Made by a program: the position numbers and the translations under genes | Notes under the pieces: model-generated | What the model was told of the DNA's origin: nothing | Database searches by the model: none | Seen by the model: only the letters and a program-made list of their open reading frames with translations | Part shown: piece by piece, positions 1 to 64,000 of the stretch | Layout of the letters: every line of letters begins with the position of its first letter | Numbering within the stretch: position 1 is the first letter of the stretch | NCBI GenBank assembly: GCA_003478935.1 | Contig: QUFP01000009.1 | Span: forward strand, 1 to 64,000 | DNA from: Firmicutes bacterium AF25-13AC | GTDB lineage: Bacteria > Bacillota > Clostridia > Lachnospirales > Lachnospiraceae | Reading direction: 5' to 3' | Length of the DNA stretch: 64,000 nt

Positions 1-927
1 TGTAATATAAAACGGCTTATGTTTTCTAGTGGATGGCGATACTATGCAGAGATTGTTGTAAGTGGGGCTGCACCGACAAGAGTTTCAATTGGAACATCTA
101 CAATGGGAATTGATCCGGGTGTTTCAACAATAGCCGGTGTTTCAGAAGATGCCTGTGTATTGGAAGAACTGGCTCCGAATGCAATCCAGTATGAGAAAAA
201 AATTCAAAAGATTTCTCAGAGTATGGATCGCTCCAGAAGAATCAGTAACCCAAATAAGTATAACGAAGACGGAACTATCAATCGTTCTAATCGTGATCCA
301 TGGAAATACTCCAAAAACTATGTAAAAATGTGCCGACTGTTAAAATCATTGTATCGAAAAAAGCATGCTTATATCGTTGACAGTCACCGAGAGCTGTGTA
401 ATAAGCTGATAACAATTGCCAGGTATTTCCCTGTTGAAAAGATGCACTTTCAAGCACTTCAAAAGAGGGCAAAAGAAACCAAACGGCAGGAAAAGAAAAC
501 AGAAGTTAAGCAGAAAGATGGCACTGTAAAGGTGATTCAGAAATATAAACGAAAAAAACGTTTTGGAAGATCCATCAACCGCCGTGCACCTGCAAGATTT
601 CTGCTAGAATTGAAAAGAAAAGCGGAGGCAGTTGGAGGTGTCTATGCAGAAGTAGATACAAAGGAATTTAAGGCAAGCCAATACAACCATGTAACGGATA
701 CTTATGAAAAGATTCCGTTGTCACAAAGAGAAAAGGAGATTGGAAATAGAAAGGTACAAAGAGATTTATATTCGGCATTTTTAATTCGAAATGCAGATTT
801 GGATTTTAAACATCCCGATAGAGAAAAATGTGAGTATGAATTTGAACATTTTGCAAACTTGCAGGATCAGTTGATTTTAAAAATGAAGGAAAGTGGATTG
901 TCGATGAGACAATGTTTTGGATTTTAA
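1..927 (+). CDS. tnpB: TnpB-like RNA-guided nuclease (IS200/IS605-type OrfB), 5' end outside window
   Basis: The reading frame is open from base 1, so this is the C-terminal part of a longer protein; the first ATG at 19 is probably internal. A RuvC-like triad is visible, numbered from that ATG: D32 in GIDPGVS, E140 in VEKMHFQALQKR, and D249 in VQRDLYSAF. The basic stretch KRKKRFGRSINRRAP lies between the second and third acidic residues. The CxxC...CxxC zinc ribbon that most TnpB proteins carry before the last aspartate is absent. TnpB proteins are RNA-guided DNA nucleases of insertion sequences, using an omega-RNA from the element's right end, and such an end follows directly. No tnpA is seen, so this is either an IS1341-type orphan or its partner lies outside the window. 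The family call is firm; activity is inferred. Confidence 0.85.
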   Translation, partial: CNIKRLMFSSGWRYYAEIVVSGAAPTRVSIGTSTMGIDPGVSTIAGVSEDACVLEELAPNAIQYEKKIQKISQSMDRSRRISNPNKYNEDGTINRSNRDPWKYSKNYVKMCRLLKSLYRKKHAYIVDSHRELCNKLITIARYFPVEKMHFQALQKRAKETKRQEKKTEVKQKDGTVKVIQKYKRKKRFGRSINRRAPARFLLELKRKAEAVGGVYAEVDTKEFKASQYNHVTDTYEKIPLSQREKEIGNRKVQRDLYSAFLIRNADLDFKHPDREKCEYEFEHFANLQDQLILKMKESGLSMRQCFGF

Positions 928-1100
928 GAACATACATAAGGCTTCGGCATAGGTCTTTTGCTGAGAAAGTAGTACACGACGTATGAAATCCCATCAGCAT
1001 AAATCCTGAACACAGTGGCTATAATTCAGTCTATAAGACTGAATGATGCTGCCGGAACTAGTTAAGGAATTCCACGGTTTTAACCGTGGGAGTATGTCAA
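928..1100 (+). ncRNA. Candidate omega-RNA and right end of the IS200/IS605-type element
   Basis: The 173 bases after the tnpB stop contain two perfect 8-bp hairpins. One pairs 1024-1031 with 1037-1044 (ATTCAGTC/GACTGAAT). The other pairs 1072-1079 with 1082-1089 (CCACGGTT/AACCGTGG). The second is followed by GGAGTATGTCAA, a sequence typical of the right end of IS605/IS1341 elements, where the guide RNA scaffold ends. The guide would then be the flanking host sequence starting close to 1101. The exact boundaries are inferred. Confidence 0.6.
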
Positions 1101-1141
1101 ACTTTTTAAATTCTGTCCATACACAATACAAATTGTGACTA

Positions 1142-1170
1142 TTGTTTTGACGTGCATTTCTTTCTATAAT
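1142..1170 (+). promoter_or_regulatory. Promoter of the 1216-ftsH-DUF308 operon
   Basis: TTGTTT (1142-1147), a 17-base spacer and a perfect TATAAT (1165-1170) lie 45 bases before the first start codon of the operon. This is a sigma-A type promoter placed just outside the TnpB element. Confidence 0.6.
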
Positions 1171-1215
1171 AAAGTCATCAACTGAAACTAGTGTTGAAGA
1201 AAGGAGGCACGCCCT

Positions 1216-1629
1216 ATGTTTGCTGCCAAAATGATTGAACTTGACGAAAAACTCCGTCATCTCCATGAACGAATTGACGATGGTGAACACGAAGATATCA
1301 CCGCACTGATGTGTGAATTAAATGCTCTGACAGAAGAATATAATTTGGAGCAGGATGCAATACGCTATCGTCTGAAGGAATGTAAAGTACCCAAAATTCA
1401 GGCACTGATTTCCATGTACAATGACGTCCAGGAACGAATGCACAATGCCGCCAAGAGCGACCCCGAAGCTACGTGGAATGAAAATGCTGAAAACACTGCG
1501 CTGCTTGCGGAATATGCGCTTGATTTTGCAATTCTCGCTGCTGACCGCGCACTGCTTCTCTCCTTAAAGGCCATTCAGGAGCAGAAAGAAGCCAGCAAAA
1601 TTGAACTCCAGCAAAATAATCTTGTTTAA
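1216..1629 (+). CDS. Hypothetical helical protein upstream of ftsH
   Basis: A 137-residue protein with no family I recognise. It is rich in Glu, Ala, Leu and Lys and looks almost wholly alpha-helical (MIELDEKLRHLHERIDD at the start, a long amphipathic C-terminal half), with no membrane segment or signal peptide. The ATG is preceded by GAAAGGAGG at a good distance, and the gene is 21 bases upstream of ftsH in the same direction, so the two are probably cotranscribed. A link to FtsH, for example as adaptor or substrate, is only a guess from position. Confidence 0.75.
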   Translation: MFAAKMIELDEKLRHLHERIDDGEHEDITALMCELNALTEEYNLEQDAIRYRLKECKVPKIQALISMYNDVQERMHNAAKSDPEATWNENAENTALLAEYALDFAILAADRALLLSLKAIQEQKEASKIELQQNNLV

Positions 1630-1650
1630 AACTAAGAAAGGAGTACTACC

Positions 1651-3495
1651 ATGAAAGAGGTAAAATCACCAAAGAAACCGTTGATTTACTATTATGTGAT
1701 TGTCCTGCTTGTACTGGCTGCATTCAACTTATTCGTCTCCCCGCTTTTATTATCGCGTCAGGTGACTGAGGTTGACTACGGAACATTTATGAGTATGACG
1801 GAAAAGAAAAACATAGGGCGCGTTGAGGTTGAGGATTCTCAGATTATCTTTACTGATAAAAATAATGACAACATATATAAAACAGGTGTCATGGATGATC
1901 CAAATCTCACAGAACGACTTTATCAGTCTGGTGCAATCTTCTCAAAAGACATCGAGCAGACAATGTCTCCTATCATGAGCTTTCTATTAACCTTTATTCT
2001 CCCTATGGTTATCTTCGTTGTTCTTGGACAATACCTTGGAAGAAAGCTTTTAGAACAGGCTGGTGGAAAAAATTCTATGGCCTTTGGCATGGGAAAGAGC
2101 AACGCCAGAGTTTATGTTCAGTCTACTGAAGGCATCCATTTTGATGATGTTGCCGGCGAAGATGAGGCAAAGGAAAATCTCGCTGAGATTGTTGATTATC
2201 TTCATAATCCAAAAAAATATACTGATGCAGGTGCCTCTATGCCTAAAGGTCTGTTGCTTGTAGGCCCTCCAGGAACTGGTAAAACAATGCTTGCAAAGGC
2301 TGTTGCCGGTGAATCTGGTGTTCCTTTCTTCTCAATTTCCGGTTCGGAATTTGTTGAAATGTTCGTTGGTATGGGTGCTTCTAAAGTCCGCGATCTTTTT
2401 AAACAGGCAAAAGAAAAAGCGCCTTGTATCGTCTTCATCGATGAGATTGATGCGATTGGTAAAAAACGTGATGGTCAGGTAGGTGGAAATGATGAGCGCG
2501 AGCAGACATTGAATCAGCTTCTTACAGAGATGGATGGTTTTGAGGGAAATAATGGTGTCATAATTCTGGCTGCCACAAACCGCCCTGAATCTCTTGATCC
2601 GGCTCTGACACGTCCTGGACGTTTTGACCGCCGTGTTCCTGTAGAACTTCCTGATTTAAAGGGACGTGAAGCAATCCTTAAGGTTCATGCAAAGAAAATC
2701 AAGCCGGCAGATGATGTTGACTTTCATACAATTGCAAGAATGGCATCTGGTGCTTCCGGTGCTGAGCTTGCAAATATAGTAAATGAAGCTGCTCTTCGCG
2801 CTGTACGTCAGGGACGAACTATTGTCCATGAGGCCGACCTTGAGGAAAGTGTTGAGGTTGTTATTGCTGGTTATCAAAAGAAAAATGCCGTTCTCTCTGA
2901 TCAGGAGAAAAAGGTAGTTGCTTACCATGAAATCGGTCATGCACTTGTCGCTGCACTGCAGTCTCACTCTGCACCAGTTCAAAAAATCACGATCATTCCA
3001 CGTACCTCTGGTGCTCTTGGATACACTATGCAGGTTGAGCAGGGTGACAAATATTTGATGACAAAAGAAGAGATTGAAAATAAAATCGCAACCTTTACCG
3101 GCGGCCGTGCCGCTGAGGAAGTAGTTTTCAATCAGATTACTACTGGCGCTTCTAATGATATTGAGCAGGCAACAAAGCTTGCACGTGCCATGATTACATG
3201 CTATGGTATGAGTGATGAATTTGATATGGTTGCCCTTGAGACTGTAACAAATCAGTACCTTGGCGGTGACGCTTCTCTTGCATGCTCTGCTGATACACAA
3301 AAGGAAATTGACCGTCAGGTAACTGAGCTTGTGAAAAAACAGCATCAAAAGGCAAAGAAGCTTCTTCTTGATAATCGCGACAAACTGGATGAATTATCGA
3401 ATTATCTATATGAGAAAGAAACGATTACAGGAGAAGAATTTATGGAAATCTTAAACAATGATTCAAATACTGCTTCAGGAGGTGAATTAAAATGA
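1651..3495 (+). CDS. ftsH: ATP-dependent zinc metalloprotease FtsH
   Basis: A 614-residue membrane-anchored AAA+ protease that degrades membrane proteins and regulatory proteins at the inner face of the membrane. Two transmembrane segments (about 11-34 and 107-127) flank an extracytoplasmic FtsH-extracellular domain. The AAA domain has Walker A GPPGTGKT (205-212), Walker B with IDEIDAIG (263-270) and the arginine-finger segment RPGRFDRR (321-328). The peptidase domain has zinc motif HEIGH (426-430). Its length is normal and its start follows AAGAAAGGAG. The stop codon overlaps the start of the next gene (ATGA). It is somewhat shorter than the housekeeping FtsH of many Firmicutes; whether a second ftsH exists elsewhere cannot be told from here. 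Confidence 0.97.
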
Positions 3496-4033
3496 GAAAT
3501 CGTTCCCGTTTCGGCTGGATTGAGCTGATCGAAGGAATACTTTTGATTATTCTTGGAATTTTCTCTTTTCTTCGTCCAAACAGTATGTTATCCGGCTTTG
3601 TCATTTTCTTTGGACTTATTGCACTTTGTATCGGAATCCTCGACATTATCTTTTATGTCAGAACAGAGGAACATATCGCTTTGCGCCAACTATTGCTCTT
3701 ATATCCGGATGCTTAAGCGTTCTTGCTGGTCTGATGCTTCTTGTATATCCTGGTGCTGTGAAATGGGCTTTTTCACTTTTCTTCCCGATGTGGTTTATCG
3801 CCCATTGCATTTCACGACTGTCACAGCTGCCAATGATACGCGTTTGGACAGTAAAATGGCATTATTACTTTATTATGATTGCAAACATCGTTGGTCTTTT
3901 TCTTGGCATTTTCATGCTGATTCGCCCTGTTGCTGCACTCATATCACTTAGCTATCTAATTGGAATTGATTTAATTTTACTAGGCATTGATTCCATCATC
4001 CTCGCATTTAGTAGGATGGGAAGTGACTGGTGA
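3492..4033 (+). CDS. DUF308 (HdeD-like) membrane protein, split by a 1-nt frameshift
   Basis: Two overlapping frames together encode one DUF308-type protein of about 180 residues with repeated hydrophobic segments. The first frame (3492-3716) covers the N-terminal helices, with GFVIFFGLIALCIGILDIIF, and the second continues as YRFAPTIALISGCLSVLAGL and ends SRMGSDW. The switch lies near 3670 at GAGGAACATATCGC. One extra A there would restore the frame through EETYRF. No slippery heptamer is visible, so a sequencing error or recent mutation is more likely than programmed frameshifting. The ATG overlaps the ftsH stop, so translation is probably coupled. The function of the family is poorly known; HdeD of E. 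coli is an acid-resistance membrane protein. Confidence 0.75.
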
Positions 4034-4561
4034 TCCCATACTTTTTATAATGGAGTCTGCAATTTGTTCTGCGGACTCCTTTTTTTGATCCTTCTGCCAC
4101 TTTAAAAAGACATTTAATAATGCACCGCCATAAAAATAAAGCTCATACTCTGGAATTTTATACTTTGGCATAATTCTCTTGCTCATGTAATCATTCATCG
4201 CATCCCACAGAATATATTGCAGCTTTGCATCTACCAGCTTTCCAATAAACATCTCATACTGATCGAAATATTTCAATGCATGAACGATGCTGCTTCTATC
4301 ATGAAAGCGTCCTATCTTTTCTGTTCTGCACTCACGTATATATCCAGCAACTATCTCGTGAAAATAATCAGACAGCGCATCTTCCTTTGTCTCATAATAA
4401 TGATAAAATGTCATTCTTGATACGCCAGCCGTCTTTACAATATCTGAGATTTTAATTTTCTCATATTCTTTTTTATCCATCAAAACGAACACGGCTTCCC
4501 CGATACACATCCGGGTAAACCGTGTTCGTTTATTATGTTCTCTAGAAAATAAATTGACCAC
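3980..4561 (-). CDS. TetR/AcrR-family transcriptional regulator
   Basis: A 193-residue regulator with an N-terminal TetR helix-turn-helix (about residues 12-60: IKISDIVKTAGVSRMTFYHYYETKEDAL) and a helical ligand-binding part of the TetR_C type. The start is a GTG at 4561, preceded by GGAGG with a 9-base gap. Its 3' end runs antisense over the end of the DUF308 gene. No partner gene is adjacent in its own direction: downstream is only the ftsH operon, read the other way. It may repress its own promoter or that operon, but no operator is obvious to me. Confidence 0.9.
   Translation of the reverse strand: MVNLFSREHNKRTRFTRMCIGEAVFVLMDKKEYEKIKISDIVKTAGVSRMTFYHYYETKEDALSDYFHEIVAGYIRECRTEKIGRFHDRSSIVHALKYFDQYEMFIGKLVDAKLQYILWDAMNDYMSKRIMPKYKIPEYELYFYGGALLNVFLKWQKDQKKESAEQIADSIIKSMGSPVTSHPTKCEDDGINA
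4052..4086 (+). terminator. Rho-independent terminator of the ftsH operon
   Basis: The stem pairs GGAGTCTGCA (4052-4061) with TGCGGACTCC (4070-4079) with one mismatch, and seven T residues follow. It lies inside the 3' end of the convergent TetR gene, so the two transcripts overlap. Confidence 0.7.
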
Positions 4562-4608
4562 TATACTATACCTCCAAAATAAGTATTCCCTCTATTCACC
4601 CTATTTTT

Positions 4609-4814
4609 ATGATACTAGGGTCAAAAGCTCCAAAAGCCGTTCGTGCTTGCACGATAAAGCTTTTGAGCTTGGGACCCGCAAAAACATGAGGATGCAGCGA
4701 TTTTCAAAGAAAATCAGCGAATCCGAATGTTTTTAGAATTGCGAAAGTTGCATAGCAACGGAGCAATTCGTGGGTATCGGTTGGGGGCAAAATACCTTTT
4801 GACCCCAACATCAT
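4609..4814. repeat. MITE-like palindromic repeat, longest copy (family A)
   Basis: A 206-bp element fills most of the gap between the TetR gene and the lipid operon. Its ends are imperfect inverted repeats: ATGAT-ACTA-GGGTCAAAAG on the left and, on the opposite strand, ATGAT-GTTG-GGGTCAAAAG on the right. Inside are hairpins at about 4625-4670 (AAAAGC/GCTTTT around TCGTGC/GCACGA), 4696-4718 and 4736-4769 (GAATTGC/GCAATTC around GTTGC/GCAAC). The terminal palindrome 4781-4808 followed by TTTTTT could also act as a terminator. Partial and deletion copies occur at 13864-13910, 51111-51162 and 53637-53683. Confidence 0.75.
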
Positions 4815-4841
4815 TTTTTCAGTATAGCACATTTTTTTTAA

Positions 4842-5915
4842 TCATGAAAGTAAAGATTCTATTACATCTTCTGCATATTCAAGATGATCACATCTCCACG
4901 CATCTGCTCCGCAGAAAACAAGACCATTTTTTGCATCGCCCGTGACTGAGGTAATCAGCGCATCTGTAATACAATATGGAATCTTATCTGGACGGCAATT
5001 TTTCAGACAGCCTCTGCAGCGCACTGGCGCTATGCGTCCTCCAGACATAATTGTATCACTAAATTTATTTCTGACAGCTCGTCCCGGAAGACCAACAGGA
5101 CTATCAATCAAAATAATATCTTCCTTTGATGCATCAAGATAAGCCTTCTTAAAAGCATCTGATGCATCACATTCATATGTTGTAACGAAACGAGTAGCTG
5201 CCTGAATAGCGTCCACGCCTAACGAAAAAGCATGATCTGCTGCTTCCTTTGTGCTTATTCCTCCTGCCAAAACGACTGGAATTTCTTTGTTAAAACGCGC
5301 CGCATACTCACGGCAGACTTCAATAATATTACGCACCTCTTTTTCATAGACATCAAAGGTATAATAGGAGAGCTGATCTTTTGCAAAGCCAAGATGACCA
5401 CCAGCAAGCGGTCCTTCAATAATCACAAAATCTGGTGCACAGTGATGCTTTTTCTCCCAATAGCGAAAGATTACACGCGCCGATTTTTCAGTTGAAACGA
5501 CTGGTGCAAGTGCTGGTGCCTCCACAGATTGATCCATCTCTTCCATGGCATTTGCAACAATTTTAGGAAGATCAACTGGAAGACCTGCTCCGCATACAAG
5601 AAAATCTGTTCCTGCCTTAACAGCAGCCCTAACATACTCTTCGTAATGCTGCATGGCAACCATAATATTAAAACCGATTATGCCATCTGGGCTGATTTTT
5701 CTTGCTTTATCAAATTCACTTTTGATTGCGCGAAGATTTGCCTCAAACGGATCTTTGTCAAATTCAGGATCTGAAAATCCAATCTGTGCTGCTGATATCG
5801 TGCCGGCTCCTCCTGCCTTTGCGACTGCACCAGCCAGTCCAGAAAGACTTACGCCGACACCCATACCGCCTTGAAAGATCGGCTTTTTCAGCTCTTTATT
5901 TTTTATTTTTATCAT
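4842..5915 (-). CDS. NPD/FabK-family FMN oxidoreductase (nitronate monooxygenase-like)
   Basis: A 357-residue TIM-barrel flavoprotein of the nitronate monooxygenase/FabK family. Visible motifs are PIFQGGMGVGVS at the N terminus, GFNIM, GPLAGGHLG around the expected catalytic His and FMN-binding site, and VVLAGGISTKEA. A cysteine-rich tail (CRGCLKNC and two later Cys) is unlike FabK. It is the last gene of the fab/acc operon, 19 bases after accDA, with RBS AGGGA. Being in the operon beside a true FabK, it could be an accessory enoyl-ACP reductase, a nitronate detoxifier or another FMN reductase; sequence alone does not decide. Confidence 0.85.
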   Translation of the reverse strand: MIKIKNKELKKPIFQGGMGVGVSLSGLAGAVAKAGGAGTISAAQIGFSDPEFDKDPFEANLRAIKSEFDKARKISPDGIIGFNIMVAMQHYEEYVRAAVKAGTDFLVCGAGLPVDLPKIVANAMEEMDQSVEAPALAPVVSTEKSARVIFRYWEKKHHCAPDFVIIEGPLAGGHLGFAKDQLSYYTFDVYEKEVRNIIEVCREYAARFNKEIPVVLAGGISTKEAADHAFSLGVDAIQAATRFVTTYECDASDAFKKAYLDASKEDIILIDSPVGLPGRAVRNKFSDTIMSGGRIAPVRCRGCLKNCRPDKIPYCITDALITSVTGDAKNGLVFCGADAWRCDHLEYAEDVIESLLS

Positions 5916-5934
5916 ATTTTATTCCCTGCCATAA

Positions 5935-7617
5935 TCAATATTTACGAAATCTCTGATAGCGGTGTTCGCACAGCTCTATGCTGTCCATACTGCCATATTT
6001 TAATAAAAACTGATCAATCTGGCTGCGAAGTGCCTCTGCTACATCTTCCATCTGATCCTTTGAAAAATGTTCCGGCTCCTCAAATACACGCTCGACAATT
6101 CCTGCCTTTTTCAAGTCGGCAGCTGTAAGCTTCATGCTGTCAGCAGCCTCCTTTGCACGCTTGCTGTCTTTCCAAAGAATACTTGAAAATCCTTCAGGAG
6201 AAAGGATGGAATATACTGCATTTTCCATCATCCATACCTCATCTGCTACTGCAAGCGCGAGCGCACCGCCGCTTCCGCCCTCTCCAATCAAAATAGAAAG
6301 AATTGGTGTCTTTAAAGATGACATTTCAAAAAGATTTCTTGCGATTGCCTCTCCCTGGCCATGCTCCTCTGCTTCAATTCCACAGGCAGCGCCTGGTGTA
6401 TCGACAAAGCAAAGAATTGGACGATGAAACTTTTCAGCCTGCCTCATCAAACGAAGTGCCTTTCTATAACCTTGCGGGGAACACATGCCAAAATTTTCAT
6501 TTTTCTCCTGTGCAATCACCGTGACAGGCTGACCATTAAAAAAGCCAATTCCCGCCGTAACAGCTTTATCATCTGTCATTATTCGATCACCATGAAATTC
6601 ATAAAAATGATCAATTAGTGCATTAATATAATCATAACCTATAGGACGTTTTTTATCGCGTGAAAAGCAAACGCGGTCCCATGCCGAATATTTTTTCTGA
6701 ATATTTTCTTCTGCTGCTTTGACATTTTCAATTTCAGTTTTTTCTGCGAAAGAACTTATCTTCAATTCAGCCGATACACTATGAAGATGTAAAAGGTCTG
6801 TCAGCACTTTCTTTTGCTCATGACGCTCAACAATGCGATCCACAAAGCCATGCTCAAGCAAAAATTCTGCTCGCTGAAAGCCTGCCGGAAGGCGCTGTCC
6901 TGTCGTCTGCTCTATCACACGAGGTCCCGCAAAACCAATAAGTGCCTTTGGCTCTGCCAAAATAATATCAGCCTCCATAGCAAAACTTGCCGTCACACCG
7001 CCTGTTGTTGGATCGGTAAGCACACTTATGTATAAAAGTCCTTCATCACTGTGACGCTTAAGCGCAGCTGATGTCTTTGCCATCTGCATAAGAGATATAA
7101 TTCCCTCCTGCATTCTTGCACCGCCAGAGCATGTAAAAATGATAATAGGCAGCTTCTTTTTTGTTGCCTCTTCTGCTGCACGCGTAATTTTTTCTCCTAC
7201 TGCCTCTCCCATGCTTGCCATCATAAAGCGGCCATCCATCACGCAAAGCACACACGGCTCGCCGCCTATTGTACATTGTCCTGTTACAACAGCTTCTTTT
7301 AATCGTGTCTTTAACCTCGCAGCAGCAATTTTTTCCTCGTACCCTTCAAACTCCATGGGATTTTTGCCCACAAGATCATGATCCCATTCAAGAAAGCTTC
7401 CCTCATCTGCAATTCGCGCAATACGCTCCTGTGCACGGACACGAAAATAGCCATTGCAGCTTGGGCAGACATAGAAATTTTTTCTGACATCCTCTGCTAC
7501 TATCGCCTTTTTGCACATGCTGCATTTGCAAAGAAGACCTTCTGGCACCTCTGGTTTCTTGCGGATTCCGGCAAATGGCCGCACCAACGTCTTTTTAAAT
7601 ACATGATCGAGATTCAT
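5935..7617 (-). CDS. accDA: Acetyl-CoA carboxylase carboxyltransferase, fused beta-alpha subunits
   Basis: This 560-residue protein joins AccD and AccA in one chain. The N-terminal half carries the AccD zinc ribbon (CSMC...CPSC at about 32-54) and a carboxyltransferase domain with TCSGGARMQEG and DPTTGGVTASFAM. The C-terminal half has AccA motifs (GYDYINALIDHFYEFHGDR, DTPGAACGIEAEEHGQGEAIA, GEGGSGGALALAVADEVWM). It transfers the carboxyl group from biotin to acetyl-CoA, making malonyl-CoA in the cytoplasm. The subunits are separate in most bacteria, and fused forms occur in some Clostridia. AGGAGG lies 10 bases before the ATG, and accC ends six bases earlier. Confidence 0.96.
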   Translation of the reverse strand: MNLDHVFKKTLVRPFAGIRKKPEVPEGLLCKCSMCKKAIVAEDVRKNFYVCPSCNGYFRVRAQERIARIADEGSFLEWDHDLVGKNPMEFEGYEEKIAAARLKTRLKEAVVTGQCTIGGEPCVLCVMDGRFMMASMGEAVGEKITRAAEEATKKKLPIIIFTCSGGARMQEGIISLMQMAKTSAALKRHSDEGLLYISVLTDPTTGGVTASFAMEADIILAEPKALIGFAGPRVIEQTTGQRLPAGFQRAEFLLEHGFVDRIVERHEQKKVLTDLLHLHSVSAELKISSFAEKTEIENVKAAEENIQKKYSAWDRVCFSRDKKRPIGYDYINALIDHFYEFHGDRIMTDDKAVTAGIGFFNGQPVTVIAQEKNENFGMCSPQGYRKALRLMRQAEKFHRPILCFVDTPGAACGIEAEEHGQGEAIARNLFEMSSLKTPILSILIGEGGSGGALALAVADEVWMMENAVYSILSPEGFSSILWKDSKRAKEAADSMKLTAADLKKAGIVERVFEEPEHFSKDQMEDVAEALRSQIDQFLLKYGSMDSIELCEHRYQRFRKY

Positions 7618-7622
7618 AATCT

Positions 7623-8969
7623 TTATGCCTCCTGCTGAATACGGTCAATAAATTCAATGTCAATATTTCCTGTCAGAAAATCCGGATGATTAAGCAGCGC
7701 ATACTGATAATTGACATTGGTATCAACGCCCTCTATGATTACCTCACCGAGCGCACTTTGCATTTTTTGAATTGCCTCACGTCTGTTTTTTGCCCACACA
7801 CTTATCTTTGCTATCATTGAGTCATAATATGGCGGAATCGTATAGCCACTATAAATTGCAGAGTCAATGCGCACTCCCTTGCCTCCTGGCAGATGAAGTC
7901 CTGTAATAGTTCCTGGACATGGCAAAAAATTCTCCTCTGGACGCTCTGCATTTATTCGTACCTCAATTGCATGGCCACTAATCTTTACCTGATCCTGTGT
8001 ATAAGAAAGCCTCTTTCCATCAGCGATTCGAATCTGCTCTTTAATCAGATCTATTCCTGTGATCCACTCTGTAATTGGATGCTCTACCTGGATTCTTGTA
8101 TTCATCTCCATAAAATAGAAGCTGCCATCTTGCTCAAGCAAAAATTCAATTGTGCCAGCATTAACATAACCTGCTGCCTTGGCTGCACGCACTGCTGTCT
8201 CTCCCATTCTTTGACGAAGTTCTGGCGATAACGCTGCACTTGGCGCCTCCTCGATCATCTTCTGATGATTTCTTTGAATAGAACAGTCACGCTCACCGAG
8301 GTGAATTACATTCCCATAAGAATCTGCAAGAATTTGAAATTCAATATGACGCGGTCTTGTAATAAAATGCTCAATATACATAGCATCATCGCCAAATGAC
8401 TGCTTTGCTTCTGCTTGTGCTATTGCAAAATTTTTTACAAACTCTTCTTCATCCTTTGCCGTGCGCATTCCCTTGCCGCCTCCGCCAAGGACTGCCTTAA
8501 TCATAACTGGATAACCAACCTTTTTTGCAGTCTCTTTCGCATCCTTTTCATCATACACTGCATGATCACCGCCAGGTATAACCGGAACACCGGCACTAAT
8601 CATAGTCTCTCTGGCCGCCTGTTTGTCACCAAGTTTAGCAATCACATTAGAATCTGGCCCGATAAAAATAATGTTGCATTCTTCACACAGTTTTGCAAAG
8701 CGGCTGTTTTCCGACAATAATCCAAAGCCTGGATGAATGGCCTCTGCACCTGACACAATTGTTGCACTTATGATACGCTCCATTGACAGGTAGCTCTCGC
8801 TAAGCTTTGCCGGTCCGATACAAATTGCCTCATCTGCGAGCTTCGCATGAAGCGCATCCTTATCGGCCTCTGAATAGACTGCTACCGTTTCAATCCCCAT
8901 CTCTCGGCAGGCACGAATAATGCGCACTGCAATCTCTCCCCGGTTTGCTACAAGAACTTTCCTGATCAT
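7623..8969 (-). CDS. accC: Acetyl-CoA carboxylase, biotin carboxylase subunit
   Basis: A 448-residue enzyme that carboxylates biotin on AccB with ATP and bicarbonate. It shows the N-terminal domain MIRKVLVANRGEIAVRIIRA, an ATP-grasp glycine loop GGGGKGMR (about 163-170), the catalytic segment MEMNTRIQVEHPITE, and the C-terminal domain from about residue 335. Its length is standard. The start is preceded by AGGAG. It sits between fabZ and accDA in a tightly packed operon. Confidence 0.97.
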   Translation of the reverse strand: MIRKVLVANRGEIAVRIIRACREMGIETVAVYSEADKDALHAKLADEAICIGPAKLSESYLSMERIISATIVSGAEAIHPGFGLLSENSRFAKLCEECNIIFIGPDSNVIAKLGDKQAARETMISAGVPVIPGGDHAVYDEKDAKETAKKVGYPVMIKAVLGGGGKGMRTAKDEEEFVKNFAIAQAEAKQSFGDDAMYIEHFITRPRHIEFQILADSYGNVIHLGERDCSIQRNHQKMIEEAPSAALSPELRQRMGETAVRAAKAAGYVNAGTIEFLLEQDGSFYFMEMNTRIQVEHPITEWITGIDLIKEQIRIADGKRLSYTQDQVKISGHAIEVRINAERPEENFLPCPGTITGLHLPGGKGVRIDSAIYSGYTIPPYYDSMIAKISVWAKNRREAIQKMQSALGEVIIEGVDTNVNYQYALLNHPDFLTGNIDIEFIDRIQQEA

Positions 8970-8977
8970 GTTATCTC

Positions 8978-9406
8978 CTATCCTATCATAAATGTTAACT
9001 CAGCTCGGACAACTACCTTGCCATCCACGCTTGCAACTGCCTCTCCAATACCGACAGGTCCTTTTGTCTTGATGATCTTTGTCTCAAGACGTACCTTATC
9101 ACCAGGCACTATTTTTCCTCGAAAACGGCACTTGTCAATTCCGCCAAAGTAAGCTGTTTTTCCCTTATTTTCTGGAAGTGAAAGAATTGCAACTGCACCC
9201 GTCTGCGCCAGTGCCTCGATTGTCAAAACACCTGGCATAACTGGTTCCTGCGGAAAATGACCGGCAAAAAACTCCTCACGGTATGATACACATTTATATC
9301 CAACAGCATACTCACCCGGTACATAATCTTCTATGTAATCAATTAATAAGAACGGATGGCGATGCGGAATAATATCTTTAATCTGGTTAATATCTAAATG
9401 ATTCAT
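8978..9406 (-). CDS. fabZ: 3-hydroxyacyl-ACP dehydratase FabZ
   Basis: A hot-dog-fold dehydratase of about 142 residues that removes water from 3-hydroxyacyl-ACP in the elongation cycle. It has the active-site segment IPHRHPFLLID and GHFPQEPVMPGVLTIEALAQ with the catalytic Glu. The frame could begin at a TTG five codons earlier, but the ATG at 9406 has GGAG nine bases upstream and is preferred. No FabA or FabM-like isomerase is seen nearby, so the route to unsaturated fatty acids is not explained by this operon. Confidence 0.95.
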   Translation of the reverse strand: MNHLDINQIKDIIPHRHPFLLIDYIEDYVPGEYAVGYKCVSYREEFFAGHFPQEPVMPGVLTIEALAQTGAVAILSLPENKGKTAYFGGIDKCRFRGKIVPGDKVRLETKIIKTKGPVGIGEAVASVDGKVVVRAELTFMIG

Positions 9407-9429
9407 ATTCTGATTCTCCAATTTTTGGC

Positions 9430-9900
9430 TTAAGCTTCTTCTATAATAAACAGCTTCTGACCGTACTCGACAGCATCACCGTTTTGTGCACAGATTTCTT
9501 TTACAATGCCATTTTGTTCGCAGGTAATCTCATGCATCAGCTTCATTGCCTCTACAATGCCAAGCGTCTGACCCTTCTTTACGCGATCACCTACTGATAC
9601 AAACGGTGCTTCTCCTTCTCCCGGTGCCGTATAAAAGATACCAACAAGAGGAGAATCAATATATTTGTCAGATGATGCTTCATCTGATTTTTTTGATGTA
9701 TCTGCACCCACAGCATCCTCACAATTTTGAACAATGGCAAATTCTGACGCTGCGTTTTTTACTTCTTTCTGCTGCACAACGATTTCCTTTGCTGCATTTT
9801 TCTTTAGGCGAAGCTTTATCTCTCCTGTCTCGTAGCAAAAATCATCCAGCTTTGACTTTGATACGTGATCGATCAGCTCTAAAAGATCGTCCAATTCCAT
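9430..9900 (-). CDS. accB: Biotin carboxyl carrier protein of acetyl-CoA carboxylase
   Basis: A protein of about 156 residues with an N-terminal helical part, a low-complexity linker rich in Ala, Lys, Asp and Ser, and a C-terminal biotinyl domain containing EAMKLMHEI, whose Lys carries biotin. The start chosen is the ATG at 9900, which has AAAGGTGG at a normal distance; the longer frame from 9924 would overlap fabF and lacks a good RBS. It carries the carboxyl group between AccC and AccDA. Confidence 0.94.
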   Translation of the reverse strand: MELDDLLELIDHVSKSKLDDFCYETGEIKLRLKKNAAKEIVVQQKEVKNAASEFAIVQNCEDAVGADTSKKSDEASSDKYIDSPLVGIFYTAPGEGEAPFVSVGDRVKKGQTLGIVEAMKLMHEITCEQNGIVKEICAQNGDAVEYGQKLFIIEEA

Positions 9901-9916
9901 ATGACTTTTACCACCT

Positions 9917-11158
9917 TTACGCATTTTCGTATTTCTTTATTAAAATTGAAGCATTATGGCCGCCAAATCCAAGTGAATTGCTCATCGCATAGACAACATC
10001 TTTTTCCTTAGGCGCCCCAATTGTGTAGTCAAGATCACATTCCTCGTCAGTCTCTTTTGTGCCCATCGTCTGATGAATGTAGCCTTCCTCAACAGACTTT
10101 GCACATACAACAAACTCAACGCCTCCTGCTGCTCCAAGCAAATGACCTGTCATGGATTTTGTTGAATTGATGCAGACATTTTTTGCTGCCTCTCCAAATG
10201 CCAACTTAATTGCACGCGTCTCAAAAAGATCATTATGATGCGTTCCAGTTCCATGTGCATTGATATATGTGATTTCTTCTGGAGCAGCCTTTGCCTCTGT
10301 CATGGCAAGCTCCATTGCCTTAGCTGCACCGCTTCCATCTTCGCATGGTGAAGTGATATGGAATGCGTCTGCTGTAGCTCCATAGCCTACTACCTCTGCA
10401 TAGATATGAGCACCGCGCGCTTTAGCATGTTCAAGCTCCTCAAGAACAACTACACCTGCACCCTCTCCTAAAACAAAGCCTTTTCTGTTTTTATCAAACG
10501 GAATTGATGCGTACAGCGGATCATCTGATGTTGAAAGAGCAGTCAGTGACTGAAATCCTGCAATTCCTGTCGGGCAGATACTGCTCTCTGCACCGCCTGC
10601 AAACATAATATCAGCATCATCATACTGAATTGCACGAAATGCATCTCCAATGCAGTGTGTACCAGATGCACAAGCTGTTACGACATTCGTGCACTTTCCG
10701 CGAAGTCCAAGCTGAATTGAAACATTTCCTGCTGCCATGTTTGAAATCATTCTAGGAACCATAAGCGGATTGACACGGTTCACCTGTCCCTTTAAAATCT
10801 TTTCATGCTCTGATTCCATCATCTCAAGAGAACCAATTCCTGAACCTATCACAACGCCTGCGCGAAATGCATCCTCTTTTGACAGATCAAGACCTGAATC
10901 CTCAAGTGCTTCTTTTGATGCTGCCACAGCATAGTGTGAAAAGCGATCCATTCTCTTTGCTGCCTTAAAATCCATACGATCTGCTGCCTTAAAATCCTTT
11001 ACCTCGGCAGCAAGCGTAACTTTATAACCAGTCGTGTCAAAACGAGTGATAGGTCCGATTCCTACCTTTCCATCGCGGATTCCCTTCCAGAACTCCTCTA
11101 CTGTATTTCCAATTGGAGTCACAGCGCCCAAGCCTGTCACAACTACTCTTCTTTTCAT
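9917..11158 (-). CDS. fabF: 3-oxoacyl-ACP synthase II
   Basis: A condensing enzyme of 413 residues that elongates acyl-ACP with malonyl-ACP. It has the Cys-His-His triad in VTACASGTH, HGTGTHHNDLFE and STKSMTGHLLGAAGG, and the C-terminal GFGGHNAS. ATG at 11158 follows AAGGA; a TTG one codon earlier is less likely. It lies between fabG and accB in the operon. Confidence 0.97.
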   Translation of the reverse strand: MKRRVVVTGLGAVTPIGNTVEEFWKGIRDGKVGIGPITRFDTTGYKVTLAAEVKDFKAADRMDFKAAKRMDRFSHYAVAASKEALEDSGLDLSKEDAFRAGVVIGSGIGSLEMMESEHEKILKGQVNRVNPLMVPRMISNMAAGNVSIQLGLRGKCTNVVTACASGTHCIGDAFRAIQYDDADIMFAGGAESSICPTGIAGFQSLTALSTSDDPLYASIPFDKNRKGFVLGEGAGVVVLEELEHAKARGAHIYAEVVGYGATADAFHITSPCEDGSGAAKAMELAMTEAKAAPEEITYINAHGTGTHHNDLFETRAIKLAFGEAAKNVCINSTKSMTGHLLGAAGGVEFVVCAKSVEEGYIHQTMGTKETDEECDLDYTIGAPKEKDVVYAMSNSLGFGGHNASILIKKYENA

Positions 11159-11193
11159 CAATTATCCTTGCCTTTCTGCTATGTTATTATAGA

Positions 11194-11928
11194 TTACATT
11201 CCGCCATCGACCTGAATGATCTGACCGGTAATGTATGACGCATCATCTGACGCCAGAAAGGCCACTGTTTTTGCCACATGCTCTGGCTTTCCAAATGTGC
11301 CTGCCGGAATCTGGCTAAGAATCTGATTTCTTACCTGCTCGCTTAATTTCTGCGTCATATCAGTTTCAATAAAACCTGGTGCTACAGCATTTACGGTGAT
11401 GCCGCGCGATGCAAGTTCCTTTGCTGCTGATTTCGTAAGACCTATAACACCTGCCTTTGATGCCGCATAATTTGCCTGTCCTGCATTTCCAAAAATACCA
11501 ACCACTGAAGAAATATTAATAATTCTTCCGCTTCTTTGGCGAAGCATTGGACGCGCCACGAGACGCATCGTATGAAAAGTTCCCTTTAAGTTTGTATCAA
11601 TGACTGCGTCAAAATCCTTCTCTGATATACGCATCAAAAGATTGTCACGCACGATTCCTGCATTGTTGACTAAAATATCAATTCGACCATATTCGCTAAT
11701 GATATTATTTATAAAAGCTTCGCACTCGGCTGCATCTGCCACATTGCACTGCACACCTACAGCCTTGCCGCCTGCCTGTGTAATCTCATTTACTGTCTCA
11801 TCAGCTGCCTGTTTTGAGCCATTGTAATTAACAATTACAAATGCTCCTTTAAGCGCAAGCTCCTTTGCAATGGCTCTTCCGATTCCGCGGGATGCCCCTG
11901 TTACGACTGCAATTTTTTCTTCTAACAT
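11194..11928 (-). CDS. fabG: 3-oxoacyl-ACP reductase FabG
   Basis: A 244-residue short-chain dehydrogenase that reduces 3-oxoacyl-ACP with NADPH. Visible features are the nucleotide-binding GASRGIGRA (residues about 11-19), NNAG, the catalytic Ser in ISSVVG, YAASKAG with Tyr and Lys, and the end [16 protein letters not shown] precedes the ATG. It is 8 bases downstream of fabD. Confidence 0.97.
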
Positions 11929-11936
11929 ACTTCACC

Positions 11937-12863
11937 TCACGCCTTTGACAGACATTTTTCAAGTGCTATGGCATCCTCGAAAGAGGATACGTTATATACA
12001 GTTGCCTTTGGTGCAATCTTTCTCATAAAACCTGCAAGTGTCTTTCCAGGTCCTATCTCAACAAAAGTATCCACACCGTTTTCAAGCATTGTCTCGATAC
12101 TTTGCTGCCAGCGAACAGAAGAATAAATTCCTTTTGCAAAAAATGTACTGATCTTTTTACTGTCTGTCACTATTTCGGCAGTCGCATTTGCAACATAAGG
12201 AACCTGCAGCGTTGAAAATGACATTGATTCCATCTCCTTAAGCAGCGCTTCTCCTGCTGGTTTTAAAAGCTGGGAATGAAATGGTCCACTGACTTTAAGC
12301 TCCACAACACGCTTTGCACCTGCCTCTTTTAATGCTAAAGATGCCTGCTGCACCTCATTAGTCAGACCAGTTATTACTATCTGACCAGGACAGTTATAAT
12401 TTGCGATCCATACATTTTCAAAGCTTTCAAGAATTTCTTCTATTTTTTTTGCATCTAATCCTAAAACAGCTGCCATTGCGCCTTCACCGGCCGGAACAGT
12501 GCTCTGCATCAAAATTCCTCTGCGTCGCACTAACTTTATAGCATCTAGCTCGTTCATGCCGCCTGCTGCTGCAACTGCTGCATACTCTCCAAGGCTTAAG
12601 CCTGCTGTGATGTCAGGATTAATGCCGCGTTTTTTTAGTTCCTGCACAATTGCAAGGCAAACGCTTACCATACATGGCTGTGTGTACTCTGTCAAGTTAA
12701 GTTCTTCGTGCTCACCAAAACACATTTCCTTCAAATCGAAGTCAAGAATTTTTTGTGCGTTGTCAAAAAAAGATCTTGCTGCTTCACTGTTTTCATAGAA
12801 ATCTTTTCCCATTCCAGCTTTCTGCGCACCCTGTCCAGGAAAAATAAATGCAAGCTTACTCAT
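11937..12863 (-). CDS. fabD: Malonyl-CoA:ACP transacylase FabD
   Basis: A protein of about 308 residues that loads malonyl groups onto ACP. It begins MSKLAFIFPGQGAQ, has the catalytic serine in GLSLGEYAA, an active-site His in GPFHS, and IGPGKTL near the C terminus. The ATG at 12863 was chosen because AGAAAGGGG precedes it and the family always starts just before FPGQG; the frame is open 17 codons further upstream. It overlaps the end of fabK by 8 bases, which suggests translational coupling. Confidence 0.96.
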   Translation of the reverse strand: MSKLAFIFPGQGAQKAGMGKDFYENSEAARSFFDNAQKILDFDLKEMCFGEHEELNLTEYTQPCMVSVCLAIVQELKKRGINPDITAGLSLGEYAAVAAAGGMNELDAIKLVRRRGILMQSTVPAGEGAMAAVLGLDAKKIEEILESFENVWIANYNCPGQIVITGLTNEVQQASLALKEAGAKRVVELKVSGPFHSQLLKPAGEALLKEMESMSFSTLQVPYVANATAEIVTDSKKISTFFAKGIYSSVRWQQSIETMLENGVDTFVEIGPGKTLAGFMRKIAPKATVYNVSSFEDAIALEKCLSKA

Positions 12864-13794
12864 AACATGCCCCTTTCTCAAGAAGCTTTGATGCCTCAGC
12901 CACAATGTTTTCAATGACCTCCCTGCAAGTTAACTCCTCTTTGATCATTCCTGCAATCTGACCAGACATGACACTTCCATTTTTCACATCGCCTTCTACA
13001 ACAGCCTTTCTAAGACCACCTAACGTCAGATACTCAAGTTCCTCTAATGTTGCACCTTTCTTTTCCAGATCAAGATACTGCTTTGTCATTTCATTTCTAA
13101 GTGCTCTGACTGGATGACCAGTGCTTCTGCCTGTTACTTTCGTATCAATATCCTTTGCTTTTAAAATCTTATCCTTATAATTTTGATGTGCCCAGCACTC
13201 CTTTGTCGCAACAAAACGAGTTCCCATCTGTACACCGCATGCCCCAAGCATAAAAGCTGCTGCAAGACCTCTGCCATCTGCTATTCCGCCTGCCGCAATA
13301 ACTGGGATATTCAATGCGTCAACTACCTGCGGAACAAGTGTCATTGTCGTACTCTCACCAATATGACCACCTGATTCACATCCTTCTGCAACAACAGCAT
13401 CGGCTCCTGCTCGCTCCATTCTTTTTGCTAAAGCAACGGATGCAACGACTGGAATCACCTTAATGCCCTTTGATTTCCAAAGTGCCATATAACTCTCTGG
13501 ATTTCCTGCACCTGTCGTAACAACACTTACGCCCTCCTCTGCAACTACCTGTGCAATCTCTGGCGCATAAGGACTCATCAGCATGACATTGACGCCAAAC
13601 GGCTTATCTGTCAGCTGCTTTGTCAGGCGAATCTGTTCTCTGACCCACTCAGCCGGTGCATTTGCGGCACCGATAATACCAAGTCCGCCTGCATTTGATA
13701 CTGCTGCTGCAAGCGTATGTTCCGCCACCCATGCCATTCCGCCTTGAATGATTGGTGCCTGGATTCCAAGCAATCTGGTTAATTCTGTCTGCAT
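12856..13794 (-). CDS. fabK: Enoyl-ACP reductase II FabK
   Basis: An FMN-dependent enoyl-ACP reductase of about 312 residues, the final step of each elongation round. It has IQAPIIQGGMAWVAEHTLA, KPFGVNVML, EGCESGGHIG with the conserved His, AAGGIADGRG and GTRFVATKE. ATG at 13794 follows AGGA at a good distance; the frame is open for ten more codons. No FabI, FabL or FabV is in the operon, so FabK is the likely sole enoyl reductase here unless the last-gene flavoprotein contributes. Confidence 0.95.
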   Translation of the reverse strand: MQTELTRLLGIQAPIIQGGMAWVAEHTLAAAVSNAGGLGIIGAANAPAEWVREQIRLTKQLTDKPFGVNVMLMSPYAPEIAQVVAEEGVSVVTTGAGNPESYMALWKSKGIKVIPVVASVALAKRMERAGADAVVAEGCESGGHIGESTTMTLVPQVVDALNIPVIAAGGIADGRGLAAAFMLGACGVQMGTRFVATKECWAHQNYKDKILKAKDIDTKVTGRSTGHPVRALRNEMTKQYLDLEKKGATLEELEYLTLGGLRKAVVEGDVKNGSVMSGQIAGMIKEELTCREVIENIVAEASKLLEKGACYE

Positions 13795-13863
13795 CCTTTT
13801 TTCCTGCCTTTTCTCGTTTCTCATTTATAATCATGAATATGCTCTTGTTTCATGATCGTAGTT

Positions 13864-13910
13864 ATGATACCCACGAATTGCTCCGTTGGAGCTTTTGACC
13901 CTGGTATCAT
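13864..13910. repeat. Short deletion derivative of repeat family A
   Basis: A 47-bp palindromic element between acpP and fabK, with ends ATGATACC and GGTATCAT. Read on the minus strand it joins the left end of the 4609-4814 element (GGGTCAAAAGCTCC) directly to its right-hand part (CGGAGCAATTCGTGGGTATC), so it looks like an internal deletion form. It lies inside the fab operon and would be transcribed. Confidence 0.7.
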
Positions 13911-13915
13911 ATTAT

Positions 13916-14143
13916 TTACTCTTTATGACTCTGAATATAATCGATTACATCAGCAACAGTCTCAAGCTGACCCAGATCATCAGTTGGAATTTCAATTCCA
14001 TAGTTTTCCTCAAGTGCCATTACCATCTCAAATAAATCAAGAGAATCTGCCTTTAAATCATCCTTGAAAGAGGACTCCATTGTAATGCTGTCTTCCTCTA
14101 CACCTAAGTTTTCTGCTACAATAGTCTTAATTTCTTCAAACAT
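13916..14143 (-). CDS. acpP: Acyl carrier protein
   Basis: A 75-residue acidic carrier protein that begins MFEEIKTIVAENLGVEE and contains DSLDLFEMVMALE, whose serine takes the phosphopantetheine arm. The ATG at 14143 has AAAGGAG eight bases upstream, which rules out the longer 102-codon frame starting at 14224. It follows fabH and precedes fabK in the operon. Confidence 0.97.
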   Translation of the reverse strand: MFEEIKTIVAENLGVEEDSITMESSFKDDLKADSLDLFEMVMALEENYGIEIPTDDLGQLETVADVIDYIQSHKE

Positions 14144-14208
14144 TTTCATTTCTCCTTTATAATAAATTATTGTTTTACCGTTTTTTGCGGTTTCTGCTTT
14201 GATCGTTC

Positions 14209-15195
14209 TTACTTCTTTCTCCAAGTAATCACATCTGCTCCCCAGGTTAAGCCTCCGCCAAAGCCTGCAATGATAATTTTATCACCGTCATGAAGCAGCT
14301 TTTTTTGATTCATTTCATCAAGAAGAATCGGGATTGATGCTGATGAGGTATTTCCATATTCATCCAAATTCATTGGAAATTTTTCAATTGGCTGATCCAT
14401 ACGCTTTGCCGCCGCCTCTACAATGCGGCGATTTGCCTGATGAAGAAGATAATATGCAATCTCTTCTTTTTTCAGATTGTTCTTCTCTAGAAGTTCGTCA
14501 ATTACTTCTGGCACCTTGCGCACGGCAAACTGAAAAATAGCTCTGCCATCCATGCTTATAAAATAGTCGCGCTTAAACAAGTCTGGATGCTCCTTTTCAA
14601 ACAGCCAATTTGCATCATGACGGCTCTTTAAGGTAAGTGCCTGTGACTGTCTTCCATCAGCATGAAGAACAGGAACCCATGAATCATTTTTTGATGCTTC
14701 TAATATAACTGCCCCGGCGCCATCGCCGAACAATATACAGCTTCCCCTGTCTTGCCAATCCACTACATTGGAAAGCACCTCGCTTCCGATGACAAGTGCA
14801 TAGCGTACAATTTTGCTTTCAAGATATGTACGCGCCGTGACAAATGCACTCACAAAACCGCTGCATGCTGCGTTCAGATCAAAACATAATGCATTAGAAG
14901 CACCTATTGCTGCCTGCACAAGACATGCTGTGCTTGGCATGATGCTCTCTGGCGTCATAGTGGACACAATAATCAAACCAATCTCATCCGCTAAAATTTT
15001 TGCATCCAAAAGTGCTTTTTTTGCTGCACAAACTGCTAAAGAGGAAACCGTCTCATTTTCTGCAATATGACGTCTCTTTATTCCGGTGCGCTCTGTGATC
15101 CATGCATCGCTTGTATCCACAAACTGCGCCAGCTCATCATTTTCCATTACATGTGATGCAGCGCATGCACCTGTTCCTATGATTGTTCCTGTCAT
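14209..15195 (-). CDS. fabH: 3-oxoacyl-ACP synthase III FabH
   Basis: A 328-residue initiating condensing enzyme that joins an acyl-CoA primer to malonyl-ACP. It shows the catalytic Cys in DLNAACSGF, the His in LLHQANRRI and the Asn in YGNTSSAS, and ends with GFGGGLTWGA. The ATG at 15195 was chosen from CAGAGGA upstream; the frame is open 12 codons further. It is the first gene of the fab/acc operon and faces the divergent glycosyltransferase-MarR gene. Confidence 0.96.
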   Translation of the reverse strand: MTGTIIGTGACAASHVMENDELAQFVDTSDAWITERTGIKRRHIAENETVSSLAVCAAKKALLDAKILADEIGLIIVSTMTPESIMPSTACLVQAAIGASNALCFDLNAACSGFVSAFVTARTYLESKIVRYALVIGSEVLSNVVDWQDRGSCILFGDGAGAVILEASKNDSWVPVLHADGRQSQALTLKSRHDANWLFEKEHPDLFKRDYFISMDGRAIFQFAVRKVPEVIDELLEKNNLKKEEIAYYLLHQANRRIVEAAAKRMDQPIEKFPMNLDEYGNTSSASIPILLDEMNQKKLLHDGDKIIIAGFGGGLTWGADVITWRKK

Positions 15196-15468
15196 ATCCA
15201 TCCTCTGCTCTTTCTTTCCATTGCAGTTCACAAGTTAAGCTTTCTGCAAGAATATCTCAAAGCAGATGCTTTTTACTCATGAGCTGTTACCAGTTTACCA
15301 AATTGCCAGTTAATTACAATTTACAAAAAAGCGTAAAATGTAAGAAATTTAATAAAATCATCATAGCATTTCAAAAACAGTTCTGGTAAAATGAGAATAT
15401 AAAAAGTTGATTTGTACACGCAAACCAAATACTTATTTTTCAGGAAATAGAAAGGATGGATAGGCTTT
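15196..15468. promoter_or_regulatory. Divergent control region between fabH and the GT2-MarR gene
   Basis: This 273-bp gap must hold both promoters. On the plus strand TGGTAAAAT (15384-15392) is an extended -10. On the minus strand TGCTATGAT (about 15361-15369) looks like an extended -10 for fabH. Direct repeats of CCAGTT at 15290 and 15306 (16 bases apart), with TTACCAG near 15288 and its complement CTGGTAA at 15383, could be operator half-sites. TTTG-6-CAAA at about 15412-15425 is another weak dyad. None is an unmistakable FabT or FapR box. Confidence 0.4.
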
Positions 15469-16767
15469 ATGTCTGTTAAAGTTAGTATTATCGTGCCTGT
15501 ATACAACTCTGCAAAGACACTTCGACGCTGCGCAGACAGCATTTTAAATCAAGATTTTACTGATTATGAACTTTTTCTTGTTGACGACGGAAGCACCGAT
15601 GATTCTGGTGCGATCTGCGATGAATATGCCGCCCTTGATAACCGCGTCCATGTCATTCACAAAAATAACAGCGGTGTATCTGATACAAGAAATACAGCTC
15701 TTGATCTGGCTCACGGAAAATACATACAATTTTTAGATAGTGATGATTGGATTACACCAGATGCTACAAAGCTTCTTGTGCGCACTGCTGAGAAAAACAA
15801 CTGCGATCTTGTAATAGCAGATTTTTATCGTGTCAATGGGGAGCGTGTTTCTCAAAAAGGAGATATTGATGAGGATGCCGTACTTTCAAAGGAAGAATTT
15901 TCCCACCATATGATGGAAAATCCGGCAGACTTTTATTATGGTGTTATTTGGAATAAGCTATATCGCCGTGAAATTATTGAAAAGTATGATCTTCGCATGA
16001 ACGTACAGATTAACTGGTGTGAAGATTTTATGTTTAATCTGGAGTATATAAGATATGCTGAGCGTTTTATTGCATTGAAGGTTCCGATCTATTACTATGT
16101 CAAAACAAAAGGTTCTCTTGTGAGTCAAAGTGCAACGATCTCCAATACTGTCAAGATGAAGCTTGAAATTTTTGAGTATTATAACAATTTTTATAAACAC
16201 ACATTTGATGAAGCATATTATGAGAAAAACCGACTGAGAATCTACCATTTTTTGATCGACTCAGCAAAGGATGGATTTGTAATGCCTTCAATTCTTCCTG
16301 GATCGAAAAAATTAGGCAGTGAACGAACAAGTGTATCTCCACAGGCATTAAACGGACATGGCATTATTATTGATGCCTACCGCAGCAAAATGCTTTTGCA
16401 TCGTTACCTCGAATCTGCTGCTATTAAGCATGATTTGACACTAAATGATGCCTGCCTTTTACTTGCTTTGGAAAATCCAATTCCGTTTACAACAAAAAAA
16501 GAGCTCGCCAATTATGCACAGCTCCCACTCCATATTCTTTCTTTGTCGCTCTCTCATCTTTCGATGCGTGGTTTTATTCAGCCTCTTCCGATACAACATT
16601 TTTCAGTTTGCTTGCTTGAGACAGCAACGCCAGTGCTTGACGATCTGAAAGCTGCAATTAATGATTTTAAATGCACCTGCATGCGCGACTTTACAAAAGA
16701 AGAGAGCTGCCTTTATAGACAGCTCTCAGAACGGATTCACGAAAATGTATTAGAAAGTCTTCGCTGA
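15469..16767 (+). CDS. Glycosyltransferase family 2 fused to a MarR-like winged-helix domain
   Basis: A continuous 432-residue frame. Residues 4-230 form a GT-A glycosyltransferase of family 2: VSIIVPVYNS, DDGSTDDS (39-46), the metal-binding DSDDW (90-94) and WCED (183-186). After a linker at about 270-297, residues 298-432 look like a MarR regulator: LTLNDACLLLALE, TTKKELANYAQ, LSLSLSHLSMRGFI (recognition helix region), a short wing with VCLLE, and a final helix FTKEESCLYRQLSERIHENV. RBS AGAAAGGA precedes the ATG. It is divergent from fabH, the place where a MarR-family FabT often lies in Firmicutes. It may both regulate fatty-acid synthesis and make a glycolipid or cell-surface glycan; both roles are inferred. 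The MarR half is divergent and lacks a typical wing D-R pair. Confidence 0.8.
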   Translation: MSVKVSIIVPVYNSAKTLRRCADSILNQDFTDYELFLVDDGSTDDSGAICDEYAALDNRVHVIHKNNSGVSDTRNTALDLAHGKYIQFLDSDDWITPDATKLLVRTAEKNNCDLVIADFYRVNGERVSQKGDIDEDAVLSKEEFSHHMMENPADFYYGVIWNKLYRREIIEKYDLRMNVQINWCEDFMFNLEYIRYAERFIALKVPIYYYVKTKGSLVSQSATISNTVKMKLEIFEYYNNFYKHTFDEAYYEKNRLRIYHFLIDSAKDGFVMPSILPGSKKLGSERTSVSPQALNGHGIIIDAYRSKMLLHRYLESAAIKHDLTLNDACLLLALENPIPFTTKKELANYAQLPLHILSLSLSHLSMRGFIQPLPIQHFSVCLLETATPVLDDLKAAINDFKCTCMRDFTKEESCLYRQLSERIHENVLESLR

Positions 16768-16788
16768 TCCAAATATAGTATTTTTTAG

Positions 16789-16824
16789 ACACCATGTGCT
16801 CATTGCAGTACATGGTGTTTTTTT
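16789..16824 (+). terminator. Rho-independent terminator of the GT2-MarR gene
   Basis: A perfect 9-bp stem ACACCATGT (16789-16797) / ACATGGTGT (16810-16818) is followed by a run of T residues. It ends just before the stop codon of the convergent heptad-repeat gene. Confidence 0.85.
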
Positions 16825-16826
16825 AA

Positions 16827-19800
16827 TTATTCGATCTCGTCAGTCTCAATGATGAACTTAACAGAACCATTCATGCTGTCGCTTCTGCCGCTATAGGTAT
16901 CATATGAAATCTCATCTGAGGTCAGAGCCTTTAAGCGGTCAAGAATTACTGTAAGATTCTCATCAGCCAGATCCTTGATCTTGCTGATTCCTTCATCGTA
17001 AAACTCCTGCATACCGTCCTTTAAATCCTCTGCGCCATCCTTAAGCTCGCTGATTCCATCTACTACATCATCACTTGCATCTGATAACGTATCTGCACCA
17101 TCCTTAAGATCACTAACGCCATCTGCTAACGTCTGTGCACCACTCTTTAAGTCAAGTGTTCCCTTTCTCAAATCATTAGTTCCAGACTTCAATGTATCTG
17201 CACCACTGCTAAGTGCACTTGTACCAGACTTTAATGTGTTAATTCCGCTTTGTAATGTACCTGCACCACTCTTTAAGGTATCTGCACCTGTCTTTAAAGT
17301 ATCGGTTCCGCCCTTTAAAGTGTCAGTTCCGCTCTTTAAGGTGTCAATTCCGTTCTTTGCACTGTCGATGCCGCCCTTTAAGGTTGCTGCACCATCACGA
17401 AGTGTCTGACTGTTTGCTGCAAGCTGTCCTGCTCCTGCCATCATCTGTGTGCTTAACTGATTTAATCCCTCGATCAGCTGTCCTGCTCCAGTCTGGAGTG
17501 CTGCTGCACCGCTTGTAAGAGATGCACTGTTTGCCTTTAACTGTGCTGCACCACCTGTAAGTGTATCGTTGTTTGCATCAAGCTGTGCAAAACCATCTAA
17601 CAGCTGTTTGATACCTGCCGAAGCCTGCGTGTTTAATGTAGCAACTTGTGTTGAAAGATTACCCATTTCTGCATTGAAATCTTGCATATTAGAGTCAAGT
17701 AAATCAACACCCGTGCTAAGCGCAGTGACATCTGCCGCCTGAATCTGATCTTTCATCGTGGTAATGCTATCAATCTTCTCCTTCATAGTGCCAACAGTTC
17801 CTAACAAGCCATTCGCGTTATCTACAATTGTCTGAATCTGAGTAGGAAGTGCTGCAAGTCCATTCATTAGTGCCTGCAGTGTTTCTGTATTCAAAGGTGT
17901 CACATCACCAACAGAAGCCGTTACATATGGTACACTAGCAGTAACAGATGAAACCTCTGGAATCTGATTTGCTGCTGTTTCAAGTGCTGTTGCCAGTGCT
18001 TCATCTCCATTTTGTCTTGCTGCCGCTGCCTGAGTCAAAAGAGATTGTTTTGCACTTGCAATCTGACCATTTGCTGTTGCTATTTGATCATTTGCTGTTT
18101 TGATCTGACCATTTGCCGCATCAACCTGATCATTTGCTGCTTTGACTTGGGCATTGATGTTATTTACTACACTCTGAAGACCTGCAACATATTGCTGAAT
18201 TGCACCTAACTGTGCACTTAACTGATCCTTTAAGCCAGTTGCTTGCTCCATCATAGTATTAACTGGATCTACAATCTGTGTCTGCATAGCCGCTGGCAAA
18301 TCACTTGCTTCTGTGATCAGCTCATTTCCAGTTGTCAGCATGCTGTCTAACAGAGTCATTAACTGTTTGGTCTCATCAGTTCCTAAGGAAGCCTTTAAGG
18401 ATGCTGTTCCCTGTGCCAGTGCATTTGATGCTGCGACAAGATCCTCTGTCGTCTCTCCCTCTCCATCAAGTGCTGCAGTAAGTGTGCTTAACGCACCTTG
18501 AATCTGAGTCAGTGCCTGTGCACCCTGTGAAACCTGCTGTTCACCTGCAACATATGCACTTACGCCATCTGCTAAAGAATCTGTTCCTGCTGTGTAGCTG
18601 TTAACACCAGCTGCCAATGTATTGATTCCTTGGGCAAACTGAGAAACCTTTGTGTTTAATTCACTGTCACTTGACAGATTTGCCTGAATACCTGCATTTA
18701 ACAGATCGACACCAGATGTATAATCATTGATTCCACTCTGTAATGTACCTGCACCACTCTGTAACTGTGCTGCTCCGCTTTGTAACTGTCCTGCACCGCT
18801 CTGTAACTGACCTGCTCCACTCTGAAGTGAAGTTGCACCACTTGCAAGCTGACTCACACCACTTACCAGATCCTTAGAACCACTCTGAAGCTTTCCAGCT
18901 CCATCGTCAAGCGTCTTTGCTCCGCTTGCAAGGTCACCTGCTCCGCTTTGCAACTGCTTTGCACCATCTGCAAGTTTATTTACACCATCTGTCAGATCAC
19001 CAACGCCATCTGCAAGATCATGTGTGCCATCTCTTAATTCCTTAACACCATCATCAAACTCGCCATACTTCTCGTCAAGTTCCTCCACACCATCATACAG
19101 ATCAGAGGTTCCATCAACAAGCTGTGTTGCTGCATCTGTAAGATTATCAAGTGCATCCTTGATGTCATCTAATGCACTGTCATCATCAAAATCAATATCC
19201 TTTAACAGATCAGACAATGCAACTGTAAGAGAAGAACTCATTGAAAAATCTGTTACATCAGCTTCAATCGATACGCTGTCTGGAATGTCAATATCGAGCG
19301 TTTTGTCTTCACTGTTCTTATCGTCATCATCTGCAGAAAGATCAATCGTGTCTAGTTTTAAGCTATCCTTAAGACCAGGCATTCCGACACCCACAACAAT
19401 ATTTCTGCTTCCATCGGAAATTACCTTTCCGTTGTCGATGGTGACATTAGAGAATGTATCATCTGGAAGTATCATCGCAGTCAGCATTACAAATGGACTA
19501 TAAATAGTCTCATTCTTTCCATCTACTTTTGCACTCTTCTTCTCGTTGTTAGTATACTGAATCTTGATCTGAAGATGACCACTCTTGCCGACAAGATCCT
19601 GCGGCTGCATTTCCTGTCCATCTAAGAAGTATGTAAACTTTACAGATACAGGAAGATCCTTATTGCTCTGACCCTGATAATAAATATCGCTGCCATCTGT
19701 ATTCCATGTCAGACTGTCACCATTCTCACTAAAGGTTTCATCACCTTTTACATTCTTTATATTTGTCAGATCAGATTGGTCCTCAACACTGCTTTCACTT

Positions 19801-20018
19801 CCTGCATTCTTTAACCAGTTAGATACTGTGATCTGCTGTGGATTTCCAGATGCATCTGCATTTACATAGACGGTTTCCTCTTTTGATACACTGCTTGATG
19901 AATCTGTTGTATTTGCTGTGTTCGCAGCCATTGCCATTGGAACACTTCCTACTGCTACTGCCATGCCGACTGCAAGTCCGGCTGTCATTTTTCTTTTCAG
20001 CATATGATTTCTATTCAT
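16827..20018 (-). CDS. Large secreted heptad-repeat protein (YhgE/Pip-like ectodomain)
   Basis: A 1063-residue protein with an N-terminal signal peptide (KRKMTAGLAVGMAVAVGSV, cut after AMA). An Asp/Asn-rich beta-like region follows (about 60-270). The rest is long blocks of Leu-x-x-Gly heptads such as LQSGAGQ, LADGVGD and LKSGTDT, of the kind found in YhgE/Pip proteins, split by a non-repeat helical segment at about 570-780. No C-terminal membrane helix or sortase motif is visible, unlike full YhgE proteins with their terminal membrane domain. GAGGGTG precedes the start. It is 68 bases downstream of an MMPL transporter, so the pair probably forms one surface system in which the repeats make a long coiled stalk. 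The molecular role is unknown. Confidence 0.85.
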   Translation of the reverse strand: MNRNHMLKRKMTAGLAVGMAVAVGSVPMAMAANTANTTDSSSSVSKEETVYVNADASGNPQQITVSNWLKNAGSESSVEDQSDLTNIKNVKGDETFSENGDSLTWNTDGSDIYYQGQSNKDLPVSVKFTYFLDGQEMQPQDLVGKSGHLQIKIQYTNNEKKSAKVDGKNETIYSPFVMLTAMILPDDTFSNVTIDNGKVISDGSRNIVVGVGMPGLKDSLKLDTIDLSADDDDKNSEDKTLDIDIPDSVSIEADVTDFSMSSSLTVALSDLLKDIDFDDDSALDDIKDALDNLTDAATQLVDGTSDLYDGVEELDEKYGEFDDGVKELRDGTHDLADGVGDLTDGVNKLADGAKQLQSGAGDLASGAKTLDDGAGKLQSGSKDLVSGVSQLASGATSLQSGAGQLQSGAGQLQSGAAQLQSGAGTLQSGINDYTSGVDLLNAGIQANLSSDSELNTKVSQFAQGINTLAAGVNSYTAGTDSLADGVSAYVAGEQQVSQGAQALTQIQGALSTLTAALDGEGETTEDLVAASNALAQGTASLKASLGTDETKQLMTLLDSMLTTGNELITEASDLPAAMQTQIVDPVNTMMEQATGLKDQLSAQLGAIQQYVAGLQSVVNNINAQVKAANDQVDAANGQIKTANDQIATANGQIASAKQSLLTQAAAARQNGDEALATALETAANQIPEVSSVTASVPYVTASVGDVTPLNTETLQALMNGLAALPTQIQTIVDNANGLLGTVGTMKEKIDSITTMKDQIQAADVTALSTGVDLLDSNMQDFNAEMGNLSTQVATLNTQASAGIKQLLDGFAQLDANNDTLTGGAAQLKANSASLTSGAAALQTGAGQLIEGLNQLSTQMMAGAGQLAANSQTLRDGAATLKGGIDSAKNGIDTLKSGTDTLKGGTDTLKTGADTLKSGAGTLQSGINTLKSGTSALSSGADTLKSGTNDLRKGTLDLKSGAQTLADGVSDLKDGADTLSDASDDVVDGISELKDGAEDLKDGMQEFYDEGISKIKDLADENLTVILDRLKALTSDEISYDTYSGRSDSMNGSVKFIIETDEIE

Positions 20019-20086
20019 AATATAACACCCTCATTCTCATTTCTAAATCAGAATTGCACGCTTGTGCACGCCAGTTACTTTACTTT

Positions 20087-22156
20087 TTATTTCTTTCCAA
20101 GAAAGTTAATTGATGTCTTACAAATTACTTTATCAAAAATCAGGAACATTGCCGGCAAAACAAGTGCAACAACGACAACACTAATTAATGCACCTCTTGA
20201 AAGAAGTGTACAGATGGAACCAATCATATCAACCTTTGAATAAGCTGATACACCAAATGTTGCTGCGAAGAAGCTAAGACCACTCGTTATAATGGATTCA
20301 ATGCTTGCCTTATGTGCTGCACTGACAGCTTCCTTTTTATTCTTTCCTCTGCTTCTCTCTTTCTGATAACGGCTCGTCATCAGGATTGCATAATCTACTG
20401 TCGCACCTAACTGAATAGTTCCGACAACGATAGAAGCAACAAACGGAAGACTAATGTTTTGATAGAACGGCACTGCCATATTAATTGCAATCGCAAATTC
20501 GATTACTGCTACCAGAATAATTGGCAGTGAAATCGACTTGAAAATAATCATGATAATAATGAAAATCGCTGCCATTGATACAGTGTTAACACTTTGAAGA
20601 TCGATATTTGTTACATCCTCAAGGTCCTTCATCATAGGAGCTTCACCGATTACCATTGCATTTTCATCATAACCCTTTACAATGTCATTGATCTGGGCAA
20701 TCTGACTATTAACTTCTTCTGTCGCTGACTGGTATTGTGAACATACAAATGCCAGCTCCCAGTTATCACTTTGCAACATACTCTTGATATCTTTTGGAAT
20801 CATAGAATCTGGAATAGTTGCACCAACTAAGGAATTTAAACTGATCGTCCACTTCACACCGTCCACCTCATCGATGGCATTTAACATGTCACGCTTATCC
20901 TTTGCGTCCATGTTCTTATCCATCATAACCATGTGAAGAACACTCATATCAAAGTCTTCTTCAAGCTTTTCATTTGCCACATTACTCTCAAGTGTGGATG
21001 GAAGAGATTTTGCAATGTTGTAATAAATCTTTGTATTGCTGTTTCCATAAATTGCCGGAGCTAAAAGAACAAGGAAGATAACAAGCCAAATCTTATAATG
21101 CTTTGTAATGAAGCCTGACAATCTATCCATGCTCTTAATTAGCGGCTTATGCTTTGTTTTTTCAATCGGCTTATCGAAAATAAGAATCATAGCCGGAAGA
21201 ACAGTTACACAGCAGATAACACCGATTACAACTCCTTTTGCACTGACAATACCAAGATCGCGTCCAAGTGCGAATGTCATAAAACAAAGTGCGGCAAAAC
21301 CAGCAATTGTTGTAACAGAGCTTCCCACGATAGACTTAAAGGTATTGGCGATTGCATGACCCATCGCACGCTCCCTATCATCTGGGAAACGTTCTTTATT
21401 TTCCTCATAGCTGCTAAGAAGGAAAATGGAATAATCCATTGTAACACCGAGCTGAAGAACAGCTACAAGTGCCTGTGTAATATAGGAAATCTCTCCAAGG
21501 AATACATTCGTTCCCATGTTGTAGAGAATGGATATTCCGATACTTAATAAGAAGAACAGCGGAACTAAAAATGAATCAGTAAACAGCTGCAATACAATGA
21601 AGCAAAGAATTGCGGCAATCACAACGTATGCCGGCATCTCGCTTAATGCCAGGTTCTTAATATCGGTAACAATACCAGTCATACCGCTTAAGAAGCACTG
21701 ATCATTGCTGATCTTTCTCATCTCTGTAAGGGCTTCCATAGCTTCATCAGATGATGTCGTGTTGTCAAACAGCACAAGCATCATGGTCGCATCACCTTTA
21801 AAGAACGCCTCTCGCAGATCCTTTGGAATCATCTCGACTGGAAGACTTAAATCGGCAACATCATCATACCAAAGAACATCCTTAACATGATCAATCTCAC
21901 TGTATGCATCTTCTAGCTTTTGCACATCCTTTAGTTCCATGTTTTCCACGACGACCATGGAAAACGCGCCCATTCCGTATTCATCGACCATAATATCCTG
22001 ACCCTTGATCGTCTCAAGCGTGTCTGGCAGATAACTTAAGATATCATAGTTGACTCTTGTCTTTGCCATACCGATTACGGAAGGAATCATAAGCAAAATG
22101 CTGATCAATATGATCAGATATTTATGTTTTGCAATCCATTTTCCTACTTTAACCAT
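20087..22156 (-). CDS. MMPL/RND-family transporter
   Basis: A 689-residue membrane protein with the two-fold RND plan. There is one N-terminal membrane helix, an extracytoplasmic loop (about 35-170), five helices, a second start helix near 355, another loop (375-520) and five more helices. The GATVDYAIL and GVTMDYSIFL segments match the conserved D-Y motif of MMPL proteins in both halves. Family members export lipids or drugs using the proton gradient. The ATG at 22156 is nine bases after AGGAG; an ATG three codons earlier touches the RBS and is rejected. It is the first gene of a two-gene operon with the heptad-repeat protein, controlled from an operator-bearing promoter. Confidence 0.92.
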   Translation of the reverse strand: MVKVGKWIAKHKYLIILISILLMIPSVIGMAKTRVNYDILSYLPDTLETIKGQDIMVDEYGMGAFSMVVVENMELKDVQKLEDAYSEIDHVKDVLWYDDVADLSLPVEMIPKDLREAFFKGDATMMLVLFDNTTSSDEAMEALTEMRKISNDQCFLSGMTGIVTDIKNLALSEMPAYVVIAAILCFIVLQLFTDSFLVPLFFLLSIGISILYNMGTNVFLGEISYITQALVAVLQLGVTMDYSIFLLSSYEENKERFPDDRERAMGHAIANTFKSIVGSSVTTIAGFAALCFMTFALGRDLGIVSAKGVVIGVICCVTVLPAMILIFDKPIEKTKHKPLIKSMDRLSGFITKHYKIWLVIFLVLLAPAIYGNSNTKIYYNIAKSLPSTLESNVANEKLEEDFDMSVLHMVMMDKNMDAKDKRDMLNAIDEVDGVKWTISLNSLVGATIPDSMIPKDIKSMLQSDNWELAFVCSQYQSATEEVNSQIAQINDIVKGYDENAMVIGEAPMMKDLEDVTNIDLQSVNTVSMAAIFIIIMIIFKSISLPIILVAVIEFAIAINMAVPFYQNISLPFVASIVVGTIQLGATVDYAILMTSRYQKERSRGKNKKEAVSAAHKASIESIITSGLSFFAATFGVSAYSKVDMIGSICTLLSRGALISVVVVALVLPAMFLIFDKVICKTSINFLGKK

Positions 22157-22190
22157 AGCAACCATCTCCTATCTTTTTTTCACACTACGC

Positions 22191-22219
22191 ATTATATGCA
22201 GAAACTGACTTTTGGTCAA
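22191..22219 (-). promoter_or_regulatory. Promoter of the MMPL operon with overlapping TetR operator
   Basis: On the minus strand TTGACC (22219-22214), a 17-base spacer and TATAAT (22196-22191) form a near-consensus promoter. The -35 overlaps the dyad TGACTTTTGGTCA (22206-22218), TGAC-5-GTCA, which is repeated as TGACTTTTAGTCA at 22280-22292. A bound TetR dimer would block RNA polymerase. Confidence 0.75.
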
Positions 22220-22279
22220 TATTAAAAGTATCCGAAAAATATATGGTAATAAAATGAATTTTGGTCAGTTTTTAATAAT

Positions 22280-22292
22280 TGACTTTTAGTCA
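22280..22292. promoter_or_regulatory. Second TetR operator copy
   Basis: TGACTTTTAGTCA is the same TGAC-5-GTCA dyad as at 22206-22218, 74 bases away, with a half-site GGTCAG at 22263. Both copies lie in the gap between the MMPL operon and the divergent TetR gene. Confidence 0.7.
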
Positions 22293-22341
22293 GTTTTGTA
22301 AGATAATAACTCTAAGATTCAAGTTTTTAAACATTTACACC

Positions 22342-22370
22342 TTTACTATTACTTAATATCTTGATATAAT
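22342..22370 (+). promoter_or_regulatory. Promoter of the TetR gene
   Basis: TTTACT (22342-22347), 17 bases and TATAAT (22365-22370) precede the TetR start by 44 bases. It lies about 50 bases from the nearer operator, so autorepression is possible but less certain than control of the transporter. Confidence 0.5.
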
Positions 22371-22414
22371 GATAGCTTAGGATAAATTACAAGTATTACA
22401 GGAGGGGTTCTCGT

Positions 22415-23050
22415 ATGGGAAAAGTGGATATCAATAAGAAACAAAAGAAAAACGCTTTGCTGCAGACGGCCTTTGATTTGTTTCGCGATAAGGGCTTTGC
22501 AAAGACTACTATCTCTGATATTGTTTCAGATGCCGGCCTTGCAAAGGGAACTTTCTATTTATATTTTAAGGATAAATATGATTTGAGGGATAAGCTGATT
22601 GCCCACAAAGCAGGGCAGCTGTTTGCAGATGCTCACCATGCACTGCTGGATCAGAAGTTTAATAGCTTTGAAGACCAGATTATCGCAGTTGCCGACTATA
22701 TTATTGACCGTCTCAACGCCGATCATGGTCTGTTAACTTTTATTTCCAAGAATTTGTCATGGGGGATTTTTAAAACAGCTTTTGAAAACACGCTGCCAGA
22801 TGAGTCTTTACAGTTTTATGATTATATATTTGAACAGATGAAAAAAAATTCATATGTCTGTCCAGAGCCTGAACTAATGCTCTTTACAATTATCGAACTC
22901 GTTGGTTCTACATGTTACAGCTGTATTTTGTATGGCCAGCCAGTATCAGTTGAAGAATATCTTCCTTATCTCCATACTGTAATACGCCAGATTCTGGCTG
23001 GATTTTTGGTTCAGCAGCCGACACAAATTGAAACAAAAACTGCTTCGTAA
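22415..23050 (+). CDS. TetR/AcrR-family repressor of the MMPL operon
   Basis: A 211-residue regulator with a TetR DNA-binding domain (about 12-58: ALLQTAFDLFRDKGFAKTTISDIVSDAGLAKGTFYLYFKDK) and a helical effector domain. AGGAGGGG precedes the ATG. It is divergent from the MMPL operon, and paired TGAC-5-GTCA dyads lie between them. From this context it most likely represses the transporter and heptad-repeat genes until an exported compound binds. The ligand is unknown. Confidence 0.92.
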   Translation: MGKVDINKKQKKNALLQTAFDLFRDKGFAKTTISDIVSDAGLAKGTFYLYFKDKYDLRDKLIAHKAGQLFADAHHALLDQKFNSFEDQIIAVADYIIDRLNADHGLLTFISKNLSWGIFKTAFENTLPDESLQFYDYIFEQMKKNSYVCPEPELMLFTIIELVGSTCYSCILYGQPVSVEEYLPYLHTVIRQILAGFLVQQPTQIETKTAS

Positions 23051-23073
23051 TAAATTTTCATATTTTTTTGTGC

Positions 23074-23111
23074 AAAAAAGGAATGGTCATTTTCGTGACC
23101 ATTCCTTTTTT
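23074..23111. terminator. Bidirectional Rho-independent terminator
   Basis: A perfect 10-bp stem GGAATGGTCA (23080-23089) / TGACCATTCC (23096-23105) with a 6-base loop is flanked by six A and six T residues. It can serve both the TetR gene and the convergent L25 gene. Confidence 0.92.
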
Positions 23112-23148
23112 CGAATCATTTAATTGTTCACTTATAATTTTCTCCAGA

Positions 23149-23750
23149 TTATTCGTCCTTCTTTGGCTCTTCTTCAGTTTCTGCTGTCTCTGTCTCAGGT
23201 ACTGCTGCATTGTGTGCTGCATTTAATGCTACTACAACCGCATCTGGATCTGTCATAATAGTAATCTTCTTATCTGCATAAATTGGAAGATCCTTTACAC
23301 GAATAACATCGCCAATCTTCATGTCGCCAACATCAACTCTGACCTCATCAACCAGATCTGCCGGCAATGCCTTATAGGCAATCTCTTCAAGACTCTCCTG
23401 AAGTACACCTTCTACAATCTTATCATGATTCTCTAAGATAACCTCAACAACAGAATGAACTTTTTCTGTGCTTACCAGTGCCTGGAAATCAATCTCATCG
23501 ATTCTTCCTGCAACAGGGTTATATGCGACGTCCTTGATCAGTGCATCATACTGAGTTCCCTCAACATCAAGCATGATCTGACTTCCTTTATGTGCTTTCT
23601 TTAAGAATTTCTCTAACTCCAGTGTATGAAACTTTACTGGGATAGAACCTCAATTTTCTTTCCGAACACGTTGCCTACAACGTATCCCTCTCTTCTGAGC
23701 TTCTTTGCTTTGATGTCCATGCTTCGTTTTTCAGCTTTTAAAGTATTCAT
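23149..23750 (-). CDS. rplY: Ribosomal protein L25/Ctc family, split by a 1-nt frameshift
   Basis: The N-terminal frame starts at the ATG at 23750 after GGAGGAAAAG and reads MNTLKAEKRSMDIKAKKLRREG to KKIEV. It then hits a stop, while the next frame continues as IPVKFHTLELEKFLKKAHKG into the long frame ending at 23149. Adding one T in GAGGTTCTATCC (near 23646) restores a protein of about 200 residues. L25 binds 5S rRNA; this longer form has the C-terminal TL5/Ctc domain and an acidic tail. The break is probably a sequence error, since both halves are well conserved. Confidence 0.85.
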
Positions 23751-23953
23751 TTTGTCTTTTCCTCCAAAAATCTGATTCCTTAGCAGCCTTCGACAAGAGG
23801 TTTTGTTAAGAAACTGACCTGTCTGGTCATTTCCTTTGTTCGGTATGTAATATAACACCACAAACTCAAAAATGCAAGAGGTTTTTTGTGAAAAAATTGT
23901 GAACTTTGAGGTGTAACCCGGTAGGTTCACGCAAGGGGGACTCGGCGAAGTGA

Positions 23954-24054
23954 CTTTGTCGGCGCCCCTTGTTCCCGCGGCGCCTTCTACACTCCTTTTT
24001 GTCTCAGATACTGCGTAAGCCCGCTCCCACACGGGAATCGCCTCGTAAAGCACA
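23954..24054 (-). repeat. G+C-rich two-module repeat, copy 2 (family B), inside the 23751-24080 gap
   Basis: On the minus strand, a 38-bp module (24054-24017) containing GCTTTACGAGGCGATTCCCG is followed by a 25-base spacer and a 38-bp module (23991-23954) containing GGCGCC...GGGGCGCC. The same two modules, in the same order and with a spacer of exactly 25 bases but different spacer sequence, occur on the plus strand at 44121-44220. Nothing else is recognisable in the 330-bp gap. Confidence 0.75.
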
Positions 24055-24080
24055 TCCGCCTCGCCCCCATTTACGTAACG

Positions 24081-26960
24081 TTATTGTACTACAATTTTAT
24101 TGTACTTATTTATTTCCTCCAGTGTCTTATTATATAATTCTTTTCCAGTGTCACATGGTGTAAATGAGAATAGTCCAACCTGTGCATCATTTTCATTCTG
24201 TAATGCAATCATAATATATCCGCTTCCATCTTCTCTAAGAATAAATCCTGCACCTGTATTTGCATCTTTATAAAGATTCAGTGTCAAATCTGCATCACTT
24301 TGTTTTAAGCTTAGTGTCAAAAAGCTAAATCCCATCTCATACAAACCTTCTCCAAATCCACCTGCAGGATATGGCTGTGCATTTTCGATAAGTAAATGTG
24401 CCATCTCATGAAGCGGTTTATCCTCGCGATTTTCTTCAAGATTTATTGATTGATAATCGCTCATTGTTGTCAGGCCAGTGTTCCATTGAAGCAGCCAGGA
24501 ATCTCCATCTTCCTTATATAATTGATTGAAACTCTCTATTACTTTTTCTGTTTCAGCACTTGATTGATCTAACAGCTCGCGATACAAAATCACCATTTCC
24601 GGTTCGCCCTCAAATGATAGTTCACATTCATCACTCGTAATTGTCATTTGAGCTTTTATCTGATTTGCATAGCGCTTTTCTTCTGTATCTAGCCATGTAC
24701 CGCGCTCCATACAAATCTCTCGATAACGTCTCTGCATTGCTAGCTCTAATGTTGCAGCCTGCTTGCCAGCCCATCTGTAAGAAATATTTTCATTTCCTTC
24801 TTTTGTTCCACCCAAAATCTGATTTGTTTTATTAGTGCTGTTCATTTTGCTGAAGATAGCATCACGATCATTATCAGCAATCTTATAATCCAGTCTTGTT
24901 ACACCAACCTCTGCATCTACTGTTGCAACAACAGATGTCTTACTTTGCCAGATATATACATCTGAAATCTCTACAATAGTTTTACTTTCATCTTCAGAAA
25001 TAATTTCAGCTGCATCGCCATACCATTTCTTTAAATCATCTACTGTCCAACTCCAACGCGGACCTCCTGTCGGAATTAACCAACCAGATGTGTTAAGATT
25101 TGCTGACGCTTCAGTTGAATTTACTGTTTGTGACCCAGCTACTGCAAAGTCAATTGGACTTACAACAAAACTTTCTTCAGACAATGTAACTGGATGTTCA
25201 TTTTTTTCATCTGTTGGCGTTAACGCATACTCACTAGGCTTATTATAATATGTCCTCTTGTTTTCATCATCTGCTTTTTTGTAAGATGCCTCACTCCAAA
25301 TTAACTCATTGCTCTCATTTTGTGTCAGCATCATCACTTTTGATTTTTGGTTCATTTGTTCTTGTGCATCAAAATCCCAATAAAACGACATATCTGTAAG
25401 TCTTGCAACACCAATCATATTTGCATAAAAACTATCACCACCAACCTTAGCTCTTGCAGTAAAATAGACCTCGTAAACTCCATCATCATCCAAATCTGCA
25501 AGTGCACTGCTTAGCATATCTACATCAGATGTCATAATAAATTTTCCAATTGCAAGCTGAGGAAGTGTCATAAGCTGATTCTGCCAAGTTAAATATACCC
25601 GCTCATTTAATCCATCGCGAAATAGTTTAATACCGCTGTCTTTCATCCACTCTGGTGTAATCTGCGCAATACATTCCTTGTCAAGCAGCCCAAATGTCTC
25701 ACAAAACTCCTCCACGTCATCCGTTATTGGTATCTGCTCATACACATCCACTGCTGCAAGTACTGGAAGTGCCGTCTGCTTTGCAGTATTAGTCTGAGTT
25801 TCGCTTTTAGCTGTACTTTCTCCTCCAAAGCATAATGCTGCTGCATTTAACATAAGCACTGCTGCAAGTACTACACTTGCCATCTTTGTTTTCTTTTTAT
25901 TAAGCATCATACGCAGCCTCCTTTCTGTATCAGATTTTCCTGATACCATTGTTGATGCTGCTGTCATACCAAAATTTTTTTTATCCGACACAGCATCAAC
26001 TAGTGTCTTTGCATACAAAAATTTATTTTCCCACCCAATTGTTTCTAGTGTTCCTTCATCACATGCCATCTCACAGTCTCTTTTTGATTCTGCCGCTGCC
26101 GCCCACACCAGTGGATTCCACCACCAGACTGCAACACAAAGGCTTCTCATTACAGACCAAATATGATCTTTGTGCTGATAATGGCATATCTCATGCTGAA
26201 GAATCATCAAAATTTGATCGTCCTTCAGTTTCGTCTCCTCCTTCAGATAAATTGCTGGATGAATGATTCCAAACAAACATGGTGACGATAATCCACTTAC
26301 CTGATAAACTAGTAGTTTTCTACTACTATCTATCTGTTTTCTGCTTCGCATTAGCATATGATAAAAACGCATATTTACGATAGCAAACCAACATCCTGCA
26401 GCAATGCTGCCATAAAGCCAGATGGCTGGAGCTATACTTATTAGTTGAGCTATTATACTGTGGAATATGTTAGAATTGCTATCTTTTGACTGTGAATTTT
26501 CTTCAGGCTGTTGTGCCGTTGTCTCCTTTCCTGGCTGATTGAAAACATTATGTCCAAGTGTAATTTTGAGATTTTCTGTCTGATTTATTTCCTGTTCATT
26601 CTGTTGTCCCATATTGACATTCTGATTTTTCACGTTTCCTGTATAATCATTCTTCGTGCGATCTGTATTACTCGCATCTCCTACACCTGCATTCTGTCCA
26701 TTTTCCATTCCGAGTTCTGCATTTGAATCCACCTTGTCCACTTTAGTTCCACTCGTATTTTGAAACATCTGTCTGGACACTTCTGTAATATTATGCACTA
26801 GCTGCTGATTATTCCATAGTGTCACTGGGCAAAGCAGACGAATCATCACAACTGCCCAAAGTGCATATCGAAACCTGCTGCTGATTCTCATTCCAAAAAC
26901 TTTGCGTATTGCAAAGATCATCACGATCAGAATACTGGAACCAACTATCCAATCTGTCAT
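24081..26960 (-). CDS. BlaR1/MecR1-like M56 membrane metallopeptidase with large ectodomain
   Basis: A 959-residue protein. The N-terminal membrane part has helices at about 4-24, 32-50, 165-195 and 358-376. An M56 peptidase motif HEICH lies at 256-260, with CEMACDEG following. In BlaR1 this cytosolic-facing protease inactivates BlaI. After the last helix comes an extracellular region of about 580 residues that shows no penicillin-binding SxxK or KTG motif, so beta-lactam sensing is not supported. A long low-complexity Asn/Gln-rich loop lies between helices 2 and 3. It overlaps the upstream blaI-like gene by 4 bases. The signal it detects is unknown. Confidence 0.85.
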   Translation of the reverse strand: MTDWIVGSSILIVMIFAIRKVFGMRISSRFRYALWAVVMIRLLCPVTLWNNQQLVHNITEVSRQMFQNTSGTKVDKVDSNAELGMENGQNAGVGDASNTDRTKNDYTGNVKNQNVNMGQQNEQEINQTENLKITLGHNVFNQPGKETTAQQPEENSQSKDSNSNIFHSIIAQLISIAPAIWLYGSIAAGCWFAIVNMRFYHMLMRSRKQIDSSRKLLVYQVSGLSSPCLFGIIHPAIYLKEETKLKDDQILMILQHEICHYQHKDHIWSVMRSLCVAVWWWNPLVWAAAAESKRDCEMACDEGTLETIGWENKFLYAKTLVDAVSDKKNFGMTAASTMVSGKSDTERRLRMMLNKKKTKMASVVLAAVLMLNAAALCFGGESTAKSETQTNTAKQTALPVLAAVDVYEQIPITDDVEEFCETFGLLDKECIAQITPEWMKDSGIKLFRDGLNERVYLTWQNQLMTLPQLAIGKFIMTSDVDMLSSALADLDDDGVYEVYFTARAKVGGDSFYANMIGVARLTDMSFYWDFDAQEQMNQKSKVMMLTQNESNELIWSEASYKKADDENKRTYYNKPSEYALTPTDEKNEHPVTLSEESFVVSPIDFAVAGSQTVNSTEASANLNTSGWLIPTGGPRWSWTVDDLKKWYGDAAEIISEDESKTIVEISDVYIWQSKTSVVATVDAEVGVTRLDYKIADNDRDAIFSKMNSTNKTNQILGGTKEGNENISYRWAGKQAATLELAMQRRYREICMERGTWLDTEEKRYANQIKAQMTITSDECELSFEGEPEMVILYRELLDQSSAETEKVIESFNQLYKEDGDSWLLQWNTGLTTMSDYQSINLEENREDKPLHEMAHLLIENAQPYPAGGFGEGLYEMGFSFLTLSLKQSDADLTLNLYKDANTGAGFILREDGSGYIMIALQNENDAQVGLFSFTPCDTGKELYNKTLEEINKYNKIVVQ

Positions 26961-27340
26961 TTTTCCTCCTCTCTAGCCTCCCGAATGATCTCATACAACT
27001 CATCAATTTCTGACTTTGAAAGTTTGCACTCATGCGCCATTGCCGACAGCATCATTCCAACGCTGCCATCATATACACGTTCCAAAAAGCTTCGCGTCTC
27101 TGCCTGTTCTGCTTCCTCCTTTTGCAGCACTGGATAATACTGCTGGTACTTTCCGCTGTCATCCATACGAATAACTCCTTTTGTACTCATGCGGCGAAGC
27201 ATTGTAAAAATCGTTCCTTTGCTCCATGCCGTATCATCCTGCATCGCTTCTACCATATCTCCGAGCGTCATCGGATGGTTCTCCCACAAAAGTTTCATCA
27301 GTTTCCATTCACCGTCAGATAAAACAATGTGCTTTGCCAT
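26957..27340 (-). CDS. BlaI/MecI/CopY-family transcriptional repressor
   Basis: A 127-residue winged-helix repressor: LSDGEWKLMKLLWENHPMTLGDMV, then SKGTIFTMLRRMSTKGVIRMDD, then a helical dimerisation tail. AAGGAGT precedes the ATG. In this family the M56 partner cleaves or inactivates the repressor after sensing a signal, and here that partner is the next gene with a 4-base overlap. It probably represses its own operon from the promoter just upstream. Confidence 0.93.
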   Translation of the reverse strand: MAKHIVLSDGEWKLMKLLWENHPMTLGDMVEAMQDDTAWSKGTIFTMLRRMSTKGVIRMDDSGKYQQYYPVLQKEEAEQAETRSFLERVYDGSVGMMLSAMAHECKLSKSEIDELYEIIREAREEEK

Positions 27341-27386
27341 TTTTACTCCTTCCTGTAGTTTAATCTAGTTTACTTGTGTCAACTTC

Positions 27387-27415
27387 ATAATAGCATAGCG
27401 GTATACATCTGTCAA
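27387..27415 (-). promoter_or_regulatory. Promoter of the BlaI-BlaR1-like operon
   Basis: Minus-strand TTGACA (27415-27410), a 17-base spacer and TATTAT (27392-27387) lie about 45 bases before the BlaI-like start. A second TTGACA and repeated TAGTTTA sequences just downstream may be part of the repressor site, but no clean TACA/TGTA dyad is seen. Confidence 0.65.
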
Positions 27416-27420
27416 CCATA

Positions 27421-27472
27421 TTTTTTAAAAAATACTGAGATATCTGCCCTACTATTGACAAATATCTCAGTA
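27421..27472 (-). terminator. Terminator of the 27513-27917 gene
   Basis: A perfect 11-bp inverted repeat TACTGAGATAT (27433-27443) / ATATCTCAGTA (27462-27472) is followed on the minus strand by TTTTTT. It separates the hypothetical gene from the BlaI promoter. Confidence 0.75.
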
Positions 27473-27512
27473 AATTATTGACTATCACAAAACAGTATTT
27501 TTACAGTTTCTT

Positions 27513-27917
27513 TTATTTTGCTGCCACAACTGGCTTAAAATCTGCTGTATCTGCGCAAAAATATCCGCCAAGCTTTTGTGTTATAAAAAGCATAATCTCT
27601 TTTGCTTTTTCATAATCCTCTGGACGAATTGTAGCTGCAAATACGGTACGAATGCCATTATGAAGCAAATAAGCATCGCCTTCGTCATCACCAAGTGTGC
27701 CTTCTAAATCTTCCATATCCAGTGTACCACTCTCTGGCAATGAAATTTCAAGTACACCTGCTGCCTCCCAATACTCAGCATTCTGCGCTTCATTAAACAG
27801 CTCATAGATTTTGCGAAGCGGCAATTCTTCTTTGTTTAAATACAGCCATTCACCTGGCATTTTGGCAGCCGGTTTCTTACTAGTTTTTCCGTCCTTTTTT
27901 AAATTTGAGTGTGCCAT
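27513..27917 (-). CDS. Hypothetical protein
   Basis: A 134-residue soluble protein I do not recognise. The first 20 residues are lysine-rich, followed by EWLYLNKEELPLRKIYELF, an acidic loop (EDLEGTLGDDEGDAY) and a predicted alpha/beta end with IRTVFAATIRPEDYEKAKEIMLFITQ. No membrane segment is visible. It has its own terminator. Its start follows AGGAGAAATTT, and it lies 59 bases from the end region of no other gene in the same operon, so it may be monocistronic. Confidence 0.7.
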   Translation of the reverse strand: MAHSNLKKDGKTSKKPAAKMPGEWLYLNKEELPLRKIYELFNEAQNAEYWEAAGVLEISLPESGTLDMEDLEGTLGDDEGDAYLLHNGIRTVFAATIRPEDYEKAKEIMLFITQKLGGYFCADTADFKPVVAAK

Positions 27918-27976
27918 AAATTTCTCCTATCAAACATTGTAACTGTTTATGAGGGTATCTATCTGACAGATCTCGA

Positions 27977-29971
27977 TTAATACAGCTTCTTCACTGATTC
28001 CTTAGCATCTGCAAACGGTCCTGGGATGACATCGACACCACGATGCGTTCCAAAATAGTCACTGTCAAATCGGATTGCAGTTCCATCAGGATTTTCAAAG
28101 CGTTCCTCTGGCTCAAATGCCTTTCCTAGCACATCTGAATCAATCATTCTATTTTTAAAGCCTTCGATCAGTTCGTATACGTTTGTATCCAGATAATAAC
28201 CGTCCTCTTTCTGAACAAGCTCTACGCGCACATCCTCACGTGCGACAGTTGATATCAGAGCATTGACATCCTTCTTACTTGGCTTTGCACCACCAAGATA
28301 AGCGTTGCCTTCAATCCATACTGGCAACTTTCCTTCGTGTGCGCCATAAAGTTTTGCCATATCAGCAGGCTTACTAAAATCAAACTGAGAAATCCACTCA
28401 TCATATGTCGGATACTCATCAAACATCCAGGTACCTGCTGCACGATTTTCTGTGTCAAATCCATCATCTGAATCGTGCATCGTTATAATATCATCTGATG
28501 GCCATTTCTGTACAAAGATATTATTATAGAAACGATCATCACCATGAAGTACGGTCATAAAGCCCATTACCTCAGTACGATGCGGCATATGATACGGTGT
28601 ATAACGCGGTCCTGTTCCTCCGCCCACACAAGTAAGTGCACCACAGATCAAATTGTGGACAAGTGCTACACCCTCTGTTGCAAAACGAAGACTTGCATCG
28701 GAAAGCATAATGTTATTATCAATCAATGTCGGGCCATGTCCAACTTCAACAAAGATATCCTGTGACATCATGCCGCCCTTTAATACAGACGCAAACGGCG
28801 GACGCTGATTATCATGCAGCAGGTTCTGGCTCAGTCTTGTTCCCTGTGCTTCCCAGTCACACCAAATACCCATTGTACAATGATGAATGTGATTGCGGCG
28901 CATTGTCACATCGATTGCAGCATGCATCTTAATTCCAGCAATCTCAGCACCGCCTAACTCCATCATGTTGTTGATATGATGAATATGGTTATCCTCAATA
29001 ATACTAAACACACCACCCATACGGCCTATGATTCCGCCCTGCTCGCAATGATGAATGTTGTTTCGGCGAATGATATGGCTTCCAACTTTTTCTTTCAACC
29101 AGCCATGATACTGACCACGACATACAGCATCACGCTCCATCTGTGTCGGGCTCTTTACATATTTTGTAGTAAAGTAATGGTCATTCTCTGGATCAAGATA
29201 TTTGCCAAGCGAAATTCCTGCACACTTGCTGTTTGAGATCTCGCAGTCCTCGATGATCCAACCCTTGCTCCAATGTGGTCCAATCATTCCATCCTGATAT
29301 GCAGCAGGCGGTGCCCATGTTGTTGCAGCCTTTGTCACAGTAAACCCGCTTACTGTAATATAGCCAACACCTGTCTTTGACGGCATAAAGCACTCACGTC
29401 TTACATTGATTTCTACATTTTCCTTGTTCGGGTCTGCTCCCTTAAAATTCGCATAAATAATAGTCTCATCTGTTTCCTGATCCTGTTCTGTATACCACTT
29501 GTAAACAGATTCCTCTGGAACCCAGCTGCACTCATAAACTTCGCCCTTAATACAATCCTCAAGCGAAGATGTCTCATACAATGCTCTGTCATTTAAATAA
29601 ACACATCCGGTATGCTTGTCTGCCTTGGCAAAATACCAATCACCATATACAAATGTAGTATACGGATTATATGCACCAAATGTACTGTTTGGCACTCGGC
29701 ATACCCATACATTGTCCTGATAATGCTTCCAACTGGTGATACGCTCTGCTCCGGTAATAACTGCTGCTAATGGCTCTGTACTCTTATATGTAATACGTGC
29801 ATCTGGCTCTCCTGCAAAAATAGGATCCACATACTCACGATATACACCAGGTGCTACAAGCACTGTATCACCTGGCTTTGCGACCTTTGCAGCCTCATTA
29901 ATACGGCGAAATGGCATTTTTTCAGTTCCATTTCCGTCACGTCCTGCATGAACATCAACATAAAGATTCAT
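27977..29971 (-). CDS. GH120-type beta-xylosidase (right-handed beta-helix glycosidase), cytoplasmic
   Basis: A 664-residue parallel beta-helix protein. Its motifs match GH120 beta-xylosidases such as XylC of Thermoanaerobacterium: VYREYVDP, NPYTTFVYGDW, EINVRRECF, AATTWAPP, GPHWSKGWIIED, AGIKMHAAID and WCDWEAQGTR. In that family the nucleophile is the Asp of LDWEAQG and the acid/base is the Glu of VFVEVSHG; here they are D372 and E409. They are 37 residues apart, against 23 as I recall for XylC, because of an insertion rich in Gly, Met and Ser. There is no signal peptide, so it should act on imported xylo- or related oligosaccharides. The ATG at 29971 follows AGAAAGGGG; the frame is open 18 codons further. 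Confidence 0.8.
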   Translation of the reverse strand: MNLYVDVHAGRDGNGTEKMPFRRINEAAKVAKPGDTVLVAPGVYREYVDPIFAGEPDARITYKSTEPLAAVITGAERITSWKHYQDNVWVCRVPNSTFGAYNPYTTFVYGDWYFAKADKHTGCVYLNDRALYETSSLEDCIKGEVYECSWVPEESVYKWYTEQDQETDETIIYANFKGADPNKENVEINVRRECFMPSKTGVGYITVSGFTVTKAATTWAPPAAYQDGMIGPHWSKGWIIEDCEISNSKCAGISLGKYLDPENDHYFTTKYVKSPTQMERDAVCRGQYHGWLKEKVGSHIIRRNNIHHCEQGGIIGRMGGVFSIIEDNHIHHINNMMELGGAEIAGIKMHAAIDVTMRRNHIHHCTMGIWCDWEAQGTRLSQNLLHDNQRPPFASVLKGGMMSQDIFVEVGHGPTLIDNNIMLSDASLRFATEGVALVHNLICGALTCVGGGTGPRYTPYHMPHRTEVMGFMTVLHGDDRFYNNIFVQKWPSDDIITMHDSDDGFDTENRAAGTWMFDEYPTYDEWISQFDFSKPADMAKLYGAHEGKLPVWIEGNAYLGGAKPSKKDVNALISTVAREDVRVELVQKEDGYYLDTNVYELIEGFKNRMIDSDVLGKAFEPEERFENPDGTAIRFDSDYFGTHRGVDVIPGPFADAKESVKKLY

Positions 29972-30195
29972 ATTTTTATTTTCCCCTTTCTGGTTTTTCA
30001 CGTGGCTTTCAGTGCTTTTTTTCAATCCTTTTTTTACCCGTTTTGCACTGTTTTTGCCTACCGCGAGTATACCATAGGATGATCAAAATGTCTCTATTTT
30101 TCTTCCTTTTTAAGAAGGTTTTAAAAAACAAATTTTTCTAGATTTCTCAATCAGGCAACCGATGTGGACAATACCGTATATCGAAGCCTCATGCC

Positions 30196-31803
30196 CTACC
30201 TGGTGGACATCCGATTGACTGCTTCGGTCACAATCTCTCCTCCTGCCTCATACCACTCTTGCACCAGCGTATCAAAATATGAAATATCGCTCTCTCCCAT
30301 TATAATGCGAATAAAGCCCTCTCGAAGAATGTCGTCTAATGTATCCCCATATTCAATCAGTTCCTGCGGCTGCTCGCCCCATAGCCCAGAGAGCACAACA
30401 CGGTCCTCCTTTATGATCTGATCGGCAATGCCGACACCACTTTTTGTTCCGTCAAACTGAACGGCATAGCCAACACAAGATAAATCCTTTTGTTCATTCC
30501 ATCGTTTGATGCCGTGATACACCTCAGCAGCACCACCCGTTTTTAATACCGACTCATCACCTGTCTCTAGCGCCTGTTGAATCATTTCATAGCGCTCATA
30601 GTCGCTTGTCGAATTGGTTACTGTAAATGGCGCTGTTGCATGCTGCATATTGTTTTGCGTATACTGGACAATCTCGTCATAACTCATCGTACCATCTTGA
30701 TAGGCATCATTTAGAATGTATACATAGTAATCAATTATTTTGATCACAGCTTCTGGATTTTTGCAGTTTCGATTCACAACAATATAGCCATTATTTTTGA
30801 AATTTCTCGGATAAACTGCCTTTTTTCCTGTGACTGTCGGAATCTCGCACGGCCAAAAACAGGCCTCCACCCCCTGACTTTTTACCTCATCTAACCCATA
30901 TACCCAGCCCCAAGCTGAGCGAAAAGTCATCGCACCTGCTTTTCCATCGGAGATATCTTTACTGACCGCATCGTTATTTAAGTTAGCAAAATCCTTTCGA
31001 AAAATGCCTTCTTGATACCACCTTTGCCAATCACAAAGCGCCTCCTTCATCTGATCGGTGACGGAGCCATACACAAGTGTCCCATCCTCTTGTCTTTGCC
31101 AAAAGCCAGGATACGCATCCCACGCAACTGCAAGATGATACAGTGAATCTAAATCTTCTCCAACTGCAAAACTATAGTTTCCAGAAAGCTCCTTCATACC
31201 AAGCAAAATTTCTTCAAGCTCGTCCACTGTCTTCGGATTTTCTTTTTTAAGCTCCTCCATCCAATCAGAACGAAGCCATAAAAGCTCTGGATGATAACCT
31301 GAACTTAGCTGAGGAATCGCATACAATCTATCATCTACAGTTGCCGTTTCTAAGACAGCCTCCTCTGCACTAAGAATGGACTTTAAGCGATCTGATCCCC
31401 ATGTTTCATAAACATCAGTTAAATCAGCTAGCATCCCAGCATTCTCAAGCCGCTTTAGCTGCTCTGTATTTACAACAAACACATCTGGAAGCTTTCCGGT
31501 TGCCATCGCAAGATTTAATTTGATGTCATAGTCGCTACTGACCCAGTCTGTTTTCACTGTTACATTTAGCACATTTTGAAAACTTCGCGTCCACAGATTG
31601 TCTGAAATGCTGTCTCCCGGATCAAAATGAAATGCAACCGCCCCAGTTCCTCGCACTGTCGTTATCGTTACGGGTGTGTCGTAGGGTTCTTTCCATTTTG
31701 GATCTGCTTCCTCTGCCAAAACTTTCGTAGACAAAGCACCTGTCAAAATGAGTCCTGCCACAAGTGCCTTTGACAGACAGCTATAAAAATGCACTGGTTT
31801 CAT
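30196..31803 (-). CDS. Extracellular sugar-binding protein (family 1, YtcQ/LipO-like)
   Basis: A 535-residue solute-binding protein of the ABC CUT1 type. A signal peptide (KALVAGLILTGALSTKVLA) is followed by an alpha/beta bilobed protein with ATGKLPDVFVVN and conserved W/Y-rich ligand loops. No lipobox cysteine is seen. No permease gene adjoins it; the nearest permeases are at 41978-43852. It starts divergent from yesMN-like genes, and a 17-bp motif shared with the permease operon lies 28-44 bases upstream. GH120 follows 224 bases downstream. It probably binds an oligosaccharide outside the cell and may also signal to the YesM-like kinase. Confidence 0.85.
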   Translation of the reverse strand: MKPVHFYSCLSKALVAGLILTGALSTKVLAEEADPKWKEPYDTPVTITTVRGTGAVAFHFDPGDSISDNLWTRSFQNVLNVTVKTDWVSSDYDIKLNLAMATGKLPDVFVVNTEQLKRLENAGMLADLTDVYETWGSDRLKSILSAEEAVLETATVDDRLYAIPQLSSGYHPELLWLRSDWMEELKKENPKTVDELEEILLGMKELSGNYSFAVGEDLDSLYHLAVAWDAYPGFWQRQEDGTLVYGSVTDQMKEALCDWQRWYQEGIFRKDFANLNNDAVSKDISDGKAGAMTFRSAWGWVYGLDEVKSQGVEACFWPCEIPTVTGKKAVYPRNFKNNGYIVVNRNCKNPEAVIKIIDYYVYILNDAYQDGTMSYDEIVQYTQNNMQHATAPFTVTNSTSDYERYEMIQQALETGDESVLKTGGAAEVYHGIKRWNEQKDLSCVGYAVQFDGTKSGVGIADQIIKEDRVVLSGLWGEQPQELIEYGDTLDDILREGFIRIIMGESDISYFDTLVQEWYEAGGEIVTEAVNRMSTR

Positions 31804-31830
31804 CGTGTTGCCTCCTTTTTACCAAACTTG

Positions 31831-31847
31831 TAATATTTTTGCACCTT
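31831..31847 (-). promoter_or_regulatory. 17-bp motif shared by two transporter promoters (candidate YesN site), copy 1
   Basis: TAATATTTTTGCACCTT occurs here, just upstream of the solute-binding gene, and again exactly at 43952-43968 upstream of the permease operon, in the same orientation relative to the genes. The divergent AraC-type response regulator is the obvious candidate to bind it. Confidence 0.5.
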
Positions 31848-31858
31848 TGGTTTCCTAA

Positions 31859-31887
31859 TTGACAATCGTTTTTCTGATTTTTATAAT
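31859..31887 (+). promoter_or_regulatory. Consensus promoter of the YesM/YesN genes
   Basis: TTGACA (31859-31864), a 17-base spacer and TATAAT (31882-31887) match the sigma-A consensus at all twelve positions. It lies 29 bases before the kinase start, so the sensor genes are likely expressed constantly at a good level. Confidence 0.85.
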
Positions 31888-31916
31888 GATATTAGTATAC
31901 CACAAAGGAGATCGAC

Positions 31917-33659
31917 ATGAAACAATCCAGTATCTTAAAACGACTTCAATTTTTCTTTCTCTTTTTGGTCTTTCCAGTGATTGTCATAGGCTTTTCTTTT
32001 CAATGGTATTCGCTTCACTCGATCCGAACTCATACGATTTCTTCTGCCCACGACCGAGTAAACGACCAACTGCAAAGCATTGATGAAAAGTTTTTGGAGA
32101 CCAACACGCTCGCTGCATCACTTTTGACAAACAGCCGTGTGCGCCGAATTTCCAATCCAAACGATCCAATGTCAACCTATGAGCGAATGAGTCAGGTAAA
32201 TTTTATCCGCGATACACTGTACAATATTCAGCTAAGCAATTCCTCTGTGAGTAACATCTGCCTTCATCTGCCTCTGCTTCATCTGACCTACAATCCGGAC
32301 AATGCCTATGATTATCCAACACAAACTGCCATCGGAAGTAGCACAGATTTGTCAGATGATGAGATTGATGTTCTTCTTTCCTTGCGCTACTTGCCAGAGC
32401 AGCTCAAAATGCACAATGGGAATTTCTCCTTTGTCCAGTATTCGTCATGGACAAATCCACATATCATTGTGGAGACGGTCTATTCCATTCCCGGGTTAGA
32501 AGAACTATTTGAAGATACACGCCTATATCCAAATTCGTACTATCTTCTTCAGATTGGTGAAAATTTTGTTTCTAATTTAGAGGAAGATGTTACAAAAACT
32601 ACGCTCACCGAGAGGGACAACCAATCTTTTGTTCATCTAAATGGGACGAAATACTGTCTACTTCGCTTTGAGCTAACAACCATCGGTGCCACCTATTTGC
32701 AATTAATTCCGACAAGCGAATTATTTCCAGGAATGGAATTTTCCGTTCAATACTGTATTCTCTATACAGCAGCTCTTTTGCTGTTTGCTCTTCTATTTGC
32801 TTTTACAACCTTTCGAATCATCAAAAAACCGATTGACGATTTGTCTGCCACCTTTATCAAACTGCGCGATCGCCATTTTGATATTCGAATTGATGGTCCA
32901 AATTTGGTTGAGTTCGTTCCTCTCTACGACAGCTTTAACGAAATGGCCGAGCAGCTTGACGAGTTGATTCAAAAAGAATTTCAACAGACACTTCTTCTTG
33001 AAAAGGCACAGCTAAAACAGCTTCAGGCACAGATCAATCCGCACTTTTTATACAACAGCTTTTTTACGCTGAACCAGATGATCGCACGCGATATGAAAGA
33101 GCCTGCAAAAGAACTTTCCCGTGAGCTCGGTGTCTATTTTCGCTTTCTGACAAGAAATACAAGCGATGAGGTGCCACTTTCGGATGAATACGAGCATGCC
33201 CGCGTCTATGCTGACATTCAAGGCTTTCGCTTTGATGGGCGCATCAAAGTTGAGATGGATGAGCTTGATCAGCAGTTAGCCCAAATCACCGTGCCAAGAC
33301 TGATCTTGCAGCCTCTTCTTGAAAACGCATTTGGACATGGGCTAAAACAAAAAATCCGCGGTGGGCTGTTAAAGGTGACAATCCAAGCAGACGAAGAACT
33401 TGTACATATTTTTGTTGAAGACAATGGAGAGGAATTGTCCGATGCACAATTAGAAACCATGCAAGAGCAGATATCTCAGGTGACAAGTGGTTCCCTTTCA
33501 GTTGAGACAACCGGCCTTTTAAATATTGCGAGAAGATTGCAGCTCTATTTCTCAATTGAACATGCGCTGACCATCACCCGCTCCCCTTTGGGCGGCTTAA
33601 AAATCACACTGACTCTGCCGCGCAAACAGATGCCTGCTCCCCCAAAAGCGTCAAAGTAA
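31917..33659 (+). CDS. YesM-type sensor histidine kinase
   Basis: A 580-residue membrane kinase. Transmembrane helices at about 12-33 and 277-297 flank an extracellular sensor domain. A HAMP linker follows (about 300-352), then a His_kinase domain with QAQINPHFLYNSFF carrying the phosphorylated His, and an ATPase domain with LQPLLENAFGHG and a degenerate G-box. Kinases of this family sit beside AraC-type response regulators and sugar transporters and sense sugars, often through a binding protein. AAAGGAG precedes the ATG, and the regulator gene follows 50 bases on. Confidence 0.93.
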   Translation: MKQSSILKRLQFFFLFLVFPVIVIGFSFQWYSLHSIRTHTISSAHDRVNDQLQSIDEKFLETNTLAASLLTNSRVRRISNPNDPMSTYERMSQVNFIRDTLYNIQLSNSSVSNICLHLPLLHLTYNPDNAYDYPTQTAIGSSTDLSDDEIDVLLSLRYLPEQLKMHNGNFSFVQYSSWTNPHIIVETVYSIPGLEELFEDTRLYPNSYYLLQIGENFVSNLEEDVTKTTLTERDNQSFVHLNGTKYCLLRFELTTIGATYLQLIPTSELFPGMEFSVQYCILYTAALLLFALLFAFTTFRIIKKPIDDLSATFIKLRDRHFDIRIDGPNLVEFVPLYDSFNEMAEQLDELIQKEFQQTLLLEKAQLKQLQAQINPHFLYNSFFTLNQMIARDMKEPAKELSRELGVYFRFLTRNTSDEVPLSDEYEHARVYADIQGFRFDGRIKVEMDELDQQLAQITVPRLILQPLLENAFGHGLKQKIRGGLLKVTIQADEELVHIFVEDNGEELSDAQLETMQEQISQVTSGSLSVETTGLLNIARRLQLYFSIEHALTITRSPLGGLKITLTLPRKQMPAPPKASK

Positions 33660-33709
33660 CTTACCTTTCATCCAGCCTCTAAAATATTTGATTCAAAGGA
33701 GTTTTTATT

Positions 33710-35353
33710 ATGTACCGTCTTTTAATTGTCGATGATGAGCGCTATCTTGTCGAATCGATCTATGAATTGATCAGCGCCCAGTCCGAGCTTGATTTGGATA
33801 TTTTGACTTGCTGCTATTCTGATGAAGCGATGCAAATCATTAATTCACAGCGAATTGATCTGATTCTTCTTGATATCAATATGCCAGGAAAAACAGGGCT
33901 AGAAATTGCTGATGAGCTTGCAGAAATCTGGCCGTCCTGTCAAATTATTTTTTTAACTGGATATGCCGATTTTGACTATATTTATCGTTCCTCTAAATTA
34001 AAAAATGCCACGTTTTTATTAAAAACAGAGGACAATGATACGATTTTAAAAGCTGTGCGAGATGCAATCTCACAGCTTGATTTTGAAACCGAGCACAGAA
34101 AGCTACTGTCAAAAGAGCATTCCAGAGATTTATATGTAAACTATCTACTCTACCGAGATCCTTTAAAAAAATTGTTGCTTGGTCAGCATATCTCTCTTTT
34201 TACAGAAATAGTATCGTTTTTGCCAAGTTCATTTGCATTTGATTTAAAGAGAGACTTTTTCTTGCTTCTTTTAAAACTACCAGGCGAACAAGCTGCTTTT
34301 TCGTATGCGGAAGATCCACAGTTTATCACATCCACTTTGAAAGAACTGTCTGCCCGTCTGGATGATCGCTTTGAGGTTTTCATTTGTCCTATTGATCCAT
34401 CACTGTGGGCTGTATTTTTGCAGCCGTCTGCTACTCTGAAAAAAAGTGCAGATGCAATGCTTTTATATATCAAGGAAGCTCTTAATTTTGATGGAAACTC
34501 TTCACTTTTTGACAAGCTTTCACCTATTTTTATTTTGGTTGACACTGCGCTTTGCTGGGAACAAATCGGTTGTGTTTACGCACAGTTATCTGCCACTCTC
34601 GATGAATTTCTTTTTGAGCGCTCTGCCCAAATCGGTCAGTATTTTTTCATTTGTCCTGATCGTCAAAAAAATGTCGATTCTTCTAAAAAATATACTGTTA
34701 CGCTTCCAGATTTGGCCTCAAGCCTTCGATTCGGTTTAAATGCCAAAGATCCAGTTCATATAAAAAAAGCCTTAGCTGATGCCAATGACTTTTGGAGTAA
34801 ACACGCAAGTATGCACAAACTTGGTGCAATCCATCTGTATCATGAACTTTCAAATGTCTTTATTGAGTACATTTTACAGCATGATCTTGAAAAATCGTTG
34901 GCTTTTCGCACTGGACTGTTTCGCCTGTATCATATTGATCAATTTGATAATTGGGGACAGGTTTTTGACTATTTTAACTCGGTCGCCGATGCCATTCTCT
35001 CACTGTCGGTAAATGCAGAACAAAACTCTCGACATCAGACACTGCAACGGATCAAAGATTACATTCAGGCTAATTTGAACCGCAATTTGACGCTGAACGA
35101 GATTGCCTCCTCTGTCTGCTACAACAGTTCTCATGTTTCAAGATTTTTCCACCAGATGACTGGGCAAACGATCTCCCAATATATTTTGCAGCAGAGAATG
35201 GAAGAAGCCTGTCGCTGTCTCTCTTGCGAGAATGACAGCATACAGGCCATCTCTGAACATTTAGGCTTTGACAGTGCCCAATATTTCTCAAATGTCTTTA
35301 AAAAATATACCGGTGTCTCACCGCGTGACTATCGAAATGGAATCCGATCTTAA
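33710..35353 (+). CDS. YesN-type AraC response regulator
   Basis: A 547-residue protein with an N-terminal receiver domain (LLIVDDERYLVE, phospho-acceptor D55 in LLLDINMPG, then FLTGYADFDY). A long middle region of unknown fold (about 130-430) follows, and then an AraC DNA-binding domain with two helix-turn-helices (TLNEIASSVCYNSSHVSRFF and IQAISEHLGFDSAQYFSNVF). RBS AAAGGAG is present. It forms a pair with the YesM-like kinase and probably activates the sugar-binding protein and permease genes through the shared 17-bp motif. Confidence 0.93.
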   Translation: MYRLLIVDDERYLVESIYELISAQSELDLDILTCCYSDEAMQIINSQRIDLILLDINMPGKTGLEIADELAEIWPSCQIIFLTGYADFDYIYRSSKLKNATFLLKTEDNDTILKAVRDAISQLDFETEHRKLLSKEHSRDLYVNYLLYRDPLKKLLLGQHISLFTEIVSFLPSSFAFDLKRDFFLLLLKLPGEQAAFSYAEDPQFITSTLKELSARLDDRFEVFICPIDPSLWAVFLQPSATLKKSADAMLLYIKEALNFDGNSSLFDKLSPIFILVDTALCWEQIGCVYAQLSATLDEFLFERSAQIGQYFFICPDRQKNVDSSKKYTVTLPDLASSLRFGLNAKDPVHIKKALADANDFWSKHASMHKLGAIHLYHELSNVFIEYILQHDLEKSLAFRTGLFRLYHIDQFDNWGQVFDYFNSVADAILSLSVNAEQNSRHQTLQRIKDYIQANLNRNLTLNEIASSVCYNSSHVSRFFHQMTGQTISQYILQQRMEEACRCLSCENDSIQAISEHLGFDSAQYFSNVFKKYTGVSPRDYRNGIRS

Positions 35354-35364
35354 TATTACAGCTC

Positions 35365-35972
35365 CTATCCGATCTGGCGGCAGATACACTCTGCCGCCGC
35401 ACTTCCAAGAATCTGATAACCGCCAGCTTGATAATGAACACCATCTGTCAAAAATTGACTGGTTGTATCGTCAAGCTTTGCAAGCGGATCAACGCAAATT
35501 TTTAACTTCTCTGCAAGTGTTAACACCTTTTTGTTTCTTTTTTGTATCTGCTCATGCTCATACTCACTTCGCACACTCTGCGTCGTTGTTGCAAACACAA
35601 GCTACACATCGGATAAGTCTCTTTGATCCAGACAAGCATCTTTTCAAGTGCATCTGCATAGGTTGTTTCATTTAAATGCCATCCATGAAGTCCATTGTTA
35701 AAATGAATCAGTTCCACCGGATACTCGCTCATCGCATACTCGATTTCCTTTCGAAGTGAAGGGTTGTCGATGCTCTTTGATGTGCAAAGCCATGCCGTAT
35801 GAATTTGCTTTTCCTTTAGCTTCTCGCAAACCACATTGCCATAGCCAAGTGTGATCGAATCTCCGATTAATAGAACGCGCTTTCCTGTATCTGCCCCGTC
35901 AAACCAGCGGATATTGCACCACTCAACCTCCTCACGAATCTCATCAGACATTACCTGTTCATTTTCTTCCAT
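35365..35972 (-). CDS. SGNH/GDSL esterase, split by a 1-nt frameshift
   Basis: The N-terminal frame (from 35972) holds the catalytic serine in VLLIGDSITLGYG and the oxyanion segment HFNNGLHGWHL. It then drifts out of frame near 35598. The next frame continues VFATTTQSVRSEYEHEQIQKRN and ends with DGVHYQAGGY, which carries the catalytic Asp and His. One extra C on the plus strand (G on the coding strand) near 35598 rejoins them as a protein of about 202 residues. There is no signal peptide. It follows the GH38 gene in the same direction and is likely a deacetylase for imported acetylated oligosaccharides. Confidence 0.8.
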
Positions 35973-35983
35973 CTATTCTCCCC

Positions 35984-38761
35984 TTACCTCTCTTTCGGCT
36001 GCAGACCAAATGTAGCAATCTGATATGGTTTTATGACAACTGAAAATACACCATTTTCTTCGTCAATCGTCTCTTTTTTCTCCTCAATCACAGAGCTTTG
36101 ATAGATGCCCTTCATCCAGTCGGCCTTCTTGATTGTAAGCTTCACATCAGTTTCCAACGTATTGACAAAGCGAACAAAGATGTCTTCACTATTTGCGCCT
36201 TTCTTAAATGCTGTCAGATTCAGTCCATTTCCTTTCCACTCAAAGAAGCTCTTTCTAATAGGAAGGATTCCACTCTGAGCCTGCGGTGTGAAGATTGTTT
36301 CCTTCTCTCTGTTCATACCAAGCTGTACACCTGCCAAATCATGCTGATAGCCATAGCCAAGTGCAAATGCCTCTGCACACATTTCTGGTTCATACGGGAA
36401 TATTGCATACTCCAGCGTATAGCTTCCCTGCATCTGCGCCTGCGGTGTTGGGAAATATCCCCAGTCGCCCATCTCTGCAACTGATCGAAGAAGTGTCAAC
36501 GCAATCGTATTTTCCTCATCTGGAAGAATCTCATATTCATACAGACCACGGTTTGCCACCAGTATTCCAGCATTTTTATCTTCCATCGCAACAAAACACT
36601 GCTCATGCTCACATGCGCTCGGATTGGTCCATGCCTTTCCATGGCGGTTTGGTCGTCTCACAACCTCGAATGTAGAATCTGCAAAATGCATATCGCTGTC
36701 AAGTCCAGCTGGGAATAACACTCTCAGTCGATGATCCTTTGCTGTATTCACAACTGTTGTCTGCACCTTTACTCCCTTTGCATGGTGCTCAAGCGTAAGT
36801 GTTGTCTCAATTGATAGCTTCACAAGCTTCTCGCTTCTTTTTGCCTTTCTCTGGTACAGATCCACACAGGAATATCTCTGAGGCAAAATCTCATCTCCAA
36901 TTGCCTCTGGCACTTCAAGCTCATGTCTCACTTTTACTACAGAGCGAATTGCACTATTTTCTTCGACAAAAATTGTTGCCGGGATATTCCTAGTTGTAAT
37001 CGTTTGACGATCGGTATCCTGAATATAAATATATTCATTTCCCATATCGCCGGTGTCCTCATAAATACCACAATTTTCAAAGGTATGGCCAGTCTTTTTA
37101 TCAGTCAAATCAAAGCTTCCATCCAAGTTGATGCGCACAAAAACATTCTCATTTTCCATCACAAATTCCTTGTCTTTGCTAGTCGCATCTGTCGTTTCTA
37201 TCAATTCATGGATGTCTTTCGCCAAACTTTCTTCTACTTCTTTTAATACATAGACCTGATAGCCAATTGCTGGGACATCCTCTGCCTCAAATGTCACCTG
37301 CACTCTCTGTGCCATATACGGCTGACGGAAGCGATCATCTGGAAGATCATAGCCAAATGCAGTTGTCTTTCTCTCGATCTTTGCATTTACTTTGTTTCCA
37401 CTCACATCATACAAAGCAAATGTAGGAAGGGACTCGCCCTCTAACTCATTCCAAGACTGGGTCAGATTTCCATAAATTCTCTTTGCATCAAGCTCTACTG
37501 TTATAACCTGCGTCTTCTTCCAACCAGAAAAATTGAATACAGCAAATGTAATCTGCTTTTTTCCATCATCGCTAGTAACAAATTTGGTATCAATTTGGTC
37601 TGCAATCAGATGAAGGCCGTTTTTATATAGCTCCTCTGCAACCTGCAAACTCTTTGCAAAACGCGCATCAATCTCACGATTGACCTCGTCTACACTACAA
37701 CCGCAGATACTGTCATGCGGGTGATTTTGCATTAACTTCTTCCAGCTGTAAGAAAACAAATCCTCCGGATAAGCTGCTCCCAAAATAGAGGCGACTGCAT
37801 AGGCTGGCTCTGCCTGTCTTTCCAGTGCACTCTCACCTTTTCTATTTGCAATCTTTAAATCGGCATTTGCCGAACAGGTATTTACAAGCGTCCAGCGTCC
37901 ATCTGTCTCCTGACTGGTCAACTCTCCTACTACCGTAGAAGTCTGCTCGGTCATCTCTGCCTTCACAGCCTTCGCATAGGTTTCAAAATCAGAGTGAATA
38001 AACTCGATCTCTGGATAGAGCTTTCTAGCCGTCTCAATTGCTTGTGCCAAATTTTTTTGTACCGGCTGATGGTCGCAACCATTCATAAAAAGAAGCTGGC
38101 TTGTTCCGGCATATTTTCTAGCCTTCTCCAATCGCTCATCCCAGTAAGCTTTTGCCTCTGCCTCATCAACCGGAATCTCCATACCATTATTGTACCAGTT
38201 TGCAAACAAAATTCCCGGCAGGCTGCTTCCATCCTGTGACTGCCAATTCATCTCTGAGAAAGTGGATTCATACTGACCACCCTTCACCTCATTGTTAAGT
38301 CCAACTGGTTTTACCCCTCGACCAAATGCAATCACTTCCATCCCTGCCTGTTTTAACACCTGCGGCATCTGTCCTGCATTGCCAAACGCATCTGGAAAGT
38401 AGCCAACATGACTCAATTTTCCATATTTTTTTGCCGACTCCATACCTGTCAGAAGATTTCTCACACAGGACTCGCCACTCGTCAAAAACTCATCCTGAAG
38501 AATATACCAAGGTCCTGTCCAGAGTCTGCCCTCTCTGACATATTTTTTCACCTGCTCTCTTTTTTCAGGACGAATCTCTAAATAGTCATCAAGCGCAATT
38601 GTCTGGCCGTCCAGAAAGAAACTTCTATAATTTTCATCTGTCTCAAATTTTTCCAAAATTGCATCCACAAGCTCTACCAGATGCATTCTATGTTTTTCAA
38701 AAGGAAGATACCATTCTCGATCCCAATGGGAGTGAGAAATAATATGTACGGTTGTCTTCAT
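35984..38761 (-). CDS. GH38 alpha-mannosidase (MngB-like)
   Basis: A 925-residue glycoside hydrolase family 38 enzyme without signal peptide. It opens with HIISHSHWDREW, giving zinc ligands H10, H12 and D14; the expected nucleophile Asp lies in GYFPDAFGNAGQMPQ; and the His-rich segment MQNHPHDSICGCSVDEV is typical. Central helices and C-terminal beta domains complete the family plan. It should remove alpha-linked mannose from imported oligosaccharides. AGGACA precedes the ATG. It lies downstream of the transporter operon after a hairpin at 38785-38823 and just before the esterase gene. Confidence 0.95.
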   Translation of the reverse strand: MKTTVHIISHSHWDREWYLPFEKHRMHLVELVDAILEKFETDENYRSFFLDGQTIALDDYLEIRPEKREQVKKYVREGRLWTGPWYILQDEFLTSGESCVRNLLTGMESAKKYGKLSHVGYFPDAFGNAGQMPQVLKQAGMEVIAFGRGVKPVGLNNEVKGGQYESTFSEMNWQSQDGSSLPGILFANWYNNGMEIPVDEAEAKAYWDERLEKARKYAGTSQLLFMNGCDHQPVQKNLAQAIETARKLYPEIEFIHSDFETYAKAVKAEMTEQTSTVVGELTSQETDGRWTLVNTCSANADLKIANRKGESALERQAEPAYAVASILGAAYPEDLFSYSWKKLMQNHPHDSICGCSVDEVNREIDARFAKSLQVAEELYKNGLHLIADQIDTKFVTSDDGKKQITFAVFNFSGWKKTQVITVELDAKRIYGNLTQSWNELEGESLPTFALYDVSGNKVNAKIERKTTAFGYDLPDDRFRQPYMAQRVQVTFEAEDVPAIGYQVYVLKEVEESLAKDIHELIETTDATSKDKEFVMENENVFVRINLDGSFDLTDKKTGHTFENCGIYEDTGDMGNEYIYIQDTDRQTITTRNIPATIFVEENSAIRSVVKVRHELEVPEAIGDEILPQRYSCVDLYQRKAKRSEKLVKLSIETTLTLEHHAKGVKVQTTVVNTAKDHRLRVLFPAGLDSDMHFADSTFEVVRRPNRHGKAWTNPSACEHEQCFVAMEDKNAGILVANRGLYEYEILPDEENTIALTLLRSVAEMGDWGYFPTPQAQMQGSYTLEYAIFPYEPEMCAEAFALGYGYQHDLAGVQLGMNREKETIFTPQAQSGILPIRKSFFEWKGNGLNLTAFKKGANSEDIFVRFVNTLETDVKLTIKKADWMKGIYQSSVIEEKKETIDEENGVFSVVIKPYQIATFGLQPKER

Positions 38762-38784
38762 ATATTGTCCTGCCTTTTCTTTTT

Positions 38785-38823
38785 AAAAGGCCCCCGACAA
38801 TCGGGGATCATCGGGAGCCTTTC
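38785..38823 (-). terminator. Hairpin/partial terminator between the transporter genes and GH38
   Basis: AAAAGGCCCCCGA (38785-38797) pairs with TCGGGAGCCTTT (38811-38822) with a bulge. On the minus strand TTTTAAAAAG follows the stem. It would end or reduce transcription after the solute-binding gene, leaving partial read-through to the alpha-mannosidase. Confidence 0.65.
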
Positions 38824-38840
38824 TCTTCTATTTTTTCTAT

Positions 38841-38876
38841 ATAATGCCTACGAATTGCTCGTTACTTACACATTAT
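38841..38876. repeat. Possible tiny derivative of repeat family A
   Basis: ATAATG...CATTAT ends enclose CTACGAATTGCTCGTTACT, which resembles the CCACGAATTGCTCCGTT part of the 4609-4814 element. The match is short and the assignment weak. Confidence 0.3.
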
Positions 38877-38878
38877 AA

Positions 38879-40359
38879 TCAGTTCTTTGCAGCTAAAAAC
38901 TCATCAATCTGCTTCTGGAACTCTTCCAAAACGGCATCAAAACCAGCAGACTCACTGTCAGACTTTAACTTCTCGATTGCCTCATCTGCATCACCTGCAA
39001 GACCAACCTTCAAAAGCTTATTGGCATCACCGAAAATCTGATTTCTCTGTGCGACCTCAGTTGTCACATTGGTTGCATCAAAGCTGAATCCTTCAAGAGG
39101 AGAAACGATATTTTTATCACTGGATGCTGCATACGCTGCTTCCTCTTCCCAGAAGCCCTCACTGTAGGACTCGGTCGGACGCATAAACTGTGGCTTCCAT
39201 AAAGCCCACTGGCCGCCCCAACCCATATAGTTAGAGCTTGCACCGTCCATACCTTCCGGATAAGCAGCCTCTTCGCCGTTTAATACATAAGTCTTTCCTT
39301 CGATACCATACTGAACCATATCGTATAGAGTCTCATCATTCTCAAGCATATTTAAGAACATCAATGTTCTCTCTGGATTCTCACTGGTTGCTGAGATTGC
39401 CATTGCATTTGCAAGCGGTGTACGGTTTGCATACAGTCTGTCGGAATAAATTTCTGTGTAATCCCAGTAAGCACCTTCCTCTACCCAAGGACGATTGGAA
39501 TGAGCAAATTCGTGAGTACCCCACTTTGTCAGAAGCTTTCCTTCATTAATCAAGCTATTCTTATCTAAGTTATCGGTCAAAATATCCTTCCAGATGATGC
39601 CATCCTCCTGCACTTCTGTGCATACTCACAGCCTTCAACATAGTCAGGAATCTCCTCTGCTGGGACTACCTTGCACTCTGGATCGGACAGATCAATATAA
39701 AGACCCATATCATCATCTACAGACATCCATCCAGCACTGACAAGACCGCAGCTCTCAATGATATACTTGTCTGGATATGCTTCCTTTAACTGATGTAACA
39801 ACTTATCAACACCTTCCAGATCATTTAAGTTATCCTTATCAACTTCAATTCCTGCCTTCTCGGCCAGATCACCTCTCCACTGGATAAATGGACGATTATT
39901 CATTGTCATTGTCCATGGCAAGCATACGATATGTCCTTTATTCTTTGCAGAATCTAAAATACCAGTCTCCTCATACTTTGCATACAGATCTGGTGCATAC
40001 TCAGGAAGCAGCTCATCCAGATTCATATAGGCATCCTTTGCCATCATCTGATAAATTCCAGTCCAGTTGGAGTCAAAGTTCATATCCCAAGTATCGCCTG
40101 TTGCAGCCATAACCGTCAGCTTGTTCTTATAGTCTGATCCTGCGATAAACTGTACATCAAAATCACAGTTTAACGTATCTCTTGTATAATCTGCAATTGC
40201 ATCCCATACTTCATCAGTCGCTGACTTCTTATCTCCATAGAAGATAAAGTGAAGGGTAACAGGCTCAAGCTCATCTGCCGCTGCCGGTATATAATTTGCT
40301 GCCATTGTTCCCGCTGCCATTGCTACACTCAGTAATCCACATAATCCTCTTCTCTTCAT
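38879..40359 (-). CDS. Sugar ABC transporter solute-binding protein A, split by a 1-nt frameshift
   Basis: Together the two frames encode a protein of about 493 residues closely similar along its length to the next upstream gene product (for example the shared LHFIFYGDKKSATDEVWDAI). The first frame, from the ATG at 40359 with RBS AAGGAG, drifts off after CEYAQK. The second continues as QEDGIIWKDIL. Adding one base near 39611 gives AQKWQEDGIIWKDIL, as in the paralogue (AEKWQKDGIIWKDVL). A signal peptide is present (SVAMAAGTMAANYIPAAA) but no lipobox. It is a tandem duplicate, probably with a somewhat different ligand. Confidence 0.85.
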
Positions 40360-40388
40360 AATAAAATCTCCTTTTTTGATTTTTATTT

Positions 40389-41882
40389 TTACTTATCCTT
40401 TGCTGCCAAAAACTCATCAATCTGTCTCTGATATTCATCTAATACCGACTTGAAACCTGCACCTTCGCTATCTGTCTTAATCTTTTCAAGTGCTGTATCC
40501 GTATCTCCTGCAAGTCCAACCTCTAAAAGTTTCTGTGCATCTCCGAAAATCTGATTTCTCTGTGCGACTTCTGTCTTTACATCTGTTGCATCAAAACTAA
40601 ATCCTTCTAGTGGAGAATACAAATTCTTATCGCTAGATGCTGCATACTCTGCTTCCTCTTCCCAGAAGTTATCCGTATAGCCACCGGTTGGTCTCATATA
40701 CTGTGGCTTCCATAAAGCCCACTGGCCTCCCCAACCCATATAATTAGAATTGGTTCCATCCATTCCCTCTGGATATTCTGCGCGTTCTCCGTTTAACACA
40801 TATGTCTCACCTTCAATACCATACTGAACCATATCATACAGCTTTTGATCCGTCTCGAGCTGATTTAAAAACATTAATGTTCTCTCCGGATTTTCGCTGG
40901 TTGCAGAGATTGCCATTGCATTTGCAAGTGGTGAACGGTTTGCATACAAATCATCCTTATAAACTTCTACGAAATCCCAATATGCGCCATCTTCTACCCA
41001 ATTTTTCTTAGAATGTGCAAACTCATGTGTTCCCCATCTAGTAATAATTTTTCCTTCATTTAACAGTGCATTTCGATCTGTCTGATCATTTAATACATCT
41101 TTCCAGATAATGCCATCCTTCTGCCATTTTTCTGCATATTCCATTGCAGTTACATAATCCGGAATTTCCTCTGCCGGTGTAATCTTGCACTCTGGATCAG
41201 ACAAATTGATATAAAGACCCATATCAGCATCTACTTCTGCCCAGCCGCCGCTGATCATTTGAGACTTTGAAATCACATAGCGATCTGGATAAGCCTCATG
41301 CATCTGATAAACCAACTTATCAATATCTTCCCAGGTTCCAAAATTATCCTTATCAACCTCAATTCCTGCCTTCTCGCCCAAATCACCTCTCCACTGGAAG
41401 AATGGGCGATTGTTCATTGTCTGCGTCCACGGAAGGCAAACAATATGTCCCTTATTTTTAGCAGATGCCAAAACGCCAGTCTCCTCATACTTCGCATATA
41501 AATCAGGCGCATACTCTGGAAGTAGTTCATCTAGATTCAGATAAGCATCCTTTGCCATCATCTGTGTGATTCCCGTCCAGTTTGAATCAAAATTCATATC
41601 CCACACATCGCCAGTTGCTGCCATAACAGTCAGTTTATCCTTATAGTCCGATCCTGCAATAAACTGAATTTCATAATCACAATTTAGCGTATCTCTTGTG
41701 TAGTCTGCAATTGCATCCCATACTTCATCAGTCGCTGACTTCTTATCTCCGTAGAAGATAAAATGAAGTGTTACCGGATCCAACGAATCACCATTCTCTG
41801 CTGCGCAAACCGGAATCACGCTTCCTGCCAACATTCCCATCAATGTTGCCGCACATAATACTCTACCTGTTCTTTTTTTCAT
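40389..41882 (-). CDS. Sugar ABC transporter solute-binding protein B
   Basis: A 497-residue extracellular solute-binding protein of the large LplA/YtcQ type. The signal peptide is KKRTGRVLCAATLMGMLAGS, ending near PVCAAENG. The Cys there is not in a good lipobox. Then come LDPVTLHFIFYG, TRDTLNCDYEIQFIAGSDYK and GGQWALWKPQYMRPTGGY. ATG at 41882 follows AGGAGAG; the frame is open 19 codons further. It lies downstream of two permease genes, and its duplicate follows after 29 bases. Confidence 0.92.
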   Translation of the reverse strand: MKKRTGRVLCAATLMGMLAGSVIPVCAAENGDSLDPVTLHFIFYGDKKSATDEVWDAIADYTRDTLNCDYEIQFIAGSDYKDKLTVMAATGDVWDMNFDSNWTGITQMMAKDAYLNLDELLPEYAPDLYAKYEETGVLASAKNKGHIVCLPWTQTMNNRPFFQWRGDLGEKAGIEVDKDNFGTWEDIDKLVYQMHEAYPDRYVISKSQMISGGWAEVDADMGLYINLSDPECKITPAEEIPDYVTAMEYAEKWQKDGIIWKDVLNDQTDRNALLNEGKIITRWGTHEFAHSKKNWVEDGAYWDFVEVYKDDLYANRSPLANAMAISATSENPERTLMFLNQLETDQKLYDMVQYGIEGETYVLNGERAEYPEGMDGTNSNYMGWGGQWALWKPQYMRPTGGYTDNFWEEEAEYAASSDKNLYSPLEGFSFDATDVKTEVAQRNQIFGDAQKLLEVGLAGDTDTALEKIKTDSEGAGFKSVLDEYQRQIDEFLAAKDK

Positions 41883-41977
41883 CGTCTCTCTCCTTTTCTT
41901 TTTTATTTCTATTTGCAAATTACTCTGCTTTATAGCCATTCAAATTTGTTATTTTATCACTATATTTTAGGCACTTA

Positions 41978-42862
41978 TTAACCCTTAACTGCACCAACCA
42001 TAATACCTTTCATAAAGTACTTCTGGATGAATGGATACAGTAAAATAATTGGTCCGGTTGTCACGACTACCATTGCCATCTTTACACCATCGCCAGGAAC
42101 CGATGCAAGCATCGCCTGCGCCTCCGACGACTGTTCCGACATCGTCTGCAAAAACTGAATATTCGACATCATTGTTCGAAGCAGCATCTGGAGCGGCTGC
42201 ATATCAGAACGATCCATTAACATCAGTCCAAGCCACCAGTCATTCCAGTAGCCAAGTGCTGCAAACAATACAACGGTTGCAATAACTGGTGTTGCAAGCT
42301 TTAAATAAATTTTTCTAAAAATCATAAACTCGCCTGCACCGTCAATCTTTGCTGCCTCATAAATTTCTTCCGGAATTCCACTGAAATAGTTTCGAATCAA
42401 AAAAATGTACCATGCACTTACAACGCTTGGAAGAATCAAAGCAAAGATGTTATTCTTCAGATGAAGATATCTGGTACAAATCAAATACCACGGAACCATA
42501 CCACCGTTAAAGAGCATTGTCAGAAGCACATACAGATTCATAAACTTTCTTCCAGCTACTCTTTTTCTGGAAAGAACATAGCCCATCATTCCATTTACGA
42601 TAATCGAGCAAAATGTTCCAACGACTGTTACAAAAAGGGTGATCTTATAACCATTTAATATCAGATTTCCATTTCCCAAAAGCAACTTATAAGAAGCAAA
42701 GGTTACCTCCTTTGGGAATACCTTAAATCCTTCATTTACAACCTCCGAGTTTGTCATAAGCGATCCGCCGATTACCATCAAGAACGGATACAGACACACA
42801 AAGGCGAACAAAATTGCAAATAGATAGACGAAGAAACGTCCGACTGTCATTTTTTCTTTCAT
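41978..42862 (-). CDS. Carbohydrate ABC transporter permease (LplC/YtcP-like)
   Basis: An inner-membrane permease of about 294 residues with six helices and the EAA loop typical of CUT1 transporters (IYEAAKIDGAGEFMIFRKIYLKLATP). The ATG at 42862 stands at a normal distance from AGGTG; another ATG three codons earlier is also possible. It pairs with the next gene upstream to form the channel for an oligosaccharide. No ATPase gene is in the window, which is usual where a shared MsmX-type ATPase serves several importers. Confidence 0.93.
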   Translation of the reverse strand: MKEKMTVGRFFVYLFAILFAFVCLYPFLMVIGGSLMTNSEVVNEGFKVFPKEVTFASYKLLLGNGNLILNGYKITLFVTVVGTFCSIIVNGMMGYVLSRKRVAGRKFMNLYVLLTMLFNGGMVPWYLICTRYLHLKNNIFALILPSVVSAWYIFLIRNYFSGIPEEIYEAAKIDGAGEFMIFRKIYLKLATPVIATVVLFAALGYWNDWWLGLMLMDRSDMQPLQMLLRTMMSNIQFLQTMSEQSSEAQAMLASVPGDGVKMAMVVVTTGPIILLYPFIQKYFMKGIMVGAVKG

Positions 42863-42901
42863 GTGACCCATTCACCTGCCTTTTCTTTATTTTACACGCG
42901 C

Positions 42902-43852
42902 TTAGAACAGTGCTGCATCGCTCTCATACATATTTGCCAGCTTGTTACTAATCAGAACAAGTACAAATCCAACGATTGACTGGAAAAAGCCGGTTGCAGA
43001 GGAGATACCAACATCACCCATCTGACGAAGTGCACGATAAATATATGTATCAATAACATCGGTTGTCGCATACAGTGTCGGCATATCTCCAGTAACATTG
43101 TAAAACAGACCAAAGTCTGAGTTCATAATCTTTCCAACTGATAACAATGTCAATGTGATCACGGTTGGCTTTAACAGTGGAAGACTGATATACCAAGTTT
43201 GCTGCCATCTGGTTGCACCATCAATCTTTGCTGCCTCATAGTAGGAACTGTCAATTCCACTGATTGTTGCCAGATACACAACTGCATTGTAACCTGCACC
43301 CTTCCAAATATTTACGATCAAAAGGATGACTGGCCAGTAACCTGCATTCATATAGAAGGCAACTTTTTCTCCACCAAATGCTGTGATGATACGGTTGATT
43401 ACACCGTTGTCATATCCAAGAAGACCCGATACAAAAATTCCGACTACAACAGTTGAAATAAAGTATGGCAAAAAGCTAAAGGACTGTGTGATCTTCTTTA
43501 GATATTTGTTCTGGATTTCATTGAATGCCAGTGACAAAGCTAGTGCAAATATTGTTCCTACTGAGATAAACAGTAGATTCAACAGAACCGTATTTCGAAT
43601 TGCCTGAAGTGCTGCCGAATTGTTCTTAAACAAAATCTCGAAGTTTTTGAAGATCGGGTCGATCCATGGGCTTCCCCAGATTCCATCCTTGAAGTTATAC
43701 CGTTTGAATGCGATCACCAGACCGCCCATCGGCATGTAAGCAAAACAAAACAGAAGTACCATTGCCGGGAGTGCCATCAAATACAGCTGCCAGTTTTTTC
43801 TCATCGCTGTTGCAAACCGTTTTGGAAGACTCTTTTTCTTTTTTCTTTCCAC
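42902..43852 (-). CDS. Carbohydrate ABC transporter permease (LplB-like)
   Basis: A 316-residue permease with six helices and an EAA loop YYEAAKIDGATRWQQTWYISLPLLKP. The lysine-rich N terminus (MERKKKKSLPKRF) is common in this LplB/YteP group. The start is a GTG with AAGG seven bases before. It is the first gene of the transporter operon permease-permease-SBP-SBP, with the candidate YesN motif 100 bases upstream. Confidence 0.93.
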   Translation of the reverse strand: MERKKKKSLPKRFATAMRKNWQLYLMALPAMVLLFCFAYMPMGGLVIAFKRYNFKDGIWGSPWIDPIFKNFEILFKNNSAALQAIRNTVLLNLLFISVGTIFALALSLAFNEIQNKYLKKITQSFSFLPYFISTVVVGIFVSGLLGYDNGVINRIITAFGGEKVAFYMNAGYWPVILLIVNIWKGAGYNAVVYLATISGIDSSYYEAAKIDGATRWQQTWYISLPLLKPTVITLTLLSVGKIMNSDFGLFYNVTGDMPTLYATTDVIDTYIYRALRQMGDVGISSATGFFQSIVGFVLVLISNKLANMYESDAALF

Positions 43853-43951
43853 ACCATCATACCTTCTTTCTTTTGGTTTTTCGTTTTCTCTTGTTACCTA
43901 TATTATCATATCATTTTCAAATTTTCTTATAATTTTTTGCGCTGTTTGTTA

Positions 43952-43968
43952 TAATATTTTTGCACCTT
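43952..43968 (-). promoter_or_regulatory. 17-bp motif shared by two transporter promoters, copy 2
   Basis: TAATATTTTTGCACCTT, identical to 31831-31847. It lies 100 bases upstream of the first permease start. A minus-strand TTGAAA upstream at about 43981-43976 and A+T-rich -10 candidates fit a promoter here. Confidence 0.5.
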
Positions 43969-44120
43969 GTATTATTTTTTCAAGAAGTGTTGCCTTTTAG
44001 TTTTCTATTTATTATAATAATCTCATCTTAAAGAGTTGGTACTATAGCAACCTCGTAGGTTACGTGGAAGCGAATAGCCAGTTCACGGGCTTGTTACATT
44101 TGGCAGGTGGCTTCGACGAT

Positions 44121-44220
44121 TGTGCTTTACGAGGCGATTCCCGTGTGGAGCGGGCTTTCAAGATAACTTTTTGGTGAAATATTGTAGAAGGCGCCGCTGG
44201 AACAAGGGGCGCCGACAAAG
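44121..44220 (+). repeat. G+C-rich two-module repeat, copy 1 (family B), within the 43853-44348 gap
   Basis: Module one (44121-44157) and module two (44183-44220) are separated by 25 bases. Module two differs from the 23954-23991 copy by one base, and module one by a single missing G in a G run. Flanking bases from about 44050 to 44290 are also G+C-rich, with CGTGAACC and GACTCCCCCTT elements seen near the other copy. The 496-bp gap otherwise holds the permease operon promoter region and nothing I recognise. Confidence 0.75.
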
Positions 44221-44348
44221 CCATCGTTCGAAGCCCCGTGTTAAATTAGAAGGCCCGTGAACCCGGGTTTCACTATTAGGTTGCGACTCCCCCTTATTTG
44301 TTATATAGTAGTCATATAGAAAAAGCACACAAGAAAGGACTTTATTAT

Positions 44349-45530
44349 ATGGAAACTACAGCAAAAAAGAAAACCCCTTTTTATCAGATTATTATAGATG
44401 ATATTCTCGCTCAGATCGCAGCTGGTTCTTTCTCCTATGATCAGCCGATCTGCACAGAGAATTCTCTGATTGAACAATACGGCTTTAGCCGAATCACCGT
44501 GCGCCGTGCAATGACCGAGCTTGAAAACCGCGGCATTCTCTATCGAAAGCGCGGTGTCGGAAGCTTTGTCTGCCATCCGGAAGAACTTGCACCTGCTCTG
44601 CCAGAGACGTCCAGCTCACCTGCTGGAAAACTCTTCGCATTTGTCTTTCCATTTCATGTATCCAAAACTGGTCTGACCGATGCATTCCAAGCTGCAAGCG
44701 ATTATTTATTATCAAAGGGATGCTATTCTTCTATTTATATTGCGGATGAGCGCGAAGATAAGACCGGACGAAGCATCCTAGAAAAACTTCTGTCAATGAA
44801 TGTAGCCGGAGTCGCCTACTATCCGCGCACCAGCCATGTGCATTTAGAGCTGTTGAACCAATTTTTATTCAGTGGCCGCTCTGTTGTTGTAATGGATGTG
44901 CCGAGCACCAGCCCTTGCATTCCAAGTGTATTAAGCGATAATCTCTCAGGAAGTCGAATGCTGACGGAGCACTTAATTGCGCTTGGACATACAAATATTG
45001 CCTACCTGTCTGGTATCTCACCGTCTGACCGACTCACAATCGGAGAACGACTCTCCGGCTACATGCTCGCACTAAGCGCCCACAAGATTCCGATTCATAA
45101 GGAATGGATTCGCACTGATATTAAATATGAGAAGCGTCTTGCTCCGCTGTCAGATCCAAACAGCTTGCGCAGTATATTAAAGGAACTTGTAAATGAAGGT
45201 GTGACAGCTGTTCTTGCCGAACACGACTCTTTTGCCCATGATATTTTGCTTTGCTGTCTTGATGTGGGCATTTCAGTTCCACAGACCTTAAATGTATGTG
45301 GATTTGATAACAGCGAGTGGGCATCGGCCCTGTCCAATAACAACCCATCCTTCTCCATCACGACGATTGCACAGGATCAGGCAGCCATCGGCAAAGATGT
45401 GGCCAAACTTCTCTACAACGGAGTGGGCGCTCCGATCACACAGGCACAGACTGTCACCGTTCCTGTTCGTCTGATTGAAGGAAATACAACCGGCCCTGCA
45501 CCGATTCATCCAAATTCATCTATTGTCTAA
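44349..45530 (+). CDS. GntR-LacI hybrid transcriptional regulator (AraR-like)
   Basis: A 393-residue regulator with an N-terminal GntR winged helix (about 8-75: PFYQIIIDDILAQIAAGS, TVRRAMTELENRGILYRKRGVGSFV) and a LacI/GalR-type periplasmic-binding-like sensor domain (DNLSGSRMLTEHLIALGHTNIAYLSG; NVCGFDNSEWASAL; TTIAQDQAAIG). This arrangement is that of AraR of Bacillus. ATG at 44349 follows AAGAAAGGAC; the frame is open 17 codons upstream. It stands between the transporter operon and the second GH38 gene and probably represses one or both until a sugar binds. Confidence 0.92.
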   Translation: METTAKKKTPFYQIIIDDILAQIAAGSFSYDQPICTENSLIEQYGFSRITVRRAMTELENRGILYRKRGVGSFVCHPEELAPALPETSSSPAGKLFAFVFPFHVSKTGLTDAFQAASDYLLSKGCYSSIYIADEREDKTGRSILEKLLSMNVAGVAYYPRTSHVHLELLNQFLFSGRSVVVMDVPSTSPCIPSVLSDNLSGSRMLTEHLIALGHTNIAYLSGISPSDRLTIGERLSGYMLALSAHKIPIHKEWIRTDIKYEKRLAPLSDPNSLRSILKELVNEGVTAVLAEHDSFAHDILLCCLDVGISVPQTLNVCGFDNSEWASALSNNNPSFSITTIAQDQAAIGKDVAKLLYNGVGAPITQAQTVTVPVRLIEGNTTGPAPIHPNSSIV

Positions 45531-45582
45531 AAAATAAGTTCTAAGATAGGCAATACACTACAGGCCGGCTGAACATAGAAAG

Positions 45583-45600
45583 AAACAGGGTTTCCTGTTT
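45583..45600 (+). terminator. Small hairpin after the GntR-LacI gene
   Basis: AAACAGG (45583-45589) pairs with CCTGTTT (45594-45600) around a GTTT loop, and a T-rich stretch follows with interruptions. It is a weak terminator or an mRNA hairpin ahead of the GH38 leader. Confidence 0.4.
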
Positions 45601-45631
45601 TACATATATTTTTTAACTGAGGAGGTTTTTT

Positions 45632-48600
45632 ATGTTAACAAATCGCCAAATTGACCGTGTTCTAGGAAAGCTAAAGCGTTTCGAAACCACGCTAGAGCCA
45701 ATGCTCTTTGAGCCAATCACTTCTCTAGATGCACAAATGTATGAGACCGAACAAAATCTAGATTCCGCCCCTGTAGATGCTGCTTATATTCCAGCCAAAA
45801 AGGGGGCTGTCTGGGGAGGTGAGTGGAAATATTGCTGGTTTCAGACCGAGTATACAGTTCCAGAAGAGTACGCAAATATTCCACTATTTTTAAAAGCTGA
45901 TGTTGGCGGACAAGAAAGTATGCTCTTTATCGATGGGGTTCCGTCTGGCATCTTTACAATCCCACAAAATGGGGCTGCTCACGGCTATCACTACTGCGAC
46001 TTAATCACAATGGGTACTGCCGCAAACACGCATTATCATTTTGATTTAGAGGCATATGCATGGCACTATACACCAGGCAGTCAGCCGATGGTCACAAACC
46101 CGATGCCTGATTTTTTACATCATTATAATAGCATTGAAGTATGCGTCAAAAATCCGGTGATCAACCAATTCTATTTTGATTTAAAAACCTTTGATCAGAT
46201 GACTGAGGTATTGGATGCAAATAGTTTTGTCCGCGCCGAGATTATAAAGACACTGATGCGCGTTCACGAGATTGTCTACTATTCGCCAGATGATACAGAC
46301 AAAGAGACATTCTTAGCTGCAATCAAAGAGGCGCAGAAGGAACTGACTAAGCTTTATCAATATAAAAATACCAGTCTCGCTCCTGTTGCCAAGCTTGTCG
46401 GCCATTCCCATATGGATACCGCATGGCACTGGCCAATTGATCAGACCATCAAAAAATGTGCCCGAACCTTCTCCAACCAGTTGAAGTTGATGGAAGAATA
46501 TCCAGAATATCGCTTCATCCAAAGTTCTTCTTACCATAGTTACATGATGAAGGTTCACTATCCTTCCCTCTATAAAGGAATGAAAAAAGCAATTGCAAGC
46601 GGACGCTATGAGCCAAACGGTACTGTATGGGTTGAGTGCGATTGCAACATTCCTGGCGGTGAGTGGATGGTTCGACAGTTCGTTTGGGGACAGCTCTACA
46701 CGCAAAAAGAATTTGGCTATCTTTCTGACTGCTTCTGGCTGCCAGATACCTTCGGCTACAGCGCTGCTCTGCCGCAGATCATGAAAAGCTGTCGTGTAGA
46801 TTATTTCCTTACAACTAAGATTTCTTGGAATGACACGAATCCATTCCCATATGATACCTTCTTATGGAAGGGCATCGACGGCACACAGGTGCTCTCTCAC
46901 TTTAATCGAAACCATCTGTGGCCAGATCCGCAAACACTGACAGATGCCGTGATGGATGGACACAATTCTGGTGACACGATCCATGAAAAGACCGTCACCA
47001 ATAAGAGACTTCTCTCCTACGGCTTTGGCGATGGCGGCGGTGGTCCACTATTTGAGATGATTGAGATGGCAAGACGCTGCGCCGATATTGAAGGATGCCC
47101 AAAGGCAGAAACCACCTCTGTCAGCGACTTTATGCATGAAATTGAAGGCGAACTGACAGACCCATCTGTCTACCGCGGAGAGCTTTACCTAGAACTTCAT
47201 CGTGGAACACTGACCAATCAGCATGTGACAAAGAGAAATAACAGAAAGGCAGAAAATTCACTGCACAATGCCGAGTTTGCCCTTGTGCGCCATGCTGTAT
47301 GCACAAATACAGCTTCTGATCCGGCCGTTCTTCGCCCAATCATCAATCTGCTTTTGGTCAACCAGTTCCATGATATCTTGCCTGGAACCTGTATTCATGC
47401 TGTCCATGAGAGAAGCCACAAAGAAACTGCAACTGTAATCGAACAGGCAACAGCAAATGCAATGAATCTATTTGCAAGCGATGCATGCAATACAGACAAA
47501 AATGGATTGACCGTTATTAACCCGATTGGATTTGCCCGCAAAGATGCCATTTATCTTGATGAATCTGTTGCAAAAGCGCATGGTATTCTCGCTCAAAGCT
47601 CAAAGCAATTGACGGCAAACTTGTCAGTGTCCTTCCGGGTGTCGCAGTTGATTCCTATGCGGCCGCAGTGATTGATCCTATCGCTATCAATGCCGCTTGC
47701 AGCAAAGAATCTCCATTTACTGCCTCTGGAAACACGTTAGATACTCCATTTTATACTGTTCAATTTAATGACAAAATGTATCTGTCTTCTCTATTTGACA
47801 AGCGCACAAAACGTGAGCTGTGCGAAAACGGACAGGCACTCAACACCTTCCTACTTGCAGAGGATGTTCCACTTGCATGGGATAACTGGGACATTGATGC
47901 CGATATTGAATACAAGCTTCGCGACACAGCTACTTTGTTAGAAAGTCAGGTTGTTTCCTGTGGTCCAATCGAATACCGCATTCGAAACCGTTATCAGTTA
48001 ACTGCCCGCTCCTCTCTGACTCAGGACATCGTCTTCTATGCAGATGATCCGATGATTCGCTTTGATACCAGAATGGATTGGCAGGATGACCATCGCCTGT
48101 TAAAGACAGCATTTCCAACCAGCATTCTCTCTGATTTTGCAAGACAGGAAATTCAGTTTGGCCACGTAAAGCGCCCAACTACTAGAAATACGTCAATCGA
48201 AAAGGCAAAATTTGAGGTATGCAATCACAGATTTACCGATCTATCCGAGCTACGCTATGGCGTCTCTCTGTTAAATGACTGCAAATATGGCATCTCCGTC
48301 AAAGATGGCTGTATGGCACTGACTCTGCACAAAGGTGGTTGTCGTCCAGATGCTGCTGGTGACAAGGGAATCCACGACTGCACCTATGCACTGCTTCCAC
48401 ATATCGGCGATTTCAGTTCCGATACGGTTATTCGTGCAGCTTACTGTATAAATGATCCGGTAAGTATTGTCTCTGGTCGCACCCAAAACCAGCAAAGCTT
48501 TGTATCTTCAAGTGAATCAAATGTGATTATTGAGACTATAAAGCCTGCCGAAGGTGATGCTACTAATTGTTACATTCTTCGTATCTACGAGGCAGAGGGT

Positions 48601-48759
48601 TGCGCATCCCATGCAAAAATTTCCTTTGGACATTCGGTAAAATCAGTGGAAGAAACAAACATGCTAGAGGAAAAACTTGAAGACATTCCAGTTTGCGAAA
48701 ACAAGGTTGCGCTTTCTTTGCGTCCATTTGAAATTAAGACGCTGCGTGTAACATACTAA
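45632..48759 (+). CDS. GH38 alpha-mannosidase with N-terminal beta domain, split by a 1-nt frameshift
   Basis: One gene of about 1042 residues in two frames. The N-terminal domain (1-245) is beta-rich with WKYCWFQTEYTVP and the C-terminal part of that domain. The GH38 catalytic domain starts at GHSHMDTAWHW with zinc ligands H258, H260 and D262. The nucleophile lies in FWLPDTFGYSAALPQ. The first frame ends at 47671. The second carries the mannosidase C-terminal beta domains to 48759. Adding one A near 47595 gives AQKLKAIDGKLVSVLPG and restores the protein. AGGAGG precedes the ATG. There is no signal peptide. It differs clearly from the 925-residue GH38, so linkage specificity may differ. Confidence 0.85.
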
Positions 48760-48779
48760 TTTTTGAGGAGGATTTAATT

Positions 48780-51095
48780 ATGCTAAACCTTACTCCTTAC
48801 TTTGAGCGGCTTTTGGCCGCTCTCCCTTTCAATGAGAAGCTTCGAAAAAGCTTCGATATCTATATTGGTGATGCCAGGTATACTTGCGTTTCTAAGACAG
48901 AGGCTGCCGTTTCAGCTTTTTTAACTGCTCAGGCAGAGCAGCTTTCCAAAGATTCTTACCTGCATGCTTCCTATGCTTCTTCCTTTAATGATCTGGCATA
49001 TCTTGCGATGCGATTATCCTACTTAGTTGCAGTCGAGTCTAATAACCCGACTGATTGTTTCCAAGAATGCAGAACAGATACGAATACCACTGCTTTCGAT
49101 TCTACTGATTCAAGAATTCGTTGTGCAAAAAAACTTTTAGGCACGATTTGTACTGCTCACGACTGGATTACTCAGGGAAAAAATGAGAATCGTTTCCACG
49201 CAGATTTGTGGACTGCTTCCCTTTGTGCACAGACTGCGATCATTTACTCAATTCTTGCCTCATTTTGTAATGAAAAAGAAAAGGCTACTTACCGTGAGGG
49301 GATTAAGAAAAATGGCATTCGTGTTGTATGGCGCGAATGGCTTGACCCTAGACACCACTGGCATGCACTCGACAGCATGGGCCATAATTGGTGGCTTGTG
49401 ATTGTCTGCGCTGGAGGCTTTGCTGCCCTAGCTCTAAAAGATGAAGATGACGAATGCGTTTCCTATTTTAAAAAATTTAAAAATGGCATTCACCAGTGGT
49501 TTACCTATCCGGGAAATGTCCTTCAAAATAAAAAGGCAAATTTTGGTGAAAAGAAAGATTATATTGAGTTTCTTGGCTATATGACCTATGGATTTTCGAT
49601 GTATGCACTTCTTGAGACCTTTTACCGCGATGAAACTGGGGATGACAGTTTATTTGAAGATGAGTTTTTACGCCCACAGATTGATGATTATCTGAGATTT
49701 TTCTACTGGGCAAATGATAAGCTAAATCTAGCAAATTTCGGTGACACACCAGATCGCATTGTCAAACATCAGCATGTCATTTATTATTTAAGCTATCGCT
49801 TTGACTGCAAAAAGTTGTTTGACCGACAGGATTTGATGTCGGATGGTCCAAATGAGTACGAGGATTTTCTGTTCTACCCTCTCGCCCTTGCACTGAAAGA
49901 TCACGGCTATCCAGATCCACCACTTCTTGGCATCTGTCCTCACACTGGCTATGCGATGTGTCGAACTGGTTATGGCAAAAATGATCGCTTCTTTGCAATC
50001 AAAACTGGTGAGAGTTGGAATCACAATCATCTCGATGCCGGAAGTTTTATTCTATCTGATAAAAATATGGAAATTGCAATCGATAGTGGCACTTGCAATT
50101 ATGGAAGAGCTGAGTATCGAGGCTACTACACAACACCACAGGCTCACAATATTGTCCTGTTGAATGGGCAAGGTCCTGATGCTGATATGATCGAGAGCGG
50201 AACTAAATTTTCTGGAAGCTTTCCAGCTTATTTAAGTGTACCTGAAGCTGATTTTTCTTATATTCTAGCTGACTGCACTGGCCCAAATGTCGCTCATTTC
50301 ATCCGATTCTATCGACATGTACTCTTGCTCAAAGAGTATACGATTTTCATTGATGATTTGCAGACCTATGAACCCGGCACACTTGAATGGCGCATGCACT
50401 ATGATGGGGAAATCAAAGAAAGTGAATTTATTTCAATCCAAAATCAAGGACTTGAGACACGACTTTATCCGCTCTATCCAAAGGATCAGTCTGTCTCTAT
50501 TGGAGAGGGTCTTCGCGACGGTGAAATGCTTAGTCAGCGCGGCATGCGAGATCCAGACCGCGTAAATCGCCAGTTTGGTTCCCTTCCTGTCGGACAGTTT
50601 CTTTCTCTGACCTCGAAGATGTATGGCAAACGAGCTAAACTCATCGAAGCAATTCGAAGGCCACTCACACCAGCAGGAGTAAAAAATGAGGACTCTTTTG
50701 CCCCAACCTCCCATGAACTTGACGATGAAATTGAATTTCTGATTCCATCTGCCGATGGCACAACCGAGCGCATCCTTGTCAACACACGAGCAGACGGAAG
50801 TTTCATGCACAAAAATTCTTGGCAAACTATCGGTTCACTTCGAACCGATGCCTTTATCGTCTACCAAAAAAGAAACAAAGACGAAAAATTGCTCGCTGCC
50901 GGTATGATCAATGGAAGCAGGCTTCGCATCGGTGATGAATTTGCAGTTGGCAGTCTGTTAAAATTCGACGGTTTCTTTGATCTTTCCACACGCACTGCTC
51001 ACGTTCAGACCAGTATGGAAACTGAGATTGCAATCGACACCGAGGATGAAAGCAACATAAAAGTTGCAAAAGGGGATAGTGTTGTTTCATTTTAA
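48780..51095 (+). CDS. Heparinase II/III-family protein (polysaccharide lyase-like), cytoplasmic
   Basis: A 771-residue protein with an N-terminal alpha/alpha toroid (about 1-400, with HNWWLVIVCAG) and a heparinase II/III beta-sandwich part. The latter is marked by SWNHNHLDAGSFIL, DSGTCNYG and YYTTPQAHNIVLLNGQG, which contain the conserved His, Asp and Tyr of the family. Such enzymes cleave uronic-acid glycosidic bonds by beta-elimination. There is no signal peptide. AGGAGG precedes the ATG, 20 bases after the GH38 stop. Its presence suggests that the target glycan contains a uronic acid next to mannose. The exact PL family cannot be given. Confidence 0.8.
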   Translation: MLNLTPYFERLLAALPFNEKLRKSFDIYIGDARYTCVSKTEAAVSAFLTAQAEQLSKDSYLHASYASSFNDLAYLAMRLSYLVAVESNNPTDCFQECRTDTNTTAFDSTDSRIRCAKKLLGTICTAHDWITQGKNENRFHADLWTASLCAQTAIIYSILASFCNEKEKATYREGIKKNGIRVVWREWLDPRHHWHALDSMGHNWWLVIVCAGGFAALALKDEDDECVSYFKKFKNGIHQWFTYPGNVLQNKKANFGEKKDYIEFLGYMTYGFSMYALLETFYRDETGDDSLFEDEFLRPQIDDYLRFFYWANDKLNLANFGDTPDRIVKHQHVIYYLSYRFDCKKLFDRQDLMSDGPNEYEDFLFYPLALALKDHGYPDPPLLGICPHTGYAMCRTGYGKNDRFFAIKTGESWNHNHLDAGSFILSDKNMEIAIDSGTCNYGRAEYRGYYTTPQAHNIVLLNGQGPDADMIESGTKFSGSFPAYLSVPEADFSYILADCTGPNVAHFIRFYRHVLLLKEYTIFIDDLQTYEPGTLEWRMHYDGEIKESEFISIQNQGLETRLYPLYPKDQSVSIGEGLRDGEMLSQRGMRDPDRVNRQFGSLPVGQFLSLTSKMYGKRAKLIEAIRRPLTPAGVKNEDSFAPTSHELDDEIEFLIPSADGTTERILVNTRADGSFMHKNSWQTIGSLRTDAFIVYQKRNKDEKLLAAGMINGSRLRIGDEFAVGSLLKFDGFFDLSTRTAHVQTSMETEIAIDTEDESNIKVAKGDSVVSF

Positions 51096-51110
51096 TCATT
51101 TTTCTAACTG

Positions 51111-51162
51111 ATACCCACGAATTGCTCCGTTGCTATGCAACTTTCGCAATTCTAAAAACATT
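51111..51162 (-). repeat. Partial copy of repeat family A
   Basis: On the minus strand this repeats the right-hand part of the 4609-4814 element almost exactly, including the hairpin GAATTGC/GCAATTC and GTTGC/GCAAC. It ends a few bases before the ribosome binding site of the GH30 gene, so it forms most of the leader between the heparinase-like and GH30 genes. Confidence 0.75.
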
Positions 51163-51177
51163 ACAGGAGGTACTCAC

Positions 51178-52599
51178 TTGAATGCTATTATGAGGATTGT
51201 CCCTTCTTCGTGGAAGCAGGGCGAACCAATTCAAAAACAATCTTTATTGGTTCAAAACGAATCTAAACTTGCGCATCATATTGAGACTGGATTAATCAAT
51301 ATTTATTCAGACTACACCCATCAAACAATTGAAGGCTATGGCTGCGCACTGACAGAAAGCGCTTGTTTTCTTTTATCACAGATGGATGATGAAACTAGAA
51401 AAAAAGCGCTGGGCTGTTGGTTTGGACCAAACGGAATTGATTCTTCCTTTATTCGAATGCATTTGGATAGCTGCGATTATTCTCTGGAAGAATATCAGGC
51501 AGTTTCTGACCCAATTGCTGACCCAGAATTTAAGACCTTTTCGATTGCGCGCGATCTTCGCTTTACAATTCCAATTGTCCTTGAGGCAATCAAAATGGCG
51601 AACAAAAAAGTCACTGTTTTAGTAAGCCCATGGTCACCGCCAGCCCAATGGAAAACGGCTCCAGAAGAAAAAGGAAATGAAGCCAAAGTATACGGAGGCG
51701 ATTCTGCATCAAAATCAGATGCAGCCGGTCGCTGCCGTGGTGGTCGATTGAAAAAAGAATACTACAAAGACTGGGCCAATTATCTTGTTCTTTATCTGCA
51801 AGCCTATAAAAAAGCAGGCATTCCAGTTGGAATGATGACGATTCAAAACGAATCCAATGCAGCCACCCCTTGGGACAGCTGTGTTTGGAGTGCACATGAG
51901 GAAATGATCTTTTTACGAGATTATCTGTATCCAGCTATGCAAAAAGCTGGTCTAGAAAAAGAAATCGGAATCTATGTGTGGGATCACAATAAGGAGCGTG
52001 TTCTTGAATATGTAGATGAGATGATGGCTGGCGGTGTTGCTGATATGATTGAGGGTTTTGCCTATCACTGGTATGCAGGGGATCATTATGATGCGCTGAC
52101 GATGCTTCATGAACACTATCCTGATAAAATTCTAATGCGTTCAGAAGGTTGCCCTCTGCACAAGCCAGGCACCGATAACGAATCTGACACGATGCGCTAT
52201 GCCAATGATTTGACAAACGAGGTCACTCATGGAATGAATCGTTGGATCGAATGGAACGCAATTGTTGACACAGAAGGTGGTCCACGCCATGTGCCAGGAG
52301 GCTTTGGTGCACCTCTTGTTGCAAAATCTGATGGCAGCTTTGAGGAACTAGCAGGCTATCAAGTCATCCGCGAATTTGCTTCGGTCATCCAACCAGGAGC
52401 CGTCCGCCTTGGAAGTAGTGTCTATAGCAGAGACATTGATGCCGCAGCTGCTCAAAATCCAGATGGCAGCATTGGAGTTTCGATTGTAAGTTATACAGAT
52501 GCACCAAAGCAGATTGCGATTCGATTAAAAGGACAAATTTGCCAGACCACCATTCAAGGAAAAGGACTGTTTACAGTTTTGTTTACTGATGGCCAGTAG
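51178..52599 (+). CDS. GH30-family glycosidase (glucosylceramidase-like)
   Basis: A 473-residue clan-A TIM-barrel glycosidase of family 30. The acid/base Glu is in MTIQNESNAATPWDSC, and the nucleophile Glu is expected in ILMRSEGC. GYGCALTESACFLLSQM and VSPWSPPAQWKT are typical, and a C-terminal beta domain ends the protein. No signal peptide. The best start is a TTG at 51178, seven bases after CAGGAGG; an ATG at 51190 is too far from it. Family members cut beta-glucosyl, beta-1,6-glucan or beta-xylosyl links, so a beta-linked sugar is expected in the imported glycan. Confidence 0.88.
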   Translation: MNAIMRIVPSSWKQGEPIQKQSLLVQNESKLAHHIETGLINIYSDYTHQTIEGYGCALTESACFLLSQMDDETRKKALGCWFGPNGIDSSFIRMHLDSCDYSLEEYQAVSDPIADPEFKTFSIARDLRFTIPIVLEAIKMANKKVTVLVSPWSPPAQWKTAPEEKGNEAKVYGGDSASKSDAAGRCRGGRLKKEYYKDWANYLVLYLQAYKKAGIPVGMMTIQNESNAATPWDSCVWSAHEEMIFLRDYLYPAMQKAGLEKEIGIYVWDHNKERVLEYVDEMMAGGVADMIEGFAYHWYAGDHYDALTMLHEHYPDKILMRSEGCPLHKPGTDNESDTMRYANDLTNEVTHGMNRWIEWNAIVDTEGGPRHVPGGFGAPLVAKSDGSFEELAGYQVIREFASVIQPGAVRLGSSVYSRDIDAAAAQNPDGSIGVSIVSYTDAPKQIAIRLKGQICQTTIQGKGLFTVLFTDGQ

Positions 52600-52616
52600 A
52601 AAAAAAGAGAACTACT

Positions 52617-52652
52617 GGGGACGGGGTAAATTCCCTGTCCCGGGTGGCTCCC
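52617..52652. repeat. GGGACAG/CTGTCCC hairpin repeat, copy 1 (family C)
   Basis: GGGGACGGGG pairs with CCCTGTCCC around TAAATT and is followed by GGGTGGCTCCC. Two related hairpins lie at 52898-52950 and 60288-60329. It stands just after the GH30 stop and could aid transcription ending, though no T run follows. Confidence 0.6.
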
Positions 52653-52669
52653 AACTAGCAAAGCTACAC

Positions 52670-52807
52670 TTAAACTGAAACGCATATCAATGAAGCTCCA
52701 TCATTTCCCAGCAGTAAATAAATCACCTTATTCTCTCCGCAGCATACAAAATTAACAATATCCACTATCTCATTCGGATTTTTTCTTAATTCATATAGCA
52801 TGTCCAT
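52670..52807 (-). other. Possible short ORF or gene remnant in the 52600-52958 gap
   Basis: A 45-codon minus-strand frame starts MDMLYELRKNPNEIVDIVNF and ends LICVSV. It looks protein-like but has no clear RBS and is bracketed by two family C hairpins. It may be the tail of a lost gene. The rest of this 359-bp gap holds only the two hairpins. Confidence 0.25.
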
Positions 52808-52897
52808 CAGCTTAGCAGTGTCTTGGCATTCTCGAGACTATGAGAAAAAATCTGTAAATAATATTCTTCTATGATATGAATGGCAAAAAGTTATTGA

Positions 52898-52950
52898 GAC
52901 AGGATGAGAGCGGCACTTTCGTGCCACTTCCCCTGTCCCGGGTGGCTCCC
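52898..52950. repeat. GGGACAG/CTGTCCC hairpin repeat, copy 2 (family C)
   Basis: An outer stem GACAGG (52898-52903) / CCTGTC (52932-52937) encloses an inner stem GGCAC/GTGCC with a TTTC loop. CCGGGTGGCTCCC follows, as at copy 1. It lies at the 3' end of the SGNH esterase gene. Confidence 0.65.
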
Positions 52951-52958
52951 GAAAATCC

Positions 52959-53609
52959 TTAGAATCTCTCCAAAAATGCCTGCAATCTCTTCGCAATCAC
53001 TACATTTCCTGCATCATTTGGATGAAGCCCATCCGGACATAACGCTTCTTTTTGAGCTGGGCAATCTGGATAAATGCCACCAGTTGCATACAAATCCAGT
53101 ACCGGAATTGAGTAATACTCGGCTGTTTCCTTGACCTTATCTACATATGCTTTCAATGGCAGGTGATTTGATTCATTTGGCACATTTTCATTTTCTCTGT
53201 GAATCGGTGTCAAAAATACAATGGTAGATGTCGGATACTTGGTGATTAATCCACTCATCAAGTAGTGCAGAGCTCCACAATAGGTATCCATTGTTCGATC
53301 TTCAAACGAACCAAACGGGGCATTTCCGTGTCCGTAGTCATTGGTACCGCCAAACACGACGATTGCATCTGCGCCGTCTTCCATCTGATCAAAGCGTTCA
53401 CAAAATGAGTTCAGATCAACAAAATCTGCATTCTCGCCTAGTCCTTGCTGTCTCGCAATACGAGTCGCTGAAATTCCATAATTTCTAATTTCTCCCAAAT
53501 TGGCGTTTTTCTTTAATACCTCACTAAAGCGAGCCTCTGCACATGAGGTACCCACACCCTCTGTAATGCTGTCTCCAAGAAACCATACTTTTTTTCCAAT
53601 TAAATCCAT
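52959..53609 (-). CDS. SGNH/GDSL-family hydrolase
   Basis: A 216-residue esterase with all SGNH blocks: VWFLGDSITEGVG (Ser), an internal Gly block, VVFGGTNDYGHG (Asn) and CPDGLHPNDAG (Asp and His). No signal peptide. The ATG at 53609 follows GGAG at eight bases; the frame is open six codons further. It is the last gene of a five-gene operon with two isomerases and two oxidoreductases, and is likely an acetyl- or other acyl-esterase acting on the imported sugar. Confidence 0.92.
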   Translation of the reverse strand: MDLIGKKVWFLGDSITEGVGTSCAEARFSEVLKKNANLGEIRNYGISATRIARQQGLGENADFVDLNSFCERFDQMEDGADAIVVFGGTNDYGHGNAPFGSFEDRTMDTYCGALHYLMSGLITKYPTSTIVFLTPIHRENENVPNESNHLPLKAYVDKVKETAEYYSIPVLDLYATGGIYPDCPAQKEALCPDGLHPNDAGNVVIAKRLQAFLERF

Positions 53610-53636
53610 GATCCAATCTCCATTCATACTATAGTT

Positions 53637-53683
53637 AAAAGCTCCAAAATCGTTCGTGCTTGCACGATAGGATTTTGAAGCTT
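53637..53683. repeat. Partial copy of repeat family A (hairpin 1)
   Basis: This matches the 4617-4672 part of the long element. The inner stem TTCGTGC/GCACGA is unchanged, but the outer stem is AAAATC/GATTTT where the long copy has AAAAGC/GCTTTT. Both sides of the stem changed together, so pairing is kept. Confidence 0.75.
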
Positions 53684-53694
53684 ACCAATATCAT

Positions 53695-54552
53695 TTATTT
53701 TCTTCCAAGTAGCCCTTCCAATGCTCGGTATGCAACACAGAACGCTTTCTCAGTATCATTTTCTGCACGAACTGCCGCATCTTTTTCCAGATTTGCGAGT
53801 CCTGCAAAGTTTGCCAAATGCGGTTCCAGACTCAAATATCCCTTGTAACCGGATGCATCCAACTTTTCAAAGATATCTAGAAGCTGTCCATCTCCAGTTC
53901 CTGCCGGAACAACCTCACCATCAGACAAACGAGCATCTTTTACATGAACATATTCAATGTATGGTTTTAACATTTCGTATGCCTCTAATGTATTTTGTCC
54001 GCACTGAATAAAATTTGCAAAATCAAAGGTTGCCTTAAAGTGATCTCCGTAAAATTCTTTCATTAAATCCAAACATCTAGCTGCATTGTCACCATAGATG
54101 CCTTTTTCATTTTCGTGAAGCAGTACCAGATGATTTTTCTGTGCCTCTTTTACCATGCATTCCATACGACGCATTACCTCATCGCGTGAATCCTTTGGAT
54201 CTAAATGCTCTGGCATATAAAAACTAAACATGCGAATATACGGTGTCTCAAAAATATCAGCAATGCGCTCGATTCTACCAAGCTTTTTCATATGCTCTTC
54301 AAAGTCATCATTGATACCGATTTTTCCAATTGGAGAACCAACTGCGGATACACGGATTCCAGCAGCGTCAAGACGTTTTTTTGCTTCCTTTGCCTGCTCA
54401 TCGGTAAAATCTGCTACGCCAGTGCCATCAGCACTTCTAAACTCCACAAATTTAATTCCAAGCTCATTTAATACCTGAATCTGTCTGTCAAGTGATACAC
54501 TGATTTCATCAGCAAAACAGCTGACTGGACAGTTTGAAAGTATTTTTCTCAT
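53695..54552 (-). CDS. Sugar phosphate isomerase/epimerase-like TIM barrel (AP-endonuclease-2 family) 1
   Basis: A 285-residue TIM-barrel protein of the xylose-isomerase-like family. Likely metal ligands lie in LLHENEKGIYG (Glu), ATFDFANF (Asp), YVHVKDARL (His) and LSLEPH (Glu). AAGGAG precedes the ATG. Members include IolE, IolI, epimerases and 3-keto-glycoside lyases or hydratases, so the reaction is not fixed by family. It stands between a Gfo/Idh/MocA gene and the esterase gene in the same operon. Confidence 0.9.
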   Translation of the reverse strand: MRKILSNCPVSCFADEISVSLDRQIQVLNELGIKFVEFRSADGTGVADFTDEQAKEAKKRLDAAGIRVSAVGSPIGKIGINDDFEEHMKKLGRIERIADIFETPYIRMFSFYMPEHLDPKDSRDEVMRRMECMVKEAQKNHLVLLHENEKGIYGDNAARCLDLMKEFYGDHFKATFDFANFIQCGQNTLEAYEMLKPYIEYVHVKDARLSDGEVVPAGTGDGQLLDIFEKLDASGYKGYLSLEPHLANFAGLANLEKDAAVRAENDTEKAFCVAYRALEGLLGRK

Positions 54553-54630
54553 GTTTTCTCCTTCTTAGTCACAAAACTTAACTATTCAAAACTACATTCA
54601 CAGCAAGTAATTTTACATGACTCTGAATAG

Positions 54631-55638
54631 TTACGAAAATTCCACAACATGATGCTCCCTAGCTGACTCATATGCACCAAGCATCAGACGAATACTATTT
54701 TCTAACACTGGAAGCTCCAACGCAAAATCGGTATTATTTTCCAATGCCTTATAAAAATCACCAATACATGCTGTATGACCGCTTCCCCAGTAACTTTTTC
54801 CAATTGGGACAGGGCGCTCCACCTCTGGCTTTGTAATCGTTCCATCCGGATAACGATAAGAAACATCCAAATCCTCAATGCGAACTGTTACCTTCTCGCA
54901 TGAAATCTCAATTAACGGTGGAACATCTGCACAATATGCATTCGTTGCGTAAAAGCACGCAACTTTTTCACCAAAACGAATATACGCCTCTAGCGTATCC
55001 TCCACCTCGATAAGCCCCTTTAAATGATGATTTGAAAGTGAAGCATCAATCCAATCCGGCTTTCCTAATAAGTCAGAAAGAAGATCTAATGTATGAACAG
55101 CCTGATTAATCAATACACCGCCGCCCTCTGTTGCAAGTTTTCCTCTCCACTCACTCTGTGTATAATATGGTGCTGGACGATTCCAAGTGACAAGTCCGCG
55201 TGCACCTAGCACTTTTCCTGCCGCGCCTGATGCAATAAATTCTTTTGCCGCGCGATAGCTTGGATTATAACGATTCTGATAGCATAAGCCTAACTTTGCC
55301 TTTGACGCATAAACTGCCTGCTTTAACTGATCCAGCTGTGCAAATGAGATTGCCGGTGGTTTTTCCATAAACACATTTATGCCGCGCTCTAATGCATACT
55401 GTGTCATCGGTACATGAAGATAATGCGGCGTACAAACATGAAGCACATCAGGCTGCTCTTTTTCAATCATTTCCTCAAGTGAGGCATATGGCTTTGTATG
55501 AAATCTTTCAGCATAATCCTGGGCTTTCTCAAAATGAACATCTGCCACACCGACAAGCTCTGTATCTTTTTGAGCAGTCAGTACGGCAGCATGGACTGCG
55601 GCGATATTGCCGCAGCCAACAATCACTGCACGTTTCAT
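54631..55638 (-). CDS. Gfo/Idh/MocA-family oxidoreductase 1
   Basis: A 335-residue NAD(P)-dependent oxidoreductase. It has a Rossmann motif VGCGNIAAVHAAV (8-20), the conserved EKPPAIS containing the catalytic Lys, and the active-site NQAVHTLDLL with the His. AGGAGG precedes the ATG. It acts on a sugar, sugar acid or glycoside hydroxyl. The neighbouring paralogue and two TIM-barrel epimerases suggest a stepwise oxidation, rearrangement and reduction pathway. Confidence 0.92.
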   Translation of the reverse strand: MKRAVIVGCGNIAAVHAAVLTAQKDTELVGVADVHFEKAQDYAERFHTKPYASLEEMIEKEQPDVLHVCTPHYLHVPMTQYALERGINVFMEKPPAISFAQLDQLKQAVYASKAKLGLCYQNRYNPSYRAAKEFIASGAAGKVLGARGLVTWNRPAPYYTQSEWRGKLATEGGGVLINQAVHTLDLLSDLLGKPDWIDASLSNHHLKGLIEVEDTLEAYIRFGEKVACFYATNAYCADVPPLIEISCEKVTVRIEDLDVSYRYPDGTITKPEVERPVPIGKSYWGSGHTACIGDFYKALENNTDFALELPVLENSIRLMLGAYESAREHHVVEFS

Positions 55639-55653
55639 AGAAGCACCTCCTAC

Positions 55654-56829
55654 TTATTCTTTAGTCTTGCTTCCGTAACTTCCTGTTGTATCAAAAGTAA
55701 TATCCTGTACATTTTCCTTTTTCTTAGAATTTGCACGATGCTCATTCAATTTTTCAAGGAAGAGATCCTCGTCAATCGGCAGATTAACTGGCTTTTCAAG
55801 CCATGAGGACAAATGCATTGCATTAGAAAGCTCCAGTCCATGAATACCCTCAACGCCATCTGCCACTAATGGCTCACCGCGAAGAATGGCAGCAGCAAAC
55901 GCATTTAATACACCAATATGCTGAGGATTCTTTCCGTCAAGCTCTAATGTCGTCTCATGACACGGTGGCTTTGCAAATCCTTCTGTTGCCTGATAACAAT
56001 ACTCTCTCTCATTAATTTCAAGCTCATAGAACTTAAGCTCATCTTTTTCTGCAACAAGCTTTCCTTTTTCGAGTGTTACCTCAAGACGGTTTGTTCCAGG
56101 TGCATCAGCTGTTGTCGTAACAAATACACCAGTTGCGCCATTTGGAAACTCCAGATATGCGGTTACATCATCCTCAACCTCGATATCATGCCACTTTCCG
56201 TTATGACAGAATGCACGTACCTTTGACGGCATTCCGCAGATCCACTGCAGCAAATCCAGATTGTGCGGACACTGATTTAATAAAACGCCGCCGCCTTCGC
56301 CGTCCCAAGTGGCTCTCCAGCCGCCTGAATTATAATATGCCTGTGTGCGGTACCAGTCTGTGATGATCCAATTCACACGCTTTAATTTTCCGTAATCACC
56401 GCTCTGTACCATGTCATGCATCTTTTTATAGATACAATTTGTTCTCTGGTTGAACATCATACCAAATACGCGATCGCTCTTCTCTGCGACCTCGTTCATT
56501 TCTCTTACCTGCTTTGTATAAACACCTGCCGGCTTCTCGCACATAACATGAAGTCCATTTTCGAGTGCAAGTATTGTCAGACGCGGATGATCATAATGCG
56601 GCACTGCGATCAATACAGCATCACATGTACCTGATTTGATTAAGCTGTCGCCATCCTCGAAAATTGCTGTGCCCTCCGGCATATTTTCCTTTGCCCACTC
56701 TCTTCTGCTCTCACGAAGATCTGCCGCTGCTGTAATACGCACTTCCGGCACTTTTCCTGCCATGATATTGGCGGTGTGGCCACTTCCCATGTTACCAACA
56801 CCAATAATTCCAAGTCTTACCTGTTCCAT
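55654..56829 (-). CDS. Gfo/Idh/MocA-family oxidoreductase 2
   Basis: A 391-residue enzyme of the same family but only distantly like its neighbour. It shows IGVGNMGSGHTAN (9-21), CEKPAGVY, and GGGVLLNQCPHNLDLLQW with the catalytic His. Its C-terminal domain is longer and ends in a lysine-rich tail. The stop codon is 16 bases before the start of the next gene, so the two are translated together. A division of labour, one enzyme oxidising and the other reducing, is plausible but inferred. Confidence 0.92.
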   Translation of the reverse strand: MEQVRLGIIGVGNMGSGHTANIMAGKVPEVRITAAADLRESRREWAKENMPEGTAIFEDGDSLIKSGTCDAVLIAVPHYDHPRLTILALENGLHVMCEKPAGVYTKQVREMNEVAEKSDRVFGMMFNQRTNCIYKKMHDMVQSGDYGKLKRVNWIITDWYRTQAYYNSGGWRATWDGEGGGVLLNQCPHNLDLLQWICGMPSKVRAFCHNGKWHDIEVEDDVTAYLEFPNGATGVFVTTTADAPGTNRLEVTLEKGKLVAEKDELKFYELEINEREYCYQATEGFAKPPCHETTLELDGKNPQHIGVLNAFAAAILRGEPLVADGVEGIHGLELSNAMHLSSWLEKPVNLPIDEDLFLEKLNEHRANSKKKENVQDITFDTTGSYGSKTKE

Positions 56830-56869
56830 CTATCTTTTTTCTCCTTCTTATATTCACTATCATAAAATA

Positions 56870-57658
56870 TTAACGATATCCAGCCTTTGCAAGATTATCA
56901 TAACTTGTCTTCAAACATTCAAACGGAGTTCCCTGTGTGCAAACATCCTGCTCTACCAACATATATTCACAGCAGCTGTTCTCAAGTTCCTTAAAGATTG
57001 CCGGGAAGTTTAAATTACCCTCCATAACTGGTGCCATGATCTGGTTCCAACCCTTAATCTGCATATCTTTTAAATGAACGCAAGGAATACGATCCTTTAA
57101 CAGACGAATCCACTCGCATACATCAGCTCCTGCTGCCGCTACCCAATAGGTGTCAAGAGTAATTCCCATCTCATCTGGTGCAAATCCTTCCATCAGATAC
57201 TCAATCATGCGTTTTTTCGAATTTGCATTTGGCAAATTTTCTGCCTCAAATGCCTCAAACTCAGTATTGTGATTGTGATACATCAAAAGCTTTCCCGATG
57301 CAGCAATCTTTTTTGCTGGCTCCTTAAAATCATCCATGAAATGACTCAGCCACTCCTTTGTGCGATAGCGCTCCGGCATCATTCCAAGTCCAATATAGCG
57401 GCATCCCATGATATCATGCTCCTTAATAAGTGCTTCAGTATCATAGAGGATTCGATTAGGATCACTATGTGTCAATGCAATCTCAAGACCATTTGCATCG
57501 CAGATTTCTCTAATCTGCTCTGGCTTAAGATCCTTTCCTACTGCGGAAATCTGGACAGTCTTATAGCCCATTTCTGCAATTTTTTTCATAGAGCATGCAA
57601 AATCCTTTGCATTCTGAGTATACGATTTAATCGTATAAAGCTGTGCACCTGTTTTCAT
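56870..57658 (-). CDS. Sugar phosphate isomerase/epimerase-like TIM barrel 2
   Basis: A 262-residue TIM barrel with likely metal sites in LLMYHNHNTEFE (Glu), GITLDTYWV (Asp), CVHLKDMQI (His) and MLVEQDVC (Glu). It starts MKTGAQLYTIKSYTQN, with AAGGAG upstream. It is the first gene of the operon that continues with both oxidoreductases, isomerase 1 and the esterase. It is divergent from an AraC regulator, which probably controls the operon. Confidence 0.92.
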   Translation of the reverse strand: MKTGAQLYTIKSYTQNAKDFACSMKKIAEMGYKTVQISAVGKDLKPEQIREICDANGLEIALTHSDPNRILYDTEALIKEHDIMGCRYIGLGMMPERYRTKEWLSHFMDDFKEPAKKIAASGKLLMYHNHNTEFEAFEAENLPNANSKKRMIEYLMEGFAPDEMGITLDTYWVAAAGADVCEWIRLLKDRIPCVHLKDMQIKGWNQIMAPVMEGNLNFPAIFKELENSCCEYMLVEQDVCTQGTPFECLKTSYDNLAKAGYR

Positions 57659-57897
57659 AATAAATCTCCTTTTTCATTTTATTTTTTGTTGGTTTTTATC
57701 AAGTTTATTTCGTTTTTTCTAGGTTTCTATGTTTACTATACTTCTTTTAACCAAAAAAATCCATTGCAAAAAAGAAACAAAACATTGCATATATAGCGAT
57801 CATATGGTATCCTGTTTGGAAGAAAGAAACTGTAATCGTTTTCGTTGTACTGTTACTGTTTGCAAAACACAAAAAAGTAAAGAAAGGTTCTGATCAT

Positions 57898-58776
57898 ATG
57901 GATTCAACGGCACATATCAATACCGATCTTGTTTCATTTGGCTATTCAGAAAGCACATATGTTATGACAGATTATGCGCTTCACTGCCACAATTTTTATG
58001 AGGTTTTTTATTTTCTTTCTGGTGACGCCGACTATCTGGTAGAGGGTGTAAACTATCAGCCGACACCTGGAAGTGTGCTGTTACTCTCCCCGCACGCATT
58101 TCACGGTGTGCGTGTAAACAGCACTGCCCCATATAGACGATATTCCCTTCACTTTCACCCTGATCTGCTGCTGCCAGAGCGGCGTGATTTTTTGCTGCGC
58201 GCATTTCCTCAAATAGGTGAAAATGCCGGACAGCCTATTTATTTTAAACATACTGAAAAATTTCATCTGCTCTCCTATCTGGAAAGTTTTGAATCCTGTT
58301 CTCGTAAAAGCAATGAATTTCAGGCACAGATGCTTCCGATCTGCGTAGAAGCGCTGCTGATGCAAATTGCAGATATGAGTGATTCGTGCAATGCTTTTTC
58401 AAAACAGTCTGACACTCCACAGACGCAACTTAGTTCCATTCTTTTTTATTTAAATCAGCATTTGAAGGATCCAGTGACACTTGATGAAATTTCAGATCAT
58501 TTTTTTATCAGCAAGCATCATTTAAATAAAGTTTTCAAAAAGGCAACCGGAACAACTGTAATCGACTACCTTTTAAGAAAGCGAATCGCTTATGCACAGA
58601 TGCTTCTTTTTAATGGCTGCCACGCAAAAGAAGCCGCTGCAGACAGCGGCTTCCTTGACTATTCTTCTTTTTATCGTTCTTATGTGCGCATACTAGGACA
58701 TCCGCCGGGCGCAGACCGCGGAGTTCTCGCCAAGCCGAATGATAATGTTATTGGAAATGTGACGGTGCAGATTTAA
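57898..58776 (+). CDS. AraC-family transcriptional regulator with cupin sensor
   Basis: A 292-residue regulator: an N-terminal cupin-like sugar-binding domain (HCHNFYEVFYFLSGDADYLVEG, PGSVLLLSPHAFHG) and a C-terminal AraC DNA-binding domain (VTLDEISDHFFISKHHLNKVFKKATG and the second helix-turn-helix around AAADSGFLDYSSFYRSY). The start follows GAAAGG at ten bases. It is divergent from the isomerase/oxidoreductase operon and likely activates it. Its last 29 bases overlap the YhcG remnant on the other strand. Confidence 0.93.
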   Translation: MDSTAHINTDLVSFGYSESTYVMTDYALHCHNFYEVFYFLSGDADYLVEGVNYQPTPGSVLLLSPHAFHGVRVNSTAPYRRYSLHFHPDLLLPERRDFLLRAFPQIGENAGQPIYFKHTEKFHLLSYLESFESCSRKSNEFQAQMLPICVEALLMQIADMSDSCNAFSKQSDTPQTQLSSILFYLNQHLKDPVTLDEISDHFFISKHHLNKVFKKATGTTVIDYLLRKRIAYAQMLLFNGCHAKEAAADSGFLDYSSFYRSYVRILGHPPGADRGVLAKPNDNVIGNVTVQI

Positions 58777-59047
58777 ATTTACTTATTTCTGCCGACTTTT
58801 TGATATACCATTTGCGTTCATCCATATCAGCTACCTTATCCAGAAGAACAATATTATGACCCCACGGAATTTGTGCAACAACCTGTTGCACAAATTCCCG
58901 ATCTGGATAAGTCTCAGCGAATTTTGCCATATATTTTAAATTTCGAACGGAATATCCCTTACTCTCTGGAAAAGCAATCAGCATATCTGAATTCACATGA
59001 ATCGTTGCACGGTATTGTGCAGCCCTAATTTCCCTCTTAATATGCAA
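58748..59047 (-). pseudogene. Remnant of a YhcG/DUF1016 nuclease gene, N-terminal domain
   Basis: The frame retains IRAAQYRATIHVNSDML, then jumps directly to IAFPESKGYSVRNLKYMAKF and QIPWGHNIVLLDKV, all typical of the DUF1016 N-terminal domain. About 30 residues that normally lie between these blocks are missing, and after WYIKK the sequence departs from the family. The C-terminal PDDEXK nuclease domain is absent. It overlaps the Fic stop codon and has no start codon better than TTG, so it is a relic rather than a working gene. Confidence 0.75.
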
Positions 59048-59927
59048 TCCTGAAATAATCCAAGTATGCCTTATATCGATCTTGCGCTGTCAAGCAAGTG
59101 TCTGTCAGGTACCCTTTTTCATTGTTCCATTCTTTCAATCCTCGATAATAAAACATTTTCAAATTATCCTCAATAATGAACGGAACAATATTGTATTTTA
59201 GGCATTCTTTGAACATAATCAATCGTCCCACACGACCATTACCATCCTGAAATGGATGGATACATTCAAACTTTACATGAAAATTCAGAATATCTTCAAG
59301 TGCCTTTTCTTCCTGATTATTATACTCTGACAGTAATTTCTTCATTCTATCTGCAACTTCTTCTGGAAGTGCAGTCTCCATACCGCCAACTTCATTTGGC
59401 ATTTTCTTGTAATCGCCGACAACAAACCAATCCTTTCTGGAATCACTGGTGCCATTTTTCAGAACCAGATGCAGCTTCTTGATAAAATTTTCCGTCAATG
59501 TTGCTTTTGCATAGTCAATAATCATATCAATACACCGAAAATGGTTTGCTGTTTCAATCACATCATCTACATTAAGCACTTCTTTTTCTATACCAATAGT
59601 ATTCGTCTCGAATATATATCGGGTCTGATCGTGGGTCAATCGACTGCCTTCCATATGGTTTGAATTATATGTTAAATCAATCTGTGTCTTATGATAAATA
59701 CCTCCAGAGTATTTATTTGCCTTCTCATCCAGCAAAATATCCAATAGCGTCGTCTTTTTTTCTTTCTTCTTATTAGAACGCTCTGGCTTTTTTGCATTTT
59801 CCGGAATGTTCCATGTCTTTCCGGTAATAAATACTCCCGGTACACGCCCGTGAGCACAATAATTTCTTACACTACGTTCAGATACATCCCATTTTTTTGC
59901 CATTTCAGCAACTGAAAAGTATCGCAT
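59037..59927 (-). CDS. Fic-domain protein with N-terminal helix-turn-helix
   Basis: A 296-residue protein. Residues 1-35 look like a MerR/excisionase-type helix-turn-helix (YFSVAEMAKKWDVSERSVRNY). The Fic domain has HPFQDGNGRVGR, the complete AMPylation active site. SNHMEG upstream fits the inhibitory [S/T]xxxE[G/N] motif of class II Fic proteins. Fic enzymes usually transfer AMP to target proteins in the cytoplasm. ATG at 59927 follows AAAGGAGG; the frame is open 24 codons further. It may be stand-alone self-inhibited regulation, or part of a toxin-like or defence module with the decayed YhcG next to it. Confidence 0.9.
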   Translation of the reverse strand: MRYFSVAEMAKKWDVSERSVRNYCAHGRVPGVFITGKTWNIPENAKKPERSNKKKEKKTTLLDILLDEKANKYSGGIYHKTQIDLTYNSNHMEGSRLTHDQTRYIFETNTIGIEKEVLNVDDVIETANHFRCIDMIIDYAKATLTENFIKKLHLVLKNGTSDSRKDWFVVGDYKKMPNEVGGMETALPEEVADRMKKLLSEYNNQEEKALEDILNFHVKFECIHPFQDGNGRVGRLIMFKECLKYNIVPFIIEDNLKMFYYRGLKEWNNEKGYLTDTCLTAQDRYKAYLDYFRIAY

Positions 59928-60208
59928 CTGCCATCCTCCTTTCACACGATCAAAACCACATTCTATGGGCTTTTCATTGTCATAATTCAAAAATTGCACT
60001 TACTATGGTTAGTATACTACATTATCGGCAATAAGTCCACACACTCTTATTTGCTTTTATTATTTTTGCCAATAAAAATATTAATAAAAAGCTGGATACT
60101 ACTTCCTATAAAGCAATATCCAGTCTCACTTATTTTATTCTTTATTCCTAAACCAACGCATACGCAATACCTTTTTTTGATTCTGTCCTTTATTACCATG
60201 TCAGCACG

Positions 60209-60279
60209 CGAATCTCTGCATTCTGATCAAGCGGATCGCGGTGCTGATAATTAAACAAAACAAACTGCTTTTCATCTGT
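60209..60279 (-). pseudogene. Detached duplicate of the 3' end of the radical SAM gene
   Basis: A 71-bp segment matches 63268-63338, the last codons of the B12-binding radical SAM gene, with five differences, four of them silent. On the minus strand it reads DEKQFVLFNYQHRDPLDQNAEIRVLTW and stops. No further homology lies upstream, where a family C hairpin begins at 60288. It is part of a 535-bp stretch (59928-60462) without an intact gene; a 20-codon frame with RBS (60308-60370) is the only other item. Confidence 0.8.
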
Positions 60280-60287
60280 GGCCACTA

Positions 60288-60329
60288 GGGACAGGTACGG
60301 TGGTCCATTATCTGTCCCAGATGGCTTCC
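60288..60329. repeat. GGGACAG/CTGTCCC hairpin repeat, copy 3 (family C)
   Basis: GGGACAG (60288-60294) pairs with CTGTCCC (60312-60318), followed by AGATGGCTTCC, a variant of the GGGTGGCTCCC tail at the other copies. It starts within ten bases of the broken end of the duplicated radical SAM fragment. Confidence 0.6.
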
Positions 60330-60462
60330 ACTGTATAGTTGATTTCATCCGAGCACTTCTTTCCTAGCATAAATTTCTCCTTCAAATTCCGATTGAGACG
60401 TGGTCTGTATGCTTTATTTCTCACACAAGCTACTTAATCCATATTTATATATTTAAAATATT

Positions 60463-61095
60463 TTATGATGAAGATGAAGTTATAGCAGATAACAGGTCGG
60501 CAGGCCTTTCAAAAAAATAATCTGCTTTTATGTGCTTATTATGACTGCCCCATACTGCCAAAGCAAAATCAATTCCCGCATTTTCCGCACATTTACTGTC
60601 ATATTTGCTGTCTCCGATATAAAGCACTTTACTATGGTCTGTTTTTGATAATTCCATATATTTCAAAATCGGTGCGGCATTGGGTTTATGTTCCTGTGTA
60701 TCGTCTGCACATATGATTATTTTGAAATAATGATTGATACCAAACGGACAAAAATCATGTGTAAATTCTTCCCTTGTCTTTGATGTGACAATCCCTATTT
60801 CATAATCCAGGCTTATAAGATTTTTCAATAATTCAACGATTCCGTCAAATACTTTAATGGTATTTGTATAGTTACGCATATTTTTATCCCATAATTCTAT
60901 CGCATAGGAAGTGTCTTTTATCTCAAGTTTTTTCAAAGCGTCTGTCCCTGTAATCCCTAACGCAAATCTTAGTTCAGAGCATGGTATCTCTCTCCCAGAC
61001 AATCCCTTTATAGTTTCCTGTAGGGAATGTAATACAGCATATTCCGTATCAATCAGAGTACCGTCAATATCAAAAACAATATGCTTATACTTCAT
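60463..61095 (-). CDS. HAD-superfamily hydrolase (phosphoglycolate phosphatase-like)
   Basis: A 210-residue HAD phosphatase with motif I VFDIDGTLID (Asp nucleophile and acid/base), motif II IVTSKT, a Lys in EHKPNAAP and motif IV YIGDSKYD. A helical cap lies between motifs I and II. The ATG at 61095 follows AAAGGTGG. It resembles PpaX/Gph-type enzymes, and the substrate is unknown. It is the last of a run of minus-strand accessory genes between the duplicated gene ends. Confidence 0.9.
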   Translation of the reverse strand: MKYKHIVFDIDGTLIDTEYAVLHSLQETIKGLSGREIPCSELRFALGITGTDALKKLEIKDTSYAIELWDKNMRNYTNTIKVFDGIVELLKNLISLDYEIGIVTSKTREEFTHDFCPFGINHYFKIIICADDTQEHKPNAAPILKYMELSKTDHSKVLYIGDSKYDSKCAENAGIDFALAVWGSHNKHIKADYFFERPADLLSAITSSSS

Positions 61096-61155
61096 GCTGC
61101 CACCTTTCCCTGCCTGTATCAAAATCACTGGATTCGTAATACACGATATCCCTCC

Positions 61156-61755
61156 TTAACGAAAACTGTTTTCCACAATACCCGGAAGCAAAGAGTAGAT
61201 AGAACAGCCAATCTGACTTTCAAACTGTTCTTTAATCTCGAAAATCTTTTTCCACCTGTCTATTGTCGCTGTGTGAACACCGTACCGTATTGTCACGTCT
61301 ACAAATCTCTTTTCCAAAAGACAGAACCCCGTCGGCATAGCCAATGCATCACATAACTGTACAAGACGGTCATAATCATCATATACCGCATTTGCAACAA
61401 ATTCTTTCATAAACAGATAATCCTCATCACTGACATCAAACTCACCGATAGATGTAGCAATATCCTGAATCATAAATGCGTGGGATATACATATCTGTGC
61501 AGCTTTTTCCCATCCGCGCTCCATACAGTACCGATAGCCGTCTATCAGATGCCTTTCCGAACTCACTCCGGCATAGCGTCCAATATCATGCAACAGCCCG
61601 AAAATATATGCCTGTTCAGAAGATAAATCTTTACAGTGTGATGCGATGTTTTTACAGGCTTTGGCTACAAACCGGGAATGGTCTGCCCATGCTCCCGGAT
61701 TGGCTTCTGACGCTTCCCTTAATGCCAGTTCTGCGGTCTGAATGTTCAACTCCAT
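61156..61755 (-). CDS. HD-domain phosphohydrolase-like protein
   Basis: A 199-residue protein with an HD metal site: WADHSRFVAKA (His), FGLLHDIGRYAG (His-Asp) and YDRLVQLCDALAMP (Asp). Gaps and size fit small HD hydrolases acting on nucleotides or nucleotide second messengers. GAAAGGAG precedes the ATG at 61755. It is 60 bases upstream of the HAD gene, and the two may act together on a phosphorylated metabolite; this is only positional inference. Confidence 0.88.
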   Translation of the reverse strand: MELNIQTAELALREASEANPGAWADHSRFVAKACKNIASHCKDLSSEQAYIFGLLHDIGRYAGVSSERHLIDGYRYCMERGWEKAAQICISHAFMIQDIATSIGEFDVSDEDYLFMKEFVANAVYDDYDRLVQLCDALAMPTGFCLLEKRFVDVTIRYGVHTATIDRWKKIFEIKEQFESQIGCSIYSLLPGIVENSFR

Positions 61756-61830
61756 TTTAACTCCTTTCAAAAGGGCTGGGCTGTAAGATAAAACGCCCGG
61801 CCCCTTTATAATAAAATATTTACAGACAAA

Positions 61831-62070
61831 TCAGCAATCCCCCGCATAGTACGAAATAATATTCATATAGTCCGTTGGATTCGGAATTTCTAAAATAAGC
61901 CGCAGACAGTTTTTGTTTTGGAAGTATTGCCGCAACAAACTGTCCTGTATCTTTTCTTCTCCATTAATGTTTTGTTTTTTACCGTTCGGGCAGAGCATAT
62001 ATACTTTGACGATACAGGCATTGACAGTATCCAAAAAATTTTCCATGTTCAGAATGTTCAGTTTTACCAC
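61831..62070 (-). CDS. Small conserved-looking protein of unknown function
   Basis: A protein of about 79 residues starting at a GTG (62070), which stands ten bases after AGGAGG, reading VVKLNILNMENFLDTVNAC and ending NIISYYAGDC. I recall similar short proteins from gut Firmicutes, sometimes carrying an unsupported 'polyA polymerase' label, and I give it no function. It may have an alpha/beta fold of the size of HPr. It lies between the AraC regulator and the HD gene in the same direction. Confidence 0.6.
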   Translation of the reverse strand: MVKLNILNMENFLDTVNACIVKVYMLCPNGKKQNINGEEKIQDSLLRQYFQNKNCLRLILEIPNPTDYMNIISYYAGDC

Positions 62071-62158
62071 CCTGTGCTCACCTCCTGTAAATTGCTGATT
62101 TTCTTTACAGGTATCATTATAATGCAAAAGGCATAGAAAAAATATTTCTTTTCTGCCA

Positions 62159-63070
62159 TTACCTATCACTATTCTGCCATTTTTTTCTATATTCTATAGG
62201 TGAACAATGTGCGTATTCCCGAAAAACCTTTCCAAAATAACTGCTACTCCCTAAACCGCACTCATGGCTGATAACAGTAACAGATTCCTGCCCCTTTGCC
62301 AACATCTGACAGGCAACTTGTAGACGGTAAGTTGTTATATACTCTACGGGTGTCACATGCAGACAGTCATGGAACACTCTATAACACTCCCTTTCGCTTA
62401 GATATGCTGCCGCAGCAAGTTCTGGAATAGATATTTTTTCTCTGTAATGTTCATGAATGTATATCATCATCAGCTTTATTTTATCGTTGCTTTTGTTATG
62501 TTCCCCTTTCTTTTCACGCATAGAACGAGAGAATTCAAAAAGCATGAGCCATATTTCCGTTAGGGCTTCCCGCAGTTTTATTTCATATCCAAATTCATCA
62601 CTGGATAAACGAAATGAGTCAGCAAGCAGTTTCAAAATTCTTTCTTCTTCTGCATTGCCTGGAAAAAGCGGAATTATCTCAATCTGTGGGGCTGTTATGA
62701 CAGGCGCAATATATTTTTGTTCAATCCTACTTCCATGTTCTCCTGCAAGTAAGGAAACATCGAAAATATGAAGCAGCTGTATATTCTTTTCTCGCTGCGA
62801 TATTGCTTTTGTCATATGGAGTACATTGGGATTTATCATGCCTCCGCTTCCAGCCGGAAACAATATTTTTCCTCCTGGCGTATCATATTCAATGCTGCCG
62901 CTTTCCATATAAAAAAGCTCCACTGTCCTGTGCCAGTGCCACGGTACATAACACCCTATATACTTGTCAAGTTCTGCCCTCGAAGCGATATAGGGAAAAT
63001 CTTTTTCAAAACCTGGAAGCAATTCTTCCTTGCTTCCAGTATAAAATTCAATGCTATGGATATTTTTCAT
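62159..63070 (-). CDS. AraC-family transcriptional regulator
   Basis: A 303-residue regulator: an N-terminal cupin domain (CYVPWHWHRTVELFYMESG, FPAGSGGMINPNVLHM), a helical linker, and a C-terminal AraC domain (ISIPELAAAAYLSERECYRV, VTVISHECGLGSSSYFGKVF). AGGTGA precedes the ATG. It is the first of four minus-strand accessory genes and may control them. Its sensor domain resembles those that bind small sugars or metabolites, but no ligand can be named. Confidence 0.92.
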   Translation of the reverse strand: MKNIHSIEFYTGSKEELLPGFEKDFPYIASRAELDKYIGCYVPWHWHRTVELFYMESGSIEYDTPGGKILFPAGSGGMINPNVLHMTKAISQREKNIQLLHIFDVSLLAGEHGSRIEQKYIAPVITAPQIEIIPLFPGNAEEERILKLLADSFRLSSDEFGYEIKLREALTEIWLMLFEFSRSMREKKGEHNKSNDKIKLMMIYIHEHYREKISIPELAAAAYLSERECYRVFHDCLHVTPVEYITTYRLQVACQMLAKGQESVTVISHECGLGSSSYFGKVFREYAHCSPIEYRKKWQNSDR

Positions 63071-63088
63071 ATCTGTTCACCTGCACAT

Positions 63089-63205
63089 CTAGGAATGACC
63101 GGCATATTCCGGCTTAAAATCACCTGTTTTCAATTCAATGACTACATAGCAGCGAAGATCTTTCCAATAATGGAGAGATACTCCTGAGTATTCATTAGCA
63201 CACTC
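63089..63205 (-). pseudogene. Remnant of a YhcG/DUF1016 nuclease gene, C-terminal domain
   Basis: A short open stretch on the minus strand contains LRCYVVIELKTGDFKPEYAG, a hallmark of the PDDEXK nuclease half of YhcG (DUF1016) proteins, and then stops at 63089. Nothing of the rest of the domain follows, and the bases before it do not match the family. It is a second decayed piece, separate from the N-terminal piece at 58748-59047. Confidence 0.7.
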
Positions 63206-63257
63206 ATCGCCTCACTTTCACATAATTATTATCCTTTTTTCTCTCAATACACGATTC

Positions 63258-64000
63258 CTAAATTTTACGAATCTCTGCATTCTGATCAAGCGGATCGCGG
63301 TGCTGGTAATCAAATAAAACGAACTGCTTTTCATCCGTAAATGGTGGCACAAAAACTTCTATGTGATAATCACGAATCACATCCTTATAGGAACTCTCTG
63401 GAAAAGCTTTCAGGCATACTGCACGTATCTCTTCCTTATAAGAATCCTGCTCAAGCGCAAATGATGGGCGCTTTCTCGCATAATCACGCAGATAATAGTC
63501 AAGCGTCAGAACTTGCCGTACAAGTATATCATCAAGCGTTGTACGCGCTGCAGCGAAGTCACGGATAAACTGATACTGTGCTTCTCTGCTGTGCTTTTTT
63601 TCATGCATTTTTCGAGCACGGTATTCATCTGAAAGAGCCTCGTACAATAAAAATGGACGGTCAAATTGTTTGCACAAAACTTTAACGGTGTTGGAAAACT
63701 GTCCGCTGTTGTAGTATGTCTCAACCATCTCCTCTAAGCCTTTAAGCCTAATAATGTCATCATAGGAAAGCCATGGTGTTTTTAATACTTCATATGGCGG
63801 CTCTGCCTGTGACAATATTCCATACTGGCTTGCCTGTGCCTGCATCGGGGAACCCTTTAATACCTTTAAAAAGCCTAACTGCAGTTGGCTTGGCTTCATC
63901 TGATACACCACATCAAAGGAATGACCAAAACTCTCATAATCCTCTAATGGCAGACCTGCAATCAGATCGAGATGCTGATGAATGTTATGGAACTGACGAA
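63258..64000 (-). CDS. B12-binding radical SAM protein (DUF4080 type), 5' part outside window
   Basis: The frame is open to the window edge, so the N-terminal B12-binding domain and the CxxxCxxC cluster are not visible. What is seen is the end of the radical SAM barrel (HQHLDLIAGLPLEDYESFGHSFD, QLQLGFLKVLKGSP) and the C-terminal DUF4080-like domain (YNSGQFSNTVKVL, FVLFDYQHRDPLDQNAEI). An internal ATG at 63911 is not the real start. Such enzymes perform radical methylation or related chemistry; the substrate is unknown. The last 71 bases are duplicated at 60209-60279. Confidence 0.85.
   Translation of the reverse strand, partial: RQFHNIHQHLDLIAGLPLEDYESFGHSFDVVYQMKPSQLQLGFLKVLKGSPMQAQASQYGILSQAEPPYEVLKTPWLSYDDIIRLKGLEEMVETYYNSGQFSNTVKVLCKQFDRPFLLYEALSDEYRARKMHEKKHSREAQYQFIRDFAAARTTLDDILVRQVLTLDYYLRDYARKRPSFALEQDSYKEEIRAVCLKAFPESSYKDVIRDYHIEVFVPPFTDEKQFVLFDYQHRDPLDQNAEIRKI

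Follow-up and report, generated by a model that had tools for sequence, protein, structure and literature searches.

Does a MarR-type domain that is joined to a glycosyltransferase, and whose gene is divergent from fatty-acid synthesis genes, act on those genes as a repressor, or has it been put to some other use? This question is raised by a locus in Firmicutes bacterium AF25-13AC (contig QUFP01000009.1, positions 1 to 64,000), and we refer to this entire 64,000-nucleotide stretch as the window. A single open reading frame (ORF) at 15469-16767 on the + strand starts with ATG, specifies 432 amino acids without an internal stop, and encodes a GT2 glycosyltransferase (residues 1-267) and, C-terminal to it, a diverged MarR domain (the alignment spans residues 314-429). 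The original prediction of an uninterrupted GT2 plus MarR-fold frame was thus borne out by the open frame, by a Pfam GT2 match and by a MarR profile match, and the observation that one frame joins the two parts is confirmed. The features of the locus are as follows.

4842-15231, - strand: fatty-acid synthesis cluster, the divergent neighbour (accC, accDA and FabK-like genes among them; the other genes labelled by eye and by matches)
15232-15468, no strand: intergenic region between fabH and the ORF (examined by a dyad scan and a 13-mer scan)
15451-15461, + strand: AAAGGATGGAT, a ribosome-site-like element before the ORF start (duplex energy -7.8)
15469-16269, + strand: GT2 glycosyltransferase part, residues 1-267 (Pfam PF00535 match; 46% identity to a standalone GT2)
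16266-16284, + strand: AAAGGATGGAT again, with an in-frame ATG (16282, residue 272), the possible internal start of a 161-residue product (duplex energy -8.3)
16270-16407, + strand: residues 268-313, a linker with what is probably MarR helix 1 (from where the GT2 relative stops to where the profile begins to align; the helix was positioned from an alignment)
16408-16755, + strand: MarR-family domain, residues 314-429 (by profile comparison)
16522-16563, + strand: equivalent of the recognition helix, residues 352-365 (by alignments; mostly hydrophobic)
16564-16611, + strand: shortened wing, residues 366-381 (four-residue gap in the alignment; no lysine or arginine)
16621-16764, + strand: residues 385-432 with helices 5-6, which belong to the dimer arm (near-typical similarity to relatives)
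16787-16820, + strand: terminator-like hairpin 3' of the ORF (14 pairs, then a run of T nucleotides)

The glycosyltransferase half is readily recognized, as evident by a match to Pfam Glycos_transf_2 (PF00535) over residues 6-173 (E 5.3e-40, 137.5 bits against a cut-off of 23.3). The DDGS (residues 39-42), DSDD (90-93) and WCED (183-186) motifs that had been read as signs of an intact GT-A domain are all present, and with both the Pfam score and the aspartate motifs in place the predicted enzyme belongs to GT2 and is apparently intact. A tblastn search of plasmid records matched 1141 of them, none with 80% coverage of the query. The best match, a standalone 267-residue ORF of Subdoligranulum (L024:14986-15789), carries the same motifs and is 46% identical over residues 5-267; unlike the window protein, it stops at residue 267 and lacks a MarR part, and no fabH match occurs in the 30.8-kb stretch of this locus that was read. 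Lengths of 279-366 residues were found for ten other GT2 proteins, which come from five plasmid loci. Therefore, the addition to the window enzyme comprises at least residues 330-432, or residues 268-432 if the nearest relative is taken as the guide. Among the PDB sequence matches to the catalytic part are 6h1j and 5tz8, which we take to be TarP and TarS, respectively, and these staphylococcal proteins are likewise GT2 enzymes. TarS and TarP have C-terminal oligomerisation parts, which are not known to be MarR-like.

The origin of the C-terminal half was less evident, because neither Pfam nor NCBIfam returned any family for it at E <= 10 when it was searched alone. When residues 272-432 were searched against 295 genomes in six frames, 29 of these genomes gave a match at E <= 1, mostly over short stretches (56 and 51 residues for the two best by E-value). 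Seven of ten loci were inspected, and three of these (L067, L070 and L071) yielded a protein match, in each case to a protein of MarR size; L067 passes the Pfam MarR_2 cut-off, and L070 and L071 overlap genome places that are also matched by the FabT model. A search seeded with L067 recovered ten further MarR relatives (L076-L085), and all five that were tested pass the same cut-off.

A profile made from these ten proteins, which leaves out the three relatives found with the query itself, aligns to residues 314-429 when compared with residues 272-432 (score 55.5, probability 95.88, E 5.9e-9), and reaches a probability of 94.8 against the full protein. By comparison, the best of 300 shuffled sequences scored 24.0 and the best other piece among 122 window ORF pieces scored 27.8. 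With all 13 MarR relatives in the profile the score is 63.8. The earlier MarR call thus stands on a strong profile comparison that spans the length of the domain, with no Pfam or NCBIfam match to accompany it; a diverged MarR domain can evidently escape both collections yet be clear by profile comparison. The proteins of L067 and L076-L085, which include those of Agathobacter rectalis (L082) and Vescimonas fastidiosa (L084), are separate proteins of about 143-167 amino acids with basic wings, whereas the window copy is fused to GT2; the six of them that were tested all pass the MarR_2 cut-off, whereas the window copy matches no Pfam model.

Other approaches gave less. Among PDB sequences, MTH313, which is a MarR regulator, matches the C-terminal half best, though weakly (E 0.33), and an AlphaFold2 model of residues 268-432 from the single sequence has a mean pLDDT of 36.7. 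A genome-contig scan for the C-terminal domain found no relative, tblastn of the C-terminal part gave no match among plasmids and phages, and five of six viral-contig scans returned nothing, the remaining one giving two fabH loci of no help. A search of 295 genomes of another phylum with the full protein at E <= 1e-45 found none and is uninformative. An ordinary GT2 tail was rejected as an explanation of the C-terminal half: on a profile of FabT-type proteins, ten other GT2 enzymes score 10.3-15.1 with their C-termini, compared with 22.6 for that of the window protein.

What the domain might do depends in large part on its DNA-contact surface. In a MarR study (PMC2650471), the recognition helix contacts the major groove, and a highly conserved wing arginine lies in the minor groove, an arrangement proposed to be generic to MarR proteins. 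The wing columns of the window domain hold no lysine or arginine, whereas all 13 relatives have 2-7 such residues. A D-x-R/K sequence falls within these columns in nine of 13 relatives and in 36 of 36 FabT-set proteins (45 of 49 together). Across the whole winged-helix segment, lysine plus arginine number 3 in the window domain versus 7-14 in the relatives, and the recognition helix ranks lowest of 14 in similarity. The loss of the wing is clear as judged from these alignments, and the DNA-contacting parts of the MarR-derived domain look lost.

We quantified the divergence of each part as a similarity z-value, given here for all 13 relatives, for the same comparison with gaps ignored, and for the nine nearer relatives, samples that are small in each case: helix 1 (-1.48, -2.40 and -3.69), helices 2-3 (-1.67, -1.93 and -5.96), recognition helix (-2.73, -2.73 and -3.23), wing (-5.95, -3.17 and -5.67) and helices 5-6 (-0.70, -0.97 and -1.16). 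Only helices 5-6 are conserved to a near-typical degree, and helix 1, which also belongs to the dimer arm, has diverged. Because helix 1 and helices 2-3 are affected, the loss extends beyond the DNA surface.

Since the basic wing that would touch DNA is lost, the domain most likely serves the enzyme. Our tentative preference, which we hold slightly above its close rival, a merger of two genes, is that the glycosyltransferase has taken over the MarR fold as a module for assembly or sensing. The gene would yield a single polypeptide in which GT2 is followed by a domain of MarR-regulator descent, and this domain might pair subunits through its remaining dimer helices, or might bind a small ligand that tunes the enzyme. 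Several features are consistent with such a module besides the MarR ancestry and the gapped wing with few basic residues around it. The 165 residues past the GT2 end have stayed open, in both halves the highest codon score belongs to the ORF frame (the other five frames being negative in each half), and helices 5-6 remain near typical whereas the wing does not. In addition, a hairpin terminator lies 3' of the ORF (three terminator-like sites were found versus 1.1 expected), and therefore the GT2 and MarR pair would be one unit. However, the divergence of helix 1 and of helices 2-3, most marked against the nine nearer relatives, fits this reading less well, as do the smaller wing deviation once gaps are ignored and a net charge and pI that fall within the range of the relatives. 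The codon score also counts against it, falling from 0.344 per codon for residues 1-267 to 0.144 for residues 272-432, which is low relative to the window median of 0.427 and is undercut by only four of 52 window ORFs. If the fusion proves to be conserved, the fold of a transcription factor would have become a module of an enzyme that transfers sugar, its DNA-touching wing discarded. Narrow full-text queries for a fusion of glycosyltransferase and MarR domains returned no report from a literature collection whose coverage leaves most subscription journals outside.

The rival merger is scarcely less probable than the preferred reading. It holds that a GT2 gene of about 267 codons and a MarR-type gene were joined by loss of a stop, that translation of the MarR half begins, for the most part or additionally, at a start of its own (16282), and that the halves have no joint function or the second is decaying. 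The nearest GT2 relative found ends at residue 267. The 11-mer AAAGGATGGAT occurs only twice in the window when both strands are searched, before the ORF start and before ATG 16282, and the predicted duplex at the internal site is no weaker than that at the ORF start. Moreover, this ATG sits within TAATG, a stop/start overlap whose stop is in another frame. The internal site with its shared 11-mer and the overlap favour an origin from two genes and allow for a free 161-residue product, and the broad divergence outside helices 5-6 and the low codon score of the MarR half also speak for the merger. Against this, the MarR half remains open across 161 codons and clearly recognisable, and a product begun at 16282 would carry a longer N-terminal tail than most relatives. 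The site ranks first of nine in the ORF but only 37th among 545 internal in-frame ATGs of the window, such that 36 others are equal or better, although some of these mark the real beginning of ORFs whose listed extent is too long. If the fusion is not conserved, the locus would be a record of the merger of two genes.

The preferred module and the internal start can also be combined, such that a MarR repressor domain, no longer binding DNA, became an assembly or ligand-sensing module of GT2 while the internal start could also release it as a free partner; glycan synthesis would then be under allosteric control by a former transcription factor. We regard this fuller scheme as unlikely. More improbable still is the reading in which the locus makes two products, the fusion together with a separate MarR-like fragment as its pairing partner: the internal start is as good as that of the ORF, but the divergence of helix 1 weakens any argument for pairing.

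The remaining alternative was the one first proposed, that the domain is linked to FabT (background in PMC9083066), and that it represses the adjacent genes. The ORF is indeed divergent from fabH (14209-15231, - strand), as the ORF layout confirms. No separate FabT was found among the window ORFs, in agreement with the original prediction: an hmmsearch of 52 window ORFs of at least 110 amino acids with a FabT-type profile gave nothing significant (best E 0.058; the fusion ORF third at E 0.13). FabT itself (NF050133) shares the MarR fold and a position near fabH with the window domain, but the latter differs in its divergent gene, its GT2 fusion and its missing basic wing. It also gives no match to NF050133 at E <= 10, a model that detects FabT-like proteins of L002 (1.4e-22), L011 (8.7e-35) and L026 (2.6e-42), all short of the curated 200-bit cut-off. 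The match of the window domain to a profile built from 36 MarR proteins, FabT among them, is weak (score 22.6, probability 6.7); none of 400 shuffles reached this score, and one other of 122 window pieces exceeded it (25.2, helix-turn-helix by eye). We therefore rejected the domain as a FabT on the basis of the absent model match and the weak profile match.

The intergenic region likewise offers little to a repressor. Within 15196-15470, a scan for dyads (arms 6-11, gap 0-7, one mismatch) gave a best score that was reached by 70 of 100 shuffles, and a FabT-like 13-mer with up to two mismatches to the consensus did not occur in 15232-15468. Longer spaced repeats, which may be due to chance, are present. 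Together with the wing that lacks lysine and arginine, the failure of any short dyad to exceed shuffles runs counter to the DNA-binding role that had been suggested. A recurrent association of the fusion with fabH did not emerge either, since a GT2 match was absent from all 27 fetched loci that have a fabH-like match (these represent 25 distinct places, because L009 duplicates L002 and L045 duplicates L011), a weak test given that flanks range from none to about 10 kb, with many near 1.5 kb, and that no locus is known to come from the family of the window organism. A genome-contig scan for fabH gave eight distant loci. FabT-like genes do adjoin fabH in L011, L015, L018 and L026, and in Acetoanaerobium (L026) such a gene lies directly before it (6187-6642). 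Despite these examples, the MarR fold and the divergent placement, binding of the MarR part to the fabH promoter region so as to couple lipid status to glycan synthesis is highly improbable given the wing, the FabT comparisons, the dyad scan and the fabH-like loci. It is more likely that the domain holds or tunes the enzyme, or remains from a gene merger, than that it controls fatty-acid genes, and its position next to fabH may be a coincidence. In Streptococcus pneumoniae, FabT is reported to regulate capsule indirectly (PMC8406281).

Other features of the window are recorded here in their own right. In the fatty-acid cluster, accD and accA are fused as one 560-residue ORF (5935-7617, - strand); they also form one ORF in Collinsella (L027) and two pieces in Acetoanaerobium (L026). 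A 1063-residue protein in which the X-X-X-Leu-X-X-Gly heptad (TIGR03057) is repeated many times is encoded at 16827-20018 on the - strand, adjoining an ORF labelled by eye as MMPL-like (20087-22165). Two overlapping ORFs at 38879-40359 (- strand) resemble, by eye, one solute-binding protein in two frames. A Clostridiales-1 RNA is present at 4610-4779 on the + strand (127.5 bits versus a cut-off of 48). Finally, FtsH from the ftsH region (1651-3495 and 3626-4033, + strand) is 80% identical over 613 residues to the FtsH encoded on plasmid pMM35_01 of Vescimonas fastidiosa (L084), on which MarR and TauE/SafE genes are followed by ftsH and then by a DUF308 gene; in the window, a DUF308-like ORF also follows ftsH (53% over 83 residues).
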